In this document: one piece after another, positions 1 to 64,000 of the stretch | How the letters are laid out: the number at the start of each line of letters is the position of its first letter | How positions within the stretch are numbered: the stretch's first letter is position 1 | Assembly (NCBI RefSeq): GCF_008629675.1 | Contig: NZ_VWOX01000007.1 | Coordinates: forward strand, 1-64,000 | Source: Roseiconus nitratireducens | GTDB taxonomy: Bacteria > Planctomycetota > Planctomycetia > Pirellulales > Pirellulaceae | DNA: 64,000 nucleotides | Direction of reading: 5' to 3' | Program-made: the position numbers and the translations under genes | Notes under the pieces: model-generated | Database searches by the model: none | What the model saw: the letters and a program-made list of their open reading frames with translations, nothing else | What the model was told of the DNA's origin: nothing

Positions 1-123
1 GAAGCACCCGGAGCGGAGGGCCGTTCCGGCTATTGACCCCCGTCCCCTTTTCCGGATCCCGCGTGAACCTCGGAAATGCTCTAGAGTGGGGGAGTCCTGC
101 CAGCCCCCATTGACGTCGTCTCC

Positions 124-513
124 ATGTCTGTGAACCCCTACCAGCCGCCCAGGACGGAGTTGCGGGACCGGAGTGCGTCCGCCGAATCCTGGCACGGCCG
201 GTTCGATTGCCAGTATTGCGGGGCGACCCAGAGTTACCTTCGGCAATACTTGACGTCGCCCTTTGGACGCTGCAAAAAATGTTGCCGGCGGTTGAAGTTG
301 AGCGCTTCGCTGCCGCAACGCCTGTTGCGGGGCGTCAGCGCGGTGCTGCTATTCGGTTTGGCCGTCACCTTTCCACAGGCCCCGCTGGTGGGCAAGTGCG
401 TCATCGGTGCTTTGATGATGTTGCCTCCCGATTTTGCGATGGGATGGTATTGGTCACGCTTGCATCGCCGAGCCCGCGCGCCGGAAATCGGAATCGGACG
501 GTTACTGCGATAG
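124..513 (+). CDS. Small zinc-ribbon-like membrane protein, unknown function
   Basis: This 129-residue protein is not one I can name. It begins with the NPYQPP tract that is frequent at N-termini of planctomycete membrane proteins. Two CxxC pairs (C29/C32 and C50/C53) look like a small zinc ribbon. Two hydrophobic stretches follow at about residues 70-85 and 90-108, so the protein is probably membrane anchored with the zinc ribbon on one side. No good Shine-Dalgarno motif precedes the ATG. The downstream methyltransferase is on the same strand after a 164-base gap and there is no evidence of coupling. The zinc ribbon and helices are seen in the sequence; membrane location is inferred. Confidence 0.65.
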   Translation: MSVNPYQPPRTELRDRSASAESWHGRFDCQYCGATQSYLRQYLTSPFGRCKKCCRRLKLSASLPQRLLRGVSAVLLFGLAVTFPQAPLVGKCVIGALMMLPPDFAMGWYWSRLHRRARAPEIGIGRLLR

Positions 514-677
514 CCGCCTCGCCGCGGAAGGTCTCGCGGCGGCTTGTCGTTCCCTGACGTGCAGACTTCCGAAGAACACCAAATTTGTCGATCGGCCTAT
601 CAGCGCCGACGGAGCGTTTGGTAGACCGGAGACTCTCGTCCCGACGCGACTTCCCCACTTCATCGCTTGCTGGATTC

Positions 678-1466
678 ATGGCAACGGATTGTCTGATCTG
701 CCGGAGCAATTCGGACTCGTTCGGCCACGCCACCGTGCTGGGTCGATATGACGTCGAGTACTTTCGCTGCCGCGACTGTCACTTCATTCAAACGGAGACG
801 CCGTACTGGTTGGACGCGGCCTACCGCGAAACCATCGCGGCGACCGACGTCGGCTTGATCGCCCGTCACGAGCGAGTTGCCCGGATCACCGATCGCCTGT
901 TGCGGTTTGCCTTTCCGACCGCGGCGTGCAGCGTCGACTATCGCGGCGGCTACGGAATGTTCACGCGAATGATGCGCGACCGCGGTCACCACTGCTTTCA
1001 TTTTGACGCCCATTGCCAAAACCTGTTTGCCCGTGGCTTCGAAGCGGAATTGGCCGATGGAGGTTTTGACCTGTTGTGCGCGTTGGAAGTCTTCGAACAC
1101 TTGCCCGACCCGCACCAGGAAATCCAACGGCTTGATCGGCTGGCCGAGCACTGGTTGGTGTCGACCGAAGTCGTTCCGGATCCGGCGCCGCCGCCGGGCC
1201 GGTGGTGGTACTATCATCTTGAAGGTGGCCAGCACGTCAGCCTCTGGTCGGGGCGGGCCCTGCAGGCGATCGCCTGTCACTACGGGCGCACCTTGATTTC
1301 CGTTGGCGATCTGCACCTGTTTTGCCAGGGCAGCGTCAATGCCGGTTGGGTCCGTCACGTGCTGCGGGACCGATCGTCCCGCTGGCTGGACCCGTTTCGC
1401 AAACGACGATCGCTGTTGGTCGACGATGCCAAGCAGGCCGTCGCGTCGATCAAGCAAGCGGCCTGA
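678..1466 (+). CDS. Class I SAM-dependent methyltransferase with N-terminal zinc-binding cysteines
   Basis: A 262-residue protein of the methyltransferase-23 type. The N-terminus carries C5/C8 and C31/C34, which probably bind zinc, as in many sugar or polyketide-modifying methyltransferases. The SAM-binding motif I is present but unusual (VDYRGGYGMF in place of DxGxGxG). The post-motif ALEVFEHLPDP is typical of methyltransferase-11/23 domains. The segment GGQHVSLWS near residue 185 is a family hallmark. I chose the ATG at 678 because the zinc-binding start MATDCLICRS begins there, although the frame is open further upstream. The substrate cannot be told from sequence. The neighbour hisF points the other way, so no operon is suggested. 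Confidence 0.75.
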   Translation: MATDCLICRSNSDSFGHATVLGRYDVEYFRCRDCHFIQTETPYWLDAAYRETIAATDVGLIARHERVARITDRLLRFAFPTAACSVDYRGGYGMFTRMMRDRGHHCFHFDAHCQNLFARGFEAELADGGFDLLCALEVFEHLPDPHQEIQRLDRLAEHWLVSTEVVPDPAPPPGRWWYYHLEGGQHVSLWSGRALQAIACHYGRTLISVGDLHLFCQGSVNAGWVRHVLRDRSSRWLDPFRKRRSLLVDDAKQAVASIKQAA

Positions 1467-1514
1467 TCCGGATACCGGCGTGCCGATCGGCCGGGCCCGG
1501 CGCCCGCATGCCGT

Positions 1515-2282
1515 TCACAACCGCACGGGGATCCCCGCCTGGCGCATCACGCGTTTGGTTTCGGCGATCGAGTATTGGCCGAAGTGAAAGATGCTGGCCG
1601 CCAACGCCGCGCTGGCGTGACCCTTCAAGATTGCATCAGCCAGGTGTTGCGGATTCCCGGCTCCGCCGCTGGCCACCACCGGGATCGAAACGGCTTGGCT
1701 GACGGCGGCGGTAATCGGCAGATCGAACCCGTCGCAAGTTCCATCGGCATCCATGCTGGTCAGCACGATTTCGCCGGCACCCAACGCTTCCACTTCCCGG
1801 GCCCACTGGACCGCCTGGCGACCGGTGGGAGTCCGCCCGCCGTGGATGTGCACTTCCCAAAACTCTTGGCCGTCCTTTTGCACGCGTTTGGGGTCGATGT
1901 TGACCACGATGCATTGGCTGCCGAATCGGTCGGCAGCGCGGCGAATGAATTCCGGGTCCTTGCAGGCGGCCGAGTTGATCGAGACCTTGTCGCAGCCGGC
2001 GTTCAGCAAATCACGCACGTCTTCGATCGTGCGGACCCCGCCACCGACCGTCAGCGGCATGAACACACAGTCGGCGGTACGCCGCACGACGTCCAGGATG
2101 ATGTCGCGTTCTTCGTGACTGGCGGTGATATCCAGGAACACCAGTTCGTCGGCCCCTTCGGCCTCGTAGCGGCTGGCCACTTGGACCGGATCACCGGCGT
2201 CGCGCAAGTTGACAAAATTGGTGCCCTTGACCACGCGTCCGCCGTGGACGTCAAGGCAGGGAATCACACGGGCTGCAAGCAT
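1515..2282 (-). CDS. hisF: Imidazole glycerol phosphate synthase, cyclase subunit HisF
   Basis: HisF closes the imidazole ring in histidine synthesis. It uses ammonia made by its partner HisH to convert PRFAR into imidazole glycerol phosphate and AICAR. The protein is a (beta/alpha)8 barrel of 255 residues, the normal family length. With the chosen ATG the two catalytic aspartates fall exactly where expected: D11 in [11 protein letters not shown] and D130 in VVNIDPKR. The phosphate-binding motifs TVGGGVR and VVASGGAG are also present. An upstream in-frame start would add ten residues not found in the family. No other his gene is nearby, so the histidine pathway is dispersed here. AICAR, the by-product, is a substrate of PurH, whose gene lies 460 bases away on the other strand. 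Confidence 0.96.
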
Positions 2283-2319
2283 CGCACTCGGTCGCAAGGG
2301 GATGAAGGGCAACGGGCGC

Positions 2320-2458
2320 CTAGCGGGACAGCGTTACATTGCGTGAGCCGCGTGGCGCAGGCCGCGGGTTTTCTCGCTTCAACCGGCGGCGCGAGCCTAG
2401 CCGCTCATTGCACTGCAACTCACGGTGTTTTTGATTGAAAGTGGCACTGTCCCGCTAG
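2320..2458. repeat. MITE-like palindromic dispersed repeat, copy 1
   Basis: A 139-bp element bounded by a perfect 12-bp terminal inverted repeat, CTAGCGGGACAG at 2320-2331 and its complement at 2447-2458. The core holds a second imperfect hairpin centred on a GGGTTTTCTCGC loop. A second copy lies at 58853-58983; I count about 21 differences over 131 aligned positions with no gap. No coding capacity is visible. It sits in the hisF-purH gap. The structure fits a non-autonomous transposon relic or REP-like element, but no transposase is in the window. Confidence 0.85.
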
Positions 2459-2741
2459 GTTATAGGCCACCGGCGGCCGGCTTCGAAGCCCGCTGAGGGG
2501 CCGTACACGGGCAAGACGACGCAAATCAGCGTCGCGCTCTGGCGAACGGATCGAGTGGGCATGTTTTTGCCCCCGCCAGGCGGGTGCGGCGGCTGGCTTC
2601 GACACCCAGGGCTCCAAGACGGTCCCAGGACCGCTCCCGGTTGACCGTTCGGATCACCGCGAATTTAATCTGGGACTGCGGTTGACGGCCAATCCGGCTG
2701 TTTTCCCAAACCCACCGCCCTACCCTTTCCCAGGCCCCGAC
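2459..2741. other. Rest of the hisF-purH intergenic region
   Basis: After the repeat, about 280 bases precede the preferred purH start. The stretch is GC-rich and contains short inverted GGC/GCC runs. I recognise no riboswitch, terminator or convincing promoter box. An alternative in-frame TTG for purH lies at 2682. Confidence 0.5.
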
Positions 2742-4313
2742 GTGTCTCAAGTCGCCAAGGTTCGTAACGCCCTCATCAGTGTCAGTGACAAACTTGGTCT
2801 CGCCGATCTGGCGGCCGGTTTGCAGCGCGCCGGGGTGACGATTTACAGCACCGGAGGCACCCGACGCCACCTGGAGCAGTCCGGGGTCGAAGTCCTGGAC
2901 GTGGCCGAGTACACCGGTTTCCCGGAGATGTTGGACGGCCGAGTGAAGACGTTGCACCCGAAGGTGTTCGGCGGGATCCTGGCCCGACGTGATCGCCAGG
3001 ATCACATGGACGCAATCGAAGACCATCAGATCGTGCCCTTCGACCTGGTGGTGGTGAACCTGTATCCGTTCGCGGCCACGGCGTCGCGGCCGGGGGCGAC
3101 GTTTGAGGCGTGTGTCGAACAGATTGACATCGGCGGACCGAGCCTGGTGCGTGCCGCCGCCAAGAACCATGAAGACGTCGCCGTAGCGACCATGCCGGAG
3201 CAATATGGCGAATTGCTGGAACAGTTGGATTCCAACGGCGGAACCACGCTGGAGTTCCGCAAACAGCTTGCCGCGGATGCATTCGACCACACGGCCGCCT
3301 ACGACCGGGCAATCGCCGACTACATGCGAGGCGATTCAATCGCTGGCGAGTTCGCATCGTCGCTGCACCTCTCCTTTCGCCGCAAGAGCCAGCTTCGCTA
3401 TGGCGAGAACCCGCACCAGCGCGCCGCGTTGTACGCGGATCCCACCGTTCGCGCCGCCAACCTGGTTTCGGCGCGTCAGCTGAGCGGCAAGGAGCTGTCC
3501 TACAACAACCTGTTGGATCTGGATTCCGCGTTGGAAATCGTACGCGGGTTCTCCTCGCCGGCCGTGTCGGTCATCAAGCACAACAATCCCTGTGGTGCCG
3601 CGATCGATGCGAAGCTCTCGCGCGCCTGCCGCAAGGCACTTGCCGGTGACCCGCTGAGCGCTTTCGGATCGGTGCTGGGGTTCAACAAAACCGTGGACAT
3701 CGAAACCGCCGAACTGCTCTGCGAGCCGGGGCTGTTCATCGAAGCGATCGTCGCGCCGGATTTCGAAGCCGGTGCGGTCGGCCTGCTGACCACGCGGCCG
3801 CGGTGGCGCGAGAACGTTCGCTTGATGCAGGTCGGGATCCTGGATGATCCGCCACCGTCGATTCAGCGCCGATTCATCAGCGGTGGGATGTTGGTGCAGG
3901 ATGCCGATCGGATGACCAGCCCGCGGATCCAATGGAAGACGGCAACCGATACCGAAGTCTCCGATGAACTGTGGGACGATCTGGCCTTCGGATGGGAGAT
4001 GGTTCGGCACGTCAAAAGCAATGCCATCGTGCTGGCCAAGGACACGTCACTGATCGGCGTGGGTGCCGGCCAGATGAGCCGGGTCGACAGCGTGGAGATT
4101 GCGATTGAAAAAGCCGGCGAACGGGCCAAGGGGGCGATCCTGGCGTCGGACGCGTTTTTCCCGTTTCCCGATTCGATCGAGGCTGCCGCCGACGCGGGCA
4201 TCGTGGCCGTGATCCAGCCCGGCGGTTCGCGGCGGGATGAAGAAGTCATCGAAGCGTGCGATCAGCACGATTTGCCAATGGTGCTGACCGGTCGCCGACA
4301 CTTCAAACACTGA
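2742..4313 (+). CDS. purH: Bifunctional AICAR formyltransferase / IMP cyclohydrolase PurH
   Basis: PurH carries out the last two steps of purine synthesis: formylation of AICAR by 10-formyl-THF, then ring closure to IMP. The N-terminal MGS-like cyclohydrolase domain (about residues 5-150) shows ISVSDKLGL, YSTGGT and GRVKTLHPKVFGG. The C-terminal transformylase domain has RYGENPHQ, the catalytic KHNNPCGAA and the closing DAFFPFPDSIEAAADAGI. I prefer the GTG at 2742 because family members begin only a few residues before ISVSDK; this gives 523 residues, the normal size. A TTG at 2682 would add 20 proline-rich residues. The stop codon overlaps the trpC start (TGATG), so the two are translationally coupled. 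Confidence 0.95.
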   Translation: MSQVAKVRNALISVSDKLGLADLAAGLQRAGVTIYSTGGTRRHLEQSGVEVLDVAEYTGFPEMLDGRVKTLHPKVFGGILARRDRQDHMDAIEDHQIVPFDLVVVNLYPFAATASRPGATFEACVEQIDIGGPSLVRAAAKNHEDVAVATMPEQYGELLEQLDSNGGTTLEFRKQLAADAFDHTAAYDRAIADYMRGDSIAGEFASSLHLSFRRKSQLRYGENPHQRAALYADPTVRAANLVSARQLSGKELSYNNLLDLDSALEIVRGFSSPAVSVIKHNNPCGAAIDAKLSRACRKALAGDPLSAFGSVLGFNKTVDIETAELLCEPGLFIEAIVAPDFEAGAVGLLTTRPRWRENVRLMQVGILDDPPPSIQRRFISGGMLVQDADRMTSPRIQWKTATDTEVSDELWDDLAFGWEMVRHVKSNAIVLAKDTSLIGVGAGQMSRVDSVEIAIEKAGERAKGAILASDAFFPFPDSIEAAADAGIVAVIQPGGSRRDEEVIEACDQHDLPMVLTGRRHFKH

Positions 4314-5098
4314 TGACCATCCTTGACGAGATCCTGGTCAAGACTCGGGAGACGATCGCCCGCGAACGTGCGACGATCGCCGCCGAGGAACTTGAAGCGA
4401 AGATTGCCGACCTGCCGCCGTGCAAAGACTTTCACGCCGCGCTCGCCGCTGGCGACTCGGTCCAATTGATCGCGGAAGTCAAACGGGCCAGCCCGTCGGC
4501 CGGGTTGATCCGCGAAGACTTCGATCCGGTGCGGATTGCCCGCGCGTACGTCCAGGGCGGTGCAGCCTGCCTGAGCGTGTTGACCGATGCTCCGTTCTTT
4601 CAGGGATCGTTGCAGTACCTTCGTGAGGTCCGCGGGCAGGTGGATGTTCCGCTGTTGCGCAAGGACTTTATCGTCGATCGCTACCAACTGCTGCAGGCCC
4701 GCGACGCAGGCGCAGATTGCGTGTTGCTGATCGCCGAGTGCTTGCCCGCCGGGGAACTGTTGCGCCTGCACGATCAAGCGGCCGACTTGGGACTGCAAAC
4801 GTTGATCGAGCTGTACGAACCGGAAAACCTGCCCGCGGTGTTGGCAACGGGTACCAAATTGGTTGGTGTCAACAATCGCGATCTCCGCACCTTTCAAACC
4901 ACGTTGCAGCACACGTTGGACCTGTGTCCGCTGATCCCCGAAGACCGATTGATTGTCGGTGAAAGTGGCATCCGCGAACCGGCCGATCTGCAACGTCTGG
5001 CCGCCGGCGGTGTCAAAGCGGTGCTGGTCGGCGAATCGCTGATGCGTCAAGACGACATCACGGCCGCAACCCGACAGTTGCTCTCCGGTGGCGATTGA
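4313..5098 (+). CDS. trpC: Indole-3-glycerol phosphate synthase TrpC
   Basis: TrpC converts CdRP to indole-3-glycerol phosphate in tryptophan synthesis, with loss of CO2 and water. The 261-residue protein is a full-length (beta/alpha)8 barrel. Visible motifs are IAEVKRASPSAG with catalytic E55/K57, SVLTDAPFFQGS, LLRKDFIVD with the general-acid lysine K117, GVNNRDL and VGESGI. The ATG at 4313 shares two bases with the purH stop (TGATG), so translation is probably coupled to purH. That pairing of a purine and a tryptophan gene is not a pathway operon, but both enzymes draw on PRPP-derived intermediates. No other trp gene is in the window. Confidence 0.95.
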   Translation: MTILDEILVKTRETIARERATIAAEELEAKIADLPPCKDFHAALAAGDSVQLIAEVKRASPSAGLIREDFDPVRIARAYVQGGAACLSVLTDAPFFQGSLQYLREVRGQVDVPLLRKDFIVDRYQLLQARDAGADCVLLIAECLPAGELLRLHDQAADLGLQTLIELYEPENLPAVLATGTKLVGVNNRDLRTFQTTLQHTLDLCPLIPEDRLIVGESGIREPADLQRLAAGGVKAVLVGESLMRQDDITAATRQLLSGGD

Positions 5099-5151
5099 AC
5101 TGGTCTCAATGGCCCGGCCGTTGAGGCGACGACTCGCCCAATCAACGCCCG

Positions 5152-5178
5152 CGATCGCGGAAGCTTCATTCGCGATCG
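5152..5178. terminator. Possible hairpin between convergent trpC and RND pump genes
   Basis: CGATCGCGGAA at 5152-5162 pairs with TTCGCGATCG at 5169-5178, with one extra G. The hairpin includes the stop codon of the RND pump gene (5166-5168) and lies between two convergent genes. No U-run follows on either strand, so termination is only a possibility. Confidence 0.3.
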
Positions 5179-8100
5179 GCGAGTGCTTCCAACCGATCCA
5201 AGTTGGAATCGTCTTCACCGGTCATTGCCCCTTCAGCGACCGGTCGTGATGGTTCGATGACCGCCGAGCTCGGATGATCGGGGTCTGCTTCCTTCGCGCG
5301 GGCGCCGAAGTCCTCGCCCACCAGTTCCAAGCCTGCGCTCGGTCGCTCGTGGGACATCCCCAAGGCCGCTTTCAGGTCCATCAGCAGCACGAACATCACC
5401 GGTACCAGGACCAGCGTGAAGCAGGTGGAAACGATCATCCCGCCCAGAAAAACGACCCCCAAGCCGCGATACAATTCGCTGCCGGCTCCGGGGAACAAGA
5501 CCAAGGGAAGCAGCCCCAGAACCGTGGTCAGGGTGGTGATGCAGATCGGACGGATGCGAGTCCGAACGCTTTCCGGAACCGCCCGCGTTGGTGACCAATT
5601 CTCTTCCCGCATGTGAATCAGAGATTGGTGCACGATCAAGATCGCGTTGTTCACAACGGTCCCGATCAGGATGATGAAACCGAGCATCGTGAGCACATCC
5701 AGCGACTGCGGCACAAAGAAGTTCAGCAGCCACAGCCCGATGATGCCGCCCACCGCACCCAACGGGACGCTGAAGATCACCACCAGCGGGTACAGCCAGG
5801 ATTCGAACAATGCCGCCATCAGCAGGTAGGTGATCAGCAAGGCAAGCAGGAAATTGAACCGCAACGCTTCCCAAGCTTGACGCAGCTTGTCGGCGGTTCC
5901 CGAGAGCGCGATGAAGTACTCACTGCCGACCACGCCTTCCTGGATCAGGGGATCGACGATCTTTTGATTGACCAGGTCCATCGCGGCTTCCAGCGGCATC
6001 TCGGCCGGCGGGCTGACCTCGATTGTGATGGCACGCAGTCGCTCGCGACGCTGGATCTGCTCCGGGCCGCTGCTGTAACGCATGTCTGCCACCGCCATCA
6101 GCGGAATCAGTTCTCCGTCTCGAGTGGCCAAGGGAAGCGACATCAGAGCCTCCGGATCGGCGACGGCGGTTTTGGAGGAGGTTTCCCGGGAACCGACGGC
6201 TGAACCTTCATCCGCGGCGTGGGTGGCCTTGATGGTGATGTCGATTTTTTCTCCGCCGACGTAGTAGTCGCCCGCGTAGGCGCCGTCGACCAGCGCGTCG
6301 ACCACATAGCCCAACTGCGTCGTGTCGATTCCCATTTCCGAGGCGGCCAACAGTTTGGGCGTCAGGTGGATCTCGGGGCTGTCCAGTTCCAAGCTCGGCT
6401 GCGCCGACGCCTGTGCTCCTGGCATCCACGTTTCCACGTCGCGGAGCACGCGGGCGGCGATCTGGGACATGCGTTCCAGGTCGGGGCCGGAGATTTCAAT
6501 GTCGATGGTGCGGCCGCTGGTCAATCCGCGGCCGAACAGGCTGGACTGTGCGGCGATCACCCGAACTCCCGGCAATCCCTTCCCGGCGTCGCGGACCAGC
6601 GGGATCAATTCCGCCGCGCGAGCTTCATCACGCGCGCGAAATCCCATGAACAGGTCGCGTTGGCGGATCGAGCAAAAGTAATAGTCGATGACCGGCCCGT
6701 CGGTGCCGTTGGTCGGGCCACTATCCGCGTCGACGTCCCAGTAGGGACGCAAACGATCCTCGACAATTCCGCCGATCTCGGAAAGCTCATCCAGGTTGTA
6801 ACCCGGTGGCAGCGAAAACCTGGCAAACACAAAGTTGCGGTTGCCGGTCGGCAGGTATTCCACCTTGGGCCACAGCAGGTAGCTGATTCCCAGTGACAGC
6901 CCGGTCATCACCAGCGCCACCGCGATCGAGCGGATTCGGGAACGCAGGATCCACTGGTTGAACCCGACGATCGCTTGCACCAATGCCGACGCGATGTGCT
7001 GGATCCACCGCGTCAACGCGGTGGTCAGCGGTGGGCGGACGCGGCTTTCGGTTTCGATCGGTCCGGCGCCGCCGGACCAACCGCGACCGGCGAACAGGCG
7101 GGACGCCGCCGTCGGGATGACGGTGAACGAAACCAGCAGCGAAAACGCGATCCCGCAACTGATTGCCAGGGCAATGTCCCGGAACAATTGTCCGGCGGTG
7201 GCCTGGACGAAAATCACGGGCAGGAAGACGGCGATGGTGGTCAGCGTCGAAGCGACAATCGCTCCGGCGACCTCGGCGACGCCCCGTGAAGAGGCCGCCC
7301 AGGTGTTCTCGCCCAGCTGTTTTCGGCGGGTGATGTTCTCCAGAACCACGACCGCGTTGTCGACCAGCATCCCAACGGCGAAGGCCATTCCGGCCAGCGA
7401 AATCACGTTCAGCGATCGCCCCAGCAATGTCATGCACAGAAATGCCCCGGTGATGCTGATCGGGATGGCGACGGCGGCCACCAACGCACCGCGGGCATAG
7501 CGAAAACCTGCCAGGAGAATCAGCGCCAGCGTCGCGGCGTAAAACCAGGGGGACACGTAGACCGACGCGATGGCGGTCGCGGCAATCGCGATGCTGCTCA
7601 AGATCGTGGGCGGTCCAAGGTGCAGGAACAGCATCAAGACGATGATCGTCGCTGCGCTGCCGATCAGCATGTTTTGAACGACCAGGTCGATGGCCGATTC
7701 GATGTACTCGGTTTCGTCGTAGTACTGGAACAGCTCCAAGCCTTCGCGTTTCAGAAAGCCTTCGTTGAGTTCCTGCTCGGCTTTTCGCAATCCGTCCATG
7801 ACTTGCAACACGTTCGCCCCGGTCACCCGGGCCACGCTGATGCCGATGCTCTCGGTTCCGTAACGGCGTGAGATGCTGTCGCGGTCCTTGAACCCCAATT
7901 TGATTTCGGCAACATCGCCCACGTAGACGCGGGTGTTCCCCTCGGACACGAGTAGCTGGCGGGCGACCTGTTCCGGACTCCGGAATTGCCCCAGCGTGCG
8001 GATCACCCAGCTGCGTTTCCCCTGGAAAACGTCGCCGGCGGTCGTGTCGCTGTTTTGCCGATTGAGGGCTTCGCGAACTTGGGCGATGGTGATCTGGCGC

Positions 8101-8855
8101 GATGCCAACTTTTCCGGGTCGACGATCACCTGCAGTTCTTCTTCGCGGCCGCCGCGCGTTTCCGCATCCGCAACACCTGGGACACGTTCCAGCCGCGGCT
8201 CCACAAAGTTCTCGGAAAACTTTCGAAGCTTCTCCAGATCGATCGGGGGTGGCCGCAACGATTCCAATTCGGGATGCGCGGCGAGATGCTCGTCCAGGCA
8301 GTTTTGCAGGCGAAAGACCCGCAGCGCCGAATTGCTGGCTCGGCGTGCCGGTTCCAACAGTTCGGCGATCGCCGGATGGGCGGTCTGGAACTCTGCGATC
8401 GCTTGCTCGGTTGGCGGGCGTGGGGTGAGCGCAAATCGGGCGATCGGTCGGTCACCCACATCGGACGCTTCGATCACCGGCTCGCCCGCGTCCAGCGGGT
8501 ATTCGCGAACCTGCTGCAATCGCGTGTTCACGCGAGCCAACGCGTCATCGATGTTCGTCCCGATCTCGAATTCCAGCGTCAGTTCGGCTGCGGAAACTCG
8601 GCAGTTAGAAGACAACTTGACCAGCCCTTCGACCCCCTGCAGCTGTTCCTCCTGCTCCAACACGATTTCCCGCTCGATCTCCTGCGGGCTGGCGCCGGGC
8701 CAGCTGGTTTCGATCGTCAGCACCGGGTTTTGAACCTCGGGGACCAACTGTTTGGGGATCAGTCCCAGCGAAAGCGTGCCGAACAGGGCCGCCAGGATGG
8801 CGCCGACGTAGACTTTGACCGGGTTTCGAATCAGCAGATCGAACACGCGTTTCAT
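5166..8855 (-). CDS. RND-family efflux pump, inner-membrane permease (AcrB/HAE1-like) with insertions
   Basis: An inner-membrane transporter of the hydrophobe/amphiphile efflux RND family, which expels compounds using the proton gradient. At 1229 residues it is about 180 longer than AcrB. The extra length comes from a charged insertion in the first porter domain (about residues 146-212), an extra hydrophobic hairpin between TM2 and TM3 (about 415-455), and a polar C-terminal tail of about 60 residues. In TM4 the motif is VDN (D499/N500) where AcrB has two aspartates. The TM10 motif is VVNNAILIV, where AcrB has a lysine. Proton relay is therefore probably rearranged, as in some divergent RND pumps. 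The start overlaps the stop of the adaptor gene by four bases (ATGA), so the pair form one operon. No outer-membrane TolC-like gene is adjacent. Confidence 0.9.
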   Translation of the reverse strand: MKRVFDLLIRNPVKVYVGAILAALFGTLSLGLIPKQLVPEVQNPVLTIETSWPGASPQEIEREIVLEQEEQLQGVEGLVKLSSNCRVSAAELTLEFEIGTNIDDALARVNTRLQQVREYPLDAGEPVIEASDVGDRPIARFALTPRPPTEQAIAEFQTAHPAIAELLEPARRASNSALRVFRLQNCLDEHLAAHPELESLRPPPIDLEKLRKFSENFVEPRLERVPGVADAETRGGREEELQVIVDPEKLASRQITIAQVREALNRQNSDTTAGDVFQGKRSWVIRTLGQFRSPEQVARQLLVSEGNTRVYVGDVAEIKLGFKDRDSISRRYGTESIGISVARVTGANVLQVMDGLRKAEQELNEGFLKREGLELFQYYDETEYIESAIDLVVQNMLIGSAATIIVLMLFLHLGPPTILSSIAIAATAIASVYVSPWFYAATLALILLAGFRYARGALVAAVAIPISITGAFLCMTLLGRSLNVISLAGMAFAVGMLVDNAVVVLENITRRKQLGENTWAASSRGVAEVAGAIVASTLTTIAVFLPVIFVQATAGQLFRDIALAISCGIAFSLLVSFTVIPTAASRLFAGRGWSGGAGPIETESRVRPPLTTALTRWIQHIASALVQAIVGFNQWILRSRIRSIAVALVMTGLSLGISYLLWPKVEYLPTGNRNFVFARFSLPPGYNLDELSEIGGIVEDRLRPYWDVDADSGPTNGTDGPVIDYYFCSIRQRDLFMGFRARDEARAAELIPLVRDAGKGLPGVRVIAAQSSLFGRGLTSGRTIDIEISGPDLERMSQIAARVLRDVETWMPGAQASAQPSLELDSPEIHLTPKLLAASEMGIDTTQLGYVVDALVDGAYAGDYYVGGEKIDITIKATHAADEGSAVGSRETSSKTAVADPEALMSLPLATRDGELIPLMAVADMRYSSGPEQIQRRERLRAITIEVSPPAEMPLEAAMDLVNQKIVDPLIQEGVVGSEYFIALSGTADKLRQAWEALRFNFLLALLITYLLMAALFESWLYPLVVIFSVPLGAVGGIIGLWLLNFFVPQSLDVLTMLGFIILIGTVVNNAILIVHQSLIHMREENWSPTRAVPESVRTRIRPICITTLTTVLGLLPLVLFPGAGSELYRGLGVVFLGGMIVSTCFTLVLVPVMFVLLMDLKAALGMSHERPSAGLELVGEDFGARAKEADPDHPSSAVIEPSRPVAEGAMTGEDDSNLDRLEALADRE

Positions 8856-10180
8856 CCGTCGCTGACGGACGCCTCCACGTTTTGCCCGGGGGTCAAACCT
8901 TCATTGCCTCGCGTGACAACCAAATCGCCTTCACGCAGGTCGCCGGTGACGGCAATCCAGCCTTCGTTGGCTACGCCGATCGTCACCGGCACTTCTCGAA
9001 CCGTGCCGGCGACGGTGCCTTGCGGTTGGCCATCACCCGCGGCCGCATTGCTGCCCGCCGCCGTATCGATCACAAACACGGTTTGACGTGTTTGATCCAG
9101 TACCAACGCGTCGGTGGGGACGAACAATGCCGGGGCTTCCGGCCCGACCGGCAGGTATGCCCGGACGATCATGCCGGAGAGCAGGATCGGGATGCCGTCA
9201 CGGATGGGATTGCGATCGACCTGCAACAGAACTGGAAACGTACGCGCGCGGGTGTCCGCCGCGGGGACCACCTGATTCAGGACGCCGATCAATAATTCGG
9301 CGGGATGCTGGCTGCACTTGATGCGCACCTCCTGGCCGACGACCAACGCGGCAACCTGTTCCGCCGGTACCGCGACTTCCACTTGGACCCGATCGAGTTC
9401 GATCAGCTCCACCACCGGATCACCCGAACTGAGCCAGGCGCCGTCTTGCGTGTGTTCGGCCGTGATGTACCCGTCAAACGGTGCCCGGAGCGTGTGTTTC
9501 GAAAGGCGGTCGCGGAGCAACCGCACCTGTTCTCGTTGCAGATCCAGCCGCGCCTGGGCTTGTGCGACCTGCTCGACCCGCGGTCCGGCAACAAGTCGTT
9601 GGTAAGCGATCTCGGCGGCCTGGAAAAGTTGTTCGCTCGACTCGGCTTCCGCCGTGGCCACGTCGATCTCTTCCTGAGACGCGGCGTTGGAATTGAGCAG
9701 TTGGCGGGCGCGGTTGAGCTGGTTGGATGCGCGGCGGGCGATTGCCGCTGCCGCCTGCATTTTTGCCTTGGCCTCGGCGATGTCTTCGGCCCGCGAACCG
9801 GCTTCCAATTCCGCAAGTTGTTGCTCCGCCAAGCGGAATTCAGCTTTGGCAGCATTCAGTTCCACCCGGACGACTTTGGATTGCAACTCCGCGATTCGGT
9901 CGCCTTGTGAAACCCGTTGCCCACGCCTGGCCAGCAGGGAGTCCACTCGGCCGGCGACGGCGCAGCCGATGGTCGTCTTGCGGATGGGGATCACGGTGCC
10001 CAGAAACTGCGAAGACGCTCCGGCCGAAGCGTATCGGACCGGTTTGGCTGTGACCGGTGCCGCGTCGTCCTGGCCCACCACAGGCGAAGGGTCAAACAAC
10101 GTTGCGGTGAGAATCGCAATTGAGAGAACCGCCGCTGTCTGGCAGCGTTGGAACAGCGGTACCGTTGGACGCATCTTCAT
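8852..10180 (-). CDS. RND efflux periplasmic adaptor subunit (HlyD/AcrA-like)
   Basis: A membrane fusion protein that bridges the RND pump encoded just downstream to an outer-membrane channel. It has 442 residues and a secretion signal (hydrophobic core about residues 15-30). A biotinyl-lipoyl-like half (GTVIPIRKTTIGCAVAGRVD) follows, then a long coiled-coil hairpin (about 105-245, rich in Ala/Glu/Gln/Arg heptads). The second lipoyl half is LRAPFDGYI, and a beta-barrel and C-terminal domain (GDLREGDLVVTRGNEGL) end the protein. These are the classic parts in the classic order. ATG codons at 10180 and 10174 are both possible starts. It precedes and overlaps the pump gene by four bases. Confidence 0.9.
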   Translation of the reverse strand: MKMRPTVPLFQRCQTAAVLSIAILTATLFDPSPVVGQDDAAPVTAKPVRYASAGASSQFLGTVIPIRKTTIGCAVAGRVDSLLARRGQRVSQGDRIAELQSKVVRVELNAAKAEFRLAEQQLAELEAGSRAEDIAEAKAKMQAAAAIARRASNQLNRARQLLNSNAASQEEIDVATAEAESSEQLFQAAEIAYQRLVAGPRVEQVAQAQARLDLQREQVRLLRDRLSKHTLRAPFDGYITAEHTQDGAWLSSGDPVVELIELDRVQVEVAVPAEQVAALVVGQEVRIKCSQHPAELLIGVLNQVVPAADTRARTFPVLLQVDRNPIRDGIPILLSGMIVRAYLPVGPEAPALFVPTDALVLDQTRQTVFVIDTAAGSNAAAGDGQPQGTVAGTVREVPVTIGVANEGWIAVTGDLREGDLVVTRGNEGLTPGQNVEASVSDG

Positions 10181-10789
10181 ACGGGGATCTCATGACGAAT
10201 CGGCGAAGGCGTTGCGCGCACGATTCGAAGCGGGCGGGATGGGCAACCGGACATTGCGGGGCGGGCGTGGTGGGACGAACGGATCAAGTGATCCGTGCTC
10301 GCACGGCCGCTGGCGGGACCATGCATGATACCTCGCTCCGCGGCCGCACGCTCCCATCATCTGGCCCATCATCTGGGAAGATGCCTCGTCGACCCGCTTT
10401 CAAACCTTTGGGGCCAAATCGGCGTGGAACCGAGCGCCCGGTCATCCACCGGGGGCGGCTGCCCCCGATCCAGCGATCTATCCTGATCCCGCGATACCCC
10501 GATCCGGCGATTGACAAGCGTCCCGCTGCCAATGGCCGCTGCGGGGCGGGACGGGATCCGTCGAAGGAACGTGATTTGCAGCCTTGACCCTCGTTCGTCG
10601 GCTGCACGGCGCCTCGGGTGGGCCCAATTTCGATTTCGCCCGTCCAGTGCTATGATGACGCGCGTGCGGCCGCGCAGACTGTCGGCCGCGAATCCGTTCT
10701 TCCCTGATGATGAACGGCACCTGCTTCCAAGCGAGTCGGTCGATCAGAAGAGTTTGATCCGACCAACCACTCCCCAAAGGACCCCTGAA
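10181..10789. other. Non-coding stretch between the RND operon and the FKBP gene
   Basis: About 600 bases separate two divergent genes and should contain both promoters, but I could not pick convincing boxes. It holds a perfect 12-bp tandem duplication, CCCATCATCTGG at 10353-10364 and 10365-10376. Three loose copies of GATCC(A/C/G)GCGAT occur between 10469 and 10513. Small open frames here look like chance; none has a ribosome-binding site or recognisable domain. Confidence 0.5.
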
Positions 10790-11515
10790 ATGCATCGTTG
10801 CTTGCTGGTGATCACCGCCGTCTTTTCGATGTCGCTGATGACCTACGCACAAGAGAATTCGGAACCACAAAAACCTGGTGATGACATCGCTCAAGAAAAC
10901 CCGATCGGCTACTTCCTCGGCGTCTCCATGGGGCAGCAGTTGCTCCAGCAAGGATTGAAAGCGGAAGACTTTGACACCGCGGCGATGGCAGCCGGCGTTG
11001 CCGACGCGCTGAAACGAAACAAGCTGGCCCTGTCCAACGAACAGCTGCAAGCGGCCCAGGTGCAACTCCAAAAGATGCTGACCGGTCGGCACGAGGAGAT
11101 GGCCGCCGAGATTCAAAAGAAGGCCAAAGAAAACAAGGAAAAGGGCGCCTTGTGGCTGGAGCAGAACAAGAAGAAGGAAGGGGTCAAGGAATTGGCCGGT
11201 GGGCTGCAGTACAAGGAGCTCAAGAGCGGCGACGGTCCCAAGCCCTCTCAGTCGGACACGGTCAGGGTGCATTACACCGGCCGGTTGATCAACGGTGACG
11301 TGTTCGACAGCAGTGTGGAACGCGGTGAGCCGACGGAGTTTGTCGTCGGTCAGGTGATCAAGGGCTGGCAGATGGCGCTTCAGGAAATGAACGTCGGCGA
11401 CAAGTGGATGTTGTTCATTCCACCGGAGCTGGCCTACGGTGATCGTGGCAGCCCGGGAGCGATCGGACCGAACGAAGTCCTGGTGTTTGAAGTCGAACTG
11501 CTGGACATCATCTGA
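10790..11515 (+). CDS. Secreted FKBP-type peptidyl-prolyl cis-trans isomerase (FkpA/Mip-like)
   Basis: Catalyses proline isomerisation during folding, most likely in the periplasm. The 241-residue protein starts with a signal peptide (MHRCLLVITAVFSMSLMTYA, cleavage after AYA/QEN likely). A helical N-terminal dimerisation domain (about residues 35-115) resembles FkpA and Mip. The FKBP domain covers about 135-241, with VRVHYTGRLINGDVFDSS, the pocket residues of VIKGWQMAL, and a PPELAYGDRG loop. I chose the ATG at 10790 because the signal peptide begins there and AAAGGA lies 8 bases upstream; the frame is open further upstream. A strong intrinsic terminator follows 57 bases after the stop, so the gene is probably transcribed alone. 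Confidence 0.92.
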   Translation: MHRCLLVITAVFSMSLMTYAQENSEPQKPGDDIAQENPIGYFLGVSMGQQLLQQGLKAEDFDTAAMAAGVADALKRNKLALSNEQLQAAQVQLQKMLTGRHEEMAAEIQKKAKENKEKGALWLEQNKKKEGVKELAGGLQYKELKSGDGPKPSQSDTVRVHYTGRLINGDVFDSSVERGEPTEFVVGQVIKGWQMALQEMNVGDKWMLFIPPELAYGDRGSPGAIGPNEVLVFEVELLDII

Positions 11516-11571
11516 TCGCTCGCGTTCGATCCTCAGGAAAAACCGCAAGGCATTGGCCTCAGCAAAACCGC

Positions 11572-11606
11572 AAGGCACGGGGAGCATCTCTCCGTGCCTT
11601 TTTTCT
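11572..11606 (+). terminator. Rho-independent terminator of the FKBP gene
   Basis: AAGGCACGGGGAG (11572-11584) pairs with CTCTCCGTGCCTT (11588-11600) with one G-U pair and a three-base loop. Five more T residues follow the last paired T. It is a textbook intrinsic terminator for the upstream gene. Confidence 0.9.
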
Positions 11607-11657
11607 TGCGCCTGGCCTTCCTGTTGCGCTCGACGACGTCGCGTTTCGCTGGTGGCG

Positions 11658-11753
11658 GCCGTCGCCCTGTAGCCGCCGTCGCCCTGTAGCCGCCGTCGCC
11701 AGACGGCGGAGAGGCGTCGCCAGACAGCGGAGAGGCGTCGCCAGACGGCGGAC
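11658..11753. repeat. Interleaved short tandem repeats built on a CCGCCGTC hairpin
   Basis: Two 17-bp copies of GCCGTCGCCCTGTAGCC (11658-11691) run into nearly three copies of a 21-bp unit that starts GTCGCCAGACGGCGG (11695-11753; the middle copy has one change). Where they meet, CCGCCGTC-GCCA-GACGGCGG forms a perfect 8-bp hairpin (11690-11709). The array lies just past the FKBP terminator and before the stop of the next minus-strand gene. No coding role is evident. Confidence 0.85.
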
Positions 11754-11796
11754 AACGACGCTCTGGCCAGCGTCGCAACAGATTTCCAGACAATTC

Positions 11797-12345
11797 CTAG
11801 CAGCCGCTGCAACCCGCGCAGGCTCCTTCACCGGTCCCACAGCCGCTCTGGTCGGTACCACACGCCGGCCCGCAACCGGCGGAGATCAGTTCGGCCAAAT
11901 GGTTGGTCCGCACGATCGATTCGTATTCGGCGGCCACCCGGTCGGCGATCTCCTGGGCAACCGGGTCCAGATGGCCGACAAAGTGCAGCACCAGCGTGCC
12001 ACCGTCGAACAGCTGGTCGACATCCAGCAAGGTGGCACCGCAGTTGGCCTCTTGAAGACGTCGTCGGCAGGACTCGATCGCATCGCGTTTATACCGTTCC
12101 AGTCGTCGGACCAGCAGCTCGTCGGACACCGTGGTGGGGCGCAGGATTCGGTAGCGGGGGCCGAGAGCATCCCCGCCCGGCGGCGACAAAGACGGACCGG
12201 TGCGGCGACATTCCGAAGCGACTTCCGCGATTTCGACTCCCCGGGGCGAACGCACCACGACACGACGACCCCGTTCCAGGGGTGCCAGGGCTGAGCCCAG
12301 CCGGATCTCGCCGAGCGAACCGATGCGGAGGAAATAGTGCTTCAC
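11797..12345 (-). CDS. PSP1/RicT-like protein with cysteine-rich C-terminus
   Basis: A 182-residue protein that resembles the PSP1 C-terminal domain family (RicT/YaaT in Bacillus). It has the family pattern of an N-terminal beta region with RGRRVVVRSPRGVEIAEV, then RRLERYKRDAIESCRRRL, then a D-x-D-x-L-F-D-x-x-x-L-x-x-x-F segment. It ends with about 28 residues holding six cysteines (GCGPACG, SGC, GACAGCSGC). In Bacillus, RicT works with RicA and RicF in an iron-sulfur-containing complex affecting mRNA processing and development. Whether that applies here is unknown, though the cysteine tail would suit metal or cluster binding. The start codon is GTG. Its neighbours do not hint at a role. Confidence 0.65.
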   Translation of the reverse strand: MKHYFLRIGSLGEIRLGSALAPLERGRRVVVRSPRGVEIAEVASECRRTGPSLSPPGGDALGPRYRILRPTTVSDELLVRRLERYKRDAIESCRRRLQEANCGATLLDVDQLFDGGTLVLHFVGHLDPVAQEIADRVAAEYESIVRTNHLAELISAGCGPACGTDQSGCGTGEGACAGCSGC

Positions 12346-12529
12346 GCAAGATCCCGAGGTGGGGGGACAGCCGTTTTCCCGGCATGCCGATGGCGACGTC
12401 CCGGCTTGCCGTTGGCGGCGGGGCAGACGACCATGTTGAACGATTTGTCACTCTCTGGCAAATTGCCCCTCTGGACACCCGCGGACGCACCGACGTCCCC
12501 CGAACACCGATTCCCGCTAGGCTCGCGAC

Positions 12530-13564
12530 ATGGCGACTGATTTGACCGCCCCCCAACCCGCCGCCCCCCGGCCCACCGAAACCCTTCCTTTCGATGACTG
12601 GGCTGATCGGATTCTGCGCGGCGGCGAACTGACGCGGGAGGAAGCCCGCCAAATCCTAGCCAGCTCCGATCGCGACCTTCTGGCCCTGCTTGCGGCGGGC
12701 TTCCGGCTGCGCGAAAAGTACTTTGGCAAAACGGTGCAGTTGTACTTTCTGATGAATGCCAAGAGCGGTCTGTGTCCGGAGGACTGTCACTACTGCAGCC
12801 AGTCCAAAATCTCCACGGCGCCGGTGCCCAAGTACAACATCCTCAAACGCGACGCGTTGCTGGATGCTGCCCGATTGGCCTCCGAGCGGGGAGCGAAAAC
12901 CTATTGCCTGGTGATCTCCGCCCGCGGACCCAACGAACGCGAGATGAACGCGGTGGAGCAGATCGTTCCGGAAATCAAGTCGAAATACGATCTGGACATT
13001 TGCGCCTGCCTGGGGCTGCTGTCACGCGAGCAGGCCGATCGATTGAAAGCTTGCGGTGTGGACCGGGTCAACCACAACTTGAACACCGGTGAAGACTATT
13101 ACGGCCAGATCTGTTCGACGCACAGCTACGCCGACCGCGTGCAAACGTTGCGACACGTCCGTGATGCCGGAATGGAGATGTGCAGCGGTGGCATCATCGG
13201 CATGGGCGAATCGCACGACGACATCGTTTCGATGGCATTCGATCTGAAAGAGTTGGGCGTGCAGTCGATCCCATTGAACTTCCTGAACTCCATCGACGGC
13301 ACGCCGCTGCAAGGCAAGCAGGATCTGTCGCCGCAGGACTGCTTACGGGCCCTGGCGATGTTCCGTTTCGTCAATCCCAGTCGTGAGTTGAGGATCAGTG
13401 GAGGCCGCGAAATTCATCTGCGGTCGTTGCAACCACTGGGCCTGTACGTCGCCAACAGCGTCTTCGTCGGGGACTATCTGACCACCAAGGGACAGGCCCC
13501 CGAGGAAGATTATCAAATGATCCGCGATCTGGGATTTGACGTGACCACGTCGGTCGGCGAGTGA
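12530..13564 (+). CDS. bioB: Biotin synthase BioB (radical SAM)
   Basis: Inserts sulfur into dethiobiotin to make biotin, using a radical SAM [4Fe-4S] cluster and a [2Fe-2S] cluster as sulfur donor. The 344-residue protein carries the radical SAM triad CPEDCHYC (C82, C86, C89). Further family motifs are SQSKISTAPV, NHNLNTGEDYYGQICSTHSY, GGIIGMGES, IPLNFLNSIDGTPL and the C-terminal RISGGREIHLR, whose arginine ligates the [2Fe-2S] cluster. Length and motif spacing match the family. The proline-rich N-terminus (about 20 residues) is extra. The gene stands alone; no other bio genes are present. An imperfect inverted repeat follows the stop. Confidence 0.97.
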   Translation: MATDLTAPQPAAPRPTETLPFDDWADRILRGGELTREEARQILASSDRDLLALLAAGFRLREKYFGKTVQLYFLMNAKSGLCPEDCHYCSQSKISTAPVPKYNILKRDALLDAARLASERGAKTYCLVISARGPNEREMNAVEQIVPEIKSKYDLDICACLGLLSREQADRLKACGVDRVNHNLNTGEDYYGQICSTHSYADRVQTLRHVRDAGMEMCSGGIIGMGESHDDIVSMAFDLKELGVQSIPLNFLNSIDGTPLQGKQDLSPQDCLRALAMFRFVNPSRELRISGGREIHLRSLQPLGLYVANSVFVGDYLTTKGQAPEEDYQMIRDLGFDVTTSVGE

Positions 13565-13586
13565 GTGTGCCGGCCAACCCGAAAAC

Positions 13587-13655
13587 GCGACATTTAGCCG
13601 TGGGGCGGCGTCACGGCGTGCAGCCCCTGATCGGCGATCGCACCGCTAAAGTCGC
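13587..13655. repeat. Long imperfect inverted repeat between convergent bioB and the esterase gene
   Basis: GCGACATTTAGCCGT (13587-13601) is nearly complementary to ACCGCTAAAGTCGC (13642-13655), with one bulge and one mismatch. An inner GGGGC/GCCCC pair extends the stem. It lies between two convergent genes, so it could serve as a bidirectional terminator, but there is no T-run. Confidence 0.55.
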
Positions 13656-13690
13656 GGCAGCGATCGGATCGAAGCGGCTGAACGCGCGGG

Positions 13691-15220
13691 TCACTGCTTG
13701 GCGTCTGCCGTGATGCCTTTCCAGTCGTCGGTGCGGAACGGGGTCAGCGGCAATCCCTCAGCGCTCTGGACGTTGCACACAGGGTTGTCCGCCCAGGCGT
13801 AGCGAACGGCAGCCGGCTCTTGAATCTGGTCGCTCCAAACCTCGACCGTGTCTTTCCCGGTGATCTTGGCGTCGGCTTCGACAAACGTCTGGTCCGCACC
13901 TGCGATCGTGAAGCCGATCGGTTGGTTGACGTCGAAAGTGTCCAGTCCGCCACCGACGTGATCGAAGTGCAGCACCACCTTGTTGTCTTTCACCTCCATG
14001 GATTCGTAGGTCGGGCTGCGATACGGGATGTCGTATCCGTAGTCTCGGGCGAGTGCCCAACGGGCCAGGCGTTTGCCGACGTCCTGCTTGTTCTTGGGGT
14101 GGATGTCCGACGCTTCGCCCAGGTTCACGATGACCGCTTCGCCGGTGTTGTCCAGTTTCGACATCGTCATCGTCTGCGCTTCCCGCAATTCGGCCCAACT
14201 GCTGCCGCCGGGAGAATCCGCCTCGTCGCGGAAATCTGCCAATTGGACCCAGTAGAATGGGAAGTCGTCCTGTCCCCAGTCGTCTCGCCAGTTCTGAATC
14301 ATCAGCGGGAACAGTTCGCGGTACTGATACGCGCGTCCCGCATTGCTTTCACCCTGGTACCAGATGACGCCGCGGATGGTGTAACCCAGCACGGGGTACA
14401 GCACGCCGTTGTACAGGTTGGCCGGTCGGTGTTGATTGACCAGCGGGTTGCTGGGGGCTCGCGGGCGTCCACCTTTGCGATCCGCCTGCCACTGCTTCAG
14501 CTTTTCGCGGTACTGGTCCATTGCCGCTTCGTGATCGTACGTCGCTTCGACGTCGCGCCACTTCGCCAGCAGTTCGTCAAACGTCCCGGCGTTTTGCAAC
14601 ACGTCACGCCGCACCCAGGCCTCGGCCGAGGATCCGCCCCAGGCGTTATCGATCAACCCCACGGGAACGCCGAGCGTCTGGTGAAGCTGGCGACCGAAAA
14701 AGTAGCCGACGGCCGAAAAGTCACGTACCGACTCCGGCGTCGCCGGTTGCCATTGTCCTTCAAAGCTTGGTTGCGGCTCCTGTGTTCCGATCCGGGGCAC
14801 CGTGATCAACCGCAGTTCGGGAAAGTCCGCCGCCAGCGACTCCAGGTCAGCGTCGTTGGACTGCGACACGGCCCACTGCATGTTGGACTGGCCGCTGCAA
14901 ATCCAGACCTCGCCAATCAAAACGTCTTTGATCGTGCGTTGATCGCTTCCCGAGACGATCGACAACTCATGGGGGCCGCCCGCTTCCATCGCCGGAAGTT
15001 GGACATCAAATCGTCCGTCGGTATCGGTGGTCGCCGACTCGGTGGCATCTCCGATCGAAACCTTGACCTCACTGTCGGGAGCGGTCCAGCCCCAAATATG
15101 GATCGGCTTTTGGCGTTGCAACACCATCGCGTCTCCGAACACGGAGCTCATTCGGATTTCGGCAAGTGCGGGTGTCCAGGCAAGGGCAGACAGCAGAAGT
15201 GCCAAGCAGGCCTTTCTCAT
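13691..15220 (-). CDS. Secreted sialate O-acetylesterase-like carbohydrate esterase (SASA/DUF303)
   Basis: A 509-residue exported esterase that probably removes O-acetyl groups from sialic acids or other sugars of algal polysaccharides. A signal peptide occupies the first 20 residues (cleavage near ALA/EIR). A short beta domain follows with [14 protein letters not shown]. The SGNH-like core has [14 protein letters not shown], whose serine is the nucleophile. Other family motifs are [16 protein letters not shown] and [10 protein letters not shown], and SDIHPKNK supplies the D-x-H pair. Length and motif order match the SASA family. GGAG seven bases before the ATG supports the start. Planctomycetes carry many such enzymes with sulfatases, one of which lies at 42 kb. 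Confidence 0.9.
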
Positions 15221-15426
15221 GATGGGTCTCCGGTAGCAAAGGCGGGAAGGAGAAAGTGGGTGGGAAAGTGTCGCGCGGGAAGGGCCGCACGAAGGGAGCG
15301 TATGATAGCCAACGTCGCGCTTTCACGTGGGCGGCAGATTCGTGGCCCAGATTCATGGCGACGATTCGCATGGCGGAGTCCGATTCCGAACTCATTCCCG
15401 TCACGATTCGCATCGCCGGGGCCACG

Positions 15427-15460
15427 AAAAAACCCGATGCCGCAAATGGGCGGCATCGGG
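15427..15460 (-). terminator. Rho-independent terminator of the Cys-Pro repeat gene
   Basis: On the minus strand CCCGATGCCGC (15460-15450), a six-base loop and GCGGCATCGGG (15443-15433) form a perfect 11-bp stem. Six T residues follow (15432-15427). It sits 33 bases past the stop of the Cys-Pro repeat gene. Confidence 0.92.
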
Positions 15461-15492
15461 CTTCTGTTCGATCGATTCGGTGGAAACCGGAA

Positions 15493-16266
15493 TCAGATGT
15501 TGGTGTCCGCGTCGGGCTTGGGAGCCGGCGGCGCGTCGCCTTCGGGAGCTGCGTCGCTGGCGCTTTCGACCGGCTCAGAAGCTTCTTCACCGCTGTCGTC
15601 GCCCGAAGCAGCAGCGGCACCAGCAGCAGCGCCGGCAGCAGCCGGTGCAGCCATGGTTTGAACGCTGCCCGGCACCAGGGTTTCGCCCGGCGCCAAGTCG
15701 AAGCCTTCACTGCTGGCAGCCGGAGCAGCCATTGCCGGAGCGGCTCCACCACAGCAAGGTGCCGGGGCGGGAGCGGGTGCTTCGCCACAGCACGGTGCCG
15801 GTTCCGGAGCGCCACAGCACGGTGCCGGTTCCGGAGTGCCACAGCAGGGTTCCGGAGCGGGTTCGCAGCAGGTCGGCTCGGGAGCGCAGCAGCTGCGACG
15901 TGCCTTCAGCTTGGCGAACAGGTGACCGAACAACTTCGGTCGGCTGTGTCCGCCACAGGTCGGGGCCGGTTCGCAGCAAGGTGCCGGTGCCGGAGCGGGC
16001 TCGCAGCAAGGTGCCGGAGCCGGAGCGGGCTCGCAGCAGACCGGCTCGGGAGCGGGCTCACAGCACGCCGGTTCCGGTGCAGCGCAGCTGTGCTTCGCTT
16101 TAAGGTGACCGAACAATCCGCGAATGTGAGCCATCTTCTTGGCATGATGCTTCGCGAAAAATCCACCACCACAGTTGCCAGCGTATGCCGGCGTGTCATT
16201 CATGGCGAGAGCCGCACCCACCAAAAGTGCGAACGCGGCGATCCCGCTGACCACAGTCCGATTCAT
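15493..16266 (-). CDS. Secreted cysteine-proline repeat protein, unknown function
   Basis: A 257-residue protein with a signal peptide (hydrophobic core about residues 8-25, cleavage near AYA/GNC). The mature part has two similar blocks, each beginning with a basic segment of the type GLFGHLKAKHSC or LFGHLFAKLKARRSCC. Each is followed by runs of the pattern CCEPAP or CCGxPEPAP. I count ten adjacent Cys-Cys pairs. The last third is Ala/Gly-rich and then acidic. The protein is not one I recognise. The composition suggests a disulfide-rich wall or matrix protein, or a metal-binding one. Start: ATG at 16266 with GGGAG six bases upstream. It has its own terminator and a candidate promoter, so it is likely monocistronic and possibly well expressed. 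Confidence 0.85.
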   Translation of the reverse strand: MNRTVVSGIAAFALLVGAALAMNDTPAYAGNCGGGFFAKHHAKKMAHIRGLFGHLKAKHSCAAPEPACCEPAPEPVCCEPAPAPAPCCEPAPAPAPCCEPAPTCGGHSRPKLFGHLFAKLKARRSCCAPEPTCCEPAPEPCCGTPEPAPCCGAPEPAPCCGEAPAPAPAPCCGGAAPAMAAPAASSEGFDLAPGETLVPGSVQTMAAPAAAGAAAGAAAASGDDSGEEASEPVESASDAAPEGDAPPAPKPDADTNI

Positions 16267-16361
16267 TGTTTTCTCCCAAGTGTTTCGGAGTTTTGGTGCG
16301 ATCCTGTCCGCACGCTTGACAAATCCAGAAGCCATCTCCAGGCTCCCCCGCAGGATCCGAA

Positions 16362-16380
16362 GTCGGTGACCATCACCGAC
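16362..16380. promoter_or_regulatory. Perfect short hairpin in the leader of the Cys-Pro repeat gene
   Basis: GTCGGTGA-CCA-TCACCGAC forms an 8-bp perfect stem with a 3-base loop, about 96 bases upstream of the ATG of the Cys-Pro repeat gene. A second small palindrome, CCACGTGAATTCGTGG, lies at 16427-16442. Either could be an operator or an mRNA-stabilising 5' hairpin. Confidence 0.5.
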
Positions 16381-16440
16381 AGTTCCGAACACGCAAGATA
16401 GGCGTTTTACGGAATATTTGCGGCCCACGTGAATTCGTGG

Positions 16441-16470
16441 ATAAAGTAACTTTCGCGCTTGCGGTGTCAA
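16441..16470 (-). promoter_or_regulatory. Candidate sigma-70 promoter for the Cys-Pro repeat gene
   Basis: On the minus strand, TTGACA (16470-16465) is a perfect -35 box. With an 18-base spacer the -10 position reads CTTTAT, which is weak. The predicted transcript would carry both hairpins of the leader. Confidence 0.35.
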
Positions 16471-16568
16471 TCGTACGCAGCGGGCCTGTCCGACAGATTT
16501 TGTGGCGCCCAAATCGCGTTGATCTCTGGTCGGCCGAATCGACGGACGGTGACCGCAAATCGACCAGA

Positions 16569-16759
16569 TACCCGCCAAACACGGGTGAAATGCCGACTTA
16601 GAGAGCTTTGACGACGACCAGTGACCGGACGACGTACCCGCCAAACGTGGCGGTTTGCCACACCCGGTTCACCCGGACGGGTGGTTTTTGGTCGCTGGAA
16701 AAGATTGCCTATTTTTCCAGATTTGCGTCGCATTGGAGGAAAAGGAGGGTTTGGCGGGT
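16569..16759. repeat. Three copies of an ACCCGCCAAAC motif and nearby hairpins
   Basis: TACCCGCCAAAC occurs at 16569-16580 and 16635-16646, and its 11-base core recurs inverted at 16749-16759, touching the stop codon of the lipoprotein gene. Also here are CCGCCA-AACG-TGGCGG (from 16638) and an 8-bp perfect hairpin, CTGGAAAA/TTTTCCAG (16695-16720). This accounts for most of the 490-base gap between 16267 and 16758, in which I see no gene. Confidence 0.6.
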
Positions 16760-17451
16760 TAGCGACTCTTGGAATCCGTGTCCTCCAACGCTTCGGTCAG
16801 CTTGGTTTCCATCTGATTTCCGTCTTCGAAATCGATCTCCATCGGAGGTTGATCCTGTCCCTGGTCGATGGTGAATCCGCTGATCCGCCAGCCTTCGGTC
16901 TCGCGTCGCAGAGTCCAGACGACTTCATAGCGAACCAGATCCCCGGGCTCGACCGGTTCAGACAGGAAGGTGTGGACCCAAACGGCGTCTTCCTGGTTGG
17001 GAACGGGATAAGCCTGCAGGACTTCAAACCGCGTGTCCGGCGATCCGGGGAACTGCAAGGGACGTCCGATCCGCGTCATTTCCTGTTGAGCGAGCTTGGT
17101 CAACAGATCGTTCGCCGAAGCATCCTTGCCACCGCGTCGCACCCGATCCAGAAACTGACTGACGATCTCCGCGGGGGCCAACGTGTCGCTGTCGTTACCC
17201 GAGGCTTGTTCGCCGATCGTCGCGGTGCGGGATGTGTCTGCGGAGTCGCCTCCGCAACCGCTCAGCAGGATTGTCGTCGCGAGGACCAAGACCAGGCGTT
17301 TGGCAACGAACAGGGGTTCGGCAAACACAAGTTTAGCGAACCGGCTAGCGAACCGATTGGCGAGCGGTGGCTGGTTGCCGATGCGTCGGGCCGACACCGA
17401 TGGTGGGGCGGATCCGCCGCGGACGCCGCCTGCCGGACGGTTGGGGTTCAT
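16759..17451 (-). CDS. Predicted lipoprotein, unknown function
   Basis: A lipoprotein with the lipobox LLSGC (cysteine at residue 66 from the ATG at 17451) followed by a Gly/Asp/Ser-rich linker. The roughly 140-residue globular part contains EIVSQFLDRVRRGGKD and VHTFLSEPVEPG. Its final sheet has YEVVWTLRRETEGWRISGF, a pattern typical of NTF2-like or Tim44-like small sensor folds. The start is uncertain. The ATG at 17451 leaves a 65-residue leader; the GTG at 17328 would give a normal 25-residue lipoprotein signal, and an ATG at 17469 is also in frame. No good Shine-Dalgarno marks any of them. I do not recognise the family further. NTF2-like is an inference from pattern only. Confidence 0.7.
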   Translation of the reverse strand: MNPNRPAGGVRGGSAPPSVSARRIGNQPPLANRFASRFAKLVFAEPLFVAKRLVLVLATTILLSGCGGDSADTSRTATIGEQASGNDSDTLAPAEIVSQFLDRVRRGGKDASANDLLTKLAQQEMTRIGRPLQFPGSPDTRFEVLQAYPVPNQEDAVWVHTFLSEPVEPGDLVRYEVVWTLRRETEGWRISGFTIDQGQDQPPMEIDFEDGNQMETKLTEALEDTDSKSR

Positions 17452-17866
17452 GAGAGGGAGATCGTTCATCGCTGGGTGCTGGATGACTGGAGTCGTTTGG
17501 ATTGTCGGGCCGTGGGTGGCAGCCCGGGTTGGCCGAGGGCGCTCGCCGGGTGCCGCTGTCCGCATTGCGGCCTCGCGTGTTGAAGATCGGGGGCTGGCCA
17601 CCGGGGGCGTCAGAGTGTCCGATCCGTCAGCGCACGAGCAACGCGCCGAGTGCCAAAGGGGGCCGTACCAAACCCTGCGGATCGTCGTCAACGTTGAAAA
17701 CGAATCGGTTGCGTTCGGCGGACGGTCGGCGGCGGGGAAATTGCCGCCGACGTCCTGGTGGACTCGGCTATCGCTGAAGGCCTGATTGCCGCAAAATACC
17801 GTTGGACGTTTCGTCTGATCCTCCCGGGACCTGCCCGCGATTTCTCCCTGCAATGTCGAATGTGCG
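17452..17866. other. Non-coding stretch between divergent lipoprotein and membrane-protein genes
   Basis: About 415 bases. The minus-strand frame of the lipoprotein stays open through most of it, but the translation is low-complexity and unlike a protein. Promoters for both neighbours should lie here; I see no clear boxes, repeats or hairpins. Confidence 0.4.
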
Positions 17867-18532
17867 ATGGCTGCCAGTGCAAACGTGATCGAAGTTGACT
17901 CGGAGCGGATCGATTTAAAGAATCGACCGCTGGCCGCGCTGCTGGCTTGGCTGCTGCCCGGCGCCGGACATTTCTACCAGGGGCGCTATACCAAGGGCAG
18001 TTTGTACTTGGTGTGCATTCTGACCACCTGGATCATCGGATTTGCCTTGGGCGGTGGCCACGTGGTGTACGCCTCGTGGCAGCCCGGTGACAAACGCTGG
18101 CATTATTTTCTACAGGCCGGCGTGGGGGCTGCGGCGCTGCCGGCATTGCTGCAGGGCAACCAGATGCGTCGGATGACGGTCGACGGGGTCACGTCCCCGG
18201 GTTATGAACCGATGTGGGGCGGGTTCATGGCCCCGCCCAACCGGCCCGTGATCGAGGACCGCACCGATGAGGTATCGGCTTGGTACGCGACTTACGGCGC
18301 CGGTTATGAAATGGGAACCTGGTACACCATGATCGCCGGGCTGTTGAATATCCTGGTCATCTACGACGCTTATGCCGGACCGCTCGCGGTGCCAATCAGC
18401 GGTCGCAAGAAGAAAGACGCGGAGGAATCACCGGGAAACGGTGGCTCGGGAAGAAGTGCCTCGGAAAGCGGGGGGGGCGGGTCGGACCCGCCGGGCGAAG
18501 CGGAGGCGGTCGGTTCAGCCGCCCAGACGTGA
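17867..18532 (+). CDS. Planctomycete membrane protein (DUF6677-like)
   Basis: A 221-residue membrane protein. The first half has helices at about residues 22-40, 45-62 and 78-95, with the signature PGAGHFYQGRYTKGSLY, similar to TM2-domain proteins. A conserved central loop has WGGFMAPPNRPVIEDR, and a last helix (about 146-165) contains NILVIYDAYAGP. The tail is low-complexity Gly/Ser/Glu. This looks like the planctomycete family usually labelled DUF6677; that name is from memory and could not be checked. The function is unknown. A two-helix protein, trkA and the hyuAB fusion follow on the same strand. Confidence 0.75.
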   Translation: MAASANVIEVDSERIDLKNRPLAALLAWLLPGAGHFYQGRYTKGSLYLVCILTTWIIGFALGGGHVVYASWQPGDKRWHYFLQAGVGAAALPALLQGNQMRRMTVDGVTSPGYEPMWGGFMAPPNRPVIEDRTDEVSAWYATYGAGYEMGTWYTMIAGLLNILVIYDAYAGPLAVPISGRKKKDAEESPGNGGSGRSASESGGGGSDPPGEAEAVGSAAQT

Positions 18533-18656
18533 TGCTTCCCGTTGTGATGCCGTCAGACGTCCTGCCCAGCCGGCGTCCGTCCTGGCAAGCCGGCGGCAAC
18601 GTCGTCGGGCAATCGCTTGTGCGGGGCAAGTGTTCCCATGTTCCACGAGACCGCTG

Positions 18657-18848
18657 ATGATTTCGATATCACCCACCTACCTGATGTACTACGTGCCGCT
18701 GATCATTTCGATCTCGTTGGTTTTCGGTGCGACACGCCATGAGAATACGCAGCTGATACTCAAGCACGCCTTCTACACCGCGCGGTGGATCACCGGTTTC
18801 ATGCTGATCATTTTTGCGGTCCTCGTGGTTTTCAACTGGTTGATCTAG
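18657..18848 (+). CDS. Tiny two-helix membrane protein coupled to trkA
   Basis: A 63-residue protein made almost entirely of two hydrophobic helices (about residues 8-24 and 43-61). They are joined by a short polar loop, GATRHENTQLILKHAFYTAR. Its TAG stop overlaps the GTG start of trkA by one base (TAGTG), so the two are translationally coupled. That overlap, plus plausible membrane topology, is why I call it a gene. I do not know the family. Coupling suggests it might act with the potassium-uptake regulator, for example as a small membrane partner, but this is inference. There is no TrkH in the window. Confidence 0.7.
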   Translation: MISISPTYLMYYVPLIISISLVFGATRHENTQLILKHAFYTARWITGFMLIIFAVLVVFNWLI

Positions 18849-20203
18849 TGCGCGTTCTGACATTGGGTGCCGGCACCGTTGGTCACTGGATTGCGGACAT
18901 GTTGTGCCGCCGCAGGCATGACGTGGTCGTGGTCGACATCAATTCGGATCGGGTCCGTCAAATCAACAGTGAATTGGATGTGCGGGCGATCGAGGGCAAC
19001 GCGTCGCAGAGCACGGTATTGTTTCAGGCGGACGTTTGCAGCGCCGACATCTGCCTGGCCGTTACCGGCGATGACGAGGCCAACGTCGTGGCGGCCAGCA
19101 TGGCCAAAGCCCTCGGTGCACGTCGCAGCATCGCGCGGGTGTACGCACCGGCGTTCCGCGATTCCAGCACGTTCGACTACCAGAACCATTTCGGGATCGA
19201 TGCTCTGCTGAGCCTGGAGCAGTTGAGCGCGTTTGAGTTGGTCCGCGCGATCCGCAATCCGGATGCGATTCCGCTGGAGCACTTTGCCCGCGGGCACCTG
19301 GAGGTGTACGAAATCGACGTGGAGCCCAACGCCCAGGGTGCCGATCAGAAACTGCGCGATTTGAAGTTGCCCGGAACCGTTCGGATCGGGTCGATCGCCC
19401 GTGACGGCGAAATGTGGCTGGCCAGCGCCGAAGACGAGGTGCATGTCGGGGACCGCGTCAGCCTGATCGGGATTCCGGCGGAAGTGAACCGCAGCCGAAC
19501 ACTCTTCACCGGTCCGACCCATCGTCCGAAGCGAGAGAGCGTGATGATTGCCGGCGGCGGCGAAATCGGATTCCACATCGCTCGCGCGCTGCCGGAGTCG
19601 GATTATCGGATCACGTTGCTGGAAAATGATGCCGAACGGTGTACCCATTTGGCAAAACTGTTGCCTGACGCGACCGTCGTGCACGCCAATGCCAACCGAC
19701 GAAGTGTTTTGGAGGACGAAGGCGGCGGCGCGGTGGACTACTTTGTCGCCTGCACCGGCAGCGACGAAAGCAACATCATGGCCTGTGTCGAAGCCAGGGA
19801 ATTGGGTGCCCGCCGCGTGATGGCGGTGGTGGGACGTCCCGACTACGCCAACGTGGTCGGGAAATTGGGGATCGACCATGTCGTCAGTGAACGCGACGTC
19901 GGGGCGCGGCAGATCCTGGGTTTCCTCAACCAGGGTGCCGTGATCAGTCGCAGTATCCTGCCCAACGGCAAGATCGGCGTTTTCGAGCTGGAGATTGTCG
20001 AGGGGGCTCGGGTGGCCGATGCGACCTTGGCTGAACTGCCGCTGGGCGGACGCTGCCTGATCACGGCGGTTCAGCGAGACAGCTTCATCCGTGTACCGAC
20101 TGCCAACGATCAGCTGAAAGTGGGAGACGTCGTCGTGGCCTTGATGGATTTGAACTACATGGAGGAGTGTCTGGCGTTGTTCAATCGATCCAGCCGGCTA
20201 TGA
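18848..20203 (+). CDS. trkA: Trk system potassium uptake regulatory protein TrkA
   Basis: A cytoplasmic NAD(H)-binding ring protein that gates the potassium channel subunit TrkH/TrkG. The 451-residue product has the full tandem layout. A first Rossmann domain opens with RVLTLGAGTVGHWIADML, then comes a first TrkA-C domain. A second Rossmann domain (VMIAGGGEIGFHIARAL, about residues 232-350) and a second TrkA-C domain follow. The GTG start overlaps the preceding small gene's stop by one base. At the 3' end the sequence ATGA overlaps the start of the hyuAB gene, so three genes are tightly coupled. No trkH lies nearby. Length and layout match the E. coli-type protein. Confidence 0.93.
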   Translation: MRVLTLGAGTVGHWIADMLCRRRHDVVVVDINSDRVRQINSELDVRAIEGNASQSTVLFQADVCSADICLAVTGDDEANVVAASMAKALGARRSIARVYAPAFRDSSTFDYQNHFGIDALLSLEQLSAFELVRAIRNPDAIPLEHFARGHLEVYEIDVEPNAQGADQKLRDLKLPGTVRIGSIARDGEMWLASAEDEVHVGDRVSLIGIPAEVNRSRTLFTGPTHRPKRESVMIAGGGEIGFHIARALPESDYRITLLENDAERCTHLAKLLPDATVVHANANRRSVLEDEGGGAVDYFVACTGSDESNIMACVEARELGARRVMAVVGRPDYANVVGKLGIDHVVSERDVGARQILGFLNQGAVISRSILPNGKIGVFELEIVEGARVADATLAELPLGGRCLITAVQRDSFIRVPTANDQLKVGDVVVALMDLNYMEECLALFNRSSRL

Positions 20204-23200
20204 CGTTCAACCCGCCCGCCAATCGCCGAGTGTTGGTCAGCGCGGATGTCGGCGGAACGTTTACGGATTGTCTGGTCCAGTGGGTCGACGGCAACCAGGT
20301 GGCGCGAGTCGGTTGCCTGAAAGTCTTGTCTTCGGGCATCATTCGGTGCCGCGTCGTCGCCGTGGATTTTCAACGGCGTCTCCGCATCGAAATCCCGCGT
20401 GAGCTGGTCCGCGAGTGCGTGGGCGGGCAGCTGCCGGATGATTTTTTCCGCTCGGCGGAGTTGTCTCGCTTGACCGAAGGCACGCGAAAACCTTTGGGAG
20501 TGATCCGGGCCTATGATCCCGAACAGTCGCTGGTCACCTTCGACCCGATCGAACGGAGGGGGGAATCGAACGGTGATATCGCGATCGACTCGGTGGTCGA
20601 AATCGATTGCGGTTTGGAGTCGCCGGTGTTGGCGACCCGGCTGTTGCTGGGAATTCCCTTGGAACAACCGTTGCCCGAGGTGTCGGTGCGTTTGGGGACG
20701 ACGCGTGGGACCAATGCGTTGTTGACACGCACGGGGGCCCGCACCGCCCTGGTGGTTACCAAGGGCTTCGGGGACGTGTTGGAAATCGGCGAACAGGATC
20801 GGCCCGAATTGTTCGACCTCTCGATCCGCAAGCCCGTTCCGTTGGCTGAACAGGTGGTGGAAGTGGACGCCCGCATGGACCATCGCGGCAACGAATTGGC
20901 GTCGATCGATGCGGTGGCCGTTCGCGGAGAACTCGGACGCTTGAGGGCCACGGGGATTCAGACGCTGGCAATTTGCCTGATGCATGCGCACGTCAATCCG
21001 TCGCACGAATTGCAGCTGGAGCAGATTGCAAGACAGATCGGGTATTCGAACATTAGCCGATCCAGCGAGGTCGCTCCGCTGATCAAACTGGTCTCGCGCG
21101 CCGAAACAACCACCTTGGATGCCTACCTGAATCCGATCCTGGCGGAATACGTGCGCCGGGTTCGGCGTCAGTTTGGCGGACGACGTTGTGACCTGCGGAT
21201 GATGACCAGCGGCGGCAACTTGGTCGCCGCGGATGCGTTTCGCGGTCGCGACAGTGTCCTGTCGGGACCGGCCGGTGGCGTGGTCGGCCTGCAGCGGGTT
21301 GCCCAACAGCGCAACGTCTCGCTTGCGATCGGGTTGGACATGGGAGGCACCAGCACGGACGTCAGCCGGTTCGACGGCCGCGTGACCCGCCGCTACGAAA
21401 GCCGCATCGGCGGGATTCGCGTGATGACGCCGATGATCGATATCCACACGGTCGCCGCCGGCGGCGGGTCCATTTGCGATTACCGCAGCGGCCGACTGGT
21501 GGTGGGACCGGAAAGCGCCGGAGCGATGCCGGGACCGGCCTGTTACGGACGGGGCGGACCCCTGAGTGTGACCGACGTGAATCTGTTGCTTGGAAGGTTG
21601 CCCGCCGAACGCTTTCCTTTGCCGTTGGATCGGAACGCCGCCGTCGGCCGGTTGCAACACGTGGCATCGAAAATGCCCGATCCGCCGGACCAGAACGAAT
21701 CGCTGGCGGAAGGTTTTTTGGATATCGCGGTGACCCACATGGCCGAGGCGGTGCGCGCGATCACGACGGCACGCGGGATCGACGTTCGGGATCACACCTT
21801 GGTTGGGTTCGGCGGCGCCGCGGCGCAGCACGTGTGCCGAATCGCCGACGCTTTGGGTATCGGTCGGATTCTGGACCACCCGCGTGCCAGTGTACTGAGC
21901 GCCGTCGGCATCGGCGTCGCTCCCACCGGAGTGATTCAAACCTGCGGTGTTTACAAGCCGCTGGATCGATTGGATCAGGCGACCATCGATCAAGTGATTC
22001 AGGACTTGAGATCGGAGGTCTTTGGATCATTGTGCGAGCAGACCGATCAGGCCGAGTCGGCCGAGTATCGATTCGAGTTCGATTGTCGTTACGTCGGAAC
22101 GGATGCGGCGATTTCGGTTGACGCCGTGCCACTGGAACAGGTCGGGGACGTCTTTCACCAGGAACATCAAAGGCGGTTCGGATACCGGCGCGATGATCAG
22201 CCCATCGAACTGGTGAGCGTGCGGTGCGAAGCGACCGAGGGAGGCGACCAGCGTGAACAGGGTCTGCTATCATTGCGACTGCCAACGCAGCGGCCCAATC
22301 AAACCTCCGTCGTCCGAGTCTGGCACCGCGGGGGCTGGCACGAGTTCACGTCGATCGAGCGAGACTCCCTGGGTGAGGGCTCCGAGGTACCCGGGGGCAG
22401 CCTGGTCATCAGCGATCAATCGACCCTGGTTGTTGAACCGAATTGGTCCGGCAAAGTCTTTCCAGGCGGGACGATCGAGCTGCAGCCCCGTTCCGACGGC
22501 AAGGCAACCTTGGGGCCGGAAGCCACCGTCGCCGATTCGTCTGCCGGGGACGCCGTTCTGTTGGAAGTCGTCGCGCGGCGTTTGCAAAGTATCGCGGACT
22601 CCATGGGTGAGGTGCTGAGGCGAACCGCGGTCAGCGTGAACATCAAGGAGCGGTTGGATTTCAGTTGCGCCGTGTTCCGCCGCGACGGTGCCTTGATCGC
22701 CAACGCCCCCCACGTCCCGGTTCATCTGGGGGCGATGGGAAAGACGGTTCGGCATTTGATTCAGACGTATCCACAAATGTCGGACGGCGATTGTTACGTT
22801 TCCAATGATCCCTATGCCGGTGGTTCCCATCTTCCGGACATCACGGTGGTGACGCCCGTGTTTTGCCAGCCCGAGGGGCGTCGGCAAGATCAGCCGGATC
22901 TGTTTGTTGCCAGCCGCGCCCATCACGCGGAAATCGGCGGAAAGACCCCGGGCTCGATGCCGCCGCTTGCGCATTCGCTGGCCGAAGAGGGTGTGTTGAT
23001 TCGCGATTTTGCCCTGGTGAAGGATGGCCAATCGCACGAAGAAGAAATCCGCAACCTGCTGTCCCATGCGCGTTACCCGTCCCGCGCGGTCCAGGAAAAT
23101 CTGGCCGACCTGCGGGCCCAGATTGCCGCAGGCCGCGAAGGGGCCCGATCGTTGAGGGCGATGGCCGATCAGCTGACCCTTCCGGTGATTGTTGCGATGA

Positions 23201-24138
23201 TCGATCGTCTGATGCAGGTCGCCGCGGAATCCGTCTCCAGGTGGATCAAGACGTTACCCCACCAACGGCTGTCTTTTGAAGATCGGTTGGACGACGGCAC
23301 GAAGATCCAGGTCGCATTGTGGCGGCAGGACGACGGACTGGTCATCGACTTTGCCGGAACCGATGGGGTGCATCCGCAAGGTTTCAACGCGACGCCGTCG
23401 ATTGTCACTTCGGCCGTGTTGTATGTGATGCGATGCTTTTGTGACTCCAACTTGCCGCTCTGCGACGGCGCGATGCAGCCGATCGACTTGCGAATCCCGT
23501 CGGGGCTGTTGTCTCCGGCCGGCAACGACGATCCCAGCCGGTGTCCGGCCGTGGTAGCGGGGAACGTCGAAACGAGCCAGCGGGTGGTCGACGTGCTGCT
23601 CGGGGCGCTCGGCGCATCGACCGGGGGTGAACGTCCCGGCTGGCGCGCGGTGGCCGCCAGCCAGGGCACAATGAATAACGTGCTGGTGGGCGATGAAACA
23701 TTCGGTTATTACGAAACGATCGGCGGGGGGGCCGGGGCGACCGCGCTTGGCCCCGGAGCCACTGCCGTTCACACGCACATGACCAACACGCGAATCACCG
23801 ACCCCGAAGTGGTGGAAACCCGGTTGCCGATGCGGGTCATCCAGTTCGCCGTCCGCCGGGGAAGTGGCGGCGCCGGAAAGCATCCCGGAGGAGACGGGAT
23901 TGTTCGCGAGTTCCAGTTTCTGCGGCCGTTGACCGTTTCCTTGATCACGGGGCGTCGCACGACGCGGCCTTATGGTGCCGCCGGCGGCCAGCCGGGCCGT
24001 GCGGGACGCAATCTGTGGATCCGGGCCGACGGCCAACCGACGGAAGTGGGGTTCGCGACGACCTTTCAGGCGGACGCGGGAGACCGGCTGCGGGTTGAGA
24101 CTCCAGGCGGGGGAGGTTGGGGGGCGCCCGAAAAATAA
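20200..24138 (+). CDS. Fused hydantoinase A/B family enzyme, 5-oxoprolinase type
   Basis: A 1312-residue ATP-dependent amidohydrolase in which the HyuA and HyuB subunits are fused, as in 5-oxoprolinase. That enzyme opens pyroglutamate to glutamate in the gamma-glutamyl cycle. The HyuA half (about 1-730) opens with SADVGGTFTDCLV and includes RLGTTRGTNALLTR, SGPAGGVVGL and GLDMGGTSTDVSRFDG, actin-fold ATPase motifs. The HyuB half (about 780-1310) has DFSCAVFRRDG, NDPYAGGSHLPDITVVTPV and RAHHAEIGGKTPGSMPP. Length fits the eukaryotic and bacterial oxoprolinases (near 1290). The exact substrate cannot be read from sequence; hydantoins or acetone-like ketones are alternatives. The ATG overlaps the trkA stop by four bases. 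Confidence 0.9.
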   Translation: MTFNPPANRRVLVSADVGGTFTDCLVQWVDGNQVARVGCLKVLSSGIIRCRVVAVDFQRRLRIEIPRELVRECVGGQLPDDFFRSAELSRLTEGTRKPLGVIRAYDPEQSLVTFDPIERRGESNGDIAIDSVVEIDCGLESPVLATRLLLGIPLEQPLPEVSVRLGTTRGTNALLTRTGARTALVVTKGFGDVLEIGEQDRPELFDLSIRKPVPLAEQVVEVDARMDHRGNELASIDAVAVRGELGRLRATGIQTLAICLMHAHVNPSHELQLEQIARQIGYSNISRSSEVAPLIKLVSRAETTTLDAYLNPILAEYVRRVRRQFGGRRCDLRMMTSGGNLVAADAFRGRDSVLSGPAGGVVGLQRVAQQRNVSLAIGLDMGGTSTDVSRFDGRVTRRYESRIGGIRVMTPMIDIHTVAAGGGSICDYRSGRLVVGPESAGAMPGPACYGRGGPLSVTDVNLLLGRLPAERFPLPLDRNAAVGRLQHVASKMPDPPDQNESLAEGFLDIAVTHMAEAVRAITTARGIDVRDHTLVGFGGAAAQHVCRIADALGIGRILDHPRASVLSAVGIGVAPTGVIQTCGVYKPLDRLDQATIDQVIQDLRSEVFGSLCEQTDQAESAEYRFEFDCRYVGTDAAISVDAVPLEQVGDVFHQEHQRRFGYRRDDQPIELVSVRCEATEGGDQREQGLLSLRLPTQRPNQTSVVRVWHRGGWHEFTSIERDSLGEGSEVPGGSLVISDQSTLVVEPNWSGKVFPGGTIELQPRSDGKATLGPEATVADSSAGDAVLLEVVARRLQSIADSMGEVLRRTAVSVNIKERLDFSCAVFRRDGALIANAPHVPVHLGAMGKTVRHLIQTYPQMSDGDCYVSNDPYAGGSHLPDITVVTPVFCQPEGRRQDQPDLFVASRAHHAEIGGKTPGSMPPLAHSLAEEGVLIRDFALVKDGQSHEEEIRNLLSHARYPSRAVQENLADLRAQIAAGREGARSLRAMADQLTLPVIVAMIDRLMQVAAESVSRWIKTLPHQRLSFEDRLDDGTKIQVALWRQDDGLVIDFAGTDGVHPQGFNATPSIVTSAVLYVMRCFCDSNLPLCDGAMQPIDLRIPSGLLSPAGNDDPSRCPAVVAGNVETSQRVVDVLLGALGASTGGERPGWRAVAASQGTMNNVLVGDETFGYYETIGGGAGATALGPGATAVHTHMTNTRITDPEVVETRLPMRVIQFAVRRGSGGAGKHPGGDGIVREFQFLRPLTVSLITGRRTTRPYGAAGGQPGRAGRNLWIRADGQPTEVGFATTFQADAGDRLRVETPGGGGWGAPEK

Positions 24139-24356
24139 CGCGTTGATCTTCAGAACGCGGTCCCTTTTTTGCTACCGCTGCTGTTTGTTCTCTAAAATAC
24201 GATTGGGAAGCCCCTTCCCGTTCCGCGATTCGATCGGCACCGTTGCCCCCAATCGACGACAGCCCACGTCGCACTTCCGCGACGCCGTCGTCGCAACCAC
24301 CGACACCGATCGAGCCGTCCCGCCCTGGCTACCGTCCCCACCATTGCTGGTCCGTG

Positions 24357-27300
24357 ATGCTATCCCGAATTGCCTGGTCCTGTTTCGTCGCCGTCTGGCT
24401 GTTTCCAGGTGTCCCCGCGTTTTCCGCCGATTCCACGACCGAGCCCGAGGGCGAACCGAGCGAACGTGCTTCGGAAGCGGTTGATTTTGCGCAGGACGTC
24501 CGTCCGATCCTGTCGGATCATTGTTACGCCTGCCACGGCCCGGACGAAAAAGACCGCCAGGCCGGCTTGCGGCTGGACACGGCCGAAGGCATCGCTTCGG
24601 TCACCGATTCCGGCGAGGACAGCGAGCTGATCCGCCGCGTCCGAAGCGACGACGCTTACGAGGTGATGCCGCCGCCGGAGTTCAACAAGCCGTTGTCGGC
24701 CCAGCAACAGCAGATCCTGGCATCCTGGGCGGCGTCGGGGGGGCACTTCCAGCGACATTGGGCCTTCGTCCCTCCCGAAAAGGTGGAGGTGCCCGATTCG
24801 GCCGACCATCCGATCGACCACTTCATCGACCGAGCGATCGAAGACAAGGGGCTGCAGCCGAATGGTCCGGCGGGCGATTCCGCGTTGCTACGCCGGGTCT
24901 GCTTGGACCTCACCGGACTTCCTCCCAACCGCGACCAGATCGAGCGTGTCCAAAGCGGGCAGTTGAAGTATGAGGCTTTGGTGGACGAACTGTTGCAGTC
25001 ACCGGAATTCGGCAAGCATTTCGGTCGCTACTGGTTGGATCTGGTGCGGTATGCCGATACGCACGGATTGCATTTGGACAACTATCGCGAAATGTGGCCC
25101 TACCGCGATTGGGTCATCGATGCGATCAACGACAACATGCCGTTTGACCAATTCGTCACCGAACAATTGGCGGGTGATCTGTTGCCGGACGCGACGCTCG
25201 CTCAGCAAGTGGCCAGCGGGTTCAACCGGTTGAACGTCACGACCAGTGAAGGCGGGTCGATCTACGAAGAGGTGTTCGCACGCAATGTGATCGACCGGAC
25301 CGATGCCTTTGGGACGATTTTTCTAGGGCTAACCACGCAGTGTGCCGTTTGCCACGATCACAAGTTCGATCCGATCACGCAAAAAGACTACTACTCGCTG
25401 TCCGCTTTCTTTAACAGCCTGGATGGCCGCGCGCTCGACGACAACCGTGAAGACCCGCCTCCGGTGGTGACGGTACCCAGCGATGAACAGCGCCAGCGGT
25501 TGGCCGAATTCGATCGCGAGTTGGCCTCGCTGCGGGAGGAGATGGCCGGCGACATTGCGTCCGTTGACGCGGCGCAGCGGGCGTGGGAGCAATCGATTCA
25601 GTCCGCGGGGGAAGGTGAACGACACGACCGCGTCGAGCCGCTGATGCCACGGAGTGCGAAATCCAAGGCCGGCGCGGACCTGTCGATCGAACAGGACGGC
25701 ACCGTGCGGTTGGGCGGTGAGATTGCGGCGACCGATACGCACACCCTCGTCGCCCCCTTGGGCAACACGCTCGCCGGCGGACGGTGGCAAACACTGAAGC
25801 TGGAAGCATTCCCGGACGAAGCGACCGGCCGCGTCGGCGTCTCGGAGAACGGCAACGTGGTGCTGACAGAAATCACGGTCGAAACGCACGCGACAGGCTC
25901 CGAGGCCGACCCCGATGGGGGTTGGATGCCGCTGCCCATTCGGTTCGCCGTGGCCGACATCGAACAGGAAGGCGGTCCCTTTGCGGTCTCCTACGCCATC
26001 GACCAGAAGCGCGACGACGCCTCCGGCTGGGCGGTCAACGGGCAAGGGCCCAAGGGTGGTCGCAAGGCCTGGTTCCAAATCCCGGATTTGGCCGAGCGGA
26101 TTGAAGCCGGTGACGACCAGATCCGCGTTCGATTGGATTACCGATCAAAGTATGCCAAGCATCAGTTTCGTGCGGTCCGGTTGAGTGTTTCTGAGTTGCC
26201 GCCGGCCGTTTCCGCTGAGAACCGCGTCGCATTGGGCACGCTGCATTCGGTCGGGCCGTTCCCGGTGGAGAGCGTGAACCCGGGGTTTGGGCGCAGCTTT
26301 GCTTCGCAACAAGATCCGTTCGACGCCGACCAGGAATTCCCCTATCGCGGTCAATCGTATCGGTGGGAACCACGTCCCGACTGGGGGCCCGTCGACGTCA
26401 TCGAGCTTCCGACCGATGGCGATCACGTCTCGGTCAACCTGCTGCACCAAGGACTGGAAGCACCCCAACCGGTGACGATCGATCTATTGGTGGGAACCAG
26501 CGGCGGCCACGTCGTGTTCTTGAATTCAAAACGCATCGGCGAGTCCCGGCAGATCGACCAACTTCAACCGTTGCAGTCGGTCTACAAGTTGGAACTGAAG
26601 AAAGGCCACAACGACTTGTACCTGAAGGCAGTGGGCGACCGGCGCGGCGACCAGTTGACGTACGCTTTCCGATCCCCGGCGATTGAACTTCCAGACGCGG
26701 TCGTGCGGTTGGCACGCACGTCGCGCGAGGAGCGTTCAACCGCCCAGGAAGAATCGCTGCGCAAGTACTTCCGCGAGGTGCAGTGTGTGCACCCGGACTG
26801 GTTGGCCTTGAAGGATGCGATGCGCGGAACCGAGAAAGCAAAGTCTGACTTGCAGGATTCGCTGCCCACGACGTTGGTCTGGAAAGAGTTGGACGAACCG
26901 CGTGAGGCGAAGATCTTGATCCGTGGCCAGTACGACCAGCCGGGAGAAACCGTCCCCCGGGCGACGCCGGAGTTCTTGCCACCGATGCCGGAGGACGCAC
27001 CGAGTGACCGGTTGGGCTTGGCCCGCTGGCTGGTCGATCCCGCCAATCCGCTGACCGCGCGGGTGGCGGTGAACCGATTCTGGCAAATCGTGTTCGGCAC
27101 GGGGTTGGTCAAATCCAGCGAAGATTTTGGGAACCAGGGCGCGGCCCCCAGCCATCCGGAACTGCTGGATTATCTGGCCGTGGACTTCCGCGAACACGGA
27201 TGGGATGTCAAACGCTTGGTCCGCCAAATGGTTACCAGCCGAGCCTATCGCCGCGATGCGGCGGTGTCGCAATCGGCAATCACGCTTGATCCTGGCAATC

Positions 27301-27956
27301 GCTTTTACGCCCGCGGACCGCGTCACCGGTTGGACGCGGAGGTGTTGCGCAACCAGGCGCTGGCTCTCTCCGGATTGCTCAGTGACGCGGCCGGCGGCCC
27401 CAGCGTGAAACCGCCGCAACCTAAGGGGCTTTGGTACGCGGTGGGATACACGCGAAGCAATACGGCGAACTTCCAGGCCGATACCGATCCCTCAAAGGTG
27501 TATCGACGCAGCGTGTACATCTTCTGGAAACGCACCAGCGCCCCGCCGCAGATGTCGACTTTCGACGCGCCCAGCCGGGAATCGTGCACGGCGCGTCGCG
27601 AGCGGACCAACACGCCCCTGCAAGCATTGGTGCTGATGAATGAGACGCAATACCTTCAAGCGGCCAAGCATTTGGCCGGACGTGCGTTGACCGAATGTCC
27701 TTCGTCGGAGTTGTCCGAACGGGTCGCTTGGCTGTTCCAGACCGTCACGGCGCGGCTGCCCAACGAAACCGAGTTGGAAGAGTTGTCGCAGTTGCTGCGC
27801 GATCTGCTGGATCACTACGACCAGCAGGAGGCTGCCGCCGAGGCGCTGTTGGCGGTTGATCCGGCGCGGATTGATGGGGCGACGCCGGCCCAGCAGGCGG
27901 CCTGGATGGTTGTGGCCAGCACGCTTTTGAACCTGGACGAAGTGATCAATAACTAG
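24357..27956 (+). CDS. Secreted PSCyt1-DUF1549-DUF1553 protein (planctomycete cytochrome type)
   Basis: A 1199-residue exported protein of a family greatly expanded in planctomycetes. After a signal peptide (cleavage near AFSA/DST) comes a cytochrome-c-like PSCyt1 domain with the heme-binding motif HCYACHG (C56, C59, H60). DUF1549 follows (about 150-350) with RRVCLDLTGLPP and YWLDLVRYADTHGL, and a second heme-type motif QCAVCHDHKFDP near residue 328. A central region of about 450 residues includes a coiled coil and beta-rich segments. DUF1553 closes the protein (ARVAVNRFWQIVFGTGLV). The role is not established; involvement in polysaccharide degradation has been proposed for such genes because of their sulfatase neighbours. 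The start at 24357 is chosen for the signal peptide. DUF1501 follows nine bases after the stop. Confidence 0.92.
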   Translation: MLSRIAWSCFVAVWLFPGVPAFSADSTTEPEGEPSERASEAVDFAQDVRPILSDHCYACHGPDEKDRQAGLRLDTAEGIASVTDSGEDSELIRRVRSDDAYEVMPPPEFNKPLSAQQQQILASWAASGGHFQRHWAFVPPEKVEVPDSADHPIDHFIDRAIEDKGLQPNGPAGDSALLRRVCLDLTGLPPNRDQIERVQSGQLKYEALVDELLQSPEFGKHFGRYWLDLVRYADTHGLHLDNYREMWPYRDWVIDAINDNMPFDQFVTEQLAGDLLPDATLAQQVASGFNRLNVTTSEGGSIYEEVFARNVIDRTDAFGTIFLGLTTQCAVCHDHKFDPITQKDYYSLSAFFNSLDGRALDDNREDPPPVVTVPSDEQRQRLAEFDRELASLREEMAGDIASVDAAQRAWEQSIQSAGEGERHDRVEPLMPRSAKSKAGADLSIEQDGTVRLGGEIAATDTHTLVAPLGNTLAGGRWQTLKLEAFPDEATGRVGVSENGNVVLTEITVETHATGSEADPDGGWMPLPIRFAVADIEQEGGPFAVSYAIDQKRDDASGWAVNGQGPKGGRKAWFQIPDLAERIEAGDDQIRVRLDYRSKYAKHQFRAVRLSVSELPPAVSAENRVALGTLHSVGPFPVESVNPGFGRSFASQQDPFDADQEFPYRGQSYRWEPRPDWGPVDVIELPTDGDHVSVNLLHQGLEAPQPVTIDLLVGTSGGHVVFLNSKRIGESRQIDQLQPLQSVYKLELKKGHNDLYLKAVGDRRGDQLTYAFRSPAIELPDAVVRLARTSREERSTAQEESLRKYFREVQCVHPDWLALKDAMRGTEKAKSDLQDSLPTTLVWKELDEPREAKILIRGQYDQPGETVPRATPEFLPPMPEDAPSDRLGLARWLVDPANPLTARVAVNRFWQIVFGTGLVKSSEDFGNQGAAPSHPELLDYLAVDFREHGWDVKRLVRQMVTSRAYRRDAAVSQSAITLDPGNRFYARGPRHRLDAEVLRNQALALSGLLSDAAGGPSVKPPQPKGLWYAVGYTRSNTANFQADTDPSKVYRRSVYIFWKRTSAPPQMSTFDAPSRESCTARRERTNTPLQALVLMNETQYLQAAKHLAGRALTECPSSELSERVAWLFQTVTARLPNETELEELSQLLRDLLDHYDQQEAAAEALLAVDPARIDGATPAQQAAWMVVASTLLNLDEVINN

Positions 27957-27965
27957 GAACCACCG

Positions 27966-29492
27966 ATGAATCAATCTCCCCAGGAAACATCGTTATCGAA
28001 TTCTCTGGCCAACGCGCTGACGCGCCGGTCACTGTTTTCGCGTTCGGCGGCCGGGTTGGGCGCCGCGGCGTTGGCTTCGCTGGAGTCGCGCGCGGGCGCC
28101 GCAACCGCAGCCAATGCTTCCGCATCGAATACCGGCCCATCCATCGCCGGTTCGTCGAACACGTCCGGCGCCGGCCTGCCCGGTTTGCCCCACCATCCGC
28201 CCCAGGCGCGGCGCGCGATTTATCTGTTCATGTCCGGGGCACCCAGCCAGATGGACATGTGGGATCACAAACCCGCGATGGCGGACTGGTTTGACAAGGA
28301 CCTTCCCGATTCCATTCGCCAAGGGCAACGCTTGACCACGATGACCAGTGGCCAGGCGCGTTTCCCGATCGCCCCGAGCATCTACAAGTTTGCTCCACAT
28401 GGAGAAAACGGCACGATGGTCAGCGAACTGCTGCCGCACATGGCCCGCCAGGTTGATGACATCGCGCTGGTCAAGTCGATGCACACCGAGGCGATCAACC
28501 ATGATCCCGCCATCACCTACATCTGCACCGGAAACCAGCTGCCGGGCAAAGCCAGTTTGGGTTCCTGGTTGAGCTACGGGTTGGGTACCGAGAACGAGAA
28601 CCTTCCGGCGTTTCTGGTCATGACCGCTTCGTGGACCGGACGCAAGGAGGCACAAGCGTTGTACAACCGTCTGTGGGGCAGCGGATTCCTGCCCAGCAAG
28701 TATCAGGGCGTGGCGTTGCGTAGCAGCGGCGATCCGGTGTTGTACCTGTCCAACCCGGACGGCCTGGATGCGACCGTGCGGCGAAAGATGCTGAATTCCC
28801 TCGCCAAGTTGAACCGCGTCACCGCGCAGTCCGTGGGCGATCCGGAAACCAACGACCGGATCGCGCAGTACGAGATGGCCTTTCGGATGCAAACCAGTGT
28901 TCCCAACCTGGCCGACATCAGCGACGAACCGCAGTACATCCTGGATATGTATGGTCCCGACGTGACCACGCCCGGGACGTTTGCCAATTGTTGCCTGATG
29001 GCTCGGCGGATGGCTGAACGGGGCGTGCGGTTCACGCAGATTTTTCACCGCGGCTGGGATCAACACGGCAACCTTCCCAAAGATTTGCCCAATCAATGCC
29101 GTGACGTGGACCAGCCAAGTTCGGCGCTGCTGGATGACCTTCGCCAGCGCGGCATGCTTGACGACACGTTGGTGGTTTGGGGTGGCGAATTTGGACGCAC
29201 GATCTATTGCCAGGGCAAATTGACCAACACGACCTATGGCCGCGACCATCATCCGAAATGCTTCACCGTCTGGCTTGCCGGTGCCGGAGTGCGCGGTGGC
29301 GTCGTTCACGGCGAAACCGATGAGTTCAGCTACAACATCACCAAAGACCCGGTGCACATCCGAGATCTGAACGCAACGATCCTGCACACGATGGGAATCG
29401 ATAGTGACCGATTCACGTATCCGTTCAAAGGATTGGACCAGCGGTTGACCGGCGTGGAAGGCGGTCGAGTCGTCAAAGAGCTGTTGTCGTGA
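27966..29492 (+). CDS. DUF1501 (sulfatase-fold) protein with Tat-type signal
   Basis: A 508-residue exported protein. The leader has [21 protein letters not shown], a twin-arginine type signal. The body is the DUF1501 family, related in fold to sulfatases and alkaline phosphatases. It shows [59 protein letters not shown] and [13 protein letters not shown]1501 genes almost always follow PSCyt1/DUF1553 genes in planctomycetes. Here the gap is nine bases, with AGGAA upstream of the ATG, so the two are one operon and probably one functional unit. Its enzymatic activity is unknown. Confidence 0.92.
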
Positions 29493-29556
29493 ATCCTGCG
29501 CGACGTTGTCGCCGGTGCTTCCTGCCGGCCCCCGGTTGCGTTGCAGGGATGCGTCG

Positions 29557-30981
29557 GTGAGCGACTTGAATCGGGAATCGAACCCGTATGCGGCCGGACG
29601 CGGAGCAGGCGACCGCGATGTCGTGCAGGAAACTTCGTCGGCTGACGAAGCGGCGGGGAAGATGGGCGTCCCGTCCGCGGCAGCGGTCGTCGTGGCCAGC
29701 ATGATCGGCGCCGGAGTCTACACGACCAGCGGATTCACGTTGGCGGACCTGGGCACACCCGGATGGGTCGTGCTGGCGTGGGGTGTTGGCGGCGTGATCG
29801 CGATCTGTGGCGCGCTGTGTTACGGCGCGTTGGCCCAGCAGCTCACGGAATCGGGCGGTGAGTACCTGTTCCTGGCCCGAGCCGTTCATCCGGCCGCCGG
29901 AATGATGGCCGGATGGGTTTCGCTGCTGGCGGGCTTTACCGGTGCGATCGCCTTTGCCGCGACGACGCTGGAGGCCTACGCGCGGGGATTTGAGGTCGGC
30001 TGGATTACCGGGGTTCCCCAGAATGTGATTGCGATCGGCGTGATCGTCGTCGCCGCGCTCGTCCACGGTGCGGGACTCCGCCGCGGATCACAGATTCAGA
30101 ACGCCGTCGTGGTGGTCAAGTTGATTCTGATCACGGCCTTTCTGGTCATCGCCTTTGCCGCGATCGGCCATTGGCAGGGCGGCGGGGTGGCGAGACAGGC
30201 CGCCGAAGAGGGCAGCGTCGGCGGTGGCTGGCCGTTTGTCCTGGCCTTCGCCAACGCGCTGACTTGGATTTCGCTCAGCTACAGCGGATTCAACGCGGCC
30301 GTCTATTTGGCCGGGGAGGTGCGGCGACCGGCAGTCTCGGTCCCACGGGCGATGTGGCTGGCAACGGCTGCGGTGACCGTGTTGTACCTGATGTTGAACA
30401 CCGTGTTTGTGTACGCCCCGAAGGCGGACGAAGTCGCCGGCCGGCCGGACGTGGCCAGCGCTGCGGCTGACGCGATCGGCCGGCAACTGGGATGGGAATC
30501 GGCCGGCGGAAGCAACCCGGTCGGGACACTGGTGCGGATTGCAATCGTGGTGGGACTGGTGACATCGGTTTCGGCGCTGATGCAAACCGGTCCGCGGGTG
30601 TATCAGAAGATGGCCGAGGACGGCTTTCTGCCGCGTTGGCTGTCCGGCGGCCCCGGGCACGCCCGCCGCGCGATCCTGATCCAGGCCGGATTGGCGATCC
30701 TGGTTGTGTGCGTCTCCACGCTCCGTCAACAGCTGGACTATCTGGGTTTTACCCTGTCGGTGTGCGCGGCGTTGTGCGGAAGTCTGGTATTCTTTCTTCG
30801 CGGCAACACGCGGTACGACGTGCGGGTCCGTTTCTACCCGATCGTGCCTGTGATTTATGTATTCGGAACGCTGGTGATCGCGGCGCTGACGGCCATTCGG
30901 GCTCCGGTCCAGGCCGGGGTGGGGTTGGCGACGTTATTGCTGGGCGTGGTGGTGTATTATTGGCACTCTCGGGTGGCATGA
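29557..30981 (+). CDS. APC-family amino acid permease
   Basis: A 474-residue inner-membrane transporter with about 12 helices, of the amino acid-polyamine-organocation superfamily. The first helix carries the substrate-binding ASMIGAGVYTTSGF. Further family marks are GALCYGALAQQLTESGGEYLFL in TM2-TM3, and LTWISLSYSGFNAAVYLAGEVRRPAVSVPRA around TM6-TM7. The N-terminus is polar with SNPYAAG, a planctomycete pattern. I prefer the GTG at 29557 with AGGGA about eight bases upstream; a TTG at 29506 is also in frame. The substrate is not identifiable. It lies 64 bases after DUF1501 on the same strand and might be read through from that operon. Confidence 0.88.
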   Translation: MSDLNRESNPYAAGRGAGDRDVVQETSSADEAAGKMGVPSAAAVVVASMIGAGVYTTSGFTLADLGTPGWVVLAWGVGGVIAICGALCYGALAQQLTESGGEYLFLARAVHPAAGMMAGWVSLLAGFTGAIAFAATTLEAYARGFEVGWITGVPQNVIAIGVIVVAALVHGAGLRRGSQIQNAVVVVKLILITAFLVIAFAAIGHWQGGGVARQAAEEGSVGGGWPFVLAFANALTWISLSYSGFNAAVYLAGEVRRPAVSVPRAMWLATAAVTVLYLMLNTVFVYAPKADEVAGRPDVASAAADAIGRQLGWESAGGSNPVGTLVRIAIVVGLVTSVSALMQTGPRVYQKMAEDGFLPRWLSGGPGHARRAILIQAGLAILVVCVSTLRQQLDYLGFTLSVCAALCGSLVFFLRGNTRYDVRVRFYPIVPVIYVFGTLVIAALTAIRAPVQAGVGLATLLLGVVVYYWHSRVA

Positions 30982-31172
30982 AATCTTGTCGGATCGGCAC
31001 ATTTTCTTGTGGGGTAGCCGGGATGCGCGCGATCGGAGAAACTGACGCCCAGCGACAGGTGGCGCCGTTTCCTTGGTGTGGGTGAGCGTCGCGGGGATTG
31101 TCTCTTGAGTGTCATCACGACTTGTCTCGACAGCTCGTCCTTTAATCAGGCTTTCAAGCAACAGAATCGCGC

Positions 31173-32315
31173 ATGAGATACGCATTTCGTCTGGCCGAAC
31201 TATTGGGTCACACTCCGGATCGTCGGAAACGTCCCGGAACGATCAAATCGATCGTGGAACACACCGGCTTGGATCGTCACCAGGTCGCTTCGCTGTTGAA
31301 AAACGAAGCCAAGTACATCCCCCTGGATGCCCTCTCGCGTCTGTGCGATTACCTGATCGATCAGGGGCACGCGACGGCCGACCAATTGCCTGGGGCGCTG
31401 TTCGCGGTCAACCCGGAGAACTTTTGGGAACTGATCGCCCGGCGGAGTGAGATCGAGATCGTGATCGGCGTGCGAGCCACCGATGCCAATGCCACCCCGG
31501 AAGGGGCATCCGTTGTCGCCAGCGACTCCGTGCTGGTCGGTGAAGTTCTCAGCGGCGTTTCCACCCTGGGTGGTGTTGCCAAACACAAGGACCAGGAAAA
31601 CGGGGACGAGACGACTCGGGAAGTGCCGATGCCTGACCGGTTCCAGCAGACCCTGGTTTGGAGCCCGGGCCAGGTGGATCCCAAAGATGTCCGGGCACGT
31701 GCCGACGAGGTGTTTGAAGGATTCGTGGACGCCACCGGTGACCGCGGGTTGATTTGCATCGGCAGCGTGAAAAGCAATCCCGTTGTCGAACTGCTGTTCT
31801 CCGATGTCTTCGGTTGCACTCCGTTCGTGACCGAAGACGACGTGGACGACGTCTCGGCACGCTCCTGTCCGTTCTTTTTGCGTTACCGCGACACCGATCC
31901 GAAACCCGGCAGTGCTTCGGCCGGAACGCGGCTGAGCAAGAATGAAGACGCGCCCCAGCCCGGGTTCTACTACGAGAAGAACGACGGGACTTGGGAGTTC
32001 GCCGGCGGAACCAAAAAGGACACCGCGCTGGTGTTCTACATCTACCGCGAAGCGCTCGGCCGATTGGACATGGTGCTCAGCGGATTCTCCGGCCGGGCCA
32101 CGCGTCTGCTCGCCAAGACGTTGGCGCTGCGTGGCGAAGAATTCTGGCCGCCGGTCTATGAAAAAAGCGGAGACATCATCGGGGCCTACCTGGTCACCTA
32201 TGAGCAACCCGAAGACGAACAGTCGCGCGACGATGCCCTGTTCAATCCCGGCGGGCCGGCGGAGATCATGCCGTTGCCGACCGAAGCGATCGCCCGGCGC
32301 ATGGCCCGGCGTTAG
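31173..32315 (+). CDS. Helix-turn-helix DNA-binding protein with large unknown C-terminal domain
   Basis: A 380-residue protein. The first 70 residues resemble an XRE-type helix-turn-helix, with TIKSIVEHTGLDRHQVASLL and LDALSRLCDYLIDQG as recognition elements. After a Glu/Asp-rich linker, the region from about 145 to 380 appears to be one globular alpha/beta domain. It starts with QTLVWSPGQVDPKDVRARA and contains LICIGSVKSNPVVELLFSDVFG and DTALVFYIYREALGRLDMVLSGFSGRATRLLA. I cannot name this domain; the glycine and GFSGRAT motifs hint at nucleotide or small-molecule binding. It looks like a one-component regulator. A methyltransferase gene follows after 32 bases and may be cotranscribed. Confidence 0.75.
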   Translation: MRYAFRLAELLGHTPDRRKRPGTIKSIVEHTGLDRHQVASLLKNEAKYIPLDALSRLCDYLIDQGHATADQLPGALFAVNPENFWELIARRSEIEIVIGVRATDANATPEGASVVASDSVLVGEVLSGVSTLGGVAKHKDQENGDETTREVPMPDRFQQTLVWSPGQVDPKDVRARADEVFEGFVDATGDRGLICIGSVKSNPVVELLFSDVFGCTPFVTEDDVDDVSARSCPFFLRYRDTDPKPGSASAGTRLSKNEDAPQPGFYYEKNDGTWEFAGGTKKDTALVFYIYREALGRLDMVLSGFSGRATRLLAKTLALRGEEFWPPVYEKSGDIIGAYLVTYEQPEDEQSRDDALFNPGGPAEIMPLPTEAIARRMARR

Positions 32316-32347
32316 CGGCCAGGTCGGACGCAAGCAAGACTCGCATC

Positions 32348-33184
32348 ATGGCAAAGCGAAAATCCAAGTCCAAAACGCCGAGCATGGCCTCGCGCGCTGA
32401 CAAGTTCGATCTGTACCAGCAATCCGTTCAGACGCCGGAGCATGAGGTCGAATTCTTCGAACAGGCTTTCCGCGAAGCTTACAAACGAAAGCCCTATTCC
32501 CTTCGCGAAGACTTCTGCGGCACCTTCGCCGTCTGTTGCCACTGGGTGGCATCCAGCCCGCGTCGGACGGCCATCGGAGTCGACCTGTGTGATGAAACGC
32601 TGCAATGGGGGCGCGACCACAACCTGTCAAAGCTGAAACCCAAGCAGCAGCAACGCGTCGAGCTACTTGAGCAGGATGTTCGCGCCAAAGGAGAGCCGGT
32701 TGACATCCTGGCCGCGCAGAATTTCTCTTTTTGGATTTTCAAAACGCGGGCGGAAGTCGTCGAGTACTTTCGCGTGGCCAGGTCCAATCTGAACACCCAG
32801 GGTGTGATGATCATGGACATGATGGGCGGCGGCGAATGCTATGCCGAGGAGCACACCGACAAACGGACCATCAAGAAGGGTCGCAAGGGATTTGCGTATC
32901 ACTGGACACAGGAATCGTTCAACCCTATCACCGCCGACGCCAGCTTTGCAATCTCCTTCAAGTTCCCCGACGGCAGCAAGCTGAAACGGGCTTTCGAGTA
33001 CCACTGGCGGTTTTGGACCATTCCGGAAGTCCGCGAGATGCTGGAAGAAGCCGGATTCCGAGAAAGCCACGTGTATTGGGAAATCGAGAACGAAGACGAC
33101 CCGGACCTGGACGGAACCTGGAGCCGCTGCGGGGCCGCCGACAGCGATCCCAGTTGGATCTGCTACATCGTCGCGGTGAAATGA
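32348..33184 (+). CDS. Class I SAM-dependent methyltransferase
   Basis: A 278-residue cytoplasmic protein. The SAM-binding core starts at about residue 55 with SLREDFCGTFAVCCHWV (a motif I variant, DFCGTG-like) and AIGVDLCDETLQWGRDHN. DILAAQNFSFWIF then follows where methyltransferases have motif II, and later VMIMDMMGGGECY. C-terminal FEYHWRFWTIPEVREMLEEAGF is the usual closing helix-strand of small-molecule methyltransferases. The N-terminus is very basic (MAKRKSKSKTPS), which could favour RNA or membrane contact. The substrate is unknown. It lies 32 bases after the helix-turn-helix gene on the same strand, so that protein may control it. Confidence 0.8.
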   Translation: MAKRKSKSKTPSMASRADKFDLYQQSVQTPEHEVEFFEQAFREAYKRKPYSLREDFCGTFAVCCHWVASSPRRTAIGVDLCDETLQWGRDHNLSKLKPKQQQRVELLEQDVRAKGEPVDILAAQNFSFWIFKTRAEVVEYFRVARSNLNTQGVMIMDMMGGGECYAEEHTDKRTIKKGRKGFAYHWTQESFNPITADASFAISFKFPDGSKLKRAFEYHWRFWTIPEVREMLEEAGFRESHVYWEIENEDDPDLDGTWSRCGAADSDPSWICYIVAVK

Positions 33185-33216
33185 TCCGGACCCGCGGTCA
33201 AGCGTTGCCGGCCGCC

Positions 33217-33271
33217 GTCCCGTATCGTCAGACGTCCCGTATCGTCAAACGTCCCGTATCGTCAAACGTCC
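33217..33271. repeat. 17-bp tandem repeat across the end of the TlpA-like gene
   Basis: GTCCCGTATCGTCARAC is repeated at 33217-33233, 33234-33250 and 33251-33267, then begins again (GTCC). The copies differ at one base. The third copy contains the stop codon (33262-33264) of the minus-strand TlpA-like gene, so copies of its last codons and stop are repeated downstream of the gene. Confidence 0.92.
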
Positions 33272-34125
33272 AATGATTTCAGGAACGGGATCACGTCTTT
33301 CTCGTAGGTGAATCCCAGCGTCTCGCCGCTATCGATGAACCGTTTGACCAGCGTGCCCTGGGCATCGTAAATCAGGACCGCCGGAATCGACGGTAGGTCC
33401 AATTCCGCGAACACGTCTTCGCTGGCCGTCTGGCAGATGAAGTTTTGGAAGTCGGCATCGACCGCCGTCAGGAAGGCGTTGACTTTGTCGGCATAGGTTT
33501 CCGGGGGCCGGCTCTTCCGCCCGTCGTAGTCGACATCCACGCCGATGCAAACGATCCGTTCGGGCATGTCACGGTGAAGTTCGACCAAGTGGGGGAACTC
33601 CTTGATGCAGGGTTCACACACGGTGGACCACAAATCGACCACGGTGATTTTTCCGGTCCCCTGGACACGTTGTTCGATCTCCTTCCAGGAAGCGAATTGG
33701 GCCCTGACATCCTGGCCGCCGGTCTCGCCGGAGCCCGAGTCCGTCGCTGGCGGAGCGTTTGACTGGGACTGGGGCGGGGCGACGTCAGGCATTTCGATGC
33801 CTCCGCCGCCGGCTTTCGCGGGGCCACCGCCGGATGGATCTTCCGGGGCATCAGCGGGCAGTTCGGTTTCCGGAAGCTGCAAGCCACCGGAGGGCGAAGT
33901 CGACGTGGGTTGATTGTCGTTCTCGGTCACGGGACTGGACGACGGGGCCGGCGCAGCGGCCGCGCCGCCCGGCTCGGAACTCGGCTCCACCCGGGAACCG
34001 GTCTCTGGAGGCACTTGATCAGTGTCGGCGGATCCACCACAGCCGGTGATTGCGAGGGCCGCGATGGTGAACGCCACGACCGAGGGACCGTGCAGAGAAC
34101 GAATGCGGGGAAACGGGAACGTCAT
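33262..34125 (-). CDS. TlpA-like thioredoxin-fold lipoprotein
   Basis: A 287-residue lipoprotein with lipobox LAITGC (C29). A low-complexity Pro/Ser/Gly/Glu linker of about 110 residues follows, then a thioredoxin-fold domain of the TlpA/ResA kind. The redox motif is C170-EP-C173 in WSTVCEPCIKEFPHL. The domain continues with CIGVDVDYDGR and PAVLIYDAQGTLVKRF. It probably reduces disulfides in the cell envelope, for example in cytochrome c maturation. The long linker would let it reach away from the membrane. ATG at 34125 gives a normal lipoprotein signal; an upstream start would not. The 3' end lies in a 17-bp tandem repeat. Confidence 0.88.
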   Translation of the reverse strand: MTFPFPRIRSLHGPSVVAFTIAALAITGCGGSADTDQVPPETGSRVEPSSEPGGAAAAPAPSSSPVTENDNQPTSTSPSGGLQLPETELPADAPEDPSGGGPAKAGGGGIEMPDVAPPQSQSNAPPATDSGSGETGGQDVRAQFASWKEIEQRVQGTGKITVVDLWSTVCEPCIKEFPHLVELHRDMPERIVCIGVDVDYDGRKSRPPETYADKVNAFLTAVDADFQNFICQTASEDVFAELDLPSIPAVLIYDAQGTLVKRFIDSGETLGFTYEKDVIPFLKSLDV

Positions 34126-34411
34126 CTTGGCGGGCCTGCCGTTAGGGGGTGTGGGAAGCGATCGAATTGATCTCCGATCGGTGCCGGATCGAACGGAAAA
34201 CCGATGGGCGAGCACCTTCGATTCGATCGAGTCACGGGATTTCAGATAGACTGGGTGCAGGACCCGTTCGAACCGGATGCGATTGTACCGGTAAATGGGG
34301 AAAGCGTCGATTTCGCCGCCCCCTACTTCGCCGGTGCCATACCGCGGTGAGTGACGCAGAGCGAATTTCTTTTCTTAGACACTTTTTAGAAGCAGATAGC
34401 AGACTTCGTTG

Positions 34412-35044
34412 ATGAGCGACGGGGACCTTTCAACGACCGAGTTGGTGGTGGCTTCGAAGCAGGGCGATAACGCCGCGCTGGGGCAATTGCTGGAGCAGTA
34501 TCGCGGGTACTTGCTGATGCTTGCCCATCGCAACCTGTCGGAGCGATTGCGGCGGCGGGTCGATCCGGTGGACATTGTTCAGGTCACGTTTTTGGAAGCC
34601 AAGCGTGATTTGCACATGTTTCGGGGCGAATCACCCGGTGAATTTGCAGCCTGGCTGCGAAACATGCTGAAGAACAATGTCGCGACCGCGGTCACGCGGC
34701 ACGTGATGACGCAGAAGCGGTCGATGCGAAAAGAGGTCAACGCGGATGGAAAAGCGGCCGACGATTCGGCCGGGTCGCCGTGGATCACCCAGTTGCCCGG
34801 CAGCACGACCAGCCCGTCGGGTGTTGCCATCAAATCCGAAGCCGCGATGGCGTTGCTCGAGGCGTTGCACCAGTTGCCGGAAACCCAAGCCGAAGCGATT
34901 CGGTTGCGTTACATGGAAGGGCTGCCCCTGGCTCAAATCGTCGAACGGATGGGAAAGTCCGATACCGCGGTGGCCGGACTGCTCAAACGCGGATTGCAAA
35001 AGCTGCGGACGCTGATCGATTCAGAAAACAATCCCTGGCTGTGA
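34412..35044 (+). CDS. ECF-type RNA polymerase sigma factor, planctomycete kinase-linked group
   Basis: A 210-residue sigma factor with region 2 (about residues 20-90) and region 4 (about 150-205). Region 2 includes RRRVDPVDIVQVTFLEAKRDLHMFRG and EFAAWLRNMLKNNV. Region 4 includes ALHQLPETQAEAIRLRYMEG and the helix-turn-helix LAQIVERMGKSDTAVAGLLKRGLQKLR. ECF factors of this build in planctomycetes often sit beside Ser/Thr kinases, as here, where one starts 320 bases downstream. No anti-sigma factor with a zinc motif is adjacent, so control may be by phosphorylation rather than a classic anti-sigma factor; that is inference. ATG at 34412 is used; TTG at 34409 is adjacent. Confidence 0.9.
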   Translation: MSDGDLSTTELVVASKQGDNAALGQLLEQYRGYLLMLAHRNLSERLRRRVDPVDIVQVTFLEAKRDLHMFRGESPGEFAAWLRNMLKNNVATAVTRHVMTQKRSMRKEVNADGKAADDSAGSPWITQLPGSTTSPSGVAIKSEAAMALLEALHQLPETQAEAIRLRYMEGLPLAQIVERMGKSDTAVAGLLKRGLQKLRTLIDSENNPWL

Positions 35045-35364
35045 CGCAAGAACGCCATTGCGGTCTTTGACTGCCGCGGTAGCCAAGATCCAGTTCGCGA
35101 CGGCGAAAAGACGCCCCGGCGGGCGCGCCCCGACCGCCGCGCCGTTTCGGCCCGGACTTACTGCGGCGGCCCGGACTTATTGCGGCGGTCCGCAGATATT
35201 GCGGCGGCGCGGGCAACCCGAACGTTGATTGCCGATGACCTGTCGAAGAAAATACATTCCCTGAACGCCCGTCGGCTGTTTGGCGACTCCGTCGCTTATC
35301 ATGCAGCTTCTTCTCTGCCCCAGACACACTCGCTACCCAGTGGCGGTCAACACCGCTTCGCTCC
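35045..35364. other. Intergenic region between sigma factor and kinase
   Basis: About 320 bases, no gene. It contains three 19-bp tandem units listed separately and very GC-rich sequence before them. The last 80 bases before the kinase are less GC-rich and could hold a promoter, but I see no clear boxes. Confidence 0.5.
35151..35207. repeat. 19-bp tandem repeat upstream of the kinase gene
   Basis: CCCGGACTTACTGCGGCGG (35151-35169) is repeated with one change at 35170-35188. A more diverged copy, TCCGCAGATATTGCGGCGG, follows at 35189-35207. The period is constant at 19 bp. Confidence 0.88.
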
Positions 35365-37533
35365 ATGCCGACTTCGCCTGAAGCTGAAGACCCCATCGAC
35401 GAAGCGTTCGCAGCCTACCTGCGATCCTGCGATGAAGGTGCCGTCGGATCTCGGGAGCAGTTTCTTTCCCAGTTCCCCGACATGGCGGATGAATTGCGGC
35501 AGCTGATGGAGGCGGCTGACGCGATCGATCGATTCACCGGAGCAAGCATCGCGCCACAGGAGAGCGATGTTGCCGATGCCGGCGCCGAGACGATCGACGC
35601 GGAGTTCTTTGATCCGGCAGAATCCGGTGACGATCCGGCGGCAACCTTGCCCGAAGCCGATCGCCCCAGCGGCGACCAGGGACCGACGCTGCCCTTCGAT
35701 TTGGGCGACTACGAGCTGTTGGAGGTGATCGGACGCGGCGGGATGGGGGTGGTGTACCGGGCGACCCAACGGATGCTTGATCGAACCGTTGCGGTCAAAA
35801 TGATCCGGGGCGGCATGTTGGCCTGCGAGAACGACGTTCGGCGTTTTTACACCGAGGCACAGGCTGCGGCCGGGCTTCATCATCCCGGCATCGTACCGGT
35901 GTATCAGTTCGGTCAGCGGGCCGGACATCATTTCTTCTCGATGGCGATGATCCAGGGAACTGATCTGCAGCGAAAGATCAACACCGAGGAGATGGCCATT
36001 GCCGACGCGGCGCGGTACGTCCGCGACGTTGCCGAGGCAATCGAGCACGCACACCAGAACGATGTCCTGCACCGGGATCTTAAACCGGCCAACATCTTGA
36101 TCGACCGCGCCGACCAGGTGCACATCACCGACTTCGGGTTGGCCAAACACTTGGGAGCCGACAGCAGCGTGACCGGCAGCGGCGCCGCCGTCGGAACGCC
36201 CAATTACATGGCCCCGGAGCAAGCCGGCGGGCACAGCGATCGGGCGACCCGGCAAAGCGATGTTTATTCGCTCGGCGCGATCCTGTTCGCGTGCGTCACC
36301 GGACGGCCACCGCTAGTAGGTGACTCGGTCGTTGAAACCCTGATGCAGGTGGTTCACCAACCGCCACCCTTGATGCGGTCGTTGCGCAGCGGCGTCCCTG
36401 CGGATTTGGAAACCATCGTCGGCAAGTGCTTGGAAAAGCAGCCGAAGAAACGTTATCAGTCGGCCCAGGATTTGGCCGATGACTTGGACGCGTTTCTGGA
36501 AGGGCGGCCGATCAACGCGCGGCCGCGAAACCGGGTGATCAAGACTTGGCATTGGGTCGCCGGCGTGCCACTTGTCGGAGCGTTGATCGGACGGAAGGTG
36601 GTGGGCACCACCGCGGGGCATCGCCGATTTCAGGCCGCCATGTTGCTGTTGTTTGCGATGCTGCCGTTCTTCCTGGTCGGGGCTGCCGTCTGGTGGAACC
36701 ATCACTCCCAGTCGATGCCGGAACAGTTGACCCTGGCCGGCGGTTTGGATGGCGGTGTCTACAACACGGTATCGGCGGCGCTGGCGGATCGATTGCAGCA
36801 ATCTCATGGCGTCGAATCTCGCGTCGTTTCGACCAGCGGTTCGTTGGACAATCGTTCGCGGCTGCTGGCCGGCGAAGTGGACCTTGCACCGATGCAATCG
36901 GCGGCCATTCGTGGCGGCGAACTGTGTGTCGTCGCCCCGCTGTTTTACGAAGCGGCACACCTGCTGGTCCGCGCCGATGACCTGGAAGCTGCCTCGGGCC
37001 AGCTGGCCGGCAAGGTGATTGCGGTGGGGCCGGTCGGCAGCGGGTCCCGGACAACGGCCGAAATGATTCTGGATTCGTTGGAATTATCTCCAGATATCTC
37101 GCCACGGCGGGTGATCGAGTGGCGGGACTTGGGAAAGCCGGAGTCACCGACCGTGGCGCTGATTTGCGTGGGCCGTGGCAGCTCGCTAGTGGAGGGACTG
37201 CTGCGTTCGGGGTGGGTCCTGGTGCCCATTCCCGAGAGCATTTCGATCTCGCTGCAACACCCCACGCTCAGGCCGATCACGATCGATCGCGGCGATTATT
37301 TGGCCGCGGAGATTCCCGCGACAGGCGTGCAAACCGTTGGCACGACGGCATTTCTTGCGGCCCGACGCGATGCACCCGCGGCGTTGGTTCGGGCCTCGCT
37401 GGAAGAACTGTATCGCCCACCGCAGATCTTTCCCCGGTTGATTCCCAGGGACCACGCCGCCGAGTGGCAGGGGCTGGATTTTCATCCGGAAGCCCGACGC
37501 TACTTTGCCTCGACCGACGATCCTTCCTCCTGA
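35365..37533 (+). CDS. Transmembrane Ser/Thr protein kinase with TAXI-type solute-binding domain
   Basis: A 722-residue receptor-like kinase. Residues 1-110 form an acidic N-terminal extension. The kinase domain (about 115-380) is complete: glycine loop GRGGMGVVYRA, K145 in VAVKM, catalytic HRDLKPAN (D238), DFGLA (D256), GTPNYMAPEQ and QSDVYSLG. A single transmembrane helix lies at about 424-444. The outside part (about 455-722) matches TAXI-type (TRAP-associated) solute-binding proteins: LDGGVYNTVSAALADRL, STSGSLDNRSRLLAGEVDLA, LLVRADD and GPVGSGSRTTAEMIL. Such domains usually bind glutamate-like or other small acids for transport. Here the domain is fused to a kinase and would act as a sensor. 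It lies downstream of an ECF sigma gene and upstream of a histidine kinase. Confidence 0.92.
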   Translation: MPTSPEAEDPIDEAFAAYLRSCDEGAVGSREQFLSQFPDMADELRQLMEAADAIDRFTGASIAPQESDVADAGAETIDAEFFDPAESGDDPAATLPEADRPSGDQGPTLPFDLGDYELLEVIGRGGMGVVYRATQRMLDRTVAVKMIRGGMLACENDVRRFYTEAQAAAGLHHPGIVPVYQFGQRAGHHFFSMAMIQGTDLQRKINTEEMAIADAARYVRDVAEAIEHAHQNDVLHRDLKPANILIDRADQVHITDFGLAKHLGADSSVTGSGAAVGTPNYMAPEQAGGHSDRATRQSDVYSLGAILFACVTGRPPLVGDSVVETLMQVVHQPPPLMRSLRSGVPADLETIVGKCLEKQPKKRYQSAQDLADDLDAFLEGRPINARPRNRVIKTWHWVAGVPLVGALIGRKVVGTTAGHRRFQAAMLLLFAMLPFFLVGAAVWWNHHSQSMPEQLTLAGGLDGGVYNTVSAALADRLQQSHGVESRVVSTSGSLDNRSRLLAGEVDLAPMQSAAIRGGELCVVAPLFYEAAHLLVRADDLEAASGQLAGKVIAVGPVGSGSRTTAEMILDSLELSPDISPRRVIEWRDLGKPESPTVALICVGRGSSLVEGLLRSGWVLVPIPESISISLQHPTLRPITIDRGDYLAAEIPATGVQTVGTTAFLAARRDAPAALVRASLEELYRPPQIFPRLIPRDHAAEWQGLDFHPEARRYFASTDDPSS

Positions 37534-37598
37534 TCGCGACCGGTGAAATGTTCGCACCTTGGCGCGGTGTTTCTTCACGTCGGCGCCGCCGCCGTTGA

Positions 37599-37654
37599 AA
37601 TCCGAACAACCGTCATGATCGATAGAGAAAGACGGATTGTCCTCGTTGTTCGGA
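37599..37654. promoter_or_regulatory. Perfect 11-bp stem-loop between the kinase and histidine-kinase genes
   Basis: ATCCGAACAAC (37599-37609) and GTTGTTCGGAT (37644-37654) are perfectly complementary. An inner pair, CGTC/GACG, shortens the 34-base loop. It lies 72 bases before the histidine kinase ATG and has no T-run, so it is more likely an operator or intercistronic RNA structure than a terminator. Confidence 0.6.
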
Positions 37655-37726
37655 TGCACGCCAAACGCTCGACCGGGACGACGAAACCTATGGTTCCTTT
37701 GGGCAAAGGTCAGAAGGAGCATTGGA

Positions 37727-40033
37727 ATGCCGTCACAGCGGCCCCCATCAAGTTGGGATGGGGGAAATCAGGGTCCCGGAGATCACTCTGCGGATCACGA
37801 CAATCACCACCCCCAGGGTCCCTGGGACGTCGCCGGCGAATCGTCGGGCGCGAGCGTTGATGAATGGACTGACGACAACGCGACCGCTTTTCCTTCGACC
37901 GATCTCAACGGTCTGCCGCACTCCCCAACAGGAATCGACGCGCCGTCCACCGTCCCCGCGGAGAACGATGCTGCCGACGGCGGCTTGGGACAGAAAACCG
38001 ACCACGCACGCTCGCTGCGAAGCAAGCTCGTACTGGCTCTGGCGGGGATCTTCGCGGTTGTCGTCGGGGTCGACGAATTTGTTCGACAGCAGGTCATCTC
38101 GCCGGAATTCGCGAAGCTGGAACGCATCGCTGCGATGAAGGAGACGCACCGGGTCCGTTCGGCGCTCAATGCAGAATTGGACTTTCTGGCCGGTGCGGCC
38201 GCGCTAGACCTGCATCAATGGGAGACCACCACGGATTCGAACGCGGTGAATCCGTCCTCGCAATCGGCGCGTCCCGGGCCTCCTGCGTCATCTACTGCGG
38301 GCCGGATGGACATTCGACCTCTCTGGTCCGCCCATGTCGGCACCGACGGACGTTGGAGCTGGCTTCCGAATACCCCGGAGGTGACCGCGCCCGCACCGCA
38401 ATCGGATGAGAGTGAAAGCCCCCGCGCGGTTGATGGCCTTCAGTTCCCCAGCCTGTCCGCGAGCCTGTTCGCCACCGCGGCTGAGCATCAAACATCCGAG
38501 CTCGGACCAACACCCGACGCCCTCTCCGCGAATCCGCTGCGGGGATTGACGCGAGGCAGCGATCAACAGCTGTACCTGTATTGTGCATTGCCGTTGGAAC
38601 TTGAAACGTCGCCGAAGGCCGATGCGCAACGCGCCGCCGGATCGCTTCCGCCGGCAACGGAGTTCTTCGTCGCGGTCCGCCGCCTGGATCAGCAAGTGAT
38701 TCAGGAGCTCGAGCATCGGACCAGCGTCGAGTTCACCATCGATCCGTTGGACGCATCGGCAGGGTCGTTGGAAGGCATTTGCGTCGATGCCGAATCCGAA
38801 ACACGGTTGCGCGTTCAGTCGCCGCTGCGCAACGCGGCCGGCGAGCCGTTGGCACGACTTTCCATCGTGCTTCCACGCGACATGATGTTGAGCAGCGAAC
38901 GCGCCAAGGCGTTTGCCCGTTACCTGTCGCTGTGCGGGGCATGCGCCTCCTTGTTGATTCTGTTGTTGTTGCTGCAGCGGATCGTGATCGGACGTGTGGA
39001 AACCATTCGCGAAGCTGCCGAAAGCATTGGTCAGGCGGGCGTCATTGATCCTCGGGCGACGTCGGGAGCGTTGCGCGTCACCGGTCAGGACGAGATCGGA
39101 CAATTGGCCCAAGCGTTTGAAAGGATGCGACGACGACTGGGAGAGACACAGCGGCGACTGAGTGACGCGTCGCACGCGGCGGGAATGAGTTTGGTGGCCA
39201 ACACGGTGATTCACAACGTCGGCAACGTTTTGACGAACGTGAACAGTCTGGTGGAGACGGTGACCGAGCAAGTGGATCAATTGCGAATTGAACCGTTGAA
39301 CCGGCTTGCCGAACGACTGCGGCGAAACGCCGACGACGCGGATCTCCAGATGGCCACACCGGATTATCTGCGGCGGCTGAGTGAAACGTTGGAAGACGAC
39401 AAGGATGAACTCGCGCGGCTGCTGCACACGCTGTCTGAGAATGTCCAACACATTCACGAGGTCATTCGTGAGCAGCGACGTCACGCCCGTCGTTCGGTCG
39501 ACGTCAGTGATGTCGCCGCAATCGACGTGATCGAAGAAGGGGTGAGCTATTGCCAGGCGAAGCTCGATCGCGACGAGATTCGCGTGGAGCTTGCGGTGCC
39601 AACGGATCTGAGGTTTCAAACGGATCGGTCCCTCTTGGTGCAGGTCTTTATCAACATCATCGGCAATGCTCAGCACGCCTTGGCGGAGGTCAAAGGTCGC
39701 CAGCCGACGCTGGTCATCCAAGCCGAGCGGTTGGGTGATTCCATCGAGTTTCGGTTCCGGGACAACGGCTGCGGGATGGACTCCAGAACGCTGTCGATGG
39801 CATTTGATGCACATTTCACGACCCACCAGAAGGGAAGCGGTTTGGGTTTGCATTTCTGCGCGATCGCGGTGAAGCAGTTGGGGGGCTGCATCCGCGCCTG
39901 CAGCGAAGGGCCCGGCAAGGGGGCGGTGTTTTCGGTCGAATTGCCCCTTTCGACTTCGCACGTGGCGTTGCCGGAGGGTGACTTGTCGGGCAGAGTCGCT
40001 TCGGACAGCTCGAAGGAAAAAATCCATGCTTGA
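37727..40033 (+). CDS. Membrane sensor histidine kinase with CHASE4-like domain
   Basis: A 768-residue sensor kinase. The first 95 residues are a disordered, partly His-rich cytoplasmic tail. TM1 (about 100-116) and TM2 (about 398-420) enclose an extracytoplasmic region of about 280 residues. Its start, EFAKLERIAAMKETHRVRSALNAEL, resembles CHASE4. A HAMP domain (about 421-475) follows. The phospho-acceptor is H496 in the box VIHNVGNVLTNV, an HNxGN variant of the usual HExRT/SP. The ATPase domain has NIIGNAQHAL, DNGCGMD and GSGLGLH. The ATG at 37727 is backed by AGAAGGAG nine bases upstream. The stop overlaps the response regulator gene by eight bases, so they form a two-component pair. Confidence 0.9.
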   Translation: MPSQRPPSSWDGGNQGPGDHSADHDNHHPQGPWDVAGESSGASVDEWTDDNATAFPSTDLNGLPHSPTGIDAPSTVPAENDAADGGLGQKTDHARSLRSKLVLALAGIFAVVVGVDEFVRQQVISPEFAKLERIAAMKETHRVRSALNAELDFLAGAAALDLHQWETTTDSNAVNPSSQSARPGPPASSTAGRMDIRPLWSAHVGTDGRWSWLPNTPEVTAPAPQSDESESPRAVDGLQFPSLSASLFATAAEHQTSELGPTPDALSANPLRGLTRGSDQQLYLYCALPLELETSPKADAQRAAGSLPPATEFFVAVRRLDQQVIQELEHRTSVEFTIDPLDASAGSLEGICVDAESETRLRVQSPLRNAAGEPLARLSIVLPRDMMLSSERAKAFARYLSLCGACASLLILLLLLQRIVIGRVETIREAAESIGQAGVIDPRATSGALRVTGQDEIGQLAQAFERMRRRLGETQRRLSDASHAAGMSLVANTVIHNVGNVLTNVNSLVETVTEQVDQLRIEPLNRLAERLRRNADDADLQMATPDYLRRLSETLEDDKDELARLLHTLSENVQHIHEVIREQRRHARRSVDVSDVAAIDVIEEGVSYCQAKLDRDEIRVELAVPTDLRFQTDRSLLVQVFINIIGNAQHALAEVKGRQPTLVIQAERLGDSIEFRFRDNGCGMDSRTLSMAFDAHFTTHQKGSGLGLHFCAIAVKQLGGCIRACSEGPGKGAVFSVELPLSTSHVALPEGDLSGRVASDSSKEKIHA

Positions 40034-42047
40034 GTTTGATTCCGAACGCCGTGTCCTGATCGTCGATGATCAGCCCCAGATTCACGAAACGTTCTCTCGC
40101 ATTTTTCAAGCCGACCAGCGGAACCGATCGGATCTGGACGCTTTTGAAGCCAGGTTTCTGCTGGACGACCCGCGTCAGCCGGACGTCAAGTTGCAGGCCG
40201 AACCGCGATTCTTGCTGACGCATGTCTACAGCGGCGAAGAAGGCGTGCATCGGGTTGAAACCGCGATGGCCGAGGAAGCTCCCTTCGCACTCGCCTTCGT
40301 GGACATGAGGATGCCCAAAGGCATGGACGGTTTGGAAACGGTCGAAAGGCTGTGGAAAGTTGATCCCAACCTGCACGTGGTGATTTGCACGGCCTTCAGC
40401 GATCACACCTGGGACACCGTCTTGGGAAGACTGGGCTACAACGACAGGCTGTTGCTGTTGCGGAAACCTTTCTCCCAGGATGAAGCCCGGCAGATGGCGC
40501 TGGCGTTGACGGAGAAGAGCCGGTTGGCGGCCCGACAACGGGAAAAAGTCAGTTTGCTGAAGAGCGAGGTCGATCGTCGACGCAAGGCGGAGACGGAGTT
40601 GCGCGACATGGCGCACCGGGATGCGCTCACATCGCTTCCCAACCGTCCGTTCTTGCTGCAGCGGCTTGAACGGCTGCTTGCCGGTCAAGGTCAACAGCGG
40701 CAGAGTCACGATGCGATTCTGTTTTTGGATCTGGATAATTTCAAGATCATCAATGACAGCCTCGGGCACGACGCCGGTGACGAACTGCTCAATCAGGTGG
40801 CCGAACGCCTGAAAGAATGCGTGCGGGAGAAAGACACCGCCACGCGCTGCCAGCAACCGCAGCTCCCCGCGGAGTCCCATGGCAAAACCGTTCGGCTTGG
40901 AGGCGACGAGTTCGTCGTTTTGTTGCAACGTTTGGATCGGCCCGATGACGCGGTGACCGTTGCCAGGCGGATCGTCGAGCGTGTCAGTGAACCCTTTCAC
41001 TTGGGCGACCGGATGGTCACGGTAGGGACCAGCATCGGGATCGCATTCATCGATGATTCCATCCGCGATGCGCACGACGCGCTTCGAAACGCCGATACCG
41101 CGATGTACCAAGCGAAAAACACCGGGAAGGGGCAGATCGCGGTGTTTGACCAAACCATGCACGATGCCGTCGTGGCGCGGCACGAATTGGAGGCTCAATT
41201 ACGCAGCGCGCTCAAAGCGGAAAAGTTCGAACTGCGGTATCAGCCGATCGTCAACCTTCAAGCCGGAACGATCATCGGTGTCGAAGTCCTGACCCGCTGG
41301 CGAGGCGACGATGGGCAATACATCCCGCCGGACGAATTCGTGCCGCTGGCCGAAGAGATCGGACTGATCAATCACTTCACCGAATGGGTGTTGGAACGTT
41401 CGATGCGCGAGTTCAACGCGATGATGTCATCGCTGGACGACGTGCAACGCCCGCATGCCTACCTGGGTGTGAACATCTCCCGCCGTCAGCTCGGCGATCC
41501 CTTCTTTGCGGATCGGTTGCGGGCCATTGTCGAACGGACCAAGTTTCGTTGGTCGCTTAAACTGGAAATGGCCGAGCATTCCGATTCCAGGCACAACGAA
41601 CGTTCGCTGAAGACGATGCTGGACCTGCATCAAAGTGGGATCGGAATCCACATCGATGACTTCGGCAAGGGGAATTCATCGCTGACCTGTTTTCAAGCTT
41701 CCCCCTTTGAAACGGTGAAGATCGATCGCACGTTCACCGCATCAATCGCGAATGACCACAGTCATGCGGTCATCGCCCAGGCCATCGTTCAACTGGCTCA
41801 TCACTTGATGACCAACATCGTTTGCCAGGGCGTTGAATCGCCCGAGCAACTGAAGCTGTTGCAGCAGTGGGGCTGTGACATGGGGCAAGGGTATTTCTTC
41901 GCACCCCCGTTGGATATCCACCGCCTGCGGAAGCTGCTGATCGAACCGACGCAGAGCGCGGGGATTCGCACGTTGCGGAAACTTGCGGTGCTTCCCGATG
42001 TCTATCCAAACGCTTCTCTGGGAAACGTGATCGATCTGGAGCCGTGA
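40026..42047 (+). CDS. Response regulator with GGDEF and EAL domains (c-di-GMP turnover)
   Basis: A 673-residue output protein of the histidine kinase encoded upstream. The receiver domain (1-155) has acidic pair D14/D15, phospho-acceptor D93 in FVDMRMP and K147. It is lengthened by about 30 residues after the first helix (about 28-62). The GGDEF domain (about 190-355) has an intact active site LGGDEF (292-296) and FLDLDNFKIINDSLGHDAGD; I see no RxxD inhibitory site at the usual place. The EAL domain (about 390-655) reads EVL in place of EAL, but keeps VNIS, IDDFGKGNSSL, VKIDRTF, QGVE and GQGYFF, so phosphodiesterase activity is plausible. The typical LELTES is altered to LEMAEH. Net direction of c-di-GMP change cannot be predicted. 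Confidence 0.93.
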   Translation: MLEFDSERRVLIVDDQPQIHETFSRIFQADQRNRSDLDAFEARFLLDDPRQPDVKLQAEPRFLLTHVYSGEEGVHRVETAMAEEAPFALAFVDMRMPKGMDGLETVERLWKVDPNLHVVICTAFSDHTWDTVLGRLGYNDRLLLLRKPFSQDEARQMALALTEKSRLAARQREKVSLLKSEVDRRRKAETELRDMAHRDALTSLPNRPFLLQRLERLLAGQGQQRQSHDAILFLDLDNFKIINDSLGHDAGDELLNQVAERLKECVREKDTATRCQQPQLPAESHGKTVRLGGDEFVVLLQRLDRPDDAVTVARRIVERVSEPFHLGDRMVTVGTSIGIAFIDDSIRDAHDALRNADTAMYQAKNTGKGQIAVFDQTMHDAVVARHELEAQLRSALKAEKFELRYQPIVNLQAGTIIGVEVLTRWRGDDGQYIPPDEFVPLAEEIGLINHFTEWVLERSMREFNAMMSSLDDVQRPHAYLGVNISRRQLGDPFFADRLRAIVERTKFRWSLKLEMAEHSDSRHNERSLKTMLDLHQSGIGIHIDDFGKGNSSLTCFQASPFETVKIDRTFTASIANDHSHAVIAQAIVQLAHHLMTNIVCQGVESPEQLKLLQQWGCDMGQGYFFAPPLDIHRLRKLLIEPTQSAGIRTLRKLAVLPDVYPNASLGNVIDLEP

Positions 42048-42227
42048 AGTCGGGTTGGCCAGACGATCGCTGGGCTGTGGCCACGAGGAGTTGGCCGGCT
42101 GGAATTCTACGGTGTGGAAAGGTTGGTCTCTGGTTCACGCCCACGTCAACCTAGCGGTTAGACTGGGCGATCTGGTTGCTGCTTTCCCTCGCAGCAAGTT
42201 CCCTCGCCCCGGATTCTGGAATTTGTG

Positions 42228-43676
42228 ATGACGATTCGCTTGGCCCGGCTGTGGCTGTTTTGTCTGCTGATGAACGTGTTCGTTGCCGGAGCCGTCGTCG
42301 CGGCGGCGGCCGGCGATTCGTCCAGGTCCGATGATCAGCCATCCGCGGCCGCGGCCAAAAATGTGCTGATGATCGTGGCGGACGATCTGAAGGCCTGTGT
42401 GCTGGGATGCTATGGCGATCCCATCTGCCGCACGCCCAACATCGACGCGTTGGCTCGCCGCGGCACCGTGTTTCAACGAGCCTATTGTCAGGGCACCTGG
42501 TGTCGGCCGTCGCGAATCTCCTTCATGTTCGGCCGCTATCGCGATCAGGGCAATCGGACGCTGGGCGAGCACCTGCAAACCCACGGACTGTACACGGCCC
42601 GGGTGGGAAAGATCTTTCACATGCGGGTTCCCGGGGACATCATTGCCGGAACCGATGGACCGGATCACCCCGAATGCTGGACCGAGCGATTCAATGCGCC
42701 CGGACTGGAAGCACACACGCCTGGCGAGTATTCGTGCCTGAATCTGAACGTGGTCACTCGGTCGCTGGTCGACCGCCAGTCCACTCGAATGCCACATCGC
42801 ATGTTCGTCGCGGTCAAATCCGATGGCGACGGAAGTCGTCAACCAGATTTCAAGGCGGCCAGCAAGGCGATCGAGCTGCTCCAGGCGCCGCGTGAAGGAC
42901 CGTTCTTTCTGGCAGTCGGGCTCGTCCGCCCGCACTACCCGATGGTGGCACCGGAGGCATTCTTCGATCGCTACCCGGTTGATCAAATTGAGATGCCGCG
43001 CAACGCGGACGACGCGGGGGATGACATTCCCAGGGCCGGTTGGGCCGGGACCCGAAACAATAACAATCCGATCGGCAAGTACCCCGAAAACCAACGGCGG
43101 ATGTGGTCAGCGTACTACGCCAGCGTCTCATTCATGGACCAGCAGGTCGGCAGGATTCTCGCCGCCTTGGAAGCTTCGCCGCATGCAAACAATACGTCGG
43201 TGATCTTTACCAGCGACCACGGATATCACTTGGGGGAGCATGGCTATTGGCAGAAGAGCAATTTGCACGAAGAGGTCATTCGCGTCCCGTTGGTCATCAG
43301 CGCGCCGGGGATGCAAGCCGGCAGGACCGAATCGATCGCCGAACTGGTGGATTTGTATCCGACGATTTGTGATCTGACGGGGACCCCGACCCCGAAAGAG
43401 ACCCAGGGGGTGAGCCTGCTTCCGATCTTGCGAGACAGCGACGCCAAGGTCAAATCCGAAGCACTGTCATTTCACAACGGTCATTCGCTCCGGACCGACC
43501 GCTGGCACTACATCCGCTACCAAAACCAGACTCGGGAGCTTTACGACATGCGTGCCGATCCACAGGAGACCCGGAACTTGGCGCAGGACTCCGAATACGC
43601 CGAGACGCTGCGCACGTTGGATCAGACGCTCGAAGGCAAGCTGGCTCATTTGAGCGGACGGAATACCCAGAGGTAA
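42228..43676 (+). CDS. Secreted sulfatase, iduronate-2-sulfatase-like
   Basis: A 482-residue exported enzyme that hydrolyses sulfate esters, probably on algal polysaccharides. A signal peptide (about residues 1-28) comes first. The metal-binding start is VLMIVADDLKACVLGCYG (D52/D53). The formylglycine site is C92 in WCRPSR, the cysteine-type motif that needs an activating enzyme. Later active-site segments are TSDHGYHLGEHG and KSNLHEEVIRVPLVI. The ADDL-x-x-x-x-G-CYG pattern places it nearer iduronate-2-sulfatases than arylsulfatases. The ATG at 42228 follows a GTG at 42225. Its 3' end overlaps the convergent secreted-protein gene by 31 bases. Confidence 0.93.
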   Translation: MTIRLARLWLFCLLMNVFVAGAVVAAAAGDSSRSDDQPSAAAAKNVLMIVADDLKACVLGCYGDPICRTPNIDALARRGTVFQRAYCQGTWCRPSRISFMFGRYRDQGNRTLGEHLQTHGLYTARVGKIFHMRVPGDIIAGTDGPDHPECWTERFNAPGLEAHTPGEYSCLNLNVVTRSLVDRQSTRMPHRMFVAVKSDGDGSRQPDFKAASKAIELLQAPREGPFFLAVGLVRPHYPMVAPEAFFDRYPVDQIEMPRNADDAGDDIPRAGWAGTRNNNNPIGKYPENQRRMWSAYYASVSFMDQQVGRILAALEASPHANNTSVIFTSDHGYHLGEHGYWQKSNLHEEVIRVPLVISAPGMQAGRTESIAELVDLYPTICDLTGTPTPKETQGVSLLPILRDSDAKVKSEALSFHNGHSLRTDRWHYIRYQNQTRELYDMRADPQETRNLAQDSEYAETLRTLDQTLEGKLAHLSGRNTQR

Positions 43677-44683
43677 TCCAAACGCTCTTCCAGGTTGTAT
43701 TGATCCAGAACGTAGTCCTGTTCCTGCTGGTCTTCGAAAGCGGGAATGCCAAACCGGATCAGGTCTTCGGTCTGTGCCATTGCGTCGCCCGGCCGATAAA
43801 AATTCAGTTGCAGTGCTTTACGGCGGTAGGGTGCGTCCGGGCCTTCACCGTCCTGCTCGAACGCGTTCGTCAGTCCCGACACATACACCGACAGGTAGTC
43901 GATGTTGGGATCAACGTCCATCCACGTCAACACGCCCCAAACTCCGGGGGCGTTGTCGTCGGTCGATCGTGGAATCCGTTGTCGCGAGATTTCGACGCTG
44001 TTGAATAGCGGCGCGCTGATCTGTTCTCGGACCGCGATTTTTTCTTTGGCGTTGGGAAGGATTCGATCCAGGTACTCCTGGCCGCTGACCTGGTCCTTCA
44101 AAGTGGCCAGGGGGAAGAAACGACGCGAGTCGTAAGAGACCGATTCGAGCCGCTGGTAAAGTTTCGACCCGCCGATTTCGTCGGCTGCCGGGCGTAGATC
44201 GCCGCCGCGATAGCGGACGCGGTACACCATGTACCAGACCAGTTTGCGCTGGGTCTGGCCGTTCCCGACCGGCACGTCGACGTACATCTGTCGGAGCGGC
44301 TTGAAGGAGAACTCCAGGCAGTAGATCTCCCGACGCAAGACCACCTGTTTGGCCATCTCGACCAGGGTCCGGCTGCGGGGATCGTAGTGCGGAGATCCGT
44401 CAGGAAAGGTGTCCGCGTTCCATTCCAATTCGGGGTGGGCATCCAGGAAACCTTGCAGGGTCAACGGACCATCGAAGGTCTCTTCCGGATCCGCATCGCC
44501 GGGAATCACCGTGACCACCCCGGGCGCGAATTCGGTTTGTTGCTGCGTGCTCGGGTCCTTGGCGGCCGCCGGATCTGCCGCGGGTTCTTGCGCCGCGGCC
44601 GGAAACGAAGCCGTTGCCAGCAGCAGACCGACCAGAGAGCCGGTTCGAATCGCGGCGTGGAATCCAATTCGAGTGGTGATCAT
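43646..44683 (-). CDS. Secreted protein of unknown function
   Basis: A 345-residue exported protein with a signal peptide (cleavage near AAAQ/EPA) and a short acidic-proline linker. Its mature domain contains VEMAKQVVLRREIYCLEFSF, WYMVYRVRYRGGDLRPA and GVWGVLTWMDVDPNIDYLSVYVSGLTNAF. It ends in EERLDYLWVFRPLK. I do not recognise the fold; the even spacing of beta-type strands suggests a beta sandwich. Only one cysteine is in the mature part. It is convergent with the sulfatase gene and overlaps it by 31 bases, which is unusual because both 3' ends are then constrained. The next minus-strand gene ends about 108 bases upstream of this start, so the two may be cotranscribed. Confidence 0.8.
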   Translation of the reverse strand: MITTRIGFHAAIRTGSLVGLLLATASFPAAAQEPAADPAAAKDPSTQQQTEFAPGVVTVIPGDADPEETFDGPLTLQGFLDAHPELEWNADTFPDGSPHYDPRSRTLVEMAKQVVLRREIYCLEFSFKPLRQMYVDVPVGNGQTQRKLVWYMVYRVRYRGGDLRPAADEIGGSKLYQRLESVSYDSRRFFPLATLKDQVSGQEYLDRILPNAKEKIAVREQISAPLFNSVEISRQRIPRSTDDNAPGVWGVLTWMDVDPNIDYLSVYVSGLTNAFEQDGEGPDAPYRRKALQLNFYRPGDAMAQTEDLIRFGIPAFEDQQEQDYVLDQYNLEERLDYLWVFRPLK

Positions 44684-44774
44684 GGGGACAACTCGGTCGA
44701 TCTATTCAGTAGGGTTCGAGCAGGAATCGGCATCGAAACTTGGCGGGCACGTGTGGTGTTACGGAACCAACACG

Positions 44775-44812
44775 ATTTCAGGTCACTGGCACTATTTCAG
44801 GTCACTGGCACT
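44775..44812. repeat. Perfect 19-bp tandem duplication across a stop codon
   Basis: ATTTCAGGTCACTGGCACT is present twice without a gap, at 44775-44793 and 44794-44812. The minus-strand stop codon of the Tat-secreted protein gene (44792-44794) lies at the junction. The downstream copy therefore repeats the last codons of the gene. Confidence 0.95.
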
Positions 44813-46315
44813 GGGGGCTTCCGCCCGATCGCCCACACGGGCCGCGGACGACTCCGGGCCGGCCAGGGGCCGACCGGTATCCGGCCGGGCGCCATCGTGG
44901 ATGTCGCCGGGTTCCAAAAATCGCAATGATTCGGCAAGTTGAGCGTCGTTGCCGGCAAACGCGTCGACCTGATCGGCCGACATGGTGAACGTGGCGTGCA
45001 AGCGGCGTCCCTGGTCGTCGGAGAAGTGCATCATAATCCAACGGACGGGCACACCTTGCGTTTTCCCGTCCGCAACGACTCTCAAAACGCGTAGCCCCTG
45101 GGACGAGACCCGTTCGTCGCGTCCGGCGATCTGGACGAGTTGGTCGCCCAAGGTTCGGCGGACATCGGAGAGAAACGCGTCCAGGGTCCACTGCTTGCCT
45201 TCGGGCAACTTGACCAGCGAACGCAGGTTGCACTGGGCGATGCTGGTGTCGTGGTCGATCATCCGCAGCACCGCGGTTGCGGGGGTATCCTGGATCATCC
45301 GCCACCGCCGATCCATCATGGCGCCGGCCATTCGCTCGCGGCTTTGAAGTTCGACGAACAGCCGCTCCGCGGGGATCGGGGCGTCGAAACGCACCGCGGT
45401 GGACTTGGACGGCAGCGCCGCGGGGTTTGCCATCGGCTGGCGGACCATCCGGATCGTCGCCGTCACATCAAAGCCCGGCTCGGCCTTGCTGATGTCACGC
45501 GTCTCGTGAATCGCCAGGGCAAACCAGGTGACGGTTGCCGCCTGGCGATCGAACGTCATCTTCGCAACCATTCGCAGTCGCGTGCTGACGCCGTCGACCG
45601 ACGCGTCGAATTCTCCCTGCAGTTTGAAACGCACCGCTTTTTCGGTGATTTCGACGACTTCCGATTCGACCTTGCCGCTGTCCAGCGATGTCAGATTCAT
45701 CACCGAGCACAGCACATCGGGGGTGACTTCGTAGCGGTCGCCCACGGCCACAAACGATCCGGGTAGCATGCGGTCGACGGCGACGCTGGAAACCGGGGAT
45801 TTCAGCAGTGACAACTCGCCGTGGGTGAAGTAACCCTCGGGGGCGTAAATGGTTTCCGGAAGCGATTCACGACGAACGATCGTGTGTCGCATGGCGTCGC
45901 GAAGCGTCTGTTCGGTGGCGGTCTTGTTGACGACGCTGGAGCTGGTCGCCTGGTGATAGTAACGCTCGGCGGCGACCACCTCCGAATCGTCGCGGGCCGC
46001 GTCCGGCCGCAACAATCGCTCTTCGTAGTCCAAGACCGCTTCCGAGGTCACCGGAAACGTGTCTCGGCTGGTTTGAGATGCCAGCGGGTTCTCCGGCACG
46101 TTGACGTTTCCTTTGACGTCGATTTCAAGACGCACGCGAACCAGTGACTGGGGCTTTGCTGTGGCGTCGGCGTGCGTCGGAGCTGCATCCGCGGTGCCCT
46201 GCCAGTGAACCGATCCGAGCAACACGGCAGCCCCACCGAGCGACCGAGACAGGAACGAACGGCGGTTTGAGCAAGGCTCGCGTCGGGACGAGGGGCGTCG
46301 GAATGGAACGGTCAC
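44792..46315 (-). CDS. Tat-type secreted protein of unknown function
   Basis: A 507-residue exported protein. The N-terminus SNRRSFLSRSLGGAAVLLGS looks like a twin-arginine signal. The mature part is probably mostly beta sheet. It has an early repeated VRLEIDVKGNVNVPENP, a central YEVTPDVLCSVMNLTSL and a MAKMTF-x-R strand pattern. The last 120 residues contain GQRRLHATFTMSADQVDAF, preceded by VPVRWIMMHFSDD. Similar long secreted proteins with such patterns are common in planctomycetes without known roles. The start is GTG with AAGGA six bases upstream. The gene ends within a 19-bp tandem duplication. No partner can be inferred except the next minus-strand gene. Confidence 0.8.
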   Translation of the reverse strand: MTVPFRRPSSRREPCSNRRSFLSRSLGGAAVLLGSVHWQGTADAAPTHADATAKPQSLVRVRLEIDVKGNVNVPENPLASQTSRDTFPVTSEAVLDYEERLLRPDAARDDSEVVAAERYYHQATSSSVVNKTATEQTLRDAMRHTIVRRESLPETIYAPEGYFTHGELSLLKSPVSSVAVDRMLPGSFVAVGDRYEVTPDVLCSVMNLTSLDSGKVESEVVEITEKAVRFKLQGEFDASVDGVSTRLRMVAKMTFDRQAATVTWFALAIHETRDISKAEPGFDVTATIRMVRQPMANPAALPSKSTAVRFDAPIPAERLFVELQSRERMAGAMMDRRWRMIQDTPATAVLRMIDHDTSIAQCNLRSLVKLPEGKQWTLDAFLSDVRRTLGDQLVQIAGRDERVSSQGLRVLRVVADGKTQGVPVRWIMMHFSDDQGRRLHATFTMSADQVDAFAGNDAQLAESLRFLEPGDIHDGARPDTGRPLAGPESSAARVGDRAEAPSASDLK

Positions 46316-47153
46316 AATGCATCCTTGATTGACGGAAACGATTCGCTCGGCTCAGTTGGCCGGTGCCATCCGTTGGCCACTGCGCCCGGCATCCGGCCGC
46401 CGCGATCGGAAGGGGCGCGGCCCCGGGCGCGTCGACCGGTCATCGCCATGATCGACGTTTGCCCCTGGCGGGATTCAGCAGAATTGGCGTGACCGGGCGA
46501 TTCGGGCGGGCTGGGGAGCCCCACGGGATGGCAGGGCTTCCCTGGTCCGCAAAGTTGAAGAAGTGCCTTCGATCACGTAGTCAGACTGTCGATTGTGCAA
46601 GTCGCCTGAAAAATTTACGCGCGAACAGGACTTTTGGTCGAACCACCCGCCGGGTCGTGGGGTTTTTTCAGAGGGCTAACAGCTTGGAAATAAAGGGGTT
46701 ACGCGTATTTTTCGTAAATCCGCCCCGAAATTGCTTGGTTTTGGCCCCAAATTTCCTATGACTCCAAGGCGATGAAGGCAACCGCTGCCATTTTCATCTT
46801 GCAAGCATTCACCCTGTGTTTTTCCGCACGATCCGCCGTTGTTAACCGACTGACGGCCGGGCAACGAGAAAGAAATGCTGCGAAGTGAACCGAGTGGCGG
46901 GGGCTCTCGTCCTATACGCATTGGCACGACAGAGGCGGTTGCTTTTGTCGCGCCACGCCGGTCGACAGGGAGTCGGCCAAAACCGCTGGACCAAAGGTGT
47001 CGTCGCCACTGCGATGTTCCCCTTGGCCAAGCGACCCCATCACCTGGAGGACACAGGTGAACCCGGGCCACCAAGGCAATCTGACTGGGCGATCCGCCGG
47101 GATCGCAAGGACGTTTGGCCAGTCAACGCCATTTGCGCTGGGAGACCTATTTG
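46316..47153. other. Long divergent intergenic region upstream of the large sigma factor
   Basis: About 840 bases with no convincing gene, the longest such gap in the window. Several short frames are open but lack a start with ribosome-binding site, hydrophobic segments or known motifs. The part from about 46560 to 46760 is clearly AT-richer than its surroundings, with TTTTTT and AAATTT tracts, and may hold the promoters. The stretch just before the sigma gene (about 47000-47150) may be a long untranslated leader. No riboswitch was recognised. Confidence 0.5.
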
Positions 47154-48824
47154 ATGCACGACAATTATCGCGACACGAAAATCAAGGATTTGCGGGACCA
47201 ATTGCGTTTCAACCAAAAGGGCAAGCTGATTCAGCAGGCCGCTGCCGCGGAAACATTGTTGGGCGAGATCGAGGACGATCGCGACTACGCGTTCGATTTC
47301 CTTTGCTTCCGAATCACGAATTACCGCTCGGACCGACCGAGCCGGCACAACATTGCCGCTGCCGATCTGACGCACGACCTGCGGCTGCTGATCGAGGACC
47401 TGAGTGAATTGGCAGATCTCTCGGTGGAGGAAATCGCCGAACAGGTGCACACCGTCCAGGATCTGAGTCGACAGTTCAACGTCTCCACCAAAACCATCAG
47501 CCGTTGGCGCGAATCCGGTCTGGTCAGCCGCCGCCTGCTGTTCGGCGGTCGTAAACGTGTCGGCTTTCTCAACAGCAGCGTCGAAAACTTTATCGCCAAC
47601 AACAAAGCCAAGATCCAGCGCGGCGAACGTTTCAGCCAGCTGACCGACGATGAGAAAAGTGAAATCATCGAGCGGGCGCGGCAGTTGGTCGAAGGCGGTG
47701 CGGCGTTGGCCGATGTCACTCGCATGCTGTCCGAGCAAATGGGGCGAAGTGCGGAAACCATCCGCTACACGCTGAAGAATTTTGATGCCGACAATTCTGC
47801 AATCGCGATCTTCCCCAATCATCGCGGTGTGCTGACCGACGACGACAAGCGGTCCATTTTTAACCAGTATTTGGGGGGCGTGTCGGTGCCCCAGCTGTGC
47901 CGGCGTTTCAAGCGGACGCGGACCAGCATCCAACGGATCCTGATCGACATGCGGCGACAGCGGATCATGGAGTTGCCGTTGGATTACATCTACAACGAAG
48001 ACTTCGAGGATATCGCTCGCGAAGCCGAGTACCTCGGTGACGAACCGGAACCGGCCAGCGCCCCGAGAAAGGTCCGCGTCCCCGGCGATTTGCCCAGTTA
48101 TCTGGCCTCCTTGTACGACGTTCCCCTGCTGACCCGCGAACAGGAATACCACCTGTTCCGGAAAATGAATTATCTGAAGCACAAAGCCAGCCGGCTCCGT
48201 GAGACGGTCGGTGATGACGCGGGCGGCAAGTCGGCGGTGATGAACGAAATCGAATCGCTCTACGAGCGCGCGGTGAAGGTCAAGAACCGAATCGTCCAGG
48301 CCAACTTGCGTCTGGTCGTCTCGATCGCCAAGCGACACATCGCCGGCGCCGATGACTTTTTCTCCCTGGTCAGTGACGGCAACATGTCGCTGATTCGCGC
48401 GGTTGAAAAGTTTGACTACTCGCGCGGCAACAAGTTCAGCACCTACGCGTCGTGGGCGATCATGAAGAATTTTGCCCGCACCATTCCGAACGAATTCAAA
48501 CACCGCGATCGTTTCCGGACGACGACCGAAGAGTTGTTCCTGGCCAGGAAGGACGAGCGACTGAATCCCTACGTGGAAGAGTCGGTCCACCGCAGCCGGA
48601 AGCGGGAGCTTTCGAAGATTCTGAATCGGTTGGATGAACGCGAACAGAAGATCATCGCCGCCCGATTTGGTCTGGAACGAGGCAGCGAGCCGCTGACGCT
48701 GAAAGAAGTCGGGGCGGAAATGGGTGTCACCAAGGAACGCGTTCGCCAACTGGAAGCTCGTGCCCTGGCCAAGTTGCGAACCGCTGCCAACGAGAACAAC
48801 ATCGAGATCGACTTCGAGGCTTGA
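47154..48824 (+). CDS. Sigma-70 family factor with three N-terminal helix-turn-helix segments
   Basis: A 556-residue sigma factor. The C-terminal half (about 300-556) has regions 2 to 4 of group-type sigma-70. Region 2 is VSDGNMSLIRAVEKFDYSRG and KFSTYASWAIMKNFARTIPN; region 4 is LTLKEVGAEMGVTKERVRQLEARAL. The N-terminal half is unusual. Around residue 100 there is VQDLSRQFNVSTKTISRWRE, a DNA-binding type helix-turn-helix. A second possible segment follows near 190 (ADVTRMLSEQMGRSAETIRY), and a third near 245 (VSVPQLCRRFKRTRTSIQRIL). Region 1.1 is absent. The protein may bind specific DNA beyond the core promoter or be held off by its own domains. ATG at 47154 has GGGAG nine bases upstream. 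Confidence 0.9.
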   Translation: MHDNYRDTKIKDLRDQLRFNQKGKLIQQAAAAETLLGEIEDDRDYAFDFLCFRITNYRSDRPSRHNIAAADLTHDLRLLIEDLSELADLSVEEIAEQVHTVQDLSRQFNVSTKTISRWRESGLVSRRLLFGGRKRVGFLNSSVENFIANNKAKIQRGERFSQLTDDEKSEIIERARQLVEGGAALADVTRMLSEQMGRSAETIRYTLKNFDADNSAIAIFPNHRGVLTDDDKRSIFNQYLGGVSVPQLCRRFKRTRTSIQRILIDMRRQRIMELPLDYIYNEDFEDIAREAEYLGDEPEPASAPRKVRVPGDLPSYLASLYDVPLLTREQEYHLFRKMNYLKHKASRLRETVGDDAGGKSAVMNEIESLYERAVKVKNRIVQANLRLVVSIAKRHIAGADDFFSLVSDGNMSLIRAVEKFDYSRGNKFSTYASWAIMKNFARTIPNEFKHRDRFRTTTEELFLARKDERLNPYVEESVHRSRKRELSKILNRLDEREQKIIAARFGLERGSEPLTLKEVGAEMGVTKERVRQLEARALAKLRTAANENNIEIDFEA

Positions 48825-49134
48825 TCGTTTTCTGGCAGCCGACGCGGGTCGCGTCGCGTTCAATCAAGACGGCAGCATCCCGGTGGGACGCTGCCGTTTT
48901 TTCGTTCGCCAACGGCAACCGTCCGGCGAGGGTCGCTTCGGTGTTGCTGTCGCCGCTCCGCGGCTGGTGCTGTTGTGGGCCGCCGTTTCCGTTGGCCCGC
49001 GCCGACGGCCGGGAGCTTTCGTCGCGTTGCGACGGGAGATCATGCCGTTGTGCTTCCGCCACCGTGTCAGCGAACGGAGCGTCGCCCCGCTTCTACTGTT
49101 TGCGGAAGCGGCGTGGCATCATTTAAGAGACGGC
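48825..49134. other. Convergent intergenic region after the sigma gene
   Basis: About 310 bases between two convergent genes. It contains the terminator listed separately, and after it GC-rich sequence without a gene. I see no terminator for the minus-strand FHA gene. Confidence 0.5.
48869..48902 (+). terminator. Rho-independent terminator of the large sigma factor gene
   Basis: ACGGCAGCATCCC pairs with GGGACGCTGCCG across a short GGT loop (one A-C mismatch in the stem). Six T residues (48897-48902) follow directly. It lies 45 bases past the stop. Confidence 0.9.
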
Positions 49135-52100
49135 TCAAGCTTTCTCGGCCGGTTCTGCGGATTCCTGCTCATCGGCGGTCAATGCCAGGTCGTCTTCACC
49201 GAGTGCCGACACCGCTTGTGCGACGGCTTCCGGTGACCCGCTGGTGGTCTCTTCGGCCAGCATCAATCGGCGGCGAGCATCGCGCCACAGCACGTACGCC
49301 TCCTGAAGGAAGACGGCGAACAGCACAACGAAGGCACCGATCATTGCCAACTTGATGGCGGACGACCACTGCACGAACGCGTAGACACCGGTGGCCATCA
49401 CCAGCCAGGCGGACGCCAGGACGGCTCGGAAGATGGCTTTCATCTGGGTGTCGCGCGCTTGGACACGGATGCTGCGTGCGACCGCGTTGCGGGCCGAGTC
49501 GTTCGCCAACTCGCGCATCGCTGACAGGTTCCGTTTGCGCTCGGGCGCCTCAGAGCGCGGCACCAACGCGTCGGGTCCCGCGTCATTCTGGATGGCATCG
49601 GAAACCGAAGGCGGCAACTCCATGTCGGGGACTTGGCGGTCGGCCGTTTCAGCCGAGGCCGATGCGGCCGAGGATCCTTCCGGGACGTCGGATTCCGCGG
49701 CGGCATTGAGGTTCGATCCCGGCTCCGATTGCGGCGTTTCGGCCGGATGGGCTTCGACCCCTGGAGCCTTTTTCTCCGCCACGGGAGCTTTGCTCTCGGT
49801 GACAGGGCTTTGCGAATCGTCACCCTGAACCCGTTTCAGCAACCGGCTCATGTAGGCTTCGATCGAATCGTCTTCGCGAGGCTCCTCATCGTCCAGTTCC
49901 GCATCGTTGCCGCCGGCATCAATCGGATCTGCGACGCCCTCGGCCGCGTCGCCCGCGTCGGCCGCGCCGGTCGGTTCGTCCCACGCGTCGGCGTGGTCCT
50001 CTTCGCCAGAGATCTCGGCATCGCTCGATGTCGACTCAAACGACGGATCGCGGGCGACCGCTTCGCTCAAGGCACTCTCGGATTGGGATACTTCCTCCGG
50101 GGAGTTTTCGTCCTGGAAGTTCTGGTCGTCGAACTCGATTTGCTGGTCCATCACGTACGTCGGCTCGACTTCCGCATGCGACTGGGTATCGGTCGACAGA
50201 TCCTGGGCGTCGTGTTGGTCTTCCGCGTCAATCTGTTCGATCAGCTGGGCCGCCAGGCCTTCGCCGGCATCGGAATTGACCGGCAACGAGTCGGCGTCGG
50301 TTTCATTCAGGTGTTCGTCATCCTCCTGTTGGCCATCGACGTTGCCGCCGGGCATGAAGAGGGACCAGTCCAGGCTGTCGGGTGTCTCGTCCTGGTACTC
50401 ATTGGTCAGCCGCGCGATGGTTTCATGATCTTCCAGATCCGCAACGCCTTGGGAGTCCTGGCTGGACGATGGCGAACTCCATTCGGAATCGGCGTGCCAC
50501 GCTTCATCCCGCTCGTCGACAGGATCGATTGCCTGTTGGACGCCCTGTTGGATGTGGTCGATGGCGCTGTCCACCGAATCTTCCGGGGATTCGTCGTGCC
50601 AGCTGACGTCATCGGTCGGCTCCGAGTGCGCGTCGTCGCTTTGGTACCAGGAGCTTGTCGCTTCGGAGGTGTTCTGCTGCGTGTCATTCACCTCGGATTG
50701 ATCCCAGGCGGAGCCCCAGGGACGTGAATCGACCGTTGTGTCTCGCTGGCCAGATCCCACATCGGCCCAACCTTCCACGTGCGCACCCGACTCGACTTCT
50801 TGCTCGGCTTCCATTCGCCAGATCGCGCCGTCCGATTCGACAACCGCCTCGGATCGCTGCTCCTGATCGCCCCGATCGCTGTCACGTTGGGAGGTGTCTG
50901 CGTTCCAGGTTGACGCCGGCTCTGACGCGTCAGTCGCACTGACGTGCGGCGTGTCAACTTCCTGGTTGGGGGCAGCGGCTGCTGCGTCGCTCGTGTTCTC
51001 CCCGGCGGGAGTGCCTTCAGCGGTTTGGTTGTCGACCCAATCGGCAGCCGAAGAAGATTGGGAGATCGATTGACGGAGTTGCTCGATCTCTCGGCGCAGC
51101 TCGGATTCGCTTTCTCGATGCTCGTCTTCCAGTCGCTGGATCGTTCGCTGATGGTCGACCTGCAACCGCTCCAATTCGTTCCTCGCCCCTTCCAGCTCCT
51201 GCTGGACGGTTTGCCACTGCTCGCCCGTGATCTCCGATTGGGGAGCATCTTGGCTAGCCGAGGAATCCGCCGCGGAGGCAAGTTCGGCGGTGAGCGCCTC
51301 GTTGGCGCTGCGCAGCTCCGCCAATTCCGCGTGGGCCTGGGCCAGTTGCACGGAAAGGTCCTCGACCGATTGTCGCAGCTGTTCGGAGTCGTTCGTCCAC
51401 GATTCCTGCTGAGAAGCCTGCCCACTCTTCATCTGGTCGATCAGCAGTTCCAGCTGACGAATTGACGCGGTGGCACCTTCGTAATCGCCTCGCAGTTGCG
51501 ACGTTTCCTGGTTGGCGCGGTCGATGCTTTCTTGCAGTTCCTGGATGTGGTCGCGGAGCTCGCTGGCAACTTGCTGAGCATTGTTGTTCTCCGCCTGGAC
51601 GGTCGCCTTTTCTTCGCGAAGCCGATGCAATTCGGTTTCCGCCTCGGCGACGGCGCGATCATGTTGTTGTTGTGCCTCGGCGAGCTGTTCTTCCAGTTCG
51701 GCGACGCGGAAGCTGGCGGATTCCTGTTCGGCATCGGCGATGCGGCGGGTTTGTTCCGCTTCTTCACGTGCGGCCCGCAGTGCGTTTCCGCTTTCGGACA
51801 GCTTGTCCTGCAGTTCCCGCTGTTTGGCCAGGCTATCTTCGCGCAGCTGGGCCATTTCAGCTCGTGTCGATTCCAGTTCCTCCGTCACCTGCCGCAGTTC
51901 GTCTTCGATTTCGGTCAGACGGCTTTGGGCGGCTGCTGCCGCTGCCGCATCGTTCTCTCCAGCCAGCTCTTCTTGCTGCGTGCGAGCCTCGACGGACAGT
52001 TGTGCCATGGTTTCGGCCGACTGCTTTTCACGCTGCTGCAGTTCCTGGTGACGTTGACGAAGATCGTTCAGCTGTTCACTGAGCTCGGCGAATTCACGAC

Positions 52101-53166
52101 GGATCGATTCGACGGTTGTATTGGCCGAACGTGCCTGGTCGCGCGTCTGCTCCAATTGCCGGGACGCTTCGGCGGCGCGCTGGGCAAACTCTTCTTCCCG
52201 GTGCTCCCACTCGTTCTGATATCGGTGCAGCTCTTCCTGTTTCTCCTTCAGCTCCGCGGTCCGTTTGGCCAGTTCGGCCTCGCGGTCTTGAAGCGTTTGC
52301 TGGGCTTCCGCTTCACGTTCCAACAAGGCTTCCAGTTCCTGTTGCGTGGAAGCGTGCAACTGCTGGATCTCCAACGCCGCGGCTTCCTGGGCCCGAAGCG
52401 CATTCTCGCGCTGTTGCAGCCGTTCGGCGCGGTTCCACAGCTCCGTTTCTCGCCCGTGCAATTCGAATTCGCGATCATCACATCGGCTTTCACGTGATTC
52501 GCATTCTGCTTGCCGTTGGCGCCACTGCCGGGTCAACTCGGCCAATTGATCTGGAAGCTGCGCGTCGGCTGTGGACGCCGCCGTCAACCTGGACGCGAGT
52601 TGCGATCGCGACTGGACCCAGGTCGGATCTTGCTGCGGGGCCGACCCCGATTCATCGTTCGGGCGAAGGGGAGCGGCGAGCAGCTCGAATTGGTACACCC
52701 CCATGCGAATGATGTCGCCAATGCGAAGCGTCGATTCGGCAACCCGGTTGCCGTTGTGCTCCAAGGGCACTGAGTAGGCGCGGACCAGAATCTGGTGAGC
52801 GTCACGCAGCAGGACCGCGTGCATGGGCCGGAGCGAAGCATCCTCCAGGCGGATGGAACAGCCCTGCCCGCTTCCGAAGGTGTAGCGGTGTCCGGTCAGT
52901 CGCAGGCGGCGGACGGGCGCGCCGGGACGGACCACTCGGAATTCCAAGGCGCCTTCCAGTTTGCCGGCCGACGTCGGCGGTTCAGCACGCTGGGGTGAAG
53001 CGACCGATCGGCGAGGGGCGTCGATCGGGTCCGCCAGGGATGCCGGGACCGGGCCCCCGATCGCATCCGCGTCCATTCCCTTCGAGCCCGAGACGATCCA
53101 CGGTGGGGCGATCACCAATTCCGATTGCTTGCTGGAGGATTGGCCTTCGTTGTGATCGTTGCTCAC
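49135..53166 (-). CDS. Giant FHA-domain coiled-coil membrane protein
   Basis: A 1343-residue protein of four parts. Residues 75-165 form an FHA phosphothreonine-binding domain (YTFGSGQGCSIRLEDASL, MHAVLL, HNGNRV). A coiled coil of about 550 residues follows (about 200-770, rich in Gln/Glu/Arg/Leu heptads). An acidic disordered stretch of about 450 residues carries many Asp/Glu/Ser. Near the C-terminus are two transmembrane helices (about 1250-1268 and 1273-1293), then a short polar tail. The FHA domain would be cytoplasmic and could read substrates of planctomycete Ser/Thr kinases such as the one at 35 kb. The size and build suggest a scaffold or cell-shape protein, but that is inference. Start: GTG at 53166, with AAGGA seven bases upstream. 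Confidence 0.85.
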   Translation of the reverse strand: MSNDHNEGQSSSKQSELVIAPPWIVSGSKGMDADAIGGPVPASLADPIDAPRRSVASPQRAEPPTSAGKLEGALEFRVVRPGAPVRRLRLTGHRYTFGSGQGCSIRLEDASLRPMHAVLLRDAHQILVRAYSVPLEHNGNRVAESTLRIGDIIRMGVYQFELLAAPLRPNDESGSAPQQDPTWVQSRSQLASRLTAASTADAQLPDQLAELTRQWRQRQAECESRESRCDDREFELHGRETELWNRAERLQQRENALRAQEAAALEIQQLHASTQQELEALLEREAEAQQTLQDREAELAKRTAELKEKQEELHRYQNEWEHREEEFAQRAAEASRQLEQTRDQARSANTTVESIRREFAELSEQLNDLRQRHQELQQREKQSAETMAQLSVEARTQQEELAGENDAAAAAAAQSRLTEIEDELRQVTEELESTRAEMAQLREDSLAKQRELQDKLSESGNALRAAREEAEQTRRIADAEQESASFRVAELEEQLAEAQQQHDRAVAEAETELHRLREEKATVQAENNNAQQVASELRDHIQELQESIDRANQETSQLRGDYEGATASIRQLELLIDQMKSGQASQQESWTNDSEQLRQSVEDLSVQLAQAHAELAELRSANEALTAELASAADSSASQDAPQSEITGEQWQTVQQELEGARNELERLQVDHQRTIQRLEDEHRESESELRREIEQLRQSISQSSSAADWVDNQTAEGTPAGENTSDAAAAAPNQEVDTPHVSATDASEPASTWNADTSQRDSDRGDQEQRSEAVVESDGAIWRMEAEQEVESGAHVEGWADVGSGQRDTTVDSRPWGSAWDQSEVNDTQQNTSEATSSWYQSDDAHSEPTDDVSWHDESPEDSVDSAIDHIQQGVQQAIDPVDERDEAWHADSEWSSPSSSQDSQGVADLEDHETIARLTNEYQDETPDSLDWSLFMPGGNVDGQQEDDEHLNETDADSLPVNSDAGEGLAAQLIEQIDAEDQHDAQDLSTDTQSHAEVEPTYVMDQQIEFDDQNFQDENSPEEVSQSESALSEAVARDPSFESTSSDAEISGEEDHADAWDEPTGAADAGDAAEGVADPIDAGGNDAELDDEEPREDDSIEAYMSRLLKRVQGDDSQSPVTESKAPVAEKKAPGVEAHPAETPQSEPGSNLNAAAESDVPEGSSAASASAETADRQVPDMELPPSVSDAIQNDAGPDALVPRSEAPERKRNLSAMRELANDSARNAVARSIRVQARDTQMKAIFRAVLASAWLVMATGVYAFVQWSSAIKLAMIGAFVVLFAVFLQEAYVLWRDARRRLMLAEETTSGSPEAVAQAVSALGEDDLALTADEQESAEPAEKA

Positions 53167-53461
53167 CACGATTTCCTTGCTTTTTTGCTTGCAAATAATT
53201 TCAGTTTTTTCGGTGTTTCGGTCCGACAACACCGCTTCTCCAGTGTCGGACGTCGCTGTGGCGCCGGTGAAGCAAAACCGGGGGGGAGGTCCGATTTTCG
53301 GTCCGAATGGAATCTCAGCGGTCAGGAGAGCACACCCCACCTTCGGGCCCGTTGGTCAAACTGTCCGGCGTGCCCAATGAATTGCAACGGCCGCAAAGTG
53401 GCGAAAATCCCAGAAAAAGGCGGTTCAACGGCCCTTGTTGGCTAAATAAGGGTGAATTCAT

Positions 53462-53642
53462 TATCTTTCTGGGGTGACTTTCTTTCCTCCGCTCCTACTA
53501 TTTGGCACCGGAATCGCTGCCTGAGGCCCTTCGGCGTGGGCAGCGATGTCGGCGCTAGAAAGATAAAACCGACGGTGCCGGTGCTGCGTAGCAACTCCGT
53601 AGCCGTACAAATCAACGTTCTCCAAGTCGGATCCGAGAACGT
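53462..53642 (+). promoter_or_regulatory. Highly structured RNA leader upstream of the DksA-like gene
   Basis: Several perfect inverted repeats are packed here. TATCTTTCT (53462-53470) matches AGAAAGATA (53559-53567). Nested inside, ATCGCTGCC (53513-53521) pairs with GGCAGCGAT (53539-53547). GGCACCG (53504-53510) can pair with CGGTGCC (53574-53580), which crosses the first pair and would make a pseudoknot. Close to the start of the next gene, ACGTTCTC (53615-53622) pairs with GAGAACGT (53635-53642). It could be a cis-regulatory RNA or a small RNA. I do not match it to a known class. It fills most of the roughly 500-base gap from 53167 to 53667. Confidence 0.55.
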
Positions 53643-53667
53643 CCCTCTCACTGAGAAAGGTGACGTG

Positions 53668-54075
53668 ATGGCCAGAAAAGACGCGATCAAGAAACTTCGA
53701 GTCACGCTTCAAAAACGTCGGGCAGCGTTAATCCGCGCGGCAATCGGGGATCTGGATTTGTTGCAGCGTCGCCAGCAGAAAACCGGCGACGTGCTCGATG
53801 CCGTTGCCGAAACGGTGCAGGCGGAACTGAACAGTCAGCTGCTGGAGGTCGAGAGCCGCGAGTTAAAGGCGATTGACGACGCGATCGATCGAATTGATCA
53901 AGAGTGTTACGGTGACTGCGAAGGCTGCGGCAAGATGATTCCACTGACCCGGTTACGGGCCGTTCCTTACGCGACCGAATGCATCGCCTGCCATCGGCTG
54001 ACGGAAAAACGCAAGTCGCATCCGGCGGCATCGATGAACCGTGTGTTCCCTTCTTATCAAGCGGACCGCGTTTGA
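53668..54075 (+). CDS. DksA/TraR-family zinc-finger protein
   Basis: A 135-residue protein of the DksA/TraR family, which binds RNA polymerase through its secondary channel and changes transcription, often with ppGpp. The N-terminal two-thirds are coiled-coil helices. The C4 zinc finger is CEGC...CIAC with 17 residues between pairs, exactly the family spacing. At the coiled-coil tip DksA has D-x-x-D-x-A; here ETVQAELNSQ is less clear, so the activity may differ from DksA. ATG at 53668 is backed by GAAAGG seven bases upstream; the frame is open further up through the structured leader, so a longer start is not credible. The leader suggests RNA-level control. Confidence 0.88.
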   Translation: MARKDAIKKLRVTLQKRRAALIRAAIGDLDLLQRRQQKTGDVLDAVAETVQAELNSQLLEVESRELKAIDDAIDRIDQECYGDCEGCGKMIPLTRLRAVPYATECIACHRLTEKRKSHPAASMNRVFPSYQADRV

Positions 54076-54367
54076 TCGACTTGAAAGGCTGATTCATCGA
54101 ACCGACCCATCAGGGTTCGGTTTGGATGCGTCGCGTGAAACTTTAATGGCCCAATGGTTCAGACAGGTGTCGAATCGTTCGGCCGTTTTTTGATGCGCCA
54201 GCGGTAACGATTCTGCCTTCTCGTTGGGCGAGGGATAGCCGATCCATCCGGCGAAAAGTTCATCAGAGCGACGGACGATGCATACAATGCGACGCCTCCC
54301 CGTCGAACCTCCCTCCCCCATGGTTGAAGCTCTTTCGATGGCACAATTCTCCCGATACTTCGGGCGC

Positions 54368-55672
54368 ATGCGATCACGCATGCGCCACTGCAAACCACTC
54401 CTAACGTTCGCGGCCTGCACCAGCATGGTACTCGGTGGATCCGCGACGGCGCAGACGCTGCCGCGGCGACCCTCTTCTGGAGAAGATTCGACGACGAAGA
54501 CGGTTCCCCCAACGGTCCGGGAATCGAATCCCGAGATTCGTTATCCGATGCCGCCCGCGGTCGGTGACGTGAGCCGTTTGGAGCAGCAGCGGATCAGCGT
54601 CCAACGCCCTTCTTTGTCACCGCCGCAAGGGAGTCGCCTGTCGATCCCGAGCGCTCAGGCGATCGATCAGCGACGGGACGAGCTGTTCCGAGAATTGGCG
54701 GACGAATTTGCCGCGTTCGATCGGCTGGGCAGCCTGGTTCGCAAGGTTTCCCAGTTGGTCAAACCCAGCGTGATCCACATTGAGGCCCACAAGTCGGAAA
54801 CCAAGGGTGGCAGCTTTGAATCGTACGACGAGGCCGGCAGCGGGGTCGTGGTGCAAACCGAAGACGGATTGTGGGTGATGACCAATCGCCACGTGATCAA
54901 CGGATCGCAACCGGCTGAAATCCTGCTCCGCACCGCAGATGGACGTGAGTTTCACCCCACGCGGATCCTGGCCGATCCCAGCACCGACGTTGCCGTCATG
55001 GATGTGCCTCAACTGCACGTTCCTCCGGCACGTACCGGCAATAGCGACTTGGTGAACATCGGGGACTTCACGATCGCCATTGGCAGCCCCTTTGGTCTGA
55101 GCCATTCCGTGACGTTTGGCATCTTGAGCGCCAAAGGCCGCCGGGATCTGTCACTGGGAGACCAGAAGATCGACCTGCAGGACTTTTTCCAAACCGATGC
55201 GGCGATCAACCCTGGCAACAGCGGCGGTCCGCTGTTGAACCTGCGAGGGGAAGTGATTGGGTTGAATACCGCGATCGCCAGCAGCAGTGGAGGCAGTGAA
55301 GGGATCGGGTTCGCCATCCCGATCAATATGGCTATCCGAGTTGCGGACGAATTGATTCGCCACGGGCGACTTCGGCGCGGGTATCTGGGCGTCACGCTGG
55401 ATCCGGATTTCGGTCCGGCCGACCTGGGGGCGATCCGGACCGAAGCGCAAGGCGGAGCATTGGTCAAAGGGGTGCGCCGGGGTTCGCCGGCGGCACTCGC
55501 CAATCTGCAACGTGGCGATATCATTGTGCAGTTCAACGGCAACGACGTTGACAACGATGACCACTTGGTTGCCCAGGTGGGACTGACCCCGATCGGGTCG
55601 CGCGTTCCGATGATCATCTATCGGGACGGCAAACGCTACCGGACCGAAGTCGAATTGAGCGACGCGAACTGA
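54368..55672 (+). CDS. HtrA/DegP-type periplasmic serine protease with one PDZ domain
   Basis: A secreted trypsin-fold protease for quality control of envelope proteins. After a signal peptide (cleavage near ATAQ/TLP) comes a low-complexity segment. The protease domain (about 130-320) has the triad: histidine in MTNRHVING, aspartate in STDVAVMD and serine in NPGNSGGPLLNL. IGSPFGLSHSVTFGILSAKGR is the family's L-loop segment. One PDZ domain follows (about 335-430; GYLGVTLDPDF, VKGVRRGSPAA, GDIIVQFNG). Start choice is uncertain among ATGs at 54338, 54368 and 54380; I used 54368 for the most usual signal peptide. The product is about 434 residues. Confidence 0.9.
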   Translation: MRSRMRHCKPLLTFAACTSMVLGGSATAQTLPRRPSSGEDSTTKTVPPTVRESNPEIRYPMPPAVGDVSRLEQQRISVQRPSLSPPQGSRLSIPSAQAIDQRRDELFRELADEFAAFDRLGSLVRKVSQLVKPSVIHIEAHKSETKGGSFESYDEAGSGVVVQTEDGLWVMTNRHVINGSQPAEILLRTADGREFHPTRILADPSTDVAVMDVPQLHVPPARTGNSDLVNIGDFTIAIGSPFGLSHSVTFGILSAKGRRDLSLGDQKIDLQDFFQTDAAINPGNSGGPLLNLRGEVIGLNTAIASSSGGSEGIGFAIPINMAIRVADELIRHGRLRRGYLGVTLDPDFGPADLGAIRTEAQGGALVKGVRRGSPAALANLQRGDIIVQFNGNDVDNDDHLVAQVGLTPIGSRVPMIIYRDGKRYRTEVELSDAN

Positions 55673-55979
55673 CCGTTGCGTCGCGGCGACTCGGTTCCGT
55701 CTGACGTCTCCGCTCCGGCTATCCCCTCAACAGGCGCCGGAGTGGTGGGGGCCTGGAAGCGGATGGAGACGCTTTCAACCCGATTCGGATGGCAAATCCT
55801 GAACCCGCACAATCGCTACACGTCGAACGTCCATCAACATGCTGCTGAAATATCCGGCGGCGATCCGAAGAGCATGAAAACGCTCGATTGAAATTCCATT
55901 GTGGAAGAACGGGCAGGGTTCAGGCGGGTCGCAGCGTGGTGGGGGCAAGCCACGGACGCCCTTTCAAGGAGGAAGTGGC
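55673..55979. other. Intergenic region between HtrA and barrel genes
   Basis: About 307 bases. A 71-residue open frame is present but shows no motif, start signal or hydrophobic pattern. I see no terminator. The last 30 bases hold the strong ribosome-binding site of the next gene. Confidence 0.45.
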
Positions 55980-56762
55980 ATGAGATGGATTGCATCGCAA
56001 ATGTTGGCAACGATGTTGGTGCTGGGAGCGGTCGCCCCGGTCCACGCACAGGACGGTTCCGCCGGCTTCGTTGGCGGGGCTGAACTGACGCTCTTTCGGT
56101 TGCATGCCCAACAGGGCGCGGGGGGCGATTCTGACGCCGGAAACTTCGATGACTACTTTCCCGATTTGGGAATGAACGGGTCCGGACGGTTCTGGTTTGG
56201 CTACGAAGCCGCCAACGGTGTGGGGCTGCGTGCCCGGATTTTTCAGTGGGAACAGTCGCAGCGCTATCTGGGACGGACGCGGGAACAGGACTTTGAGATC
56301 TATGACATCGAAGCGACCGTCGACACGTGCATCCACTCCTGGGACCTGACCGGCTTCGGTGGCGTGCGGTGGGGCTCCATCGAACTGGACGGCAGTGACT
56401 TCGGCGAACCCAACCCCATGAACTTCGACGGTGCCGGCATGACGTTGGGCGGCGAAGTGCGTCGTCAATTGCTGGGCAACCTGGGACTGCTGGCAGGATT
56501 CCGCTACAGCGTGTTGTACGGCGAGACCGATTTCGCTCCGATCGCAACGAGCACCCTGGAAGATACCTACGTCGATATCAGCGAATTCAAGCTGGGCGTC
56601 GAGTACGCGCGACCGACACGTTTTGGCAACTGCTTTGCCAACGTGACGTGGGAACACCAGGTCTACGGGACCGATACATACTTTCCCTTCGCGATCGATC
56701 CAGAAACCTTGGGCGACGTCTCGCTCTCCGGTCCCGTGTTCTCGATCGGTATCAATCGCTGA
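55980..56762 (+). CDS. Outer-membrane beta-barrel-like protein
   Basis: A 260-residue exported protein with a signal peptide (cleavage near HAQD/GSA). The mature part alternates short polar turns with amphipathic strands: FVGGAELTLFRLHA, GRFWFGYEAANGVGLRARIFQWE, WDLTGFGGVRWGSIEL and LGLLAGFRYSVLYGETDF. It ends in a strand, SGPVFSIGINR. This is the pattern of an outer-membrane barrel, perhaps of 8 to 12 strands; planctomycete proteins of this type are often labelled Lpg1974-like porins, a name I could not check. AAGGAGGAA lies five bases before the ATG, one of the best ribosome-binding sites in the window, so expression may be high. Confidence 0.78.
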   Translation: MRWIASQMLATMLVLGAVAPVHAQDGSAGFVGGAELTLFRLHAQQGAGGDSDAGNFDDYFPDLGMNGSGRFWFGYEAANGVGLRARIFQWEQSQRYLGRTREQDFEIYDIEATVDTCIHSWDLTGFGGVRWGSIELDGSDFGEPNPMNFDGAGMTLGGEVRRQLLGNLGLLAGFRYSVLYGETDFAPIATSTLEDTYVDISEFKLGVEYARPTRFGNCFANVTWEHQVYGTDTYFPFAIDPETLGDVSLSGPVFSIGINR

Positions 56763-56809
56763 AACTGCGTCAGCGACCAATGCCGGCAGAGGCCGGCAGG
56801 ATCGGTGAC

Positions 56810-56837
56810 GTGAGATCAATCAGGTGAGATCAATCAG
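56810..56837. repeat. 14-bp tandem duplication across the stop codon of the VKOR gene
   Basis: GTGAGATCAATCAG is present twice in a row, 56810-56823 and 56824-56837. The second copy contains the minus-strand stop codon (56834-56836), and the first repeats it downstream. The 71-base gap between the convergent genes is otherwise unremarkable. Confidence 0.9.
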
Positions 56838-58441
56838 GGCGTCAAGTTCTGATTGATCAGCCGGACCATCGCGTCGGTGGATTCCACGGCACCGACGGTG
56901 GTGGTCTTCGGGAACATCAGCTTGGGGATCGTTCCGGAGCCCGCTTTTTGATACAGCGTGACGTGCTTGCTGATGTACTCGCCAGGCAAGCTGCTGTTCA
57001 GCGTTTCCACCAGTTTCGCCTCGTCAACCAGTGTCGCCGCGTGGCGGCGCGCTTGGGCGTAGCCGGCTTTGCTGTCGAACAGGTAATTGTGGAACGGTTC
57101 AAATTGGCTTCGGTCCACCCGCCAAACCGCGATCGCCAATTTTGCAATCTCGCATGCTTCCCGGTGCTTGGCCGCCGTCGAACGGACGGTTGGATTGCAC
57201 TGGGCATCCAGCGGCAACGGAAGCGTCATGATGGCCAACCGGTCCCCAAACGTGCGGCGAGCCCCTTCCAAGGACTTGTGGGTCCGTTGGCAATGCGGGC
57301 AGGTGTAATCGAACAGTTCGACAAAAACCATTTCGGCATCCGGATTCCCCACCAGGGGCCAGTCGGACGTCGCCAACTGGATCTGGTTCAGCACCCGCAC
57401 CATTCGCCGCTGCGGGGCCGATTCGCCCGCTTCGACTTCACCGGCTTCGACTTCACCGGAGAGCAACAGTGCCGGGTGCATGGTCGCAGCCACCAGTCGG
57501 CCGCCTGATGAGATCGCGCTCTCCAGTCCATTCAACATGGCGGACAGATCGGCGGCGGTATTCGGAACAGGTGCGGGTTCGGTAACCGGGGCTTCAAAGA
57601 CCGGAGCCTCTCGTTCGCCCGTCGGCTCTCCGGAAGCTTCCACGCTGGGAGTTTCCTCAGCAGGCGCCTCGAACGTCCCCGGGGCCTCAAAGATATCGGA
57701 ACCGGCGGGCGTCTGACTGCCGGACGATGCATCAATGCTGCCGTGTCCCGGCGCCGCAAAGTCAAAGGTGTCGTCACCCGTGGTCGCTGGCATCGCAGAG
57801 TGTTGGATCACTTCGTACGTCGGTGGGGGCGTGGCCATGACTTGCGTCGTGATCAATCCGAGGGTGGATGCGATCGCGACCAGGGCGACCATCGAAATCC
57901 GTCCCCGCGTCAGCGGACGCTGCGACAGAAAGACGATCGCCAGGATCAGTCCGCCGGTGTGGGCGACCAAGCAATACGGGCACAGGTGCTGGAGCCAGAA
58001 CACCTGCAAACCGACAAACCACAGGGCGGCCGAACCGGCAGCAAACGCGGCGAATCCGACTGCGGACCATCGCCAACGCTCCAATTGCGGATTGGCCGGC
58101 CGAGACAGCAGCATCACGATCACCAGCGCGTGCATCGCGATTGCAGGCACACTGACCGGAACGGAAAGCACCGACGCCCAACGGCTGTGCAGCACGTGAT
58201 CGCAGTCGAAGACGCTGACCTGACCACATCCGGCCACCGAGGACGACGTGAACGAAGCCCACGCGAGATAGCAACTGCTTGCCAACGCCAGCGTGCTGCA
58301 GATCAGCATGATCCACCAGGCCTTGGACGATACACCACCCAGGCTTGAACTCCCCTGGCGGACGGCATCACCGGAACCCAGACCGGAATGCGGTCGAGCA
58401 GTGGCCCCGGCGGTGGGGCGATGAAAGTCGGCGGTGGACAT
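56834..58441 (-). CDS. VKOR-DsbA fusion protein (disulfide bond formation)
   Basis: A 535-residue membrane protein that can both make and pass on disulfides. The N-terminal half is vitamin K epoxide reductase-like. Four to five helices carry the loop cysteines C72 and C80 (AGCGQVSVFDCDHVL) and the quinone-linked pair C154-PY-C157 in WLQHLCPYCLVAH. After a low-complexity Pro/Glu/Ser linker of about 150 residues comes a DsbA/DsbG-type thioredoxin domain with C381-PH-C384 (ELFDYTCPHCQRTH). In bacteria VKOR replaces DsbB and re-oxidises its thioredoxin partner, here in the same chain. A 15-bp tandem repeat (57429-57458) encodes GEVEAGEVEAG in the linker. ATG at 58441 has GGAG six bases upstream. 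Confidence 0.92.
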   Translation of the reverse strand: MSTADFHRPTAGATARPHSGLGSGDAVRQGSSSLGGVSSKAWWIMLICSTLALASSCYLAWASFTSSSVAGCGQVSVFDCDHVLHSRWASVLSVPVSVPAIAMHALVIVMLLSRPANPQLERWRWSAVGFAAFAAGSAALWFVGLQVFWLQHLCPYCLVAHTGGLILAIVFLSQRPLTRGRISMVALVAIASTLGLITTQVMATPPPTYEVIQHSAMPATTGDDTFDFAAPGHGSIDASSGSQTPAGSDIFEAPGTFEAPAEETPSVEASGEPTGEREAPVFEAPVTEPAPVPNTAADLSAMLNGLESAISSGGRLVAATMHPALLLSGEVEAGEVEAGESAPQRRMVRVLNQIQLATSDWPLVGNPDAEMVFVELFDYTCPHCQRTHKSLEGARRTFGDRLAIMTLPLPLDAQCNPTVRSTAAKHREACEIAKLAIAVWRVDRSQFEPFHNYLFDSKAGYAQARRHAATLVDEAKLVETLNSSLPGEYISKHVTLYQKAGSGTIPKLMFPKTTTVGAVESTDAMVRLINQNLTP

Positions 58442-58983
58442 GAAAAGGCTCCGAAACCAGCGTGCGAAAGTCATGTTGCGAACTCGAATTTCGCACTGGT
58501 ACGCAGTCCGCGTGCCAATCACGAACAAAGGTCTTGTTTTGGTGTTCCCCGGGTACCGAACGCCCATCCGCGGAATCTCACCTGCTTCGGATTGTTCCTT
58601 TCAGGCAAGAGGGGTTGGCCGCAGATGGCTCACGCTGGTTCGGCGACGTCCATCCGTCTCCATGGGGATCTGCCCCGGGATGGTGACGACCGACGCTCAA
58701 CTTCCACGCGATCGGTTCCGATGCTTGGATGCCGAACGCATCTCTGCGGGCGGAACGGCCAACCGGTTGCTGAAGCGGCGGGGGCCGGGGTACTCCGGCG
58801 TCTGAACATTCTAGCACGCAGTAAACGAAAATCGAGTTTCGTCTCTGCACATCCGGACAGCGTTACCTTGGGTGAGCCGCGTGGCGCTAGCCGCGGGTTT
58901 TCTCGCCTCAACCGGCGGCTAGCGCCTTGCCGCTCATGGCACTGCAAATCACGGTGTTTTTGACCGAACGTAATGCCGTCCAG
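58442..58983. other. Non-coding stretch containing the second dispersed repeat
   Basis: About 540 bases. The upstream 400 bases show no motif and no credible gene; the remaining 131 bases are repeat copy 2. The 5' part must hold the promoter of the VKOR gene. A short plus-strand frame is open but looks random. Confidence 0.5.
58853..58983. repeat. MITE-like palindromic dispersed repeat, copy 2
   Basis: Related to the element at 2320-2458. Its ends, CCGGACAGCGTTAC (58853-58866) and GTAATGCCGTCCAG (58970-58983), are imperfect inverted repeats (11 of 14 paired). The core hairpin is stronger here: GGCGCTAGCCGC pairs perfectly with GCGGCTAGCGCC, extended by GGGTT/AACCG around the loop. It ends directly against the stop codon (58984-58986) of the hydrolase gene, so it could serve as its terminator-like hairpin. 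Confidence 0.85.
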
Positions 58984-59649
58984 CTAATGGGAAGGATTCT
59001 CTCCGTCTTGAAGCTGCCGGCGGTCTGGAATGCCGTCTGGAAACAAGAATCGTTCAATCATTTTGAGAACGTTCGGTTGGATGATGACGGTCAGGTGAGT
59101 CGCAGCGACGCGTTCGACACGGATTCCGGACAAGTGCTCCAGAGACACCGGCCGGACGCTCTCGTCGGCTTTGGCCCAGATGACAAGTCGCTTCACACGG
59201 TCGCCCCCGCCAGCGGTCCGGCCGCAATCAAGATTTGCCGCGGCCTGGCTTGAGTCCATCATCACGCGAATCTCCGGGATCAAGTTTCCGGAACAAGCGT
59301 GCAGAGCAATCGGAATCAAACCGGAACGCATCACCGGCGCGACGGACACCAGCCGGGTGACCGCATGGTCCTCGGATCTTGCCAGCGCCTGCCGAGTCAC
59401 CCAATCGCCAAAGCTGTGCGTGACGATCCCAATGGCATCGTCGTCGTCGGTCGGCCGGATCAGATTGATCATCCGCTGCACACTCTGCTCCAAGGAGCGA
59501 AAAGCGACGCGGTCCGGGAAGTATTCGACCCGCCGGCAGTTTCTTCGCAGCCGGTGTCGAAGCGGAGCAAACGCCACCCGCGGCTCGAACAGGCCGGGCA
59601 CCAGGATGATCCGTCCGATGCGATCCTCGCGGGTACCGTTGCCGGTCAT
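58984..59649 (-). CDS. Alpha/beta hydrolase, lipase-like
   Basis: A protein of about 221 residues with an alpha/beta hydrolase fold. IILVPGLFEPRVAFAPL near the start is the oxyanion-hole strand-loop seen in triacylglycerol lipases. VTHSFGDWVTRQAL holds the nucleophile elbow, with T-H-S-F-G for the usual G-H-S-x-G. KRLVIWAKADESVRP and an ATHLTVI segment fit the acid and histidine positions. The start is uncertain. ATG at 59649 gives a protein beginning shortly before the first strand, while the frame is open for 58 more residues upstream, through a 20-bp tandem repeat. No signal peptide is visible. It ends against repeat copy 2. Confidence 0.75.
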   Translation of the reverse strand: MTGNGTREDRIGRIILVPGLFEPRVAFAPLRHRLRRNCRRVEYFPDRVAFRSLEQSVQRMINLIRPTDDDDAIGIVTHSFGDWVTRQALARSEDHAVTRLVSVAPVMRSGLIPIALHACSGNLIPEIRVMMDSSQAAANLDCGRTAGGGDRVKRLVIWAKADESVRPVSLEHLSGIRVERVAATHLTVIIQPNVLKMIERFLFPDGIPDRRQLQDGENPSH

Positions 59650-59732
59650 GTTCAGATTCGACGCGGAGAGGGAGAGGGTGATGCCGGCGAACCCCGACGT
59701 CAGATCTGTTGTATCGAATTGGGCGACCCGTT

Positions 59733-59772
59733 CCACCGGGGGCGCACGCGGGCCACCGGGGGCGCACGCGGG
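59733..59772. repeat. 20-bp perfect tandem duplication
   Basis: CCACCGGGGGCGCACGCGGG occurs at 59733-59752 and again at 59753-59772. It lies between the receiver gene and the preferred start of the hydrolase gene, both on the minus strand. It is not a multiple of three, so it argues against the longer hydrolase reading frame. Confidence 0.92.
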
Positions 59773-59842
59773 GTGAGGCGGCTCTTGAGCGGAAGCGTCC
59801 CGACCGCCCCGAATCCCTGCCAACGGGACGCGTCTCCAGCGG

Positions 59843-60253
59843 TCAACCTGTCGAAGGTCGTGAGTTCTCGATCGCGAGCTTCAATTCAAACACGCGGAGC
59901 GGCTTGGTGACGAAGGCGTCGGCGCCCAATTCCATTGCGTGCAACAGGTGCAAGTTGTCTCGGCGTGAACTGCAAACAATCACCGGAACGCGTCCCAAAT
60001 CACCGGGCGAACCGTTTCTCAACGCTCGAATCAACTTGAACCCGTTCCAGATGGGCATTTCGAGATCGGTTACCACCAAGTCCGGCCGACATGATTTTGC
60101 GACTTGCCAACCTTCGTAACCGTTTGTCGCCGTCCAGCATCGGTGCCCCAGCTGTTCCAGCAGACGCGTCATCGACCAACGAAGCAGGCGTGTATCATCA
60201 ACGACCAGTACCTTCAGCGAAGAATGTTGCGGCGAGGGGACTTGTTGGCACAT
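59843..60253 (-). CDS. Stand-alone response regulator receiver (CheY-like)
   Basis: A 136-residue single-domain receiver. It has acidic pair D19/D20 (VLVVDDTRLL), the phospho-acceptor aspartate in VVTDLEMPIWNGF, an S/T position in IVCSSRR and the lysine in FVTKPLRVFEL. No output domain follows, so it probably acts by protein contact or as a phosphate relay. No histidine kinase gene is adjacent. The nearest candidate is at 37.7 kb, but that one has its own regulator. ATG at 60253 with GGAG nine bases upstream. It is divergent from the APH/P-loop gene. Confidence 0.9.
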   Translation of the reverse strand: MCQQVPSPQHSSLKVLVVDDTRLLRWSMTRLLEQLGHRCWTATNGYEGWQVAKSCRPDLVVTDLEMPIWNGFKLIRALRNGSPGDLGRVPVIVCSSRRDNLHLLHAMELGADAFVTKPLRVFELKLAIENSRPSTG

Positions 60254-60505
60254 GCGTTGGAGCTCCGATTGGATTTCGGAATTAACGCAACGTTCATGCC
60301 AGATCTTTTAAGGTGCTTGAATTCTTTCGTCTCCCAACGTGTTCCGCACGGCCAGGCGAGCGGCGCAAACGGATCCGAGCCGGCGAGAAAACGAAGGGTG
60401 TCGCCGTCCAGCTTTCCGCATCACTTTTGATCGCGGGGGAAGCTTTCTTCTGCCCCGGCCGGTTGCGTATCATGCAATGGTATCACCCGCATAACGGAGA
60501 GCGTC

Positions 60506-62104
60506 ATGTCAGCACATTCAGCAGCCAGCTCGCCAAACCTCGCACCCGGGCAGCCGTCCGAGAATCGGAGCCAACAGGAATGGAGCGAACAGGCTGTCCG
60601 AGCGATGCGTTCGGCGGACCTGTACCCCCAGCGGCAGCCGCCGGAAGTGATCGAAACCCATATCTCGACGCTCTTTCTGAGCGACGACGTGGTCTACAAA
60701 CTGAAGAAGCCCGTCGACTTCGGCTTCCTCGATTATTCCACGCTCCAAAAACGATTGCAGGCTTGCCAAGCCGAAGTGGCATTGAATCGACGGCTCGCCC
60801 CGGATGTCTACCAGGGCGTGGTCGCGGTCGGGCACGACGACCAGGGGCGTTGGCAGATTGATTCCAACGTGCCGCCGCTGGAATGGATGGTGAAGATGAA
60901 ACGGTTGCCCGACGACCGCTGTTTATCGAACATGATTCGGCAGCGTTCCTGGAATCAAAACGATGTCGATGCCACCGTCGCACTGCTGACCAATTTTTAT
61001 GCGTCGCTCGAACCGGTCCACGTGGATTCCTATCACTCTCGCGTCCTGCAGCACGTCTTGGACAATCAAAGTGAATTGGAATCGCCGGGGCACCGCTTCC
61101 ATTCTCCGTTGGTTCGACGGGTGCACGCGGCGCAACGACAGTTCCTTTTCCTTCACGGCGATCTGCTGGACCGACGTGTCACCCAGGGCCGGATTGTCGA
61201 GGGACATGGTGACCTGCGGGCCGAGCACTTGTATCTGACCAAACCCCCGGTGGTGATTGATGGCATTGAATTCAGCCGTGAATTGCGTTTGATCGACATC
61301 GCAGATGAGTTGTGCTTTTTTGCGATCACCTGCGAAATGCTGGGGGCGCCCGAGATCGGCCAACAGGTTTTGGAAGGTTGCTGCGCGGGACTGCACGACG
61401 TTCCCGAAGACGCGCTGTTGGATTTCTACCGAGCGTATCGCGCGTGCGTCCGGGCGAAGGTGGAGGTGTTGCGAATTGACCAGGCTGAGGGATCTGATCG
61501 GCAACAAGCGATCGACCGGGCGGGGAAGTACCTCCATCTCGCCGACGGCTATGCACGCCAGTTCGCATCGCCCTTGGCCATCATCGTCCGCGGACTCAGC
61601 GGCACAGGGAAGACGACGTTCGCCTCGGCACTTGCCGACCAAATTGGCGCCACACATCTTTCGACCGATCAGATTCGCAAGGGCGGTCAAGCGGTTGGCA
61701 AGGACCCGTCCTATGATCAGACCGCCCGTCGGAAGGTGTATGAGAGCATGTACGACCAAGGTGTCGAACGTCTGGGCGATGGAGAATCCGTCGTGCTCGA
61801 CGGGACACATTTGCAGGCCAGTCCCCTGCACCAGGCCGCCGAACGGTTGCATCGCGAGGGCGGCCGCGTGGTCGTCGTCAACTGTGTTTGCCCAGGAGAA
61901 GTTGCGATCGAGCGAATCGAAGCGCGAGCCAACGAGGGGACGTCCCCGTCGGATGCGAACGTCGAAGTTTTCCATCAGCAGCGTGAGCTGATTGAACTGG
62001 TGCCATCCGAGCTCGAGTGCATCGAAATCGATACAACGGTCGACCAGCAGACGCAGCTTCAAAGGATCAAAGACGTCCTGGGCCGGGTTTCGATCGGCCG
62101 CTGA
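60506..62104 (+). CDS. Fused APH-like phosphotransferase and P-loop kinase
   Basis: A 532-residue cytoplasmic protein of two parts. The N-terminal part (about 25-330) is a kinase of the aminoglycoside phosphotransferase fold, with VVYKLKKPVDFGFLDYS, HGDLRAEHLYL (catalytic segment) and VIDGIEFSRELRLIDIADELC. The C-terminal part (about 355-530) is a P-loop kinase with Walker A GLSGTGKTT (about 363-371) and a Zeta-toxin-like or gluconate-kinase-like body: VVLDGTHLQASPLHQAA. Such fusions are widespread, and many databases call them bifunctional aminoglycoside phosphotransferase/ATP-binding protein; resistance is not implied. Substrates are unknown. ATG at 60506 follows GGAGAG by about three bases. 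Confidence 0.88.
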   Translation: MSAHSAASSPNLAPGQPSENRSQQEWSEQAVRAMRSADLYPQRQPPEVIETHISTLFLSDDVVYKLKKPVDFGFLDYSTLQKRLQACQAEVALNRRLAPDVYQGVVAVGHDDQGRWQIDSNVPPLEWMVKMKRLPDDRCLSNMIRQRSWNQNDVDATVALLTNFYASLEPVHVDSYHSRVLQHVLDNQSELESPGHRFHSPLVRRVHAAQRQFLFLHGDLLDRRVTQGRIVEGHGDLRAEHLYLTKPPVVIDGIEFSRELRLIDIADELCFFAITCEMLGAPEIGQQVLEGCCAGLHDVPEDALLDFYRAYRACVRAKVEVLRIDQAEGSDRQQAIDRAGKYLHLADGYARQFASPLAIIVRGLSGTGKTTFASALADQIGATHLSTDQIRKGGQAVGKDPSYDQTARRKVYESMYDQGVERLGDGESVVLDGTHLQASPLHQAAERLHREGGRVVVVNCVCPGEVAIERIEARANEGTSPSDANVEVFHQQRELIELVPSELECIEIDTTVDQQTQLQRIKDVLGRVSIGR

Positions 62105-62578
62105 CCGATGCGTGCGGTTGGGGGCGGCCGAGATGCCTCACTGCATCGTGCCACGTTCATTCAATGGGCGTGCCGCCGAGCACGATTGCGAGCATCCTGT
62201 GCGTCATCGGTCACCAATGCCTCCTTTTGGGGCATTCAAGCAATGGCGATGATTCGGTTCAGAAGTTTGAAATCATTCCCTCGCCGTCGGAAACCACACG
62301 ACTGTTGGCGGTGCGGATGTCCGCCGGCTGTCGCCAGGCGGGCCGCCGCACCGGATAATTTTCTGGCCGCTGCGGCATGCGTGCGATAGCATGGAGATTG
62401 CGGCGAGATCAACCGGCCGCAACGGGGTGGCCGGTCAGCGGACGACTTGCCAGGCGGTCTGTTGCGAGGTTGGCGGTCCAACACGCGTTCGTGTCGAACA
62501 TGCGTTGGCTGGTACATCATTTGCAACCCCGCCGTGCGTTCTTTTGCTCTCGCTGGGCCCGTTAAAAGGAGTGTTGCG
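62105..62578. other. Non-coding stretch upstream of the small membrane-protein gene
   Basis: About 470 bases without a convincing gene. It holds a hairpin, AATGCCTCC/GGGGCATT (62214-62234) with a TTTT loop, but without a following T-run. Part of it may be the leader of the small gene at 62579. Confidence 0.45.
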
Positions 62579-62776
62579 ATGTCTCGACTGGTAGGCTTCG
62601 GATTTGCACTTTTGGACTTCTCCGCGACGGCCGTCTCGCTGCTCAATTGCTCGATGACTTTGGCCGTCGTCACGTTCTCGCTGGTTTCTTCCCTCGCATT
62701 GGCGACCATGTCGGGAGCCGTCCGCTCCCTGTTGTGGCCGACTTACTTCTGGGATCAGCCCGAAGGCGACCGGTAG
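62579..62776 (+). CDS. Small hydrophobic protein of unknown function
   Basis: A 65-residue protein, mostly hydrophobic from residue 5 to about 50 and closing in YFWDQPEGDR. It probably crosses the membrane once or twice. I call it a gene because AAAAGGAG lies seven bases before the ATG, one of the clearest ribosome-binding sites in the window, and the stop follows a polar tail typical of small membrane proteins. I know no family for it. The frame is open upstream, but that upstream part is Arg/Cys-rich and not protein-like. It sits between the APH/P-loop gene and the convergent CHAD gene. Confidence 0.65.
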   Translation: MSRLVGFGFALLDFSATAVSLLNCSMTLAVVTFSLVSSLALATMSGAVRSLLWPTYFWDQPEGDR

Positions 62777-62826
62777 AACCAGCCATTGGTTTAGCGATCA
62801 GTTCAGCGATCGCGTGCACTGAAACT

Positions 62827-62886
62827 GGGCTCACTGGATGCTGCTGGGGCTCACTGGATGCTGCTGGGGCTCACTGGATGCTGGCG
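62827..62886. repeat. 20-bp tandem repeat, three copies
   Basis: GGGCTCACTGGATGCTGCTG is present at 62827-62846, 62847-62866 and, with two end changes, 62867-62886. It lies 50 bases beyond the stop of the minus-strand CHAD gene and 50 bases after the small plus-strand gene. Confidence 0.93.
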
Positions 62887-62936
62887 GATGGTTCATTCCG
62901 GCCGGAGCCCGCAACGATTCGGGGTTCCGCAACGTT

Positions 62937-63830
62937 TCATTTCCGGCTGATCTTCCAGTAGGTCGCCAGCCGGTCGGCGAGCTGTTCGGGGGTTTCGGCG
63001 AGTAATCGCCCGGCAAGCGGAATCGCTTGACGCTGCAAACGCTTGCGGCGTTGATCGATCAGCCCGTTCAACGCTTGGATATCTTCGGCGGACCCGAAGG
63101 TCTCCGGATCGCTGGACACCATGCCGCGAAAGATAGCCAAGTCGTGGTCGTCCCCCAGCAGATCCGCCAAGTCGCTCAGCTGCGAAGCGTGACGCGACAG
63201 CATCGCGGGCCAAACGGGCTTGAGAAGTCGGATGTGATACCAGTGGTACTTGCATCGTTTTCGAAGCTGATGCAACTGCTCGACCGTCGGATCATCGCGG
63301 ACGTCATCCAACCGGTCGCGGGCTCGTCCGTACGTTTTTTTCAATCCGCCACGGATCGCCTGGAATCCGTGGTCGTCCAGCTTCCAGCTCGCGGCGCGCT
63401 GGCGTGTTTCAACAAAGATGGCGCGGAATGCCTTGAGCCGTTGTTCCGTTTCCTGTTCATCCAGCTCACGCAGTTGCGATGTCAGCGTCCTGCGAATCGA
63501 CGCGAACGCCGGCCGGTGGACTTGAGAAGCGTAATGATCCAGCAGCCCATCGTAGGTGCCCAAGACCGAAGCAGCGTCCCGGATCGCCGACAGAGACCTT
63601 GCGGCGTCACGGAACGTCACGTTTTCCTGGTCGTAGATTTTCCCAAGGCTGGGGCGAAACAATCGAAGCAGTCCACGTAGCTTTTTGCAACGTTTCCGAA
63701 CCTGGTGCACGGTATCGTGAACGTTCAATTCATCATCGTCGACTTCCGCGATTCCTTTGTCGATTTGTTCGCAGGCAATCCGTCGCAGGGCGTCCTGGGA
63801 GGATTCACCACGCTTGATTCGAAATGCCAT
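62937..63830 (-). CDS. CHAD-domain protein
   Basis: A 297-residue protein made of one CHAD domain, an all-helical fold with conserved histidines and basic residues that binds polyphosphate. Visible marks are VHDTVHQVRKRCKKLRGLLRLFRP at about 37-60 and the matching second half VEQLHQLRKRCKYHWYHIRLLKPVW at about 183-207, reflecting the internal two-fold repeat. LSDLADLLGDDHDLAIFR follows. The full domain is present, but no CYTH triphosphatase domain is fused to it. It may direct the protein to polyphosphate granules. ATG at 63830 has GGAG seven bases upstream. The window ends 170 bases beyond with no further gene visible. Confidence 0.92.
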   Translation of the reverse strand: MAFRIKRGESSQDALRRIACEQIDKGIAEVDDDELNVHDTVHQVRKRCKKLRGLLRLFRPSLGKIYDQENVTFRDAARSLSAIRDAASVLGTYDGLLDHYASQVHRPAFASIRRTLTSQLRELDEQETEQRLKAFRAIFVETRQRAASWKLDDHGFQAIRGGLKKTYGRARDRLDDVRDDPTVEQLHQLRKRCKYHWYHIRLLKPVWPAMLSRHASQLSDLADLLGDDHDLAIFRGMVSSDPETFGSAEDIQALNGLIDQRRKRLQRQAIPLAGRLLAETPEQLADRLATYWKISRK

Positions 63831-64000
63831 GAGAGGACTCCACCGGCTTCAATGGGTCAGGCAGTTGGCTGCGATTTCGCAGGAGGAAACGCTGTCACGC
63901 CGTCCACGCGTCCCAGCTGGAACGGGATCGGCGAAACCGGGCCGGCGGAACCGGGCCGTGTCCGCCTGCGGAACGGCTACCTATCCGACCAGCTTCTTTG

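Follow-up and report, generated by a model that had tools for sequence, protein, structure and literature searches.

A TAXI-domain Ser/Thr kinase beside an ECF sigma factor and a c-di-GMP two-component pair in Roseiconus nitratireducens: probably two modules sharing a conserved locus

Four signalling genes stand side by side on one strand in Roseiconus nitratireducens, and their arrangement raises the question of whether an alternative sigma factor, a Ser/Thr kinase and a c-di-GMP two-component pair operate as one circuit or as separate neighbours. The window analysed here is a 64,000-nucleotide stretch at the start of contig NZ_VWOX01000007.1. Its first-pass annotation described genes for an ECF sigma factor, a Ser/Thr kinase (STK), a histidine kinase (HK) and a GGDEF-EAL response regulator (RR) in the same orientation, the last two overlapping by eight bases. 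All four genes are found on the + strand, and the RR start codon (ATG 40026) precedes the HK stop codon (TGA 40031-40033). The annotation also took the four genes, by inference, to form one circuit. The reading favoured here, with a probability of roughly 0.6, is instead that two signalling modules share a conserved locus. New features of the locus are the fusion of a TAXI sensor to an ECF-linked kinase, the constrained pocket of that sensor, a two-module history, an altered EAL site and a candidate c-di-GMP operator.

The first gene of the block (34412..35044, + strand) encodes an ECF sigma factor of TIGR02984 subfamily 1, which is Planctomycetaceae-specific; the match to this profile (Sig-70_plancto1) scores 223.4 bits, above the curated cut-off of 183.75. 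Planctomycetes are rich in kinase-linked ECF sigma factors, and we know of no signal for any of them. ECF-STK pairs are ordinary in the host genome, where a kinase gene immediately follows at least 9 of the 16 TIGR02984-type ECF genes. No anti-sigma factor gene is present among the scanned neighbours of the pair in the block. The STK-linked planctomycete groups ECF59, 61, 62 and 217 have both the phylum and the gene pairing in common with the block (PMC8999054) and are likely home to its sigma factor; a TAXI sensor, present in the block, is not mentioned for these groups in the open-licence texts consulted.

Direct activation of an ECF factor by a kinase is known from EcfP/PknT of Vibrio and EcfK/PknS of Xanthomonas (PMC8999054, PMC13147305). 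In these pairs, which belong to group ECF43, an ECF gene likewise adjoins the gene of a transmembrane Hanks-type kinase, whereas the outer domain of the block's kinase, compared with PknT and PknS, is a TAXI domain. ECF43 factors lack the charges of the sigma-2.2 DxxD motif, membership requiring uncharged replacements together with a phosphorylatable Thr. The block's factor reads D51-P-x-D54, with both Asp residues present in all 42 sequences aligned, and therefore falls outside the group. Since D51 and D54 are kept, the charge-restoring mechanism of EcfP is not directly applicable, and the detail must differ from ECF43. EcfK is phosphorylated in the linker between sigma-2 and sigma-4, a region that reads T133-S134-P135-S136 in the block's factor; among its orthologues S-P-S is invariant and is preceded by T or S. 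This TSPS linker was considered as a specific phosphosite and rejected: TPSG or TPSQ is also seen in paralogues that have no kinase gene beside them. The linker is largely subfamily-wide and so is no proof of phosphorylation. Autoregulation of the ECF gene was likewise set aside as weak, the conserved CAGATAAACTG-like upstream block resembling a housekeeping -10 more than an ECF promoter.

The second gene (35365..37533, + strand) encodes the kinase, in which a PknB-like catalytic domain is joined through a transmembrane helix (about 417-449) to an extracytoplasmic TAXI domain. The Pfam Pkinase match covers residues 116-368 (8.6e-51), and NMT1_3 (PF16868) covers residues 460-714 with 48 bits against a gathering cut-off of 27; the TIGR02122 TRAP_TAXI model reaches 63.5 bits, under its cut-off of 84.35. 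The predicted structure has a mean pLDDT of 84, with both folded parts confident and a long helix (417-449) between them. A fold search with this model gives PknB structures at Z 36 (rmsd 1.4, 265 aligned), and all matches listed are to the kinase domain, so that the TAXI half is supported by sequence comparison. The catalytic residues K145, E164, H236-R237-D238, N243 and D256 do not vary among 56 orthologues. No TRAP membrane component occurs among the genes scanned at 33262-43676, the TAXI domain being fused to a kinase instead. A search of open-licence papers found no description of a TAXI-domain kinase, in line with that part of the novelty claimed in the annotation.

The TAXI domain aligns over its full length with TtGluBP (1us4, E 6e-8), Q511 corresponding to Gln78 of that protein, and other solved TAXI proteins align with it as well. 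Glutamate binding by VcGluP depends critically on two residues, Y45 and Q93, although Y45 is found in only 78% and Q93 in only 54% of 59 TAXI proteins surveyed (PMC11574862). The pocket stretch of the block's kinase (36760..36951, + strand) holds Y466, S493, Q511 and E529, which align to VcGluP Y45, S75, Q93 and E125 (PMC11574862). Y466, Q511 and E529 are invariant in 56 of 56 orthologues and S493 is nearly so; both equivalents of the glutamate-binding pair are thus present in every orthologue, and only 11 of the 259 TAXI-domain positions, these three among them, are invariant at all. The positions of VcGluP D157 and Y200/M201 are occupied by other residues, which makes a glutamate-like ligand likely rather than certain. 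Judged from these residues, glutamate or a relative is the most likely ligand. As the TAXI half is similar to proteins whose ligand is known and retains their key residues, its own ligand is predictable and directly testable.

VcGluP, TtGluBP and BP0403 belong to the TAXI family like the block's domain, and the Tyr/Ser/Gln/Glu pocket positions of VcGluP and TtGluBP are common to it. These proteins serve transporters, whereas the block's domain is fused to a kinase, and the neighbours scanned include no transporter gene. The closest working precedent for the sensor side is the GlnH-GlnX-PknG system of mycobacteria and corynebacteria, in which a solute-binding protein controls a Ser/Thr kinase (PMC6069109). 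There, a periplasmic amino-acid-binding protein steers the kinase, as proposed for the block (PMC6069109, PMC9769921). GlnH-GlnX-PknG consists of three proteins and uses a different binding-protein family, while the block places sensor and kinase in one polypeptide, the likely target of which is a sigma factor. Stand-alone TAXI proteins of about 435-510 aa, above the standard TAXI length, occur phylum-wide (L085, L086, L088, L091, L244-L250), and the five that were aligned (L085-L088, L091) have the block's pocket residues.

The third gene encodes the sensor HK (37727..40033, + strand) and probably starts at ATG 37727, which is preceded by AAGGAG, rather than at TTG 37637; counted from this ATG, 193 bases separate it from the kinase gene. 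Two transmembrane segments, a CHASE4-like extracytoplasmic region, HAMP, an H-box (VIHNVGNVLTN; His526 in the numbering from 37637) and HATPase make up the protein. The earlier label of a CHASE4-like histidine kinase holds for the kinase, whose HAMP and HATPase_c matches in Pfam are clear. The CHASE4 part is less firm: in the protein itself it matches at E=0.05, below the Pfam cut-off, and 9 of 20 orthologues reach E<=0.01, with a best value of 1.5e-8.

The fourth gene (40026..42047, + strand) encodes the RR, with matches to Response_reg, GGDEF and EAL domains and D93 as the receiver Asp. HK H526 and RR D93 are retained wherever the HK-RR pair is intact. RLGGDEF, which conforms to the RxGGDEF signature of diguanylate cyclases, is intact in all 22 RR sequences. 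Alignment to solved EAL domains shows that the EAL motif reads EVL and that the EGVE glutamate is replaced by Gln601, at the position of the RocR metal ligand E352 (PMC7911125), leaving the metal-ligand set of an active EAL phosphodiesterase incomplete. Gln occupies this position in 13 of the 14 genus members, and Glu is found in the HK-less member and in all other genera. Because the metal-binding Glu is replaced and GGDEF is intact, the RR of the genus probably yields net c-di-GMP synthesis. Two-component pairs with a GGDEF-EAL regulator, such as Lpl0330/Lpl0329 of Legionella, likewise have an HK gene adjoining a REC-GGDEF-EAL gene; the block differs from them in its lost EAL metal ligand (in the genus), its CHASE4-like sensor and its ECF-STK neighbour. 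Between its RxxD region and RLGGDEF, the GGDEF domain is also extended by an insert of about 16 residues (40830-40895), and its Pfam match falls into two pieces. In genome G205 (L051), the kinase and RR genes have no HK between them, the RR receiver is altered (FIDLQVSG) and its EAL domain has Glu.

Gene order in relatives bears directly on how the four genes belong together. A scan of named genomes with the whole-kinase alignment picked up kinase motifs above all, and most of its hits were unrelated kinases. The TAXI half was found in 135 of 241 family genomes, including all 14 of the genus; beyond the family its matches are mostly shorter stand-alone proteins. Sixty neighbourhoods were fetched, 55 with a TAXI-kinase and 5 with a shorter stand-alone TAXI protein. 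The first-pass annotation had suggested such a comparison around kinase orthologues, and these do lie near the sigma factor and HK genes: 41 of the 55 loci have a related ECF gene immediately upstream, and the four-gene order is retained in genera g1, g16, g43 and part of g54 (G205 without HK). Counted by parsimony on a quick kinase tree, ECF adjacency runs through one 43-row clade with two losses (three changes in all), and RR adjacency was gained once, in a 32-row clade, and then lost several times (five changes in all).

The RR orthologue lies beside the TAXI-kinase in 23 of the 31 genomes that have one. In one of the others (G171) HK-RR is 28 kb from the kinase, two are on short contigs where adjacency is not judgeable, and five, all of g54, have TlpA-HK-RR together with ECF and TAXI-kinase both absent. 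In these five (L136-L140) the HK is short, its sensor is lost and there is no upstream element. HK and RR have been lost as a pair in several lineages, with G205, which has RR without HK, as the exception. The TAXI-kinase of g42, g5, g35 and g52 has no related ECF gene beside it and must therefore have other targets there. Divergent from the block in the window is a gene for a TlpA/ResA-like thioredoxin-fold lipoprotein (33262..34215, - strand; lipobox LAITGC, CxxC as CEPC), and a TlpA-like gene adjoins the block in g1, g16, g43, g48, g54 and one g63 genome.

Between the kinase and HK genes lies a directional element, GAAACCTATGGTT (37683..37695, + strand), 42 bp before the HK ATG, with the dyad-like core RACCTAKGGTT; it is the sole match within the 64-kb window. 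The pattern GAAACCTAGGGTT, represented in the window by GAAACCTATGGTT, is conserved with small changes amid diverged DNA at the genus loci, in g16 and g43 and in G170, and most of the remaining g54 genomes have weaker variants. The element usually stands 42-53 bp ahead of the HK start with a ribosome-binding site between, and in G171 it precedes HK-RR although the pair is away from the kinase. It was considered as an ECF -35 box, which is unlikely because the start codon is too near and a -10 partner is missing; comparison of the upstream regions found no second conserved block at -10 spacing from it. An Rfam search of the locus gave no riboswitch match up to E=1. The element may resemble the BldD box.

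Paired absence of ECF and STK, paired loss of HK and RR, the 28 kb that separate HK-RR from the kinase in G171, and an upstream element belonging to HK-RR separately argue for two neighbouring modules rather than one demonstrated circuit. In the first module, the outer Venus-flytrap TAXI domain would bind a small ligand akin to an amino acid, with glutamate or a relative the most likely, and its closure would be relayed via one transmembrane helix to the PknB-like kinase; by analogy with EcfP and EcfK, the kinase would then most likely phosphorylate the neighbouring ECF factor and turn it on (or off). In the second, the CHASE4-like HK would phosphorylate D93 of the REC-GGDEF-EAL protein and so set c-di-GMP, the output in the genus probably being synthesis. 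The modules would have the locus and the divergent TlpA-like neighbour in common and keep separate upstream regions. A TAXI domain might also act as a docking or structural module beside a constitutive or partner-controlled kinase, as solute-binding folds can lose binding and the family name alone is uninformative on function. The VcGluP pocket positions that differ would suit such a role, but the invariance of Y466, Q511 and E529 makes it very improbable.

A single circuit, in which the ECF factor activated by the TAXI-kinase transcribes HK-RR and an outside ligand thereby sets the supply of the c-di-GMP pair, is unlikely. Gene order conserved in four genera speaks for it, as do the RACCTAKGGTT-type element found ahead of the HK in almost all loci that combine ECF-STK with a full-length HK, and the joint lack of ECF-STK and element in five genomes. 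Those five, however, represent one genus and have lost the HK sensor too, the element is too near the HK start for a -35 box and has no conserved block spaced as a -10, and it is also found at other c-di-GMP genes. Plain synteny would make the modules neighbours by descent only, functionally unlinked, a view that fits the 28 kb between them in G171 and the synteny in g1, where the sulfatase, p345 and p507 genes are often kept in place as well. Against it, the outer neighbours vary in g16, g43 and part of g54 and TlpA-ECF-STK-HK-RR stays constant, so that the grouping is either under selection or at least ancient, and descent alone is quite an unlikely explanation. The two-module reading accommodates a conserved locus with separate upstream regions. 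As to cross-talk between the modules, it would be a long shot that a single polypeptide serves as receptor for outside glutamate, phosphorylates a sigma factor on Ser/Thr in response and feeds a c-di-GMP response via a shared RACCTAKGGTT regulon operator.

The wider distribution of the element suggests a role in c-di-GMP control. A strict AACCTAGGGTT search of 14 genomes gives 25 sites, far below the reversed control pattern, and 8 of the 25 are at HK-RR. Among the RACCTAKGGTT sites of five genomes, those outside HK-RR include six that lie no more than about 200 bases upstream of c-di-GMP genes or operons on the same strand: HDOD-GGDEF (two genomes), FHA-EAL, HD-GYP-PAS-GGDEF, an HK/RR-HD-GYP operon and, in a second genome, the relative of this operon. 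Four of these six placements are independent by orthology. Each genome has only about 6 to 10 GGDEF genes, and the chance expectation of such placements is well under one by a rough estimate that assumes about 20 c-di-GMP operons per genome. RACCTAKGGTT may thus be the operator of a c-di-GMP regulon; it is a candidate rather than a demonstrated operator because manual inspection of the sites followed the choice of the pattern and many further sites lie in coding DNA or ahead of unrelated genes. As a candidate, it offers a first handle on c-di-GMP gene control in this planctomycete lineage. The element at 37683-37695 and those at L109, L125, L128, L142, L143 and L144, which precede HK-RR and other c-di-GMP turnover genes, always run in the direction of the gene. 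An orthologous patatin-like phospholipase gene in G214 and G206 (L145, L157) is also preceded by the element. In G215 (L129, L132; contig C174), near-identical direct repeats spaced by about 858 bases contain AACCTAGGGTT, with no recognised c-di-GMP gene adjacent.

Follow-up and report, generated by a model that had tools for sequence, protein, structure and literature searches.

What is a transport-receptor domain doing at the end of a protein kinase? In the window analysed here, a stretch of 64,000 nucleotides from Roseiconus nitratireducens, one forward-strand gene (positions 35365–37533) is open from ATG to stop and encodes a single-pass Ser/Thr kinase of 722 residues. An earlier note, made from the sequence alone, had taken the C-terminal part of this protein for a TAXI-type binding domain, of the kind that normally delivers substrates to TRAP transporters.

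The chain begins with an N-terminal cytoplasmic region (residues 1–115, positions 35365–35709), which carries a conserved AFAAYL...SREEFL..FP segment (alignment A1). Following it is the protein kinase domain (residues 116–368, positions 35710–36468; Pfam Pkinase, E = 8.6e-51), which is complete and of the Hanks type by both its Pfam match and its catalytic residues: K145, E164, H236-R237-D238, N243 and D256-F-G are invariant in the 37 sequences of alignment A1. A conserved juxtamembrane segment (RNRVIKTWHWVAGVPLVGALIGRK..., residues 388–420, positions 36526–36624) places basic residues directly before a transmembrane helix (residues ~424–442, positions 36634–36690; hydropathy maximum 2.45), and beyond the helix is the bilobal TAXI/NMT1_3 domain (residues 460–714, positions 36742–37506), recognized by Pfam, by profile and by predicted fold. 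All kinase-TAXI fusions have, by hydropathy, one hydrophobic segment N-terminal of the TAXI domain, at this same position. The basic flank of the helix is likely to be cytoplasmic, which would put the C-terminal TAXI domain outside the cytoplasmic membrane. This is the arrangement that the earlier note had proposed, a TAXI domain just outside the single transmembrane helix of a complete kinase, and the four motifs on which it relied are all in place: GGVYNTVS (residues 463–470), STSGSLDN (489–496), GEVDLA (503–508) and GPVGSGS (555–561).

A profile search of the C-terminal region, the check that the note had suggested, matched Pfam NMT1_3 well above its curated cut-off of 27 bits (53.7 bits and E = 3.2e-14 for the isolated domain; E = 1.7e-12 for the whole chain). 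The NCBIfam TRAP_TAXI model also matches (E = 1.4e-17), at 63.5 bits, under its curated cut-off of 84.35 bits. TRAP-TAXI proteins are free, soluble and exported; this TAXI domain instead lies C-terminal to a kinase and a transmembrane helix in one reading frame. The closest sequence relative with a solved structure is the glutamate-binding protein TtGluBP, found at E = 1.2e-7 with the single sequence and at E = 1.9e-34 with a profile of orthologue ectodomains.

The fusion is a family. Kinase–helix–TAXI genes were collected in two ways: 296 genomes of the order were searched for long reading frames that match TAXI, and a species genome collection, scanned with a profile of the closer fusion subset (A3), supplied 31 named loci. 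Together they gave 67 loci with 62 distinct C-terminal domains, five proteins being common to both sets. Since all 37 aligned orthologues in A1 match both Pkinase and NMT1_3, a chance origin of the two-domain chain is excluded. An annotation artefact was considered and rejected, given the open frame and the 62 distinct orthologous proteins. Carriers include Rhodopirellula baltica, R. europaea, R. sallentina, R. maiorica, Stieleria sedimenti, S. tagensis, Rubripirellula obstinata, Neorhodopirellula pilleata, Aporhodopirellula aestuarii and Pirellula metagenome-assembled genomes. In the genus from which the window comes, each of the 14 genomes has the fusion. Among the TAXI proteins inspected in 392 genomes of the phylum, other architectures were present outside the order and no kinase-TAXI fusion was found there; a plasmid collection yielded only three distant, partial TAXI matches. 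In one Pirellula-type genome (L035, reverse strand), the kinase-TAXI gene is split within its N-terminal region by a gene for an IS66-type transposase.

Prediction of the ectodomain with AlphaFold2 from 35 aligned orthologue ectodomains gave a bilobal model (pLDDT 92.6, pTM 0.89). Structure comparison by Foldseek and VIA-align ranked solved TAXI proteins first, so that the bilobal solute-binding fold on which the earlier reading depended stands: the top match is VcGluP (PDB 8s4j/9ibo; Z-score of 27.9 and r.m.s.d. of 2.5 over 264 residues), with 4ddd (Z 27.8), TtGluBP (Z 27.3–27.5) and VCA0144 (Z 24.6) also matched, and the next structural family reaches a Z-score of only 14.9.

VcGluP holds L-glutamate by Y45, S75, Q93, E125, the main chain of G156 and Y200/M201, and its affinity falls 213-fold in Y45A and 990-fold in Q93A (PMC11574862). 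Mapped by profile alignment of the orthologues to 8s4j, Y45 corresponds to Y466 (positions 36760–36762 of the forward strand; Y in 41 of 42 fusions), S75 to S493 (36841–36843; S in 39, T in three), Q93 to Q511 (36895–36897; Q in all 42) and E125 to E529 (36949–36951; E in 38, D in four), and G156 aligns to G560. Among the 271 positions compared in these fusions, Y466, S493, Q511 and E529 rank 10th, 20th, 4th and 27th in conservation. Four of the six VcGluP ligand residues that have been mutated, Y45 and Q93 included, are thus conserved; D157 is not retained, nor are Y200 and M201, two weaker positions of the VcGluP site. At the four pocket positions, the soluble TAXI proteins of this order carry F, S (or T), N and N. 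From Q511 to E529 the fusions have 18–19 residues, where their soluble relatives have 29 and VcGluP, by its own numbering, 32. Owing to this shortening and to the loss of Y200, M201 and D157, the pocket may differ from that of VcGluP; its residues suggest a VcGluP-type site that retains its amino-acid-binding end and has a changed rim. For this reason an α-amino acid is our best guess at the ligand, and on the pocket sequence we give an amino acid about an even chance of being the one bound.

The earlier note had seen no TRAP permease in the window. That absence extends to the whole genome (8.2 Mb, 93% complete), in which no DctM or TRAP_fused permease was found and this kinase fusion is the only TAXI match. 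The association is detectable by the same means: of four soluble TAXI loci inspected in relatives, three have an adjoining gene for a DctM multi-helix protein of 733–744 residues. The window does hold an amino-acid permease (29506–30981) and a 5-oxoprolinase-type protein (20167–24138). Both genes lie away from the fusion in congeners, and a functional link of either to it was rejected; the permease is distant in 12 of 13 congeners (in draft genomes, on a different contig) and near in G184 only. Their nearness to the kinase gene in this genome looks accidental.

The departure from transport probably predates the kinase. In a tree of 95 TAXI domains, including 42 kinase ectodomains, a split with 100% support sets the soluble transporter proteins apart from all others. 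A single branch (SH-aLRT 82, a moderate value) groups together the 42 kinase ectodomains, which are nested within membrane-anchored planctomycete TAXI proteins and not among the soluble ones. These anchored proteins (for example, L075, L076, L079 and L081) are ~440–490 residues long and consist of an N-terminal transmembrane helix, a TAXI domain and a helical tail. They keep the pocket tyrosine and glutamine, and half of them, including the nearest ones, have the shortened loop; beside the anchored genes inspected, no TRAP permease was recognized by size and hydropathy. They probably form a second TAXI lineage outside transport, and it is because the kinase ectodomains nest among these permease-less proteins that the step away from transport is placed before the fusion. 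The idea that a transport receptor had become a kinase ectodomain is therefore sustained as to the fusion, by profile, predicted fold, conservation and the genome-wide absence of a permease, but the domain had probably left transport before it met a kinase.

The kinase half has its own history. Kinase-like matches number 97 in this genome, a figure that includes fragments, and the nearest paralogues of the kinase bear WD40 repeats in place of the TAXI domain, which indicates that exchange of the outer domain is normal for this kinase family. The simplest reading of these sequences is that an anchored TAXI protein was joined to a kinase from a family with exchangeable outer domains. TAXI domains occur in other large proteins of planctomycetes: a 1383-residue protein (L102:1564-5712) has one at its C-terminus in addition to a trypsin-like protease and TPR-like repeats, and two proteins of ~1300 residues (L104:2832-6701 and L105:3155-7075) each have three tandem TAXI matches.

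Located 320 bp upstream of the kinase-TAXI gene, and on the same strand, is a gene for an ECF sigma factor (34409–35044; Pfam Sigma70_ECF and region 4). Divergent from the sigma gene is that of a thioredoxin-like protein (33262–34215, reverse strand), whose Pfam matches are weak and below cut-off; this gene is often found there in many loci, and may be a member or a target of the kinase-TAXI locus. Downstream on the forward strand are two accessory partners identified by Pfam, a sensor histidine kinase with HAMP and HATPase_c domains and an IHNVGN H-box (37637–40033, start codon uncertain) and a GGDEF + EAL response regulator (40026–42047), whose ATG overlaps the histidine kinase stop codon. 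Of the 67 loci, 42 have an ECF sigma gene immediately upstream of the fusion, and in several the ends of the two genes overlap; the window's own sigma gene was taken in separately. The histidine kinase and regulator lie downstream in 20, with the regulator but no histidine kinase in one more (21 of 67). The sigma factor cannot be the sole target, since the other 25 loci, mostly Pirellula-type, have no recognizable ECF gene adjoining the fusion. Ten Pirellula-type loci have a conserved ~886-residue membrane protein downstream (L136:7816-10476 and nine homologues), which has no Pfam match and starts at most ~40 bases from the kinase-TAXI stop codon.

Phosphorylation of sigma factors by kinases has precedents in EcfP/PknT (PMC8999054) and EcfK/PknS (PMC13147305), and several planctomycete ECF groups are predicted to be kinase-controlled (PMC8999054). 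In both pairs, which belong to ECF43, a Hanks kinase gene adjoins the ECF sigma gene, as it does here, and PknS resembles the kinase-TAXI protein in having one transmembrane region and a C-terminal outer domain, although the outer domain of PknS is made of TPR repeats. ECF43 sigma factors lack an acidic motif until they are phosphorylated, whereas 40 of the 41 linked sigma factors keep the region 2.2 DxxD and the remaining one (L054) has ExxD, so the ECF43 rule does not apply here as such. The linked sigma factors also have an invariant threonine in a region 2.2 QxT motif and an invariant SPS in the linker between σ2 and σ4, both candidate phosphorylation sites; EcfK of Xanthomonas is activated via a region 2.2 or linker threonine (PMC13147305).

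Taken as a whole, the kinase-TAXI protein is likely to be a ligand-gated receptor Ser/Thr kinase, a reading based on sequence and modelling to which we give a probability of about 70%. That the ectodomain has a sensory role, sensing a ligand, is very probable from the conserved pocket and the neighbouring regulatory genes. Outside the membrane, the TAXI domain would act as a Venus flytrap, binding between its lobes a small carboxylate, most likely an α-amino acid of the glutamate or glutamine type. Closure of the lobes would alter the arrangement or dimerization of the single-pass protein, passing a signal through the single helix and switching the Hanks kinase, which in turn would directly phosphorylate the adjoining ECF sigma factor as its main output. 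Gene linkage and the known kinase–sigma pairs make that sigma factor a rather likely main target. The histidine kinase and c-di-GMP response regulator, present at about a third of loci, would be a later or optional addition. Only tentatively do we put forward the full combination. In it, these proteins would be receptor kinases of a class not described before: the TAXI flytrap would detect glutamate or a similar amino acid outside the cell, the ECF sigma factor would be controlled through its direct phosphorylation, and the ectodomain would descend from anchored TAXI proteins that no longer served transport and were perhaps sensors too.

Three other accounts bear on this reading. The ectodomain might bind no small molecule and act as a module for dimerization or for docking a protein such as a periplasmic partner, the fold being kept as a scaffold. 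The shortened loop after Q511, the changed D157, Y200 and M201 positions and the wide variation of the ectodomains, which are 23–63% identical to that of the window, would suit such a role, but few residues of the domain are as well conserved as those of the pocket, with Q511 invariant and Y466 nearly so. A pure scaffold would need no conserved pocket residues, and we consider this account improbable. Far more doubtful still is a tethered solute-binding protein that continues to pass substrate to a permease while its kinase controls uptake. It could appeal to the match of fold and pocket with transport proteins, to the presence of an amino-acid permease in the window and to the ability of other permeases to partner TAXI domains, as in TAXI-GltS (PMC12344293); the lack of a TRAP permease in the genome, the separation of the window's permease from the fusion in nearly all congeners and the absence of a large multi-helix permease beside most of the close anchored relatives that were inspected all weigh against it.

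The third account shares the core of the sensor-kinase reading and departs from it in ligand and output. A dicarboxylate, an aromatic acid or a cell-wall fragment would be sensed in place of an amino acid, and the main output would be the histidine kinase and c-di-GMP branch or some other substrate. TAXI proteins do bind other acids, such as α-ketoglutarate in Proteus (cited in PMC11574862), and the loci without a sigma gene would need another output. Against these points, the Y/S/Q/E residues are those that, in VcGluP, touch the amino and α-carboxyl groups of glutamate (PMC11574862), and the histidine kinase pair is linked to the fusion about half as often as the sigma gene. We regard this account as possible, though on the unlikely side.

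The ligand-gated kinase proposed here has partial counterparts among known systems. The histidine kinases BvgS and EvgS have solute-binding-type (Venus-flytrap) outer domains, which belong to another binding-protein family than TAXI and are attached to another kinase superfamily. In mycobacteria, the GlnH–GlnX–PknG system (cited in PMC9602780 as its reference 20) places a Ser/Thr kinase under the control of an amino-acid solute-binding protein; GlnH is separate from PknG, whereas in the kinase-TAXI protein binding domain and kinase form one chain. Solute-binding-type domains on histidine kinases, kinase control by separate binding proteins and ECF-linked receptor kinases are thus already known. 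VcGluP and TtGluBP (PDB 1us4/1us5) share with the kinase ectodomain the fold (Z ~27–28), the profile match and the VcGluP Y45, S75, Q93 and E125 positions, but they are soluble and TRAP-linked, whereas the kinase-TAXI domain is fused behind a kinase and a transmembrane helix, has a shorter Q93–E125 loop and is accompanied by no TRAP permease. The anchored planctomycete TAXI proteins are nearest in the TAXI domain itself, and have a C-terminal helical tail instead of a kinase. TAXI domains have been recruited outside TRAP systems in TAXI-GltS fusions and the BP0403 system (PMC12344293), where the partner is a transporter and not a kinase. In the open-access papers searched we found no description of a TAXI/NMT1 domain as the ectodomain of a Ser/Thr kinase, although it may have been mentioned elsewhere. 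A survey of planctomycete kinase domains (PMC11032199) names neither NMT1 nor solute-binding domains in its main text.

Planctomycetes have many kinases, mostly with repeat domains, and their signals are hard to guess. To our knowledge, very few bacterial receptor Ser/Thr kinases have a known ligand. With ligand-bound solved relatives and a conserved pocket, the kinase-TAXI ectodomain makes its signal directly testable, and the likely output is an adjoining gene. The second, anchored and apparently transport-free TAXI lineage cautions against calling every TAXI protein a TRAP subunit.

Further along the window are two other genes. One encodes a 1401-residue protein (49135–53340, reverse strand) whose only listed Pfam match, near the N-terminus and just under cut-off, is YscD-type (FHA-like), and the other a 532-residue protein (60506–62104, forward strand) with a C-terminal AAA/zeta-toxin-like kinase domain.
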